From: Zygnema cylindricum
Taxonomy: Eukaryota > Streptophyta > Zygnematophyceae > Zygnematales > Zygnemataceae
Direction of reading: 5' to 3'
NCBI GenBank assembly: GCA_037447655.1
Contig: JBBHKE010003129.1
Coordinates: forward strand, 1 to 25,759
Length of the DNA stretch: 25,759 nt
In this document: one piece after another, positions 1 to 25,759 of the stretch
Numbering within the stretch: the stretch's first letter is position 1
How the letters are laid out: the number at the start of each line of letters is the position of its first letter
Program-made: the position numbers and the translations under genes
Notes under the pieces: model-generated
The model's input: only the letters and a program-made list of their open reading frames with translations
Told to the model about the DNA's origin: nothing
Databases searched by the model: none

Positions 1-1090
1 ATATTCGCAAACCCAAAATAGAATTATGGATTTTGTACAGTGGAAGGACGCCACGTCGTACGGATTGTCAAATTTTGTACTTCTACCTATTTTACCGTAT
101 ATGCTACGACGGCGGATCATGTATACCAAAATCAGCGTTATGGAGAAATTACAATAAAACATTTTTTTGAAAATGGTATTGATACACAAATTAGCCTAAA
201 TGACATTTATTCATTATATACACTAATAATTTCTATACGCTAATAACGATTCACGGTGTATCGCTTAGGGTGAGGTTCCATTAGGGGGGAAATGTCGTTG
301 TTTACTGGAAGCCGTACTGTTTCGTACAGTGCCGTACCAAAAAATTAAATTTGTCAAAAAAACAACGTTACTGAATGAAGAAGTTCATTCTCCACGTTTA
401 TGGGCGTAAACGTGGACCGTCGGATGCATAATCGGATACGCCACCGTTTAACACCTACAGTTCGCAACAAATGACCCGGAGTAGGTCAATTCTCAGCGCC
501 TGAACGAATAACATTGTGCCTCCTGGAAGAGTGCACAAATATCCGTGACGACCGCGCGACCAGATGGGTACACGTCGCATATGACATGTGCCTTCGCCAG
601 GAAGGATGCGATGCCACCGGAAGCCGTAAGAAAATCTTTGACAGGGGATATTGTTTCACGCTTCTGTTGGCATCCACGAACCTTTATGACATTTTCGTAC
701 GCTTTTACACAATTTAAGTTTCGTCCGCCCGTACATATTTTATTCAATACGTCGTACAAGTCACTTTTTACCTTCTCTGGTACAAATATGTGGTCACAAT
801 TCCCTGTTAGAGATTCTCTGAAGATTAGCAGAATAATATTCTTATATTACGTGGCCAAATCAATGTGTGCCACGCAAAACAAATGTCGGTTACTGACCCG
901 ACACAATGGAACGGTCGCTTTAGTAAACGATTTTTTGATGTTTACAGAGACTGCCTAATTGAACAACGCTCTTACCTGCATTATTTCGAATGGGTCCTCG
1001 CAAGTTTATGTTCACACTACGGGCACAGTCAAAGATTCAAAAAGCACAAAATCTGAAACTCGTATCTGTACAACCAACCACAAATTAAAA
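1..1090. other. AT-rich non-coding region, no supported gene
   Basis: No recognisable gene lies here. Reading frames of about 60-140 codons occur on both strands of roughly 490-960 and overlap each other. None has a domain I recognise. The minus-strand frame 493-845 reads as a plausible but anonymous peptide of about 115 codons, open from a stop near 845, and a good-looking splice donor lies on that strand near 975. Joining it to the AG acceptor near 822 in the frame of that peptide gives a stop just upstream, so I cannot build a gene. GTAC and CGTAC motifs are common, as they are through the whole first 3.5 kb. This may be a decayed gene or repeat, or simply intergenic DNA. Confidence 0.5.
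373..416. repeat. two back-to-back perfect hairpins
   Basis: Positions 373-379 pair with 384-390 (7 bp, 4-nt loop). Directly abutting, 391-400 pairs with 407-416 (10 bp TCCACGTTTA, 6-nt loop). No U-tract follows and no gene is adjacent, so this is a structural repeat of unknown meaning. Confidence 0.6.
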
Positions 1091-1465
1091 TTACGTGAAT
1101 GTACACATTGTACGTTCGTATTTTGTCTTTTTTTCTGTCATTGTTTTGTCGTTCGTATTTTGTCGTTGAAAAATTGAAAAAGCAAGCGCGGATTAAAATT
1201 ACGTGAATGTACACCTGGTACGTTCGTATTTTGTCTTTTTTGTCATTGTTTTGTCGTTCGTATTTTGTCGTTGAAAATTTGAAAAAGCAAGCGCGGATTA
1301 AAATTACGTGAATGTACACTTTGTACGTTCGTATTTTGTCTTTTTTGTCATTGTTTTGTCGTTCGTATTTTGTCGTTGAAGAATTGAAAAAACAAGCGCG
1401 GATTAAAATTAGGTGAATGTACACTTTGTACGTTCGTATTTTGTCGTTTCCGTCACTGTTTTGTC
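1091..1465. repeat. ~105-bp tandem repeat array, about 3.5 copies
   Basis: Units starting with TTACGTGAAT-like sequence begin at 1091, 1199, 1304 and 1409, giving periods of 108, 105 and 105. Each unit carries an internal sub-repeat of CGTTCGTATTTTGTC and ends in a GAAAAAGCAAGCGCGGATTA-like block. The last unit is partial and fades near 1465. A diverged piece of the same unit (GTATTTTGACGTCGAAAAT followed by AACAAGCGCGG) lies at about 2011-2049. Because 105 is divisible by three, the array produces a false repetitive reading frame on the minus strand. The array may be a minisatellite or the internal repeat of an unidentified element. Confidence 0.85.
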
Positions 1466-2259
1466 GTTACATCGCGAATCGTTATTAGTGTCAAAGTCAC
1501 TAATTTGGGCTCTTAAAATTTAGTTTTTTATTTTCAAATAGGATACATGATTTTAATTTTTCCTTGACGTTAATTAAGGTACCGTACAAAAAAAAGTAAA
1601 GCCTGAAAGTACAATAAAATATAAAAAGTGTGGTGTACGGTCGATGTCCGACCGTACACAACTGTACCTTTTCAAGTGAAAATTTACAAAAAATGAATTA
1701 AATCAGACACGCACGTATAGGAACGTGCTCTAAAAAAAATGGGATTAGTTTGACACGTAAATTAGTATAGCATGTACAGATATTTTACATTCGCGACGGC
1801 GTACGATTTCTAATATTTTGTATGGATACATATATTAATGTATATAATCGTACGAATAATATTCCATTTTTGCTATTCCCAAATTAGCATAAACGCCGAA
1901 ATTAGAATACACCATTTTTTTGAAAATTTTCAAATTCTTAATTAGCATCAATTACGGTAAATTTTCTTCAACACTATTTAAACTTTGATACTAATAACAA
2001 TTCGCAGTGTAGTATTTTGACGTCGAAAATTTAAAAAAACAAGCGCGGCAAATCTTCGATGTCAATGGATGGTGAAAGAGGCGTCACGTTAGATTCTTCA
2101 AACAAAAGTTTTTTGGTGCTTTTCTTTGACTTTGATTATAAGACCTGTCCGAAGGCGCGTACGCAACATATAAAGTGCTATCTCACATCCATTGTGGATC
2201 GTATGTGACCGTCCCACGTGTGCACATTTTACACGTCCAATGTGCAGCTAGTCTCATCC
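1466..2259. other. AT-rich spacer, no gene seen
   Basis: No coding signal. It holds one perfect hairpin (1633-1659), a diverged fragment of the 105-bp repeat unit near 2011-2049, and A/T runs. I see nothing else that I can support. Confidence 0.6.
1633..1659. repeat. perfect 11-bp inverted repeat with 5-nt loop
   Basis: GTGTACGGTCG at 1633-1643 pairs exactly with 1649-1659 around the loop ATGTC. It contains the GTACGG/CCGTAC motif that recurs in the window. No terminator context is evident. Confidence 0.6.
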
Positions 2260-2267
2260 TTTAAAAC

Positions 2268-2834
2268 CATAGTTCAAAAGTAGATGTTTTTATGGTAGGT
2301 GTTTGGTAGGCGCACAAAGCTTGGCACAAAACTCGCGCAGAGTAGGCATACTGTATGTGTGTGCGTTGTGCACACCCCTCTACGAACGTACGAATCTGAC
2401 GTATCATCATAGTGCAGCGCACACCGCCGGACGAAATTTGTTAGCGAATTGACACGGCGTAGGATGACATTTGGCGGGAAAAAAAATCTCGGAAAAAAAA
2501 AAACGCGGACGTAAGTCCTATCGTAAGTTGTGTTATTGGCTTTTCATGTGATCTTCTTAGATCGCTACTTTGATCAGCGACCGTCCGATCGTCCAAATCT
2601 GACGGTTTAAATTAAAAATAGCTCAAAACTCACGAAAAAAATATTTTAAAGTCCGAATGTTTTTCAAAATTTAAATATGACGTTTAATTCTCTATCGATC
2701 GATTTGCAACTCAACCATGTTCCTATTTTATTTCATTTTGCGGCCAATACAATATGGGTCTTAAGGGCATATTGTATGTTTTGCGTACAATAGGCATATT
2801 GTATGGGCGTACGGTCACCTACTTTTGAACTATG
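2268..2834. mobile_element. non-autonomous hAT-like MITE, copy A (567 bp)
   Basis: The left end CATAGTTCAAAAGTAGATG is matched by the right end, which reads CATAGTTCAAAAGTAGGTG on the minus strand (18 of 19 identical). The flanks TTTAAAAC (2260-2267) and TTAAAAAC (2835-2842) agree at 7 of 8 bases, consistent with an 8-bp target duplication, the hallmark of hAT transposons. Subterminal CATATTGTAT-type repeats crowd the right end (about 2745-2805). No transposase is encoded. Most of the right half, plus the block around 2530-2610 and the left terminus, is the reverse complement of copy B, so the two belong to one family. Confidence 0.8.
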
Positions 2835-2842
2835 TTAAAAAC

Positions 2843-3105
2843 ACAAAAGGGAGGAGATTAGCCAGACATGGGATAAAATGATCGCTTGTTTCGAAAACAA
2901 AAAATCGGACGGTCGACAATGTCGCCCAAAAGTTTAAAGTGTCTTACCCAATCTACAGTAGAATAGTTTGTAAAAAAAAACAGTACGGCTTTGAACGGAA
3001 ATGCACTTTTTCCATTAAACAAGGCTTTGTACGGAAATGTACTTTTCTCATTAAACAACCTCACTTTTCGCCTGATGAGGTTCACCGTAAAAAAAAAAGG
3101 AATGA
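2843..3105. other. spacer between the two MITEs, with a 36-bp direct duplication
   Basis: This short spacer has no gene. It contains two adjacent 36-bp units, 2987-3022 and 3023-3058, each starting GGCTTTG, followed by ACGGAAATG and ending ATTAAACAA. They differ at a few positions. Confidence 0.6.
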
Positions 3106-3113
3106 GAATATAT

Positions 3114-3409
3114 CATAGTTCAAAAGTAGGTGAAAGTAGTCCCATACAATATGCCTATTGTATGCAAAACATACAATATGACCTTAACACCCATATTGTA
3201 TTCAGACCAATTAAAACATTCAGACCAAAAATTGGACCAATTAAACCATTCGGACAAAAAACAATTATTTACACCATCAGATTCGGACGATCGGAGGGTC
3301 ATTGATCTAAATAGCGATCTAAGAAGATCACATGAAAAGCCCATAATACAACTAACGATAAAGGCGCCGACCAAAGGCCTACCATAAAAACGCCTACTTT
3401 TTTACTATG
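3114..3409. mobile_element. non-autonomous hAT-like MITE, copy B (296 bp)
   Basis: It starts CATAGTTCAAAAGTAGGTG and ends with the near-complement of that sequence. It is bordered by the perfect 8-bp direct repeat GAATATAT (3106-3113 and 3410-3417), which defines its ends to the base. It is in the opposite orientation to copy A and shorter. The subterminal ATACAATATG repeats and the block GCGATCTAAGAAGATCAC are shared, while the centre differs. It encodes no protein and must have been moved by a transposase supplied from elsewhere. Confidence 0.85.
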
Positions 3410-3559
3410 GAATATATTATTTATACACTAATATAAGCGTCTCAAAAGTTTTTTTACTGTGTGTTCCCATTTGTTAGGGCACTTTCTTATGTGCTAAAAT
3501 TACAGTTATTTTTTTTTCGTTTTCCTCCATAACTTGGAAAAAAAAAAGAAAATATGTAT

Positions 3560-4137
3560 ATATTAAAAAAATGAAATTACCACCGTACAAGTTGAATTAC
3601 CTTAAAAATTTATATGTATTGCAGTTTGTAGTTGGTTGTCTAGCGCAATGCAGTTTGTCGTCTGTAAAAAGAGTAACCCAGACACCATATCCAAAATGCA
3701 CAGCGGAATGTTCCCAAAGATTAACTCGTAGCAACAACAAGATTACACAGTGCACACAAGGAAAAGCTGGAGCTTTATTAATCAAGAAGAGATTACAAGA
3801 TTGTCTGCTCGCTGTCAGAAGTTTGCTTCCAAAAAGAGTGTCTCTTCACTAGATCTACTCACTATTTAAACTAGCTACTTGCCAGTTAATCTGGTACTAT
3901 AGCCGGTCAACTATGTACAGGTGACCACACTTCATTAAATGCATCCTATCCACACTAGGTTGTAGAACTATACAGTACACTCTACATTTTGCTACGTTGT
4001 TATGCTGCTAAGTTGCGTTGCTATGTTGCGCTAGTCTGACATCGCAGCTGCGCTGGTCTGACATCGCAGCTGCGCTACTCTGACATCTTAACTATAGTAG
4101 CTTCTCCAATCTGCTCCTATTCTGTAACCCTGTTACA
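3560..4137 (-). repeat. 3' LTR of the minus-strand chromovirus (inner edge approximate)
   Basis: On the minus strand the LTR starts at 4137 with TGTAACAGGGTTACAG, which is itself an inverted repeat, immediately after a purine-rich tract. About 350 bp further on lies an AATAAA polyadenylation-type signal (about 3774-3783). The far end is not fixed, because no second LTR of this element remains in the window for comparison; 3560 is a guess. A 93-codon plus-strand frame (3571-3852) lies inside this LTR in antisense and has no support as a gene. Confidence 0.65.
4028..4087. repeat. 22-bp direct repeats within the LTR
   Basis: Two nearly identical 22-bp units (4028-4049 and 4050-4071, GCGCT then GTCTGACATCGCAGCT) are followed by a partial third unit (4072-4087). 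They lie in the U3 part of the minus-strand LTR, where short tandem repeats often act as enhancers. That role is inference. Confidence 0.75.
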
Positions 4138-4152
4138 GTGCCTCCCACTAAG
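4138..4152 (-). promoter_or_regulatory. polypurine tract of the chromovirus
   Basis: Read on the minus strand, TTAGTGGGAGGCAC directly precedes the LTR start TGTAACAG. Such a tract primes plus-strand DNA synthesis during reverse transcription. Its position fixes the orientation of the element and the outer edge of its LTR. Confidence 0.7.
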
Positions 4153-4206
4153 AATTCAGCGTCCTGCTAATGGTTTATTATTAAAAAAACTGCATTTGTG
4201 CAGTAT

Positions 4207-5757
4207 TTAGTCCATCTCGCTGCGGTAATCCTGGAACTCTTGTTGGAGCGCATCGAACCTTCGGATAAGTTTTTGGTAGTTATCCCGCAAGTCATCGATG
4301 TAATTTTGTAAGTCTTCACATCTCTTTTCCAAGAGACTGGTGTGATGATCGACTGTTGCCTGTCGCCGCCGGGTGATTCGCCACCTCAGATGTTCGTCTC
4401 CTTCCTCGGGGGCGCTCTCCGGTGCCACCAGTTCTGGTCGAGGCAGTTCTAGTACTGCTTCGACCGGAATTGGAATCGGGGAAGCTGGAGTTGTTTCCGT
4501 TGGTTCCTCCTTTTTTTCCTCCGCTTTGACTTTCCACTGCGATACATTCTTCAATTTAAAGGAAACATGTTTTCTAGCAGCTCGAGCCCGCTAAAGCGCG
4601 TTTCTCCGAGCCAATTTGATCGCTCGTACCTCGGGTGTGACTTCAGTCCGTGAAATGATATCTTGGAGGCGAACATCCCATGGGTGGTAATTTTGAAGCA
4701 ACCCGGGAATGTCCACCCTGTATCGGTAGTGGTCCTCGACCACCTCTACAAACGACATGACGTGAGGGTTCAGCTGGACATAACCCTTATGATTATTCCC
4801 CTGGTCCTTTGTACGCATGAAATTCCACGCGGGGTGAGAAGGTACATCGGCAGGAATATTGAGGGGTTCCCCTAGTTACCCCGTACGCCACTCTGCTGGC
4901 CACACTGCACGGTCTTTAGTAGAACCGTTTCACAAAGCTGAAGGTTAGGTCGGGATTATGGGAGTTTATGGGTAGAGGAAATAGATAGTCGGGTTTTTTT
5001 CTTCCCTCTCACTCTCTTCCTCCCTTTCCCCTTCTTCCCGTCGAAGGACGAATACGTCATCCTCTTTAGGGTATTGCTCCTCCGCCTTCTTCTCGGAGCT
5101 CTCCGAAGTCTGCTCATCGACAGTACTTTCCTTTTCATGATCTCTCATCACTTCCAGGTGAGAGGCACAGTCCACTTCAAGTGGAGGTGTCGATTCTCGC
5201 TCTAGTTTTTCGGCATCTGAGAGCTCGTGATCCTCTTCTTCTTCACGGTCACCCTCCCTGAGTGGGTTATCCTCCGGATCTTGCGAATTTTTTGATCATT
5301 CCCCTCCCGTGCTTCCACTTGTATCATTCTCACCAAAAGGTGCCTCTACCTTTTCCCCTTCTTTCGTTAATGTTATGCTCCGGTCTGCTTATACCATGAC
5401 CTCTGTTGCGGCCAGAAGTATGTCCTGATAAGGCATATCGTCATCCCCTTTCCGAACTAGTCTCCTTCTTTTCAGTGGTGGAGAGGATGATGACGACATG
5501 GACGCTATTGTGGTTGATAGTTCCGGTAAATCGACAAGTCCAAGTAGGCTCTTGTTATGAAGCGAGAGGTTTTCCAGACTACTGCTGTTAGGTTTGTCAT
5601 TAGGGTTGATGGCGGCTTTAGTAGGGGGTTTCGGAAGTTTCATCATTGAAGTCTTCCCAAAGTCGCAGTGTTCGAGGGTATCGCAACGTGTGAAACTTTG
5701 TCGATTGCGAGGCTGCGATGATATCACGGGTTCGAGGTCGCCAACATTTTGATTCAT
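4207..5757 (-). pseudogene. extra 3' reading frame of the chromovirus, decayed, function unknown
   Basis: One minus-strand frame carries protein-like sequence from an ATG at 5757 to a stop at 4207, about 516 codons. It is interrupted by in-frame stops near 5389, 5296, 4966, 4945, 4930, 4876 and 4591. In order I see a Ser/Pro-rich start (a run of serines then PPLKRRRLVRK, a possible nuclear signal), a highly acidic Glu/Lys-rich middle (about 5290-4970), and a block rich in aromatic residues (WNF, YRYRV, NYHPWDVR; about 4900-4600). A C-terminal stretch of about 40 residues with heptad-like spacing (EKRCEDLQNYIDDL and onward) looks like a coiled coil. It lies after the chromodomain and before the polypurine tract, where some plant gypsy elements carry env-like or accessory frames. 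I recognise no domain and see no clear membrane segment, so 'env-like' is not supported. It could be a C-terminal extension of pol. Confidence 0.5.
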
Positions 5758-6160
5758 AATTGTTGTTGCGATCCTCTATCAACGCAGTCGCGATGGTGCA
5801 ATTCTCTAACAACATTGCTGATATTATGCGATCCCCTAGTTGCGCTGCGATAGGGTTGCGGTTTTTCGTTAGCGTTGCTCTGTTCCGTTGCTGAGCCCCC
5901 AAGATGCTTGCGATGGTTGCGACACTACGATTCGTTTCTCCTAGGCGTCCGTTGTGGCTGCTCCTCCTGTTAAGCTGAGTGTTTTCACTCTGCTGAAATC
6001 GGCGCAGTAACTCATGGGCGTGAAGATCTGTTTCATCAACCCAAAAATTGTCTTACGCATTATAGCCCTTCCATCGAACTAAATACTCGGTAGTATGCGA
6101 CCGCCCTCGTCGCAATTGGCGGGACTGGAGGATTTCTTCTACCTCATATTCCTCCAGGTA
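5618..6160 (-). pseudogene. chromodomain at the pol C-terminus of the chromovirus, plus tail
   Basis: The minus-strand frame from 6160 begins LEEYEVEEIL, continues through EYLVRWKGYN and reaches FWVDETDLHAHELLRRF near 5990. This is a chromodomain of the chromovirus type, with the expected aromatic residues. In chromoviruses it guides integration to particular chromatin marks. A stop at 6053-6055 falls just after WKGYNA. The domain is one frameshift away from the upstream integrase frame. The same frame stays open to a stop at 5618 as a low-complexity tail, while the likely continuation changes frame near 5757. Confidence 0.85.
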
Positions 6161-7240
6161 TTCTGAAAAGGGGGAAGAGGTGTATTGCGAAGTCGATTTG
6201 GGAACACGGAATCGGGGTCCCGAAATTTCTTGAGAAGGGACACATGAAAGACATCATGTATTTTCCATTCAGGGGGAATGTCGAGCTTATAAGCAACTGC
6301 ATTGACATTATAGTGAATGGTCTCGTAAATCTCGGTGCCAACTTTGTAGAGAGTGCATGTGGAAGAGAGAGGTTTGCCATATTCAGCCGTACTTTGTCCA
6401 CAACACAAAAGTTAATATCTTGTCTATGAGTGTTGGCTTAAGATTTATGATGACATTTCACATGTTGCAAGGATGTCGCTGTTTTATCCAAATTGATACG
6501 CATCCTTTCCGCGAAGTCCACTCCGACAAGTGTGCTACAATCGGATGCAATCAGATTTTGGGGAAGGGTAGGCTGTCGTCCGTTGAGAGAGAAGGGCATC
6601 GCATTAGTGAAAGAATGAACTCCACTATTGTACTCAACTTCAATTGTCGTAAGACATATCACCCAATTTGTCTGGTGTACCAACACGTACGCGCGCAGAG
6701 CTTCCTCTAATGTCATGTTTACTCTCTCCGTTTGTCCATCAGTTTGAGGGTGATAGTCGATGGACTTAGCCAATTGTGTCCTGCAGATAGCAAACATATT
6801 CCTCCAGAAGTGGCTAATGAATTTTCGATTGCGGTCACTGACAATCTTCTTAGGAAGTCCGTGGTGCCTCAATATCTCTCGGAAGAAGAGATCCGCGACA
6901 TCTCGAGCCGTGGCCGTGGTTTTTGTGGGGAGGAAATAAGCCATCTTCGTAAGATAGTCGATGACAATAAAAATGGAGTCCTAGCCATCTGGCTTTATAG
7001 GAGGAGCGATGATAAAATCCATCGAGATTGCTTCCCAAGGATCGGATGGTGTATGGAGAGGTTGCAAAAGTCCTTGATGACCACGATCCGTTTTATTCTT
7101 GTTGCAAGAGTCACACGTTCGGACACTCCGCAATATCTTTTGTCATATTTGGCCAATAATACGCTTCGGCAACTCGTGTAGTAGTTTTGTCTCGCCCGAA
7201 GTGGCCGTTCAGGGGTTTGTTATGGCTTAATTGTATGATA
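6139..7240 (-). pseudogene. integrase of the chromovirus, frameshifted
   Basis: Reading on the minus strand, an HHCC zinc region (HNKPLNGH, then CDSC after a frameshift) lies at about 7225-7090. The catalytic core follows. Its first Asp is in ISMDFI (7017-7019), its second in SDRN (6834-6836), and its Glu in TDGQTERVN (6726-6728). There are 35 residues between the second Asp and the Glu, the usual D,D35E spacing. An in-frame TAG at 6981-6983 sits where a Trp is expected, and a TAA lies at 6438-6440. The C-terminal part (NLSLPHALSTKLAPRF, then after a frameshift near 6312 WKIHDVFHVSLLKKF) is the conserved region before the chromodomain. It inserted element DNA into the host genome and is now inactive. 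Confidence 0.88.
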
Positions 7241-7446
7241 GTATGTCGTAACTCTTGATTTGTTGGAATATACTATCAGGTTGTCTGACTTGATTTGTAC
7301 CGCCACATGCCGTTGGCAGTTTCAACCGATATCTTTCTTTTGACGAGTTCTGCAATTGTGTCAAAGTCTGAATATGCCATCTTAATTCTGTTTAGCCACT
7401 TTTTGTCCACTTGCACCGTACTCGTGAGAGTGTTGACATTTTGGTC

Positions 7447-7893
7447 CTAAAATTTGTCGGCTATAATAGTATCCGCTTTTATATATTCCTCCTTGTGTTC
7501 TTGCGATAGCTGCGATAGATCCGTTGCGGTTAGCGCAGTTACACCTGGTCTCTTTGACAACGCATCGGCAGGATTCGTTTTACCAGGTTTGTATTCAATG
7601 GTTAATTTCGGTCCAGAATTTTGTAGGAATGTCATCCATCTACCATGTTTCTTGGATAACTTCAACTGAGTTTGCAGATACTGTAATGCATGGTGGTCAA
7701 TAATCACAGTGATCCGTTTCCCTTCAACGTAACACTTCCAAACTTTTAACGCATTAATGATGGCTATCGTTTCCTTCTCGTGAATGGCCCCATTAAGTTC
7801 TACCGCCTTAAGTTTACGACTATCGTAGGCGATGGGTTGTAGGCCTTTCCCGTGATCTTGCATAAAGTCGCTCCAATAGCCGTATCACTGGCG
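7447..7893 (-). pseudogene. RNase H domain of the chromovirus
   Basis: The minus-strand frame holds [12 protein letters not shown] near 7880, GLQPIAYDSRKL, the conserved E of HEKETIAI, VIIDHHALQYL, and EYKPGKTNPADALSKRPG. These are the successive Asp/Glu/Asp/Asp landmarks of Ty3/gypsy RNase H. The domain removes the RNA strand of RNA-DNA hybrids during reverse transcription. The join to RT needs frame changes around 7860-7905. One looks like a missing base just before the Met at 7863. Confidence 0.85.
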
Positions 7894-8418
7894 TTAGTGA
7901 TTATTGTCCAAGGTAACTCCAAATTGGGAAACCGCTAACACTGGGGCGGTAACCCAGCGCTCCTTTAGCGTGTTAAAGGTTGCCTTGTGTATTGTCTTCC
8001 ACTCATAAGGCACGTCATTTTTGAGCAAATGCGTGAGTGGTGTGGCAATTTTTGCAAATCCCTCCACGAACCTTCGATAGTAGAAGCATAATCCAAGGAA
8101 GCTCCTCATTTCTGTGAGATTTTTTGGTTGCGGCCACTCTTTGAGTGCCTTAGTTTTGTTGGGGTCCATAGCGATTCCATTTCGACAGACCACGTGGCCC
8201 AAAAATGCCATTTGTTCCTTTAAAAATTCACATTTACTCATTTTGGCGTACAACTTATTCTCCCCTAGGATCTCTAACACGGTTCTTAGGTGCTTAACAT
8301 GGTCCTCTAGTGTTTCAGTGTACACTAAGATGTCGTCGTAGAAGACTATTACGAATGCGTCCAAATATTGCCGGAAGATAGAATTCATTAAATGCATAAA
8401 GGTAGCAGGGGCATTAGT
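7894..8418 (-). pseudogene. reverse transcriptase, C-terminal half only (chromovirus)
   Basis: The fragment starts at [20 protein letters not shown] and contains [12 protein letters not shown] with the catalytic YDD at 8332-8340, [16 protein letters not shown], and [18 protein letters not shown] (thumb region). Everything upstream (gag, protease and the RT fingers) is missing. At 8418/8419 the sequence switches to copia leader and gag DNA in the same orientation, so a Met codon from copia now happens to open the frame. This looks like a deletion junction, not a working fusion. Confidence 0.88.
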
Positions 8419-8506
8419 CTGCAATTCTTCTATGTCCTCCATTGGACTACAAAATTCAAAAAGCCTCTAGATAGTTTTTAACTAACCCACTTCAAGCCAC
8501 AACCAG
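8419..8506 (-). other. leader and first gag codons of a truncated copia element
   Basis: On the minus strand this reads TGGTTGTGGCTTGAAGTGGG (possible primer-binding site region), then CTATCTAGAGGC, then ATGGAGGACA with a Met-Glu-Asp start at 8440-8442. The matching sequence lies on the plus strand at 23298-23384 with few differences. Only about eight gag codons remain before the chromovirus RT begins. Confidence 0.8.
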
Positions 8507-8864
8507 TGTTTCCAAAAAAGGCAAACTGACTGTGTGACTACACCTCTGTGCAGACTAGACTCCTCTGAGTCTGAAAAAAAAAGAATCACTGAAAACGGCC
8601 AACCAGCCGATAAGTTATGAGCTGGCAAAAATGCCAATTTTATACAAAGTTCTCTGAGAGAGAGGTGTTTATGTACCAAATTTCCTAAGTCATAAACCCC
8701 TCTCACAACTCCTATTTACTGAAGTACGAACCAATCACACTACTGTAAAGTGCAGAAAGGTATTAGGGCCCATGTACATTCTGTACGGCCTATGTACGAC
8801 AAGGCCACTAAGTGGACGCGTGTCACCATTCCACTCGTGCGTATGCTCCCCGAAATTCCTGTCA
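8507..8864 (-). repeat. copia LTR, remnant copy M
   Basis: The minus strand begins TGACAGGAATTTC (8864) and ends GGAAACA (8507), with a TATA box TATAAAA at 8638-8644. It aligns along its length with the plus-strand LTR at 22918-23296, sharing for example GACACGCGTCCAC, GATTGGTTCGTAC, CTCAGAGGAGTC and GGCTTGAAGTGGGTTAG just beyond. By eye identity is roughly three quarters. The last five bases at the outer end (8860-8864, TGTCA on the plus strand) are also the first bases matching the gypsy LTR next door, so the exact border is ambiguous by 5 bp. Confidence 0.75.
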
Positions 8865-8949
8865 TGCTGTATCTCGTCGGATATTTTAGGTGTTTATATT
8901 TGGGTGTTGGGACGGGCAACCGCTACACTAATTTGTAGTTGGATATTAT

Positions 8950-9530
8950 TTGGGTTTCGCAGGACTGTACGACGTGTATCGTACGACCTATATTTTCTGT
9001 GATTTCCGGGATGGCGATTTGGATCGTACCCGCGGTCCTACCGTACGACGTATATTTTCCGCGATTTCCGCCGACGGCGGATTTGATTATTTCGCGTCGT
9101 TTGTACGACTTACGTCGACCGGAATTCCCGCGGCCACAAATTAGACCGTACTTGTGGTCCTGCCTTGCCTTATTTATTTCTCAGGATTTCTCACCGACAA
9201 CTGCAGTACTTATTTATGTTTTTCCGGATTTCTCGCCGACGACACCTTTTCGAATTGCATCGAGACAAACAAACTTAGCGTACTATATATATTTTGCGCG
9301 ATTCTCGCCGACGGTAGCTTTGATCATTTCACATCGACCGTACGACTCATATTTTCCAGAATTCGCGCGACGACAAAGTGGACCGTATCTGCGATCCTGC
9401 CGTACAAGCTTTCATTTCCTTGAATCCCGGCCGACATCAAATTTTAATCATTTCGCGTGGAGTAGCATCTCGACCGTCGACACAAAGTATGCGATTTTTG
9501 TAATATCACATCGGAACCGTCGACGCAAGT
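8950..9530 (+). repeat. CpG-dense degenerate repeat block in U3
   Basis: Short motifs recur at irregular spacing: CCGTACGAC, GACCGTAC with a following GCGGTCCT, TATTTTCC with GCGATTTC, and CGCCGACG. The same block is present in the second LTR at about 18811-19380, with some CpG sites changed to TpG or CpA between copies. Such repeats in U3 often bind activators. Here they are also dense palindromic CpG sites (CGTACG, GTCGAC, CGCG). Confidence 0.65.
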
Positions 9531-10516
9531 GACAGACAAATCGACTGTCAGTTCTGACGAAGCGAAGTCATTGGACTATTTTAAGTCGTGAACCATTTGG
9601 AGGTTCACGCATTCACATGTAGATAGGAAGGGTTTTAATCCGTAGGTTATAGATTTTGTAACGTAGGGCATAGGATTTCGGCTTCCTATTGGCTGAATCC
9701 AAACTAGACGCAAATATTGACATAGCACGCTGTACTCTGATTAGCTTGTTTTCGCTAGGCGTAGTTTTTGTTACTTAGTTCATTTCTTATCATTTCCTGC
9801 ACACAATTTTCAAGTGAAGGAATTATTCATTTGATTTATTTTCAGTATTGAGGATTCTCTGCAGCCATCTTTTTATTTGTAAAATTGTCCGGACAGCTTA
9901 GAGGCGATTTTCTGCCTTTGCGTGAAGCGTCTAGTTTTCTATTACATTATCAATATCTTGTAAAGCCTTACAAATTAATCTATACGGCTTCGGCCAAGAC
10001 CTACACGATTTCCCTTCACTTTTCTCATCCTTTTGAGTGGATTTCGACCGCGATCTCACAACACAAACTTCTTTTCCCGACTGTGGCTGAACTTTAATTA
10101 GTGTGGAAGTTGCATGTTGGGATTATTGTTGTGTTGTTTTTATTTATTGTGATTGTGTATTTATTTGTATTTGGCTTTTGCGCATCTTTTGAGTTTGGTT
10201 ATCTCAAACCTCATAAGTGTCGGGCATATTGCCATTTTCGGTTTTTATTTATCTTTCTCGGTTGTTTATGCTTTGATTTATTCTATTTAAGTATAAATTC
10301 AGATTATCCTTGATAAGATAACTCCTGCAAGGAATATAAATAGACCGTGGGGCCTAGTGGTCATCCATCGGCTTAGTATTCCTGCACTTGAAAATTGTCT
10401 TATTTTCTTTTCTCGCTTGTTTGTTTTTCTTTCAATTTCGGTTTTCTTTTTATTCAGAGAAAAAAAAAAACAAAAATATCAAAAATATATATTATAGATA
10501 CATTTCTACAAATATC

Positions 10517-10880
10517 TATAATTAGCTTTACATTTATAATTACCATTTGCTTGTTAGTTGACGTCTTATCTTATTGGCCAATTTTCGGCCAACGATATAC
10601 TACACTAACTTAAGTATTTGGCTTTTGTTTTCCCCATTTTCTTTGTTATATGTCTTGAGCATCGTTTGCTCACATTGAGACATACTTCAATGAGGAGTTA
10701 TAATTAGCTTTACATTTATAATTACCATTTGTTTGTTAGTTGACGTCTTATCTTATTGGCCAATTTTCGGCCAACGATATACTACACTAACTTAAGTATT
10801 TGGTTTTTGTTTTCCCCATTTTCTTTGTTATATGTCTTGAGCATCGTTTGCTCACATTGAGACATACTTCACTAAGGAGT
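10517..10880 (+). repeat. 182-bp tandem duplication around the presumed LTR promoter
   Basis: TATAATTAGCTTTACATTTA recurs at 10517 and 10699, and the two units remain nearly identical through ACATACTTCA at their ends. The other LTR has one copy of this segment (about 20535-20715). The unit contains the AT-rich box and TTGGCCAATTTTCGGCCAA, a hairpin. Confidence 0.85.
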
Positions 10881-11476
10881 GGAGTTAGTGGAGCGGATCC
10901 GTTCTTGGGAGCTCTGCAAAACTTTGGTTGTAGCGAACAACCGCAGTTCACCCTTGGCAATCACCAGATTGCTAAGGGTGTTATGTAAGTATCACGATGC
11001 CTTGCGGGTACAGGCGCGTGTTAAGGTAGTCGGTTGATCGTATAGAGGGATCGTGTTTGGAGTGGATTAGTGTTAATCCACTTGTATTGAGCACTGCATT
11101 TGTCCAGCTTTTCTTGCTTGCTATCTGGCCCTGAGTGGCCTTGGCTGAGTTTGCTTTGCCCGGAGTGGGATTTCTTTCATAGATCTTGCCGTTGAAGGCA
11201 TTGGTTAGCACTTTTAGGGATTGTGCCGCTTTAGATCTGCACTTGGGAGTGCTTGGATAGTAAGTTATTTGCCTTTATAGATCTGGCCCTTCTGCCTTGT
11301 CCCCTTGTTTGCAGAGTAGAAGGTTTTGGTAATACGGCTTCCTGATAGATCTGGCCATCGAGGCCCTATTAAAGATTGATTGGTTGATTAGACAAAAGAG
11401 TGGTGTGGCCTGGCATTTGAAGCATATCGGATAGATCGGTTTTGTTACCTGGTCATCATTTGGTGTTATCATTTTT
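10881..11476 (+). promoter_or_regulatory. structured 5' leader before gag
   Basis: This untranslated leader is conserved in copy 2 (20716-21314). Two adjacent hairpins stand out. GGTTGT/ACAACC (about 10926-10942) lies inside an outer CTGC/GCAG pairing. CACCCTTGGCAATC pairs with GATTGCTAAGGGTG (10949-10980, 14 bp with one G-U pair, 4-nt loop). A splice-donor-like GTAAGTAT follows at 10985-10992. The LTR end and primer-binding site must lie in or near this stretch, but I could not match a tRNA confidently. The hairpins could serve packaging or dimerisation; that is inference. Confidence 0.55.
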
Positions 11477-12837
11477 ATGCCCACCGATTGGGATAATCTT
11501 TATAATCCTGTCGAAACCACTCGATCGTCGGCCCCGTTTAGGCCCACGGAATCCGGACCATCAGATTTATCTAGTCTTTTGGACCATCCTTCCCTAAATA
11601 TCTCGGGTCAAATTTCCCCTTCGGTTCGATCCACTCTCACCTCAGTATCTTCTTTATCATCAGTCTCTTCCACATTTTTCGAAGAGGAATCTGACCACGA
11701 TTCCGTTGACGGGTCGGATTCCGATTCATTATCTTTTTGGTTTCCGCAAATTACCAATCCAGTTTTATCCCCAAGCATTTCATTATTGGAAATGGCTTCC
11801 ACATCGGAGGGAGGGGGGCGCCTTCATTTCTGTTTTTCAAGAATGAAGGACACCATGACTTTATCGCATTTTCGAATGCTATTCGATACCGAAATGCGTG
11901 ATCTTGCATTTCGCTACCAAGATCAGTTTGATCTACGGGTCGCTTTCTCTCTTTTAGGCCGTTACCTTCGAGGTTCAACCCTTACTCTTTATTCTAGGAA
12001 GTATGATTCCGTACTTGCGATGACAGAGTTTTCTCCGTCTTTCGCTGGGAGTACTGCTATTATAGGACAACCATAAATTCCATACCAACCGGCTATCCCG
12101 GAAGTCCTCGATCTCAACGGCGATGTTATTACAGGAGCAGTTGCGGAAATACTGCAACAGTTTGCTATAGCCGCACGTGCTAGAATTCCAGCACGACCAG
12201 CAATGACGATCCCTATACTGGATCCCCTCTCTGTCATGTTTGAAAAGTTGCAAGCAGAATACCGTATGCAAAACCCTGACCAAGTTCGCGAGTTAATGAA
12301 CTTCGAACGGAAGTCAGGAGAGACTGCCCTTGCCATGCGTGCTCGCATGGAAGCTCTTCGTGAAGCATTGCCAGACTTAATGTCGGATGCTGAAGCTGTC
12401 CAAAAATTTGTAGGACAGTTTCCGAGTCAGTCTAAGAAATTCATCCAGAGTCACTTGACTCAAACGTATGGCTTGAAGTTCACTTTCGACCAAGCCGCCC
12501 AGCATGCCGTGGAATACGAAATGCAAAATTGTTGGTGGGAAGCCCATGACCGACCTAAAGCGGTCCCGAAAGAACCGATTGTTCCACCATGGAACAATCC
12601 TCGTCCTAACAACCGGCCTCTTAAAGTCCCGGCCATGGGAACCCCACCTTTTGCTCCCGGAAATCGATTATGTTTTCGATGTGGGAAGACCGAGCATGAT
12701 GCCCGAATGTGTCCAGACAAAAAATTGCTACCTGTACACATTGCAAGCAAACCGGACATTATCTCTATCGTTGTCATATAAAAAACCCGCAATATTCCTA
12801 TCAGAACCAAATTATGAGTGGTGGCATTCCAGCTTGA
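11477..12837 (+). pseudogene. gag of the gypsy-methyltransferase element (capsid, two zinc knuckles), broken
   Basis: The frame opens at ATG 11477 (MPTDWDNLYNP) and runs to 12781, with one stop at 12074-12076. The N-terminal ~100 residues are rich in Ser, Asp and Glu and of unknown role. A capsid-like helical region follows (about 12230-12530, including FVGQFPSQSKKFIQSHLTQ). The first CCHC knuckle, CFRCGKTEHDARMC, is at 12671-12712. A second, CTHCKQTGHYLYRC, sits at 12733-12774 but one frame away, in the frame of the downstream protease, so a single-base indel lies between them at an A6 run. A TGA at 12835-12837 then interrupts. Gag forms the particle and its knuckles bind element RNA. The 5' part is matched by copy 2. 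Confidence 0.88.
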
Positions 12838-14160
12838 TCCGCAAGACCGGTTCAACCGGTTAAAGCACCGGAAAAAGACACCACTCCACCTAAGGTATCT
12901 CAAAGAGAGAGAGAGCCTTTAGAAATGCAAGAGCAAATGGCGGCTATGATGAAAGAACAATTCGCAGCTTTCATGACTCAAATGAAGCCACAATTTACAG
13001 GCATGGCTCGCACTGTTGTACACATGCCCACGTTGGCAGGTCGAATCTTACGAGATTCCACCATCCAACAACGAGAGGCTACGTTCGACAAAGGTTCGAC
13101 CGATCACAGTCGTGACAGTAAAACACCTAACACGCGTATTCCTTTGTCATTCACTAAAGAACCTTCTCCTCTCTTGCCCGAAACCGCTTCAGCCATCGCG
13201 GCTGAAGCTCTCAACATAGTGGATCGAACTATACATGAGGCACACCGCGTGAAAGAACGCTTGTGCATTCTATCCGCTATGATTTCCGACTCACCGAAAA
13301 TCTCCCCTATCTCCTTACCCCTCGATAGCTCAGCTGCAGCTGCCGCGTTACAAGCACTTCAGCTGCACACAAATCTTGCTGCTATTCAGCCTATTTCCAT
13401 AGAGGAGCGAAAGTCTCGTGATCCTCATATCAATTTTTTGGATAATGCGAAGGGTGCATTGTTGATCAATGGTATAGCCCCTTCCCTGCCTCTCATGGAT
13501 ACGGGTGCAAAGCCAGTGATATTAGGCTCTAGCTTTAAACTGAAGCTTGGTCTAACTCCGGACAAGCTTCAGTCCACTTCTACTCGCTTGTTAACATCAG
13601 CGGGTACAACCGAACCTGTCCTAGGAATCACTAAGGAACCGCTTGTTTTCAGGTTCCAGAACGAAACGGCCACAGACTTTGCTGAAATCTCGATTCACGC
13701 TCTAGTCACTAAATGTAGTGACTATGAATGCCTAGTGGGACGGGACGTTATATTTCGTGTAGGGGGTGGTGTTGACATGCATAATCAGACATTTTCTTAT
13801 AGGCCCACTAGCTTCCCGGAACGCAAAATCTTCATTCCGCTAATTTCTGCTAGGAAGCCCATGCCTATTATGGCAAATTCGGCCACCTCCATACCTGCAT
13901 TTTCAGGGAATTCAGTGGGGGGCGAAATATTTCATTCATTGTCAGCAGAAGAAATTTTGCCCGATAGTTCTTACCTACCAGAAATTTTCAGTGACCCAAG
14001 TTTTCTTATAGATACGAGGGAATTTGACCGGATCTATAACCAAACCTTGTCAATTGCACTTTCTCCGGTCTCTTCCCCAATCCCAGTCCCTACAAACTCT
14101 TCTGGGTTTCTTCCCATTGATTGGAATCCGGTCCAATTCAAACCTCATCCAAATGGATTA
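12838..14160 (+). pseudogene. aspartic protease region of pol, with linker
   Basis: The frame is open from 12838 through the start of the methyltransferase. The catalytic motif LMDTGA has its Asp at 13498-13500. Further on come LLTSAGTTEPVLGI (flap region) and CLVGRDVIF (about 13730-13750), matching the ILGRD-like motif of retroviral-type proteases. Upstream, Met/Gln-rich sequence (MQEQMAAMMKEQFAAF) continues the gag tail. The roughly 130 residues between protease and methyltransferase (about 13770-14150) have no recognised motif. The protease would release gag, RT, integrase and the methyltransferase from the polyprotein. Confidence 0.8.
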
Positions 14161-15140
14161 CTGATTTTGGACCTTTTTGCTGGAATAGGCACTACTCTAC
14201 TGGCATGTTTGCGGAATGGATTATTAATCCGATTTTATTATTCCGTGGAGATTGATCCGTTAGCACGGAAAGCACAATTACATCATTGTAATCGTTGCGT
14301 TCCAAATACCCGCATTTGTTCCCAAAATCTGCATACAAGCATATGCATACTGCCCTCCCACAAGACATCCGGATTGTGGGCAACCATCACTTACTGGAGA
14401 TTGGTCCAATCGATCTAGTTTTTGGCGGATGGGAGTGCCAAGGAATGTCTCAAGCCGGGAAAGGTCTCGGATTAGCCGATCCCCGCACCAAATTATTTTT
14501 TGAGTTGGTTCGCATACTACATTTTCTACAAACTTTAGATCATCCTATGGGGTATATCTTGGAGAATGTCGCGGCCTATAATGATCCAAGACCTACAGTT
14601 TTGGCTAATTATCAACGAATCGAACAATTAATTGGCCCGCCTCTTATTATTGACGCGGCTCGCCATGGTTCACTAGCACACCGGGTTCGCTCCAAATGGA
14701 CGAACCTGATCCATATTGGTAGACTCCGGGAGGCTTACTTGTTAGTTCGTCCTCCTCCTACAGACATTTAGGCTGTCCTTCTTCCTTTTCATAAGGTAAA
14801 GCCTTGCATTCAAAAGGACTGTCCCCCTAATTTCAGTGTCAATGTCCCGGGTCAACCTCTCAAGGTGCATCCTACCTTAGTTTCTTACCCACATTCACAT
14901 GCATTCTCTAATGACGGTCCTGGCATGCTCCGAAACATTCATACCGGTGAGCTCGAAAAGCTTACCTTTACGGAACGAGAACACCTAATGCATTGCATTC
15001 CCTGCACTACTGTCGCTCCTAGTCTTACTGGCCGTCAAAGATGCACTTTATTGGGTCGTCTCATGGACCCTCAGTCTTTGTCTTTTGTTTTAGGTCTTGG
15101 GTTTGCAGCTGGTCGCCACTCTCAGGCACATCCGTCTTAA
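14161..15140 (+). pseudogene. C5 cytosine DNA methyltransferase domain captured in pol (DNMT3-like features)
   Basis: Motifs appear in linear order I to X. Motif I is LDLFAGIGT (14167-14193, binds S-adenosylmethionine). Motif II is VEID (14245-14256). Motif IV is GGWECQGMSQAG, with the catalytic Cys codon at 14436-14438. Motif VI is LENV (14559-14570), and an AHRVRSKW block near 14674-14697 fits motif VIII. RQRCTLLGRLMD (about 15035-15067) resembles the LLGRS motif X of animal DNMT3. LFFELVRIL after motif IV is also DNMT3-like, and the linear order argues against permuted DRM. One frameshift near 14297, a TAG at 14769-14771 and a second shift just before 15140 break it. The two shifts compensate, so it was probably in frame with protease and RT as one polyprotein. 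The usual Pro before the catalytic Cys is Glu, and the motif X Asn of many family members is Arg. It would methylate cytosine in DNA; the target site is unknown. Confidence 0.9.
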
Positions 15141-15146
15141 CCAGCT

Positions 15147-15158
15147 GGAGGGGGGGAA
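15147..15158 (+). promoter_or_regulatory. internal polypurine tract (candidate central PPT)
   Basis: A 12-base purine run preceded by CCAGCT lies between methyltransferase and RT. It resembles the true 3' polypurine tract at 18511-18529, which is also AGCT followed by G-rich sequence. In the polyprotein frame it encodes LEGGN. It could prime plus-strand DNA internally, as the central tract of lentiviruses does, or could simply be coding sequence. Confidence 0.4.
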
Positions 15159-16930
15159 TGCATCACTAAGAAAATCTTTCCGTACCACTCTCCAAGGGAC
15201 CATATTTCAATTTTTCCTCTTTTCTTCTCTTATTCTACTAGTTCCGAAAATCTCTATCTACGATTTCCTCAATCCTAGCCATATGTCCTGGTCTATTCCC
15301 GCATACACGGCTGTCCAGTCTACAAGTCCCATGCATATTCCCCCCACTCCTCATTGGAGTGCTGCTTTTCCAACTCGCAGTTGGAATCATTCGATTAATT
15401 TCTTTAAACAAACACCTGTAGCTTACGAGTTAGGTCAAACGCTTATCGCAGATGAGCAGTTGGCCTTTGCACAAGCCATGGAAGCTATGACAACCGAAAA
15501 TCCCGATGCTCCTAAATGGAAATTTGGCACCAATCTAACAAAGGCCGAACAAGAGTTACTGAATGACGTAGTTTTACGAAATATCGATGCCTTTGCCTTT
15601 TCTATGAATGATTTGGGTCGTCACACCGCTTATAAAATGTCGATAGATCTCGAAGATGATCGCCCTATATTTAAACCGAAACATCGTTTGTCAGAAACTG
15701 AATGGGAAATGGTAGACAAGCGATGTGCTGAACTAGAGGAAGCTGGCCTAATCTATCAATCAGACTCCACATTTGCAGCTCCCACAGTCATGCCTCGGAA
15801 AAAGGATTCCGAGGGTAATTTTACTGAACGTCGAATGTGTGGTGACTATCGTGAACTAAATGCTAGAACAGTTCAAGATCGTCATCCCATGCCTCTTGCC
15901 GAAGAAATATTTGATCATGTAGGCGGAGCAAATTATTTTAGTATCCTTGACCTCCGTGAAGGATTCAATCAAATCGAGATAGAGGAAAAAGACCGGCATA
16001 AAACTGCCTTTTGGGGTAGCGACGGCTGATGGGAATGGGCCGTAATGCCATTCGGACTGAAAAATGCTCCGGCAGTATTTCAAAAAGTCATGGATTCCGT
16101 TCTTGGAGGCTGTAAGTTTGCTAGATGTTACATCGATGACCTTATCATTGCCTCGGCTATTATCGAAGAGCACGCTGCTCACATCGAATGGGTATTGACT
16201 GAATTGAAAAAGGTCGGATTAAAATGTCATACATCGAAATGCACCTTTGGAGCCGAGGGAGTGCCTTACCTCGGCCATTTTATCTCGGCTGAGGGGATCA
16301 CTCCTCTCGAAGCAAAGGTAGAGGAAATCAGTAAATTGCCTGCTCCCACGGACCACACCAGTTTGCGAGCCTTTCTCGGACTTGCTATTTATTATCGCAG
16401 ATTTGTATCTAATTTTAGTACCATCGCATCTCCGTTAAACGACCTTATCAAGAATGAAGTGGCGTTTATATGGGGTCCCGATCAGATTTCCGCATTTCAA
16501 AGATTAAAAATCGCCTTATCGAGTGCTCCAATTCTCCGTCCTCCCAATCACAAACTTCCTTTTTGTCTCCAAACAGATTTTGGAAAACGCGGAATCGTTG
16601 TCATCTTGACACAAAGAGAGTTGAGCGGGGAGGAATACGTAGTTGCTTACGCGAGTAGAAGCAATAACCGGGCTGAATCAAATTATAGTAGCTACGAAGG
16701 AGTGTCTAGCCGCGGTTTGGGGAGTCGTTCACTTCCGCCATTATTTGTACGGAAAACCTTTCACACTCTTAACTGACCATCAGCCCTTACATTGGCTGAT
16801 GACGAACGATAAGCTTTCCGGGAAGTTAGCCCGATGGGCTTTAATCTTACAAGAATATGACGTTGAAATAATTAACCGACCAGGTCAGCTTAGTCTAAAC
16901 GGAGGCGGAATTTCCGGAAATCCTTTGCCC
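15159..16930 (+). pseudogene. reverse transcriptase and RNase H of the gypsy-methyltransferase element
   Basis: After a low-similarity N-terminal stretch, RT begins near 15640 (KPKHRLSETEWEMV) and contains MCGDYRELNA, SILDLREGFNQI (Asp at 15949-15951), VMPFGLKNAPAVFQKVMDS and YIDDLIIAS (Asp-Asp at 16135-16140). GHFISAEGITP and LRAFLGLAIYYRRFV follow. A TGA at 16027-16029 precedes WEWAVMPFG. RNase H follows, with TDFG (Asp at 16576-16578), SSYEG, a frameshift near 16700, then LLTDHQPLHWL (Asp at 16775-16777). The last landmark, usually an NADALSR-like block, reads SLNGGGISGN, so its Asp is lost. RT copies element RNA into DNA and RNase H removes the RNA. Confidence 0.92.
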
Positions 16931-18293
16931 CGAACAACAGATAACGGAGTTCGACAAGATTTCGATGACGACGATGTTCCCGTCATGTCAATGGGTTCTT
17001 ATCTTACTTACTGCCTAGCGTCTATTCCGAACCCCCGTCTCGCCACAGATCCTTGGCGTGATGGGCCTCTCATTCTTTTCCTATCCTCCCAGACCTTCAG
17101 GTCCGGCACCACTTCTGATAAAGAAGATAGAGTGAAAAAGAGGGCCAAAGGTTACCTTTGGCTCGGGGGATCTTTAGTTCGGTTGTTGGCAGACGGAAGC
17201 CATAGGCACGTTCCACGGCCTACCGAGCGTCTTTCTCTCATTGAGCAGATTCACACCGAGCTTGGTCACTACGGTACCAAGCGAACGTTAAGTCTAGTCC
17301 AGGCACGGTATTGGTGGTCAGGAATGCAAGCTGATGTCGTTGCTATTCTGCACAAGTGTGCCACCTGTGACCGTCTTTTTCCAACCGGCAGACTACGCTT
17401 CAACCCCTACCTATCAGGGGTTTGTTCTATCGATGGTCGGTTGATTTGGCCGGACCTTTTCCTATCTCACGTAGGGGGAAACAATACATCATGATTATGA
17501 TTGAAAATTTCAGTAAGTGGGTAGAAGTTGTAGCTCTGCCTCACAAGACAGCTAAGTTAACCACCGCAGCTTTTAAGGAACATGTCCTTATGAGATACGG
17601 TGCCCCAGCCGAGGTCCTTACGGATCAAGGTACAGAATTTCGGGGAGAATTTCAAGAGATGCTTGATGAGGCTCTCATCGATCATCGTCGTACTAGCCGG
17701 GATCACCCCCAGGCCGATGGCCTGGCTGAACGGGCAGTCCAGACATTTAAGCGTGCCTTGCGTAAGCATTGCTTAGAGAAACACATTTCGGTTAACGACG
17801 AGTTCTTGGTTATATTACCATGGGATATCGCATATCGGTTCAGGCTAGTCTGGCTAATTTCAGCCCGTATTATGTTTTATTTTGGCGACAACCGTTGCTC
17901 GGTCGCAATATTCAGAAGGCCGCAAGCTTCCCACTTCCGCTGATGTTTGACACAATATTTTTGGAAGAACTCACTCGTCGTGCTTTGCTTTTTGCCCGTG
18001 AAATGCCCATGGCTTTTGATAACCAGCAGATTGCCCAGCATCGGGACACACTTCGGTTTGCCACCACTCGCAGCGGCAGTTACAGACCGCAACAGAAGCC
18101 CTATCGGGTGGAAGATTATGTTTGTCTTCGCAAGCAATCTTTAGACACTTTGGACACGGATGTTTTTGCACACATCCTACGGATTATCGAGGTGGATCCG
18201 AACGGGATGTTAGGATTACAAGGAGCGGACACATGGACTTTTCGAGAGCACTCCAAGAATTGTGCTCCATGTTACTTACCAGATTTGTCGTAG
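16931..18293 (+). pseudogene. integrase of the gypsy-methyltransferase element
   Basis: The zinc-binding region has His at 17252 and 17267 (HTELGH) and Cys at 17357 and 17366 (CATC). The core has WSVDLAGPFP (Asp 17443-17445), LTDQGTEF (Asp 17623-17625) and HPQADGLAERAVQTFK (Glu 17728-17730), with 34 residues between the last two. Frameshifts lie near 17415 and 17820. The C-terminal part (MGYRISVQASLANFSPYYVL, then YRVEDYVCLRK) ends in FREHSKNCAPCYLPDLS before a TAG at 18291-18293. It inserts the element DNA and continues in the same frame into the PHD finger. I see no chromodomain. Confidence 0.9.
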
Positions 18294-18506
18294 GATATGG
18301 ATCCTATGCGGATGCCGATTACGGAGGCGACGGCATGTACCTTTTGTCATCGATCGGACAGGGAAACTACCATGTTACTTTGTGATAATTGCAGTCAGGG
18401 GTTTCACATGGAGTGTTTGGTGCCACCATTGTCGGCAGTTCTTGATGGTTAATGGTTTTGCCACGGATGTCGCGAACTACCGGTCGTGTTGGCCAGCTCC
18501 TCGGCA
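18294..18506 (+). pseudogene. PHD zinc finger at the integrase C-terminus
   Basis: In the integrase frame, directly after the stop at 18291, a C4-H-C3 pattern appears. Cys are at 18336, 18345, 18381 and 18390, His at 18405, and Cys at 18414, 18459 and 18468. Spacing is C-x2-C-x11-C-x2-C-x4-H-x2-C-x14-C-x2-C, typical of PHD fingers. Supporting signature text is LLCDNCSQGFHMECL and WFCHGC. A TAA at 18450-18452 interrupts just before the conserved Trp. The frame ends in TAA near 18507, immediately before the polypurine tract. PHD fingers usually read histone H3 tails, so this could steer integration the way a chromodomain does in chromoviruses; that role is inferred. Similar PHD tails occur, to my recollection, in some algal gypsy elements. 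Confidence 0.88.
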
Positions 18507-18510
18507 GGCT

Positions 18511-18529
18511 AAAGAGCTGGGGGGGGGGA
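18511..18529 (+). promoter_or_regulatory. 3' polypurine tract
   Basis: AAAGAGCT is followed by ten G and an A. It lies right after the end of the pol frame, as expected for the primer of plus-strand synthesis. Normally the LTR starts at or just after such a tract, which implies the LTR begins near 18530-18590. Confidence 0.75.
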
Positions 18530-18720
18530 TAAACCGACCTAACCATAACCAGCTAAGTCGTTGACCTTTATTTTTCTTCCACCTAGCCTGTTGTTGAATT
18601 TATCCATTTTTACTTTTATGTTTTATTTCATTTACAATATCTCGCTATCATTTGAGTTAAAGTTGAGCACACCTAATGATATTACATGCATCTTCATGTT
18701 ATTTGACACATGCACGAAAC
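18530..18720 (+). other. start of the 3' LTR, absent from the truncated 5' LTR
   Basis: No coding signal. Because it follows the polypurine tract, it should be the first ~190 bp of the LTR. A TGTTGTTGAATT candidate start lies at 18589. The 5' LTR lacks this stretch and begins instead at 8860 next to copia DNA. A 3' untranslated region is the alternative. Confidence 0.45.
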
Positions 18721-19571
18721 TGTCATGCCGCATCTTGTCGACCATTTTAGTTGTTTATATTTAGGTGTTAGGACAGACAGCCGCTACACTAATTTGTATT
18801 TGGGTGTTATTTGGGTTTCGTAGGACTGTACGACGTGTACCGTACAACCTACATTTTCCGTAATTTCCGGGAAGACGATATGGACCGTACCCGCGGTTCT
18901 ACCGTACGACGTATATTTTCTGCGATTTCCGCCGACGGTGGATTTAATTATTTCGCGTCGACCGTACGACTTACATTGACCGGGATTCCCGCGGCCACAA
19001 TTTGGACCGTATTTGCGGTCCTGCCGTACCTGTTTTTATTTCCCCGATTTTCGGCCGACGACTCATATTCGAATTCACGTCGGTGCAAATAATCTTTCCG
19101 TACCGCATCTATCGCCCGCGATTTTCACCAACGGCTACTTTGGTGATTTCAAGTAAACCGTACGACTTACCTTTTTCGGAATTTCCGCGACTACAAGTTG
19201 GACTGTACCCGCAATCCTACAGTTCCTAGTGTCGTTTTCCGAAATCCCGGCCGACGACAAATTTGAATCATTTCGCGTGAGGGAGCATCTCGACCGTCGA
19301 CGCAACGTATACAATTTTCGTGATATCTCATCTGGACCGTTGATGCGAGTGACAAACAAATCGGCTGACGGTTCTGACGAAGCTACGCGATTGGAATATT
19401 ATAAGTCGTGGACCATTTGGAGGTTCACGCGTTCACATGTAGATAGGAAAGGATTTAATCCGTAGGTTATAGATTATGTAACGTAGGGCATACGATTTCG
19501 GCCTCCTATTGGCCGAATCCGAACTAGACGCAAATACTTACATAGCACGCTGTACTCTGATTGGCCTGTTT

Positions 19572-19928
19572 TCACTAGGCATAGTTTTGGTTACTTAGTT
19601 CATTTCGGATCATTTCCTGCACACAATTTTCAAGTGCACGAATTATTCATTTTTATTTATTTTCAGTATTGAGGATTTTCTGCAACCATCTTTTTATTTG
19701 TAAAATTGTCCGGACAGCTTAGAGGCAATTTTCTGCCTTTGCGTGAAGCTCACTAGGCGTAGTTTTGGTTACTTAGTTCATTTCGGATCATTTCCTGCAC
19801 ACAATTTTCAAGTGCACGAATTATTCATTTTTATTTATTTTGAGTATTGAGGGTTTTTCTGCAGCCATCTTCTTATTTGTAAAATTGTCCTAACAGCTTA
19901 TAGGCAATTTTCTGCCTTTGCGTGAAGC
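19572..19928 (+). repeat. 178-bp tandem duplication private to the second LTR
   Basis: TCACTAGGC starts units at 19572 and 19750, and both end in TTTGCGTGAAGC. Units differ at few positions. The first LTR has a single copy (about 9754-9929). Confidence 0.85.
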
Positions 19929-20664
19929 GTCTAGTTTTCTATTACATTATCAATATATTGTAAAGCCTTACATATTAATCTCTACGGCTTCGGCCAAGAC
20001 CTACACGGTTTCCCTTCACTTTTCTCGTCCTTTTGAGTGGATTTCGACCGCGATCTCACAACACAAACTTCTTTCCCCGGCTGTGGCTAAATTTTAATAA
20101 GTGTGGAAGTTGCATGTTGGGATTATTGATTTGTTGTTTTATTTCTTCAGATTGTGTATTTATTTCTATTTGGCTTATGCGCATCTTTTGAGTTTGGCTA
20201 TCTCAAACTTCATAAGTGTCGGGCATATTGTCATTTTCAGTTTTTATTTATCTTTCTCGGTTGTTTATGTTTTGATTCATTTTATTTGAGTATAAATTCA
20301 GATTATTCTCGATAAAGATAACTCCTGCAAGGAATATAAATAGACCGTGGGGCCTAGTGGTTATCGATCGGCTTAGTATTCCTGCACTTGAAAATTGTCG
20401 TATTTTCTTTTCTTGCTTGTTTGTTTTTATTTCAATTTCGGTTTTATTTTTATCTAAAGAAAAAAAAACCAAAAATATTTCAAAAAAATCAAAAAAAATA
20501 TATATATATTTATAGACACATTTCTACAAAAATATATAACTAGCTTTACATATATAATCACCATTTGCGTGTTAGTTGACGTTTTATCTTATTGGCCAAT
20601 TTTCGGCCAACGATATGCTACACTAACTTATGTGTTTGGTTTTTGTTTTCCCCATTTTCTTTGT

Positions 20665-20674
20665 TATATATAAG
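20665..20674 (+). promoter_or_regulatory. TATA box of the LTR promoter
   Basis: TATATATAAG lies in the AT-rich end of U3 in the second LTR. Transcription would start roughly 30 bp downstream, around CTCACATTGAGACATAC. In the first LTR both copies of this site have decayed to TTATATGTCTTG. Confidence 0.5.
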
Positions 20675-20715
20675 GGGCATCATTTGCTCACATTGAGACA
20701 TACTTCACTAAGGAG

Positions 20716-21314
20716 TGGAGTTAGTGGAGCGGATCCGTTCTTGGGAGCTCTGCAAAACTTCGGTTGTAGCGAACAACCGCGGTTCACCCTTGGCAATCAC
20801 CAGATTGCCAAGAGTGTTATGTAAGTATCACGATGCCTTGCGGGTACAGGCGCGTGCTAAGGTAGTCGGTTGATTGTATAGAGGGATCGTGTTTGGAGTG
20901 GATTAGTGTTAATCCACTTGTATTGAGCATTGCATTTGTCCAGCTTTTCCTTGCTTGCTATCTGGCCCTGAGTGGCTTTGGTTGAGTTTGCTTTGCCCAG
21001 AGTGGGATTTCTTCCATAAATCTTGCCGTTGGAGGCATTGGTTAGCTCTTTTGTGGATTGTGCCGCTTTAGATCTGCATTTGGGAGTGCTTGGATAGTAA
21101 GTTATTTGCCTTTATAGATCGGGCCCTTTGGTCTTGTCCCCTTGTTTGCAAGGTAGAAGGTTTTGGTAATACGACTTCCTGAAAGATCTGGCCATCGAGG
21201 CTCTGTTAGAGATTGATTGGCTGATTGGACAAGAGAGTGGTGTGGCCTGGAATTTGAAGCATATCGGATAGATCTGTTTTGTTATCTGGTCATCATTTGG
21301 TGTTATCATTTTTT
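20716..21314 (+). promoter_or_regulatory. leader of the second, partial copy
   Basis: It is collinear with 10881-11476 and retains the 14-bp hairpin (20785-20816, one C-A mismatch where copy 1 pairs) and the GTAAGTAT donor-like site (20821-20828). Confidence 0.65.
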
Positions 21315-22334
21315 ATGCCCACCGATTGGGATAATCTTGATTATCCTGTCGGCACCACTCGATCGTTGGCCTCGTTTAGGCCCACGGAATCCGGACCATC
21401 AGATTTATCTAGTCTTTTGGACCATCTTTTCCTAAATATCTCAGGTCAAATTTCCCCTTCGGTCCGATCTTCCCTCACCTCGGTATCTTCCTTATCATCA
21501 ATGTCTTCCACATTTTTCGAAGAGGAATCTGACCACGATTCCCTTGACGGGTCGGATTCCAATTCATTATCTTTTTGGTTTCCACAAATTACAAATTCAT
21601 TATTATCCCCAAGCATTCCATTATTGCAAATGGCTTCCACATCCAAGAGGGGGTGTCGCCTTCATTTCTGTTTTTCAGGAATGAAAGACACCATGACTTC
21701 ATCGCATTTTTGAATGCTATTCGATACCGAAATGCGTGATCTTGCATTTCGGTACCAAGATCGGTTAGACCTACGGGTCGCTTTGTCTGTTTTAGGAAGC
21801 TTTCTCAAGGTTAGTCTAACTCTATATTCACAAGTATATTCAGATTGTGATGAGTTTTCCTGGAGTCCACCATAGGACAACCAGAATTCTACCAACCGGC
21901 CCATCCTGTCCTTGACCAAGGACATATGTATCACCGGGCTTGTGGGAAATATCATCAGCTTATTAGTTGCGCGCATCGAATAAGCGACCACTTACCGATG
22001 CATCCGGTGATAATCGCGATCCGTCCATGTCGAAATGTTGGAAGCGGAATACCATATGCAAAACCCTGACCAAGTTCGTGAGTTAATGAACTTCGAACAG
22101 AAGTCAAGAGAGACAGCCCCTGCCATGCGTGCTCGTATGGAAGCTCTTCGTGAAGCATTGCCGGACTTAATGTCGGATGCTGAAGTTGTCCATAAATTTG
22201 TAGGACAGTTTCCGAGTCAGTCTAAGAAATTTATCCAAAGTCACTTGACTCAAAAGTACAGCTTGAAGTTCACTTTCGACCAAGCTGCCCAGCATGCAGT
22301 GGAATATGAAATGCAAAATTGTTGGTGGGAAGCC
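21315..22334 (+). pseudogene. gag of the second copy, truncated
   Basis: The ATG at 21315 opens a frame homologous to copy 1 gag (MPTDWDNLDYPVGTTRS). It stops at 21711-21713, where copy 1 has CGA (Arg) and this copy has TGA, a CpG C-to-T change. The stretch 21760-22030 is strongly diverged and out of frame. Homology recovers at 22035-22334 (the QNPDQVRELMNFEQKS block and the capsid C-terminal part). It ends abruptly at 22334 after NCWWEA; copy 1 continues there into the zinc knuckles. Confidence 0.85.
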
Positions 22335-22917
22335 TGTTGAAATAAGTAGTTTTATTGTATTTTCTAGGTCTAAATTAATTAGCGGAAAACATATAAAGAA
22401 AATGTAGGCAGCCTGCCTCCATCTCTTCTCTTTTGCCCCCATACTTGTTGTAGTCACTGAAGGAGAGAGAGAGCGATGGAGCCATGGCTGCCTCAGCTCC
22501 ATAGGAAGGACTAAAGAGTGACTTAAGTCACTCTCAACAAAAGGTTGAGTCCGGTAGGACTGGAACCCCCGACCGGCAGAGCGGGGCTGGCCGTTAGCTC
22601 TTACCAGTCTGTCGTAGAAGTCCGTTAGGAGATATAAGGTTTCATTAATATTTAAACTATCGTGTTATACAGAAATCATTTAGCTGAAACTCTTTACGGC
22701 ACGCATAGATATAGTTTTACAAAATACGAAGTACTGTACTAAATTGAAACGGATATTGCGCATTTTGTTTCGACAGCGAAACAAATATTTCACAAGTATT
22801 TATTACGGCTGAGATTCCATTTCGCGTCAAATCTAACGGCGCACATCATCGCCGAAATCTCGGAATAGTCACTTTGGCATATAGTGACGTGGCATGACCT
22901 AGCGCCACATGGAGAGA
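22335..22917. other. unassigned insertion beginning like an LTR
   Basis: Gag homology stops exactly at 22334 and this segment begins TGTTGAAATAAGTAG, a common form of plant LTR start. It contains a perfect 18-bp palindrome (22517-22534), a tRNA-like patch on the minus strand (about 22548-22612, B-box-like GGTTCCAGTCC), and a 9-bp hairpin (22764-22785). No coding sequence is seen. It may be a solo LTR or other insert, or the outer part of a longer LTR of the copia element that follows. I favour a separate insert, because the related copia LTR at 8507-8864 matches only from 22918 on. Confidence 0.4.
22517..22534. repeat. perfect 18-bp palindrome
   Basis: GAGTGACTTAAGTCACTC equals its own reverse complement. 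Confidence 0.7.
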
Positions 22918-23296
22918 TGACATTCGGTCGCGGGAATTTCGAGGAACGTACGGACGAGTGGAAAATGGACACGCGTCCACCTAATGGCCTTGTCGTATAG
23001 AGGCCATACAGAAATTTCATCGGCAGTAGTACTTTCTGGTATTGTACAGTGTTTTGATTGGTTCGTACAGGCAGTATAGAGGGGTTATGAGAGAGAGCTA
23101 GGAAAAACTAGGACTTAGGAAAAATCAGGTAAATAGTCCTCTCTCTCTTTGAGAGTTTGTATAAATTGGCATCTTTGCCACCCTATAACTTATCGCTTGG
23201 TTGGGCGTTTTCAGAGATTTATTTTTCTACGGACTCAGAGGAGTCCACGCTGCATAGGGGTGCAGTGAAACTGTCATTTTTCCTTCATGGACAGCA
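22918..23296 (+). repeat. 5' LTR of the plus-strand copia element
   Basis: It starts TGACATTCGG and ends GACAGCA (TG...CA ends), 379 bp. It aligns with the inverted remnant at 8507-8864. A TATA box TATAAAT lies at 23160-23166, about 130 bp before the LTR end. The start is inferred from where similarity with the remnant begins. Confidence 0.65.
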
Positions 23297-23360
23297 GTGG
23301 TTGTGGCTTGAAGTGGGTTAGTTAAATACTATCTAGAGGCTTCCTCTATTTTGTGGTTCA
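23297..23360 (+). promoter_or_regulatory. leader and possible primer-binding site of copia
   Basis: One base after the LTR end comes TGGTTGTGGCTTGAAG. It starts with the TGG expected opposite a tRNA CCA end and is nearly identical in the remnant copy. I cannot assign the tRNA. Confidence 0.4.
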
Positions 23361-24289
23361 ATGGAGGACACAAAATTGCAGGTTATGGGCCAACCCTCTA
23401 GGGTGCCCACCTTTAATGGATCAGGGTTCATCTATTGGGAAGCCATGATGATGGGAGCTTTGTGCGAAAAACGATATTGGGGTATGATGAGTGGACAAGT
23501 GAAACGTCCACCTTCGGGAACTCCACCACGATTTGGAGGAGTAAGGTTTCCTACAATAACGGCTTCCTCAGCGGAGGAGGCAGATGATGGTTACAGCAGT
23601 GTGTCCCAAAAGGGGAAAGGGAAGGAGACACCCCTCACTCCTATTGCCACAGTATCGGGAGCGGCGATCGTAAAGACCGTGGAGAACAATACTCAAATAG
23701 GGGAGGATGTAAACATGGCTGCCAAGAACTTCATTCTGAGGCACCTCACTCAAGCTTTGGCAACCCCTCATCTTCACATTTACAAGGCCGAGGAGTTGTG
23801 GGTGAGTTTGGTGGAGATTTATAGAGCTGGAACTATTTAGGAGCTCTAGTTGGCTGAGCAAAAACTATTGAGTTACACTTACAAAGGAGGAAAGATGTTA
23901 GATTACTGTAATGATCTTTCTTGTTTGTATATGGAGATGGAAAGTGTCGGTGGACAGGCACAATAAAAATAAAAGATAACACTTTTATCATGAAGTTGCC
24001 GAATGAGTTTGAGAACATAGTGTACCAAGTACAGGAAATGTCTGATAGTTCATGGAAATGGAACACAGTGGTTAGGATGATACTTGTGCAGGAAAACAAA
24101 ATGGAGATTAGGAGAGGAGGAAAGAGCATTCAAGCTCTAGCAACAGGAGGGGACCGATGGGGGAAGGACGCGAAGAAACCTTATAGATGGGAAAGAGATA
24201 ATTCTGGGGGACCGAGGCCCCCAAAGGGTCTTTGTCATTTTTGCAAAAAGGCGGGACACTTCATCGCAGATTGTGTCAAGCTGTCGTAG
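23361..24289 (+). pseudogene. gag of the copia element
   Basis: It starts at ATG 23361 (MEDTKLQVMGQPSRVPTFNG), the same start as in the remnant at 8442. The early FNGSGFIYWEAMM segment matches the N-terminus of copia gag proteins, and HLTQALATPHLHIYKAEELW follows. In-frame stops lie at 23838 and 23847 and a frameshift near 23950. After the shift, a gag C-terminal part (MKLPNEFENIVYQVQEM) leads to the zinc knuckle CHFCKKAGHFIADC (24233-24274). A stop at 24287-24289 interrupts the link to protease. It would form the particle shell and bind element RNA. Confidence 0.85.
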
Positions 24290-24760
24290 CTGAGGCTCCA
24301 AAAGAACCGTGGAGGGGGTTCTTCCGGAGGGAATAAAAAGGCACTTATGGTTACTAAAGTGACAGGAGAAACCGAGGATGAGTCTTGTGAGGAGGATGGG
24401 GAGCTTCTTCTTGACGAAAACCTGGAGGAGAAGGAGATCCCTTGGAGACAAAAGTGTGCCCTTGAAGCAATTCGGGAAGTTTCACAAGAAGGATGGATTA
24501 TCGACTCAGGTGCATCCATGCATATGTGTCGTGATAAATAACTTTTCACTAAGCTAAGAAAGATCAATACTGTAGAGATAGAGTATGGGGATAGGAGAGT
24601 GGTTACTACAAATCTAGTCGGCTCAGTAGATCTAAAAGTCTTAGTGGAGGGTAAGACTTCTATACTTACATTCTCAGATGTACTCTACATTCCTCAGTTG
24701 AGTAAAAATATTGTCTCTACGTCTGTGTTAGATGACAAAGAGTTTTATACCTTCACTAGA
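24290..24760 (+). pseudogene. copia protease region
   Basis: In the same frame as the zinc knuckle, an acidic linker leads to GWIIDSGASMHMC with the catalytic Asp at 24503-24505. A stop follows at 24539-24541. VDLKVLVEGKTSILTFSDVL and YIPQLSKNIVSTSVLDDKEF continue the typical copia protease to GAG-pre-integrase region. The frame is lost near 24760. This aspartic protease would process the single copia polyprotein. Confidence 0.85.
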
Positions 24761-25759
24761 AAAAGAGAGTCTTTACAGCTAAGTATGGGGATGAAGTTTA
24801 CTTCACGGCAGATAAAGGTAGCCAAGGAATGTTTAGGCTTAATGTGAGTAATGAAAAAAAAAATGCTTCCTATGTTGGTGTTCCTAAGTTGATGATTTGG
24901 CATAAGCGGTTGGGGCATGTGCATTTTGATATGTTGAGGGAAATGTAAAAGCTTGGGGTAGTAGAAGGCATTTAGTTTGGGGATAATGAAATGATGGATG
25001 ATTGTAGTGGCTGTGCTCAAGGTAAGGCTCACAAACTTCCCTTTCCCAAAGCCGCCACATATAGAGGTGAGAAAGTGTTAGATTTGGTCCACACAGATAT
25101 TTGGGGACCTGCAAAAGTACCTTCGGTTGGAGGAAAAAGGTTTATGATGACAATAACCGATGACTGGTCTAGATACTCTAGAGTCTACTTTCTAAAAACA
25201 GAGTCTGAAGCATCAACTTACTTCAAAGAATATAAAGCCTGGAGTGAGAAGTTGCATGAAACCCCATTAAGAGGATAAGGAGTGATAATGGGGGGGAATA
25301 TACCTCTAACCAGTTATAGGAATATCTGAGAGATGAGGGAGTGCAGCACCAGAAAACTGTACCATATAACCCAGAACAAAATGGGGTAGCTGAGAGGTTG
25401 AATCGAACACTAAGATATAGTGCATGCAGTATGTTGGCTGACAAGAAAATAGGAAAGAGATTTTCGGCAGAAGCAATGAACTGTGCCAACTACATTAAGA
25501 ATAGAGTCCTTACCTCAGCTTTAAAGTGAGTGACACCTTATCAGAGATGGGTTGGAAGGAAACCAGATATCTCACACCTTAAAGTATTCGGTAGCCAAGT
25601 TTACAGTCTTGACACGGCTAGGAAAAACTGGAAGCTAGATGCTAAGGGAAAACCTGGATACCTTGTGGTCTATGATGAGGATGTAAAAGGATATAGAGTC
25701 TATGATTTAGCAAAGAAAGATATCATTCTGGTCAAACACTTAGTTGTCATGGATGAAGG
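24761..25759 (+). pseudogene. copia GAG-pre-integrase and integrase, cut by the window edge
   Basis: The zinc region has His at 24901 and 24916 (WHKRLGH) and Cys at 25003 and 25012 (CSGC), followed by GKAHKLPFPK. Core residues are HTDIWGP (Asp 25096-25098), RSDNGGEY (Asp 25284-25286) and PEQNGVAERLNRT (Glu 25392-25394), with 35 residues between the last two. The C-terminal part HLKVFGSQVYSL, then GYLVVYDEDVKGYRVYDL, is typical of copia. Stops are at 24946, 24973, 25317 and 25527, with frameshifts near 24760 and 25270. RT and RNase H should lie beyond 25759. In copia elements integrase precedes RT, which confirms the superfamily. Confidence 0.9.

What the first reader, a model, noticed from the sequence alone, without database searches (positions are those of the whole stretch)
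14161..15140. A gypsy retrotransposon encodes a cytosine DNA methyltransferase between protease and RT
Motifs I, II, IV, VI, VIII and X of a C5 methyltransferase lie in order in the pol polyprotein, flanked in the same original frame by LMDTGA protease and YIDD reverse transcriptase. Methyltransferase capture by retroelements has been reported from memory for a charophyte and for dinoflagellates, but it is rare. The features here (linear I-X order, LFFELVRIL, LLGR in motif X) point to a DNMT3-like source, not DNMT1 or DRM. A retroelement carrying its own DNA-modifying enzyme may silence itself to persist, modify host chromatin, or protect its cDNA.
Basis: partly seen in the sequence, partly recalled or inferred. 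Interest (0 to 1): 0.88.

Follow-up and report, generated by a model that had tools for sequence, protein, structure and literature searches.

The report
Algal retrotransposon carrying a DNA methyltransferase
A jumping gene in a green-lineage genome carries its own DNA-methylating enzyme and a histone-reading zinc finger, and many related copies keep both parts, so the element seems equipped both to mark DNA chemically and to sense chromatin.

Summary
Confirmed and extended. The window holds a decayed Ty3/Gypsy element with a DNMT3-like C5 methyltransferase (MT) between protease and reverse transcriptase (RT): PF00145 E 2.9e-11; DNMT3A is the best solved relative. It is no one-off: the host genome (353 Mb, a streptophyte by marker genes) gave MT matches at 138 places, a lower bound. 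RT follows MT in 28 of the 30 best-scoring ones, window included. One copy is a single 2,394-aa frame; contig L081 shows the same order.

New here: a PHD finger ends the integrase. A related branch has the MT between RNaseH and integrase, one change of order on the MT tree. The Pro before the catalytic Cys is Glu in most members. The terminal purine tract (AGCT-Gn type) recurs just after the MT in 12 of 12 long copies. Stop-free MT copies: median dN/dS 0.26 in 40 usable of 136 pairs.

Closest published case: KnitGypsy-Dnmt3 of Klebsormidium (PMC5890265). Activity and target are untested; no CpG depletion is seen. New variant of a known kind.

The parts
8860..12544 (+). Upstream member of a direct repeat (LTR part, leader, start of gag). 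Its left edge abuts a copia-derived piece, so the first ~190 bases of the LTR may be missing (inferred).
   Evidence: Matches 18720-22334 at 81-90%; K2P 0.129 over 2337 columns of the part before gag
11435..12781 (+). gag, frame 2, broken by TAA 12074-12076; CCHC zinc knuckle near 12668-12715
   Evidence: zf-CCHC E 0.0028, below cut-off; matches gag of P0002
13465..13671 (+). Aspartic protease (LMDTGA), frame 1
   Evidence: PF13650 E 0.0018, below cut-off; lies within 13375-14295 aligned with L081
14161..14295 (+). Methyltransferase motifs I-II, frame 1
   Evidence: Piece 14128-14310: 55% to P0002, 41% to P0006, 31% to P0005 and P0003
14292..15137 (+). Methyltransferase motifs IV-X, frame 3, one TAG at 14769-14771; motif IV GGWECQ
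   Evidence: PF00145 2.9e-11; six homologous polyproteins E 3.3e-61 to 6.8e-22; alignment A2
15143..15158 (+). Internal purine tract AGCTGGAGGGGGGGAA directly after the MT, like the terminal polypurine tract (candidate central PPT)
   Evidence: same place in 12 of 12 ten-kb copies
15469..16701 (+). Reverse transcriptase (YIDD), frame 1, TGA at 16027-16029
   Evidence: PF00078 1.8e-18 for the second piece, 5.1e-6 (below cut-off) for the first; 50% to L081
16700..17377 (+). RNase H and N-terminal zinc part of integrase, frame 2
   Evidence: PF17917, PF17921
17374..18290 (+). Integrase core (frame 1) and C-terminal part (frame 3)
   Evidence: PF00665 1.5e-13; 54% to L081
18294..18509 (+). PHD finger at the end of the integrase, same frame as the integrase C-terminus; TAG 18291-18293 before it, TAA 18450-18452 inside
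   Evidence: PF00628 2.2e-10 for 18294-18449; reading; also in L081, P0003, P0004, P0006, P0007
18515..18529 (+). Terminal polypurine tract AGCTGGGGGGGGGGA
   Evidence: 10 of 12 ten-kb copies have one
18720..22334 (+). Downstream member of the direct repeat: LTR, leader and truncated gag (tandem arrangement)

Best explanation
Shown: this is a dead copy of a multicopy Ty3/Gypsy family whose polyprotein carries a DNMT3-like C5 methyltransferase after the protease and a PHD finger at the end of the integrase. Inferred: the protease frees the methyltransferase into the replication particle with RT and integrase. There it methylates cytosines de novo in the element's own cDNA or at the fresh insertion, while the PHD finger reads an unmodified (H3K4me0-type) histone H3 tail. 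The integrase is thereby steered to transcriptionally inactive chromatin, as a chromodomain steers a chromovirus integrase. The element would thus arrive already marked as silent DNA at a site where it does little harm. A second copy of the polypurine tract just after the methyltransferase gene probably primes plus-strand synthesis from the middle of the element.
For: MT identity and DNMT3 affinity. In a tree with 20 phage and bacterial rows the eight retro-MTs are one clade (100/99) with DNMT3A next (95/89). With three more copies of the window's family, two of a second own-genome family and five outgroup rows the values are 97/97 and a weaker 82/78. Family-wide presence. Constraint on MT: dN/dS median 0.263, maximum 0.495, in 40 usable of 136 pairs from 17 stop-free copies; RT median 0.278, maximum 0.684, in 22 of 45 pairs from 10 copies. 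Window against L081: main MT piece 40% identical, the piece with protease, linker and MT start 27%. P0003 against P0004: MT 71%, integrase core 76%, the linker between them 49%. PHD by Pfam in window, L081, L191, P0003, P0004, P0006, P0007. Closest solved PHDs are UHRF1 (P0003) and Lid/KDM5A (window); that these read unmodified H3 is recalled. Internal tract: pattern [AG]GCN[AG]*G6+ after the MT in 12 of 12, at the 3' end in 10 of 12, elsewhere in those copies 0. The host has DNMT1-RFD domains, so a 5mC system is likely present (inferred). Published kin: SymbioDIRS-Dnmt3 domains methylate CpG de novo in yeast (PMC5890265).
Against: No CpG depletion in this element (o/e 0.93 in gag-PHD, 0.81 in the MT segment, 1.1-1.2 in the repeats; L081 0.82), while the copia piece in the same window is depleted (0.43). 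So there is no clear scar of CpG self-methylation; non-CG methylation is not excluded. The recurrent Pro to Glu change before the catalytic Cys could lower or alter activity. The KnitGypsy-Dnmt3 domain gave no methylation in yeast, which its authors call inconclusive (PMC5890265). dN/dS was measured only on copies chosen for lacking stops; 91 of 136 pairs were saturated or undefined; in the 4 pairs usable for both domains MT (0.366) was looser than RT (0.228). The PHD of the second family is weak (E 0.0044, below cut-off), and P0005 shows none. Plain runs of eight or more G also occur elsewhere in the long copies (8 hits, mostly between protease and MT). No structure could be predicted.
Confidence: 0.4

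Rival explanations
1. The methyltransferase acts in trans on host chromatin or on rival elements, for example by methylating the neighbourhood of insertions or competing transposons, rather than on its own cDNA.
For: The copia piece next door is CpG-poor (0.43) while this element is not; the family is multicopy, so trans effects are plausible; the host has DNMT1-RFD domains, hence probably a maintenance enzyme.
Against: A single copia fragment is no sample; host enzymes alone could explain it. The MT is embedded in the polyprotein with RT and integrase, which suggests action with the particle.
Confidence: 0.2
2. The domain has become a nucleic-acid-binding or RNA/hybrid-directed protein with altered chemistry; the Glu in motif IV marks a change of substrate or loss of catalysis while folding and binding are kept.
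For: ECQ in 6 of the 8 retroelement MTs and Glu in 24 of 30 own copies, against Pro in all 182 matches of my motif-IV pattern in 160 loci, almost all phage or bacterial, from scans that allowed both Pro and Glu. The residue changes twice on the MT tree; no CpG scar.
Against: In the 8 aligned MTs the Cys, the EN of motif VI and AHRxR are invariant. P0005, L081 and five checked members of a second family in the same genome keep PCQ. A binding-only protein would not be expected to keep all catalytic residues.
Confidence: 0.25
3. The methyltransferase is a passenger: it entered once by chance and is carried along without benefit.
For: The window copy is broken; many listed copies have stops in the MT.
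Against: One clade of MTs across two gene orders, invariant catalytic residues at 31-43% identity to the window, and dN/dS about 0.26 in the usable pairs.
Confidence: 0.05
4. The two gene orders reflect two separate captures of related host DNMT3 genes by related Gypsy elements rather than one capture and a move.
For: Host algal DNMT3 genes were not in the trees, so the shared clade could include unsampled host genes; the published account infers independent captures in other retroelements (PMC5890265).
Against: Retro-MTs form one clade (100/99 or 97/97). Both orders share an integrase core 51-59% identical to the window, and a PHD finger follows it in four of the five second-order proteins. 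The order changes once on the MT tree. ECQ occurs in both branches. The integrase and RT trees are too weakly resolved to decide.
Confidence: 0.25

Closest known systems
KnitGypsy-Dnmt3 of Klebsormidium nitens (de Mendoza et al. 2018, PMC5890265; parts 1-4 of 7 and passages read)
   Same: LTR Gypsy element of a streptophyte with a Dnmt3-related domain inside the Pol polyprotein; purifying selection reported there and found here.
   Different: The main text never mentions a PHD finger (0 occurrences) and calls the domain composition typical of Gypsy with DIRS-like repeats; figures and supplements were not seen. Here a PHD finger ends the integrase, an internal purine tract follows the MT, motif IV is ECQ, and a second gene order exists in kin. 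Klebsormidium sequences could not be fetched, so kinship of the two families is untested; they may well be one clade.
SymbioDIRS-Dnmt3 (dinoflagellates, PMC5890265)
   Same: Dnmt3-type domain fused in Pol; two domain orders coexist; DNMT domains active on CpG in yeast.
   Different: DIRS elements with tyrosine recombinase; here DDE integrase, aspartic protease and PHD.
SymbioLINE-Dnmt (PMC5890265)
   Same: Retroelement-borne C5 methyltransferase.
   Different: Separate ORF of a LINE and an orphan DNMT lineage.
DIRS elements with Dam-like adenine methylase (via PMC5890265 and PMC6338049, passages)
   Same: Methylase as accessory domain of a retroelement polyprotein.
   Different: Adenine methylases, said there to be structurally unrelated to cytosine DNMTs.
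Chromoviruses (abstracts' beginnings listed; targeting role recalled)
   Same: Chromatin-reader domain at the C-terminus of a Gypsy integrase.
   Different: Reader is a chromodomain there; no chromodomain was found here.
Ginger1 DNA transposons (PMC2836005, passages)
   Same: Gypsy-like integrase with C-terminal accessory domains; one family in its table has a PHD motif.
   Different: DNA transposon, PHD together with Ulp1; the word stem 'methyl' does not occur in its text.

Membership tests
C5 cytosine DNA methyltransferases (PF00145) | Profile match over cut-off | tested here: met
   Window 43.8 bits against 22; L081 45.9, L191 44.4, L213 48.9; over cut-off in 4 of 6 database proteins, P0006 below it, P0007 no hit
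C5 cytosine DNA methyltransferases (PF00145) | Pro-Cys in motif IV | tested here: not met
   Cys kept, Pro is Glu in the window (GGWECQ); PCQ in P0005, L081 and the second family
C5 cytosine DNA methyltransferases (PF00145) | ENV (motif VI) and RxR (motif VIII) | tested here: met
   ENV and AHRVR in the window; E, N, A, H, R, R invariant in 8 MTs (P0006 has ENT)
C5 cytosine DNA methyltransferases (PF00145) | Methylates cytosine | not testable with these tools
   No assay
DNMT3 type | Catalytic domain closest to DNMT3 rather than DNMT1, DNMT2 or DRM | tested here: met
   trees 95/89 and 82/78; only one, long-branched DNMT3 row used
DNMT3 type | PWWP and ADD domains (animal DNMT3) | tested here: not met
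   No such Pfam hit in L081, L191, L213 or the six database proteins. Algal DNMT3s are said to lack companions (PMC12344493, passage)
Ty3/Gypsy LTR retrotransposon | Order PR-RT-RNaseH-integrase with DDE rve domain | tested here: met
   (with MT between PR and RT; the PR matches are below Pfam's cut-off in all of them)
Ty3/Gypsy LTR retrotransposon | LTRs with PPT at the 3' LTR | tested here: inconclusive
   Direct repeat 8860-12544 / 18720-22334 and tract 18515-18529; LTR ends and primer-binding site not fixed
KnitGypsy-Dnmt3 | Dnmt3 domain inside Gypsy Pol, streptophyte host | tested here: met
   Host markers: chlorophyll a/b-binding domain 88 exon-level matches, plant CesA zinc finger 2, DNMT1-RFD 2; taxonomic range of these markers is recalled
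KnitGypsy-Dnmt3 | Same sequence clade as the Klebsormidium copies | not testable with these tools
   No Klebsormidium sequence could be fetched
KnitGypsy-Dnmt3 | DIRS-like repeat layout | tested here: inconclusive
   The window shows a tandem direct repeat; DIRS-like layout not seen, boundaries uncertain
Chromovirus | Chromodomain after the integrase | tested here: not met
   PHD instead; no chromodomain hit
PHD finger (PF00628) | C4HC3 zinc pattern and profile match | tested here: met
   2.2e-10; zinc pattern found in 10 of 12 ten-kb copies, one of them with a stop inside

The most novel reading that the evidence does not exclude
A clade of Ty3/Gypsy elements, present in a streptophyte and in several unnamed organisms, is a self-contained epigenetic 'writer plus reader'. 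A DNMT3-like de novo methylase, moved within pol once during its history and repeatedly remodelled at its catalytic loop (Pro to Glu), marks the element's DNA. A PHD finger fused to the integrase delivers it into H3K4-unmethylated chromatin. A duplicated polypurine tract at the methylase boundary starts plus strands next to the methylase gene.
Probability: 0.3. Interest if true: 0.85.

Novelty: new variant of a known kind. Interest (0 to 1): 0.62.

Why it matters
DNA methylation normally silences transposons, so a transposon that keeps its own methylase under purifying selection turns the usual conflict around. The published case left the role open. Finding an integrase-linked histone reader in the same polyprotein gives that question a testable form: does the element choose silent chromatin and mark itself there? 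The one-clade, two-order history suggests an old lineage found in several organisms rather than a lineage-specific accident. The natural Pro/Glu variation in motif IV gives matched enzymes for studying the chemistry.

Tried and rejected
Homolog search with the 159-aa MT piece and with the 526-aa PR-MT piece found nothing, presumably because full polyproteins lie outside the length limits; the region search found six. Scans of viral contigs with MT, RT and integrase-PHD pieces found no relative. L081 stood out there (6e-53; next 2e-9). Of the others I extracted 21 methylase frames (10 viral, 11 bacterial), of which 20 passed my length limits and went into the tree; the rest were not looked at apart from the motif-IV count. 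One-off insertion: rejected. Bacterial or phage source: disfavoured. DNMT1 or DRM source: disfavoured. CpG self-methylation scar: looked for, not seen. A first check of gene order left 13 minus-strand loci unturned and its counts were discarded; one search replaces it. Structure prediction was asked for 13 times and never started. A search of the host for the SRA domain did not complete. Host name: not established. The size of Zygnema cf. cylindricum (359.8 Mb, 3,587 scaffolds; PMC9915684, passages) is compatible with 352.8 Mb in 2,689 contigs, but nothing links them. Paper searches for a PHD finger on a Gypsy integrase and for Dnmt3 in Gypsy: among the rows listed I saw no title or opening of an abstract reporting it beyond those named. 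Two lists were well capped (20 of 138 papers, 30 of 53), and the library holds open-licence papers only.

Full report
What is in the window. A Ty3/Gypsy element runs on the + strand, from an LTR-leader-gag repeat (8860-12544, repeated at 18720-22334; 81-90% alike, K2P 0.129 over 2337 columns) through gag, protease, methyltransferase (MT), reverse transcriptase, RNase H, integrase and a PHD finger. The window copy is old and dead. Its frames run 2-1-3-1-2-1-3 from gag to PHD, with in-frame stops in gag (12074), MT (14769), RT (16027), before PHD (18291) and inside PHD (18450).

The methyltransferase. PF00145 matches at E 2.9e-11. Against solved structures the single piece finds DNMT3A first (8.9e-11). 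A profile of seven retroelement MTs scores DNMT3A at 6.4e-18, HaeIII 2e-8, HhaI 1.9e-6, DRM2 2.3e-6 and DNMT2 4e-3; one chain named only 'DNA methyltransferase' (4onj, a DRM by recall) scores 3.7e-8; no chain named DNMT1 appears up to 0.1. In a tree with 20 phage and bacterial methylases the eight retro-MTs are one clade (100/99) with DNMT3A next (95/89). With three more copies of the window's family, two of a second family and only five outgroup rows the retro clade is 97/97 and the DNMT3A link 82/78. DNMT3A is a long branch and the only DNMT3 row, and host algal DNMT3s are missing, so the exact donor is open.

It is a family. A region search of a 5.8-billion-protein database gave six polyproteins (E 3.3e-61 to 6.8e-22). 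All six carry retroelement domains. PF00145 is over its cut-off in four of them (P0002-P0005), below it in P0006 (E 0.0047) and not reported in P0007, where the MT is seen by alignment alone. A scan of bacterial genome contigs gave L081, a 9,285-base contig in a MAG labelled Synechococcales with a 127-base terminal overlap. It holds gag-PR-MT in one frame, an in-frame TAG, then RT-RNaseH-integrase-PHD (its protease match, E 0.00078, is below cut-off); I take it as a eukaryotic contaminant. The window's own genome (352,776,454 bases, 2,689 contigs) gave 140 matches at 138 places to the window MT, the window included; this is a lower bound because 138 of 1,723 candidates were scored. A PF00145 search gave 123 matches (123 of 782 candidates scored); 29 overlap those places and 94, at 93 places, do not. 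Of the eight loci fetched from it, five (L203, L204, L205, L208, L210) belong to a second, diverged family with AGWPCQ in motif IV. RT was detected after the MT in three of them (L204, L208, L210), not in L203 or L205; a protease-like frame is read upstream in all five, with DTG in four and DTA in L205. Two of the eight (L206, L207) are of the window's kind and one (L209) is a weak match. The other new rows were not checked.

Gene order. Of the 30 best-scoring own places, the window among them, with 1.5-kb flanks, RT follows MT in 28 and protease was detected before it in 22; one has MT followed by integrase and PHD, one shows MT alone. Twelve copies were fetched at ten kb, most chosen for long open frames and four of them already among the 30, so not a random or separate sample: ten show PR-MT-RT-RNaseH-integrase-PHD in order, one lacks only a protease hit, one shows PR and MT alone. 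One of them is a single frame of 2,394 aa with MT, RT, RNase H, integrase and PHD over Pfam's cut-offs and CCHC (E 0.0086) and protease (E 0.012) below them. The second family, judged from one copy (L213), has MT-RT-RNaseH-integrase in one 1,519-aa frame with a weak PHD match (E 0.0044) and a protease frame (E 2.1e-4, below cut-off) upstream, separated by one in-frame stop. In three of the six database proteins (P0003, P0005, P0007) the MT lies instead between RNase H and integrase; P0004 and P0006 begin in MT and continue to integrase and PHD. On the MT tree the two orders separate with support 98/97, one change of order. The integrase and RT trees are weakly resolved: the integrase tree groups window and L081 (88/94) but leaves the other five unresolved (one side in 14% of bootstrap trees); the RT tree groups the three second-order rows (87/88) and window with L081 only at 67/61.

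PHD finger. PF00628 E 2.2e-10 in the window piece, 4.3e-10 in L081, 1.5e-9 in L191, and 5.4e-12 to 9.7e-7 in four of the six database proteins. The closest solved PHDs are UHRF1 for P0003 (8.4e-15) and Lid/KDM5A for the window (5e-9). That both bind unmodified H3 tails is recalled, not tested. P0004, P0006 and P0007 have a further stretch after PHD, weakly similar in two of three pairs (28-30%) and without a hit in the third.

Motif IV. Six of the eight MTs read ECQ and two (P0005, L081) PCQ. Of 30 own copies 24 show Glu, one Val, five could not be read by my pattern. On the tree the residue changes twice. What Glu does there is unexplained.

Selection. From the fetched copies, seventeen distinct stop-free MTs gave 136 pairs: 5 with dS up to 0.05, 40 with dS 0.05-1.5, 91 saturated or undefined. 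The 40 have median dN/dS 0.263 and maximum 0.495. Ten stop-free RT pieces gave 45 pairs, 22 usable, median 0.278, maximum 0.684. In the four pairs usable for both, MT is 0.366 and RT 0.228. Copies were chosen for lacking stops, which favours low values.

Purine tracts. AGCT followed by a run of G stands at 15143-15158, just after the MT, and at 18515-18529, after PHD. In the 12 ten-kb copies the pattern [AG]GCN[AG]*G6+ is found within 60 bases after the MT in 12, at the 3' end in 10, and nowhere else; a stricter AGC form gives 11, 10 and 0; plain runs of eight or more G give 12, 10 and 8 further hits, mostly in a stretch between protease and MT. A purine-G run lies within 20 bases after the MT in 27 of 30 short copies, the stricter pattern in 22 of 30. 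I read the internal tract as a candidate central polypurine tract, or as the scar of the capture; neither is shown.

Host. Chlorophyll a/b-binding matches (88), a plant-type cellulose synthase zinc finger (2) and two DNMT1-RFD matches on one contig point to a streptophyte with its own DNMT1; the taxonomic range of these markers is recalled.

Mechanism. I think it most likely that the MT is released by the protease, acts on the element's cDNA or fresh insertion, and works with a PHD-guided integrase that prefers H3K4-unmethylated chromatin. Shown: the parts, their order, their conservation. Inferred: activity, substrate, targeting. Against a simple CpG self-marking model: CpG o/e is 0.93 in the coding part and above 1 in the repeats (0.82 in L081), while the neighbouring copia piece is at 0.43.

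Comparison. De Mendoza et al. 2018 (PMC5890265; parts 1-4 of 7 and passages) describe KnitGypsy-Dnmt3 in Klebsormidium, Dnmt3 inside Gypsy Pol, so the kind is known. A later paper refers to retrotransposon-embedded DNMT3s as in Copia and DIRS (PMC12344493, passage), which differs from the first account. The main text of the 2018 paper has no mention of PHD; its figures and supplements were not visible to me. New here, as far as my searches show, are the PHD finger, the second gene order in a Gypsy element, the duplicated tract, the ECQ variation and the breadth. I therefore call it a new variant of a known kind.

Noticed in passing
L081:1-9285: An LTR retroelement of eukaryotic type, with 127-base terminal overlap, sits in a GTDB genome labelled Synechococcales (AVDCRST_MAG81): probable contamination of that MAG.
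   Followed up: partly
L081:3489-3491 and L213:2314-2316: A single in-frame stop separates two halves of the polyprotein (after MT in L081, after protease in L213) with the frame open on both sides: possible readthrough control or recent mutation.
   Followed up: no
window 22933-25759: Copia element with CpG o/e 0.43, against 0.81-1.45 in the other stretches measured in the window.
   Followed up: partly
window 8419-8859 and 6438-8415: Copia LTR/gag-start piece (minus strand) fused to a minus-strand Gypsy pol remnant: nested or chimeric junction.
   Followed up: no
window 2267-3410: Three nested inverted-repeat pairs: a foldback or MITE-like element.
   Followed up: no
window 1064-1468: Tandem repeat, unit about 105 bases, about four copies.
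   Followed up: no
P0004, P0006, P0007 (after the PHD finger): A weakly conserved stretch with no Pfam hit follows the PHD finger; it might be another chromatin-reader fold.
   Followed up: partly
G000 contigs C633, C1042, C412, C1374, C507 (L203, L204, L205, L208, L210): Second MT-bearing Gypsy family with AGWPCQ in motif IV; the copy on C1374 has a 1,520-aa open frame.
   Followed up: partly
L071: A viral-contig methylase that branches nearest to the DNMT3A plus retroelement group (100/97, 99/96).
   Followed up: no
L191, L192, L196, L197, L198, L201, about 1.4 kb before the MT end: A further G-run between protease and MT in some copies, in a Gly-rich coding stretch.
   Followed up: no
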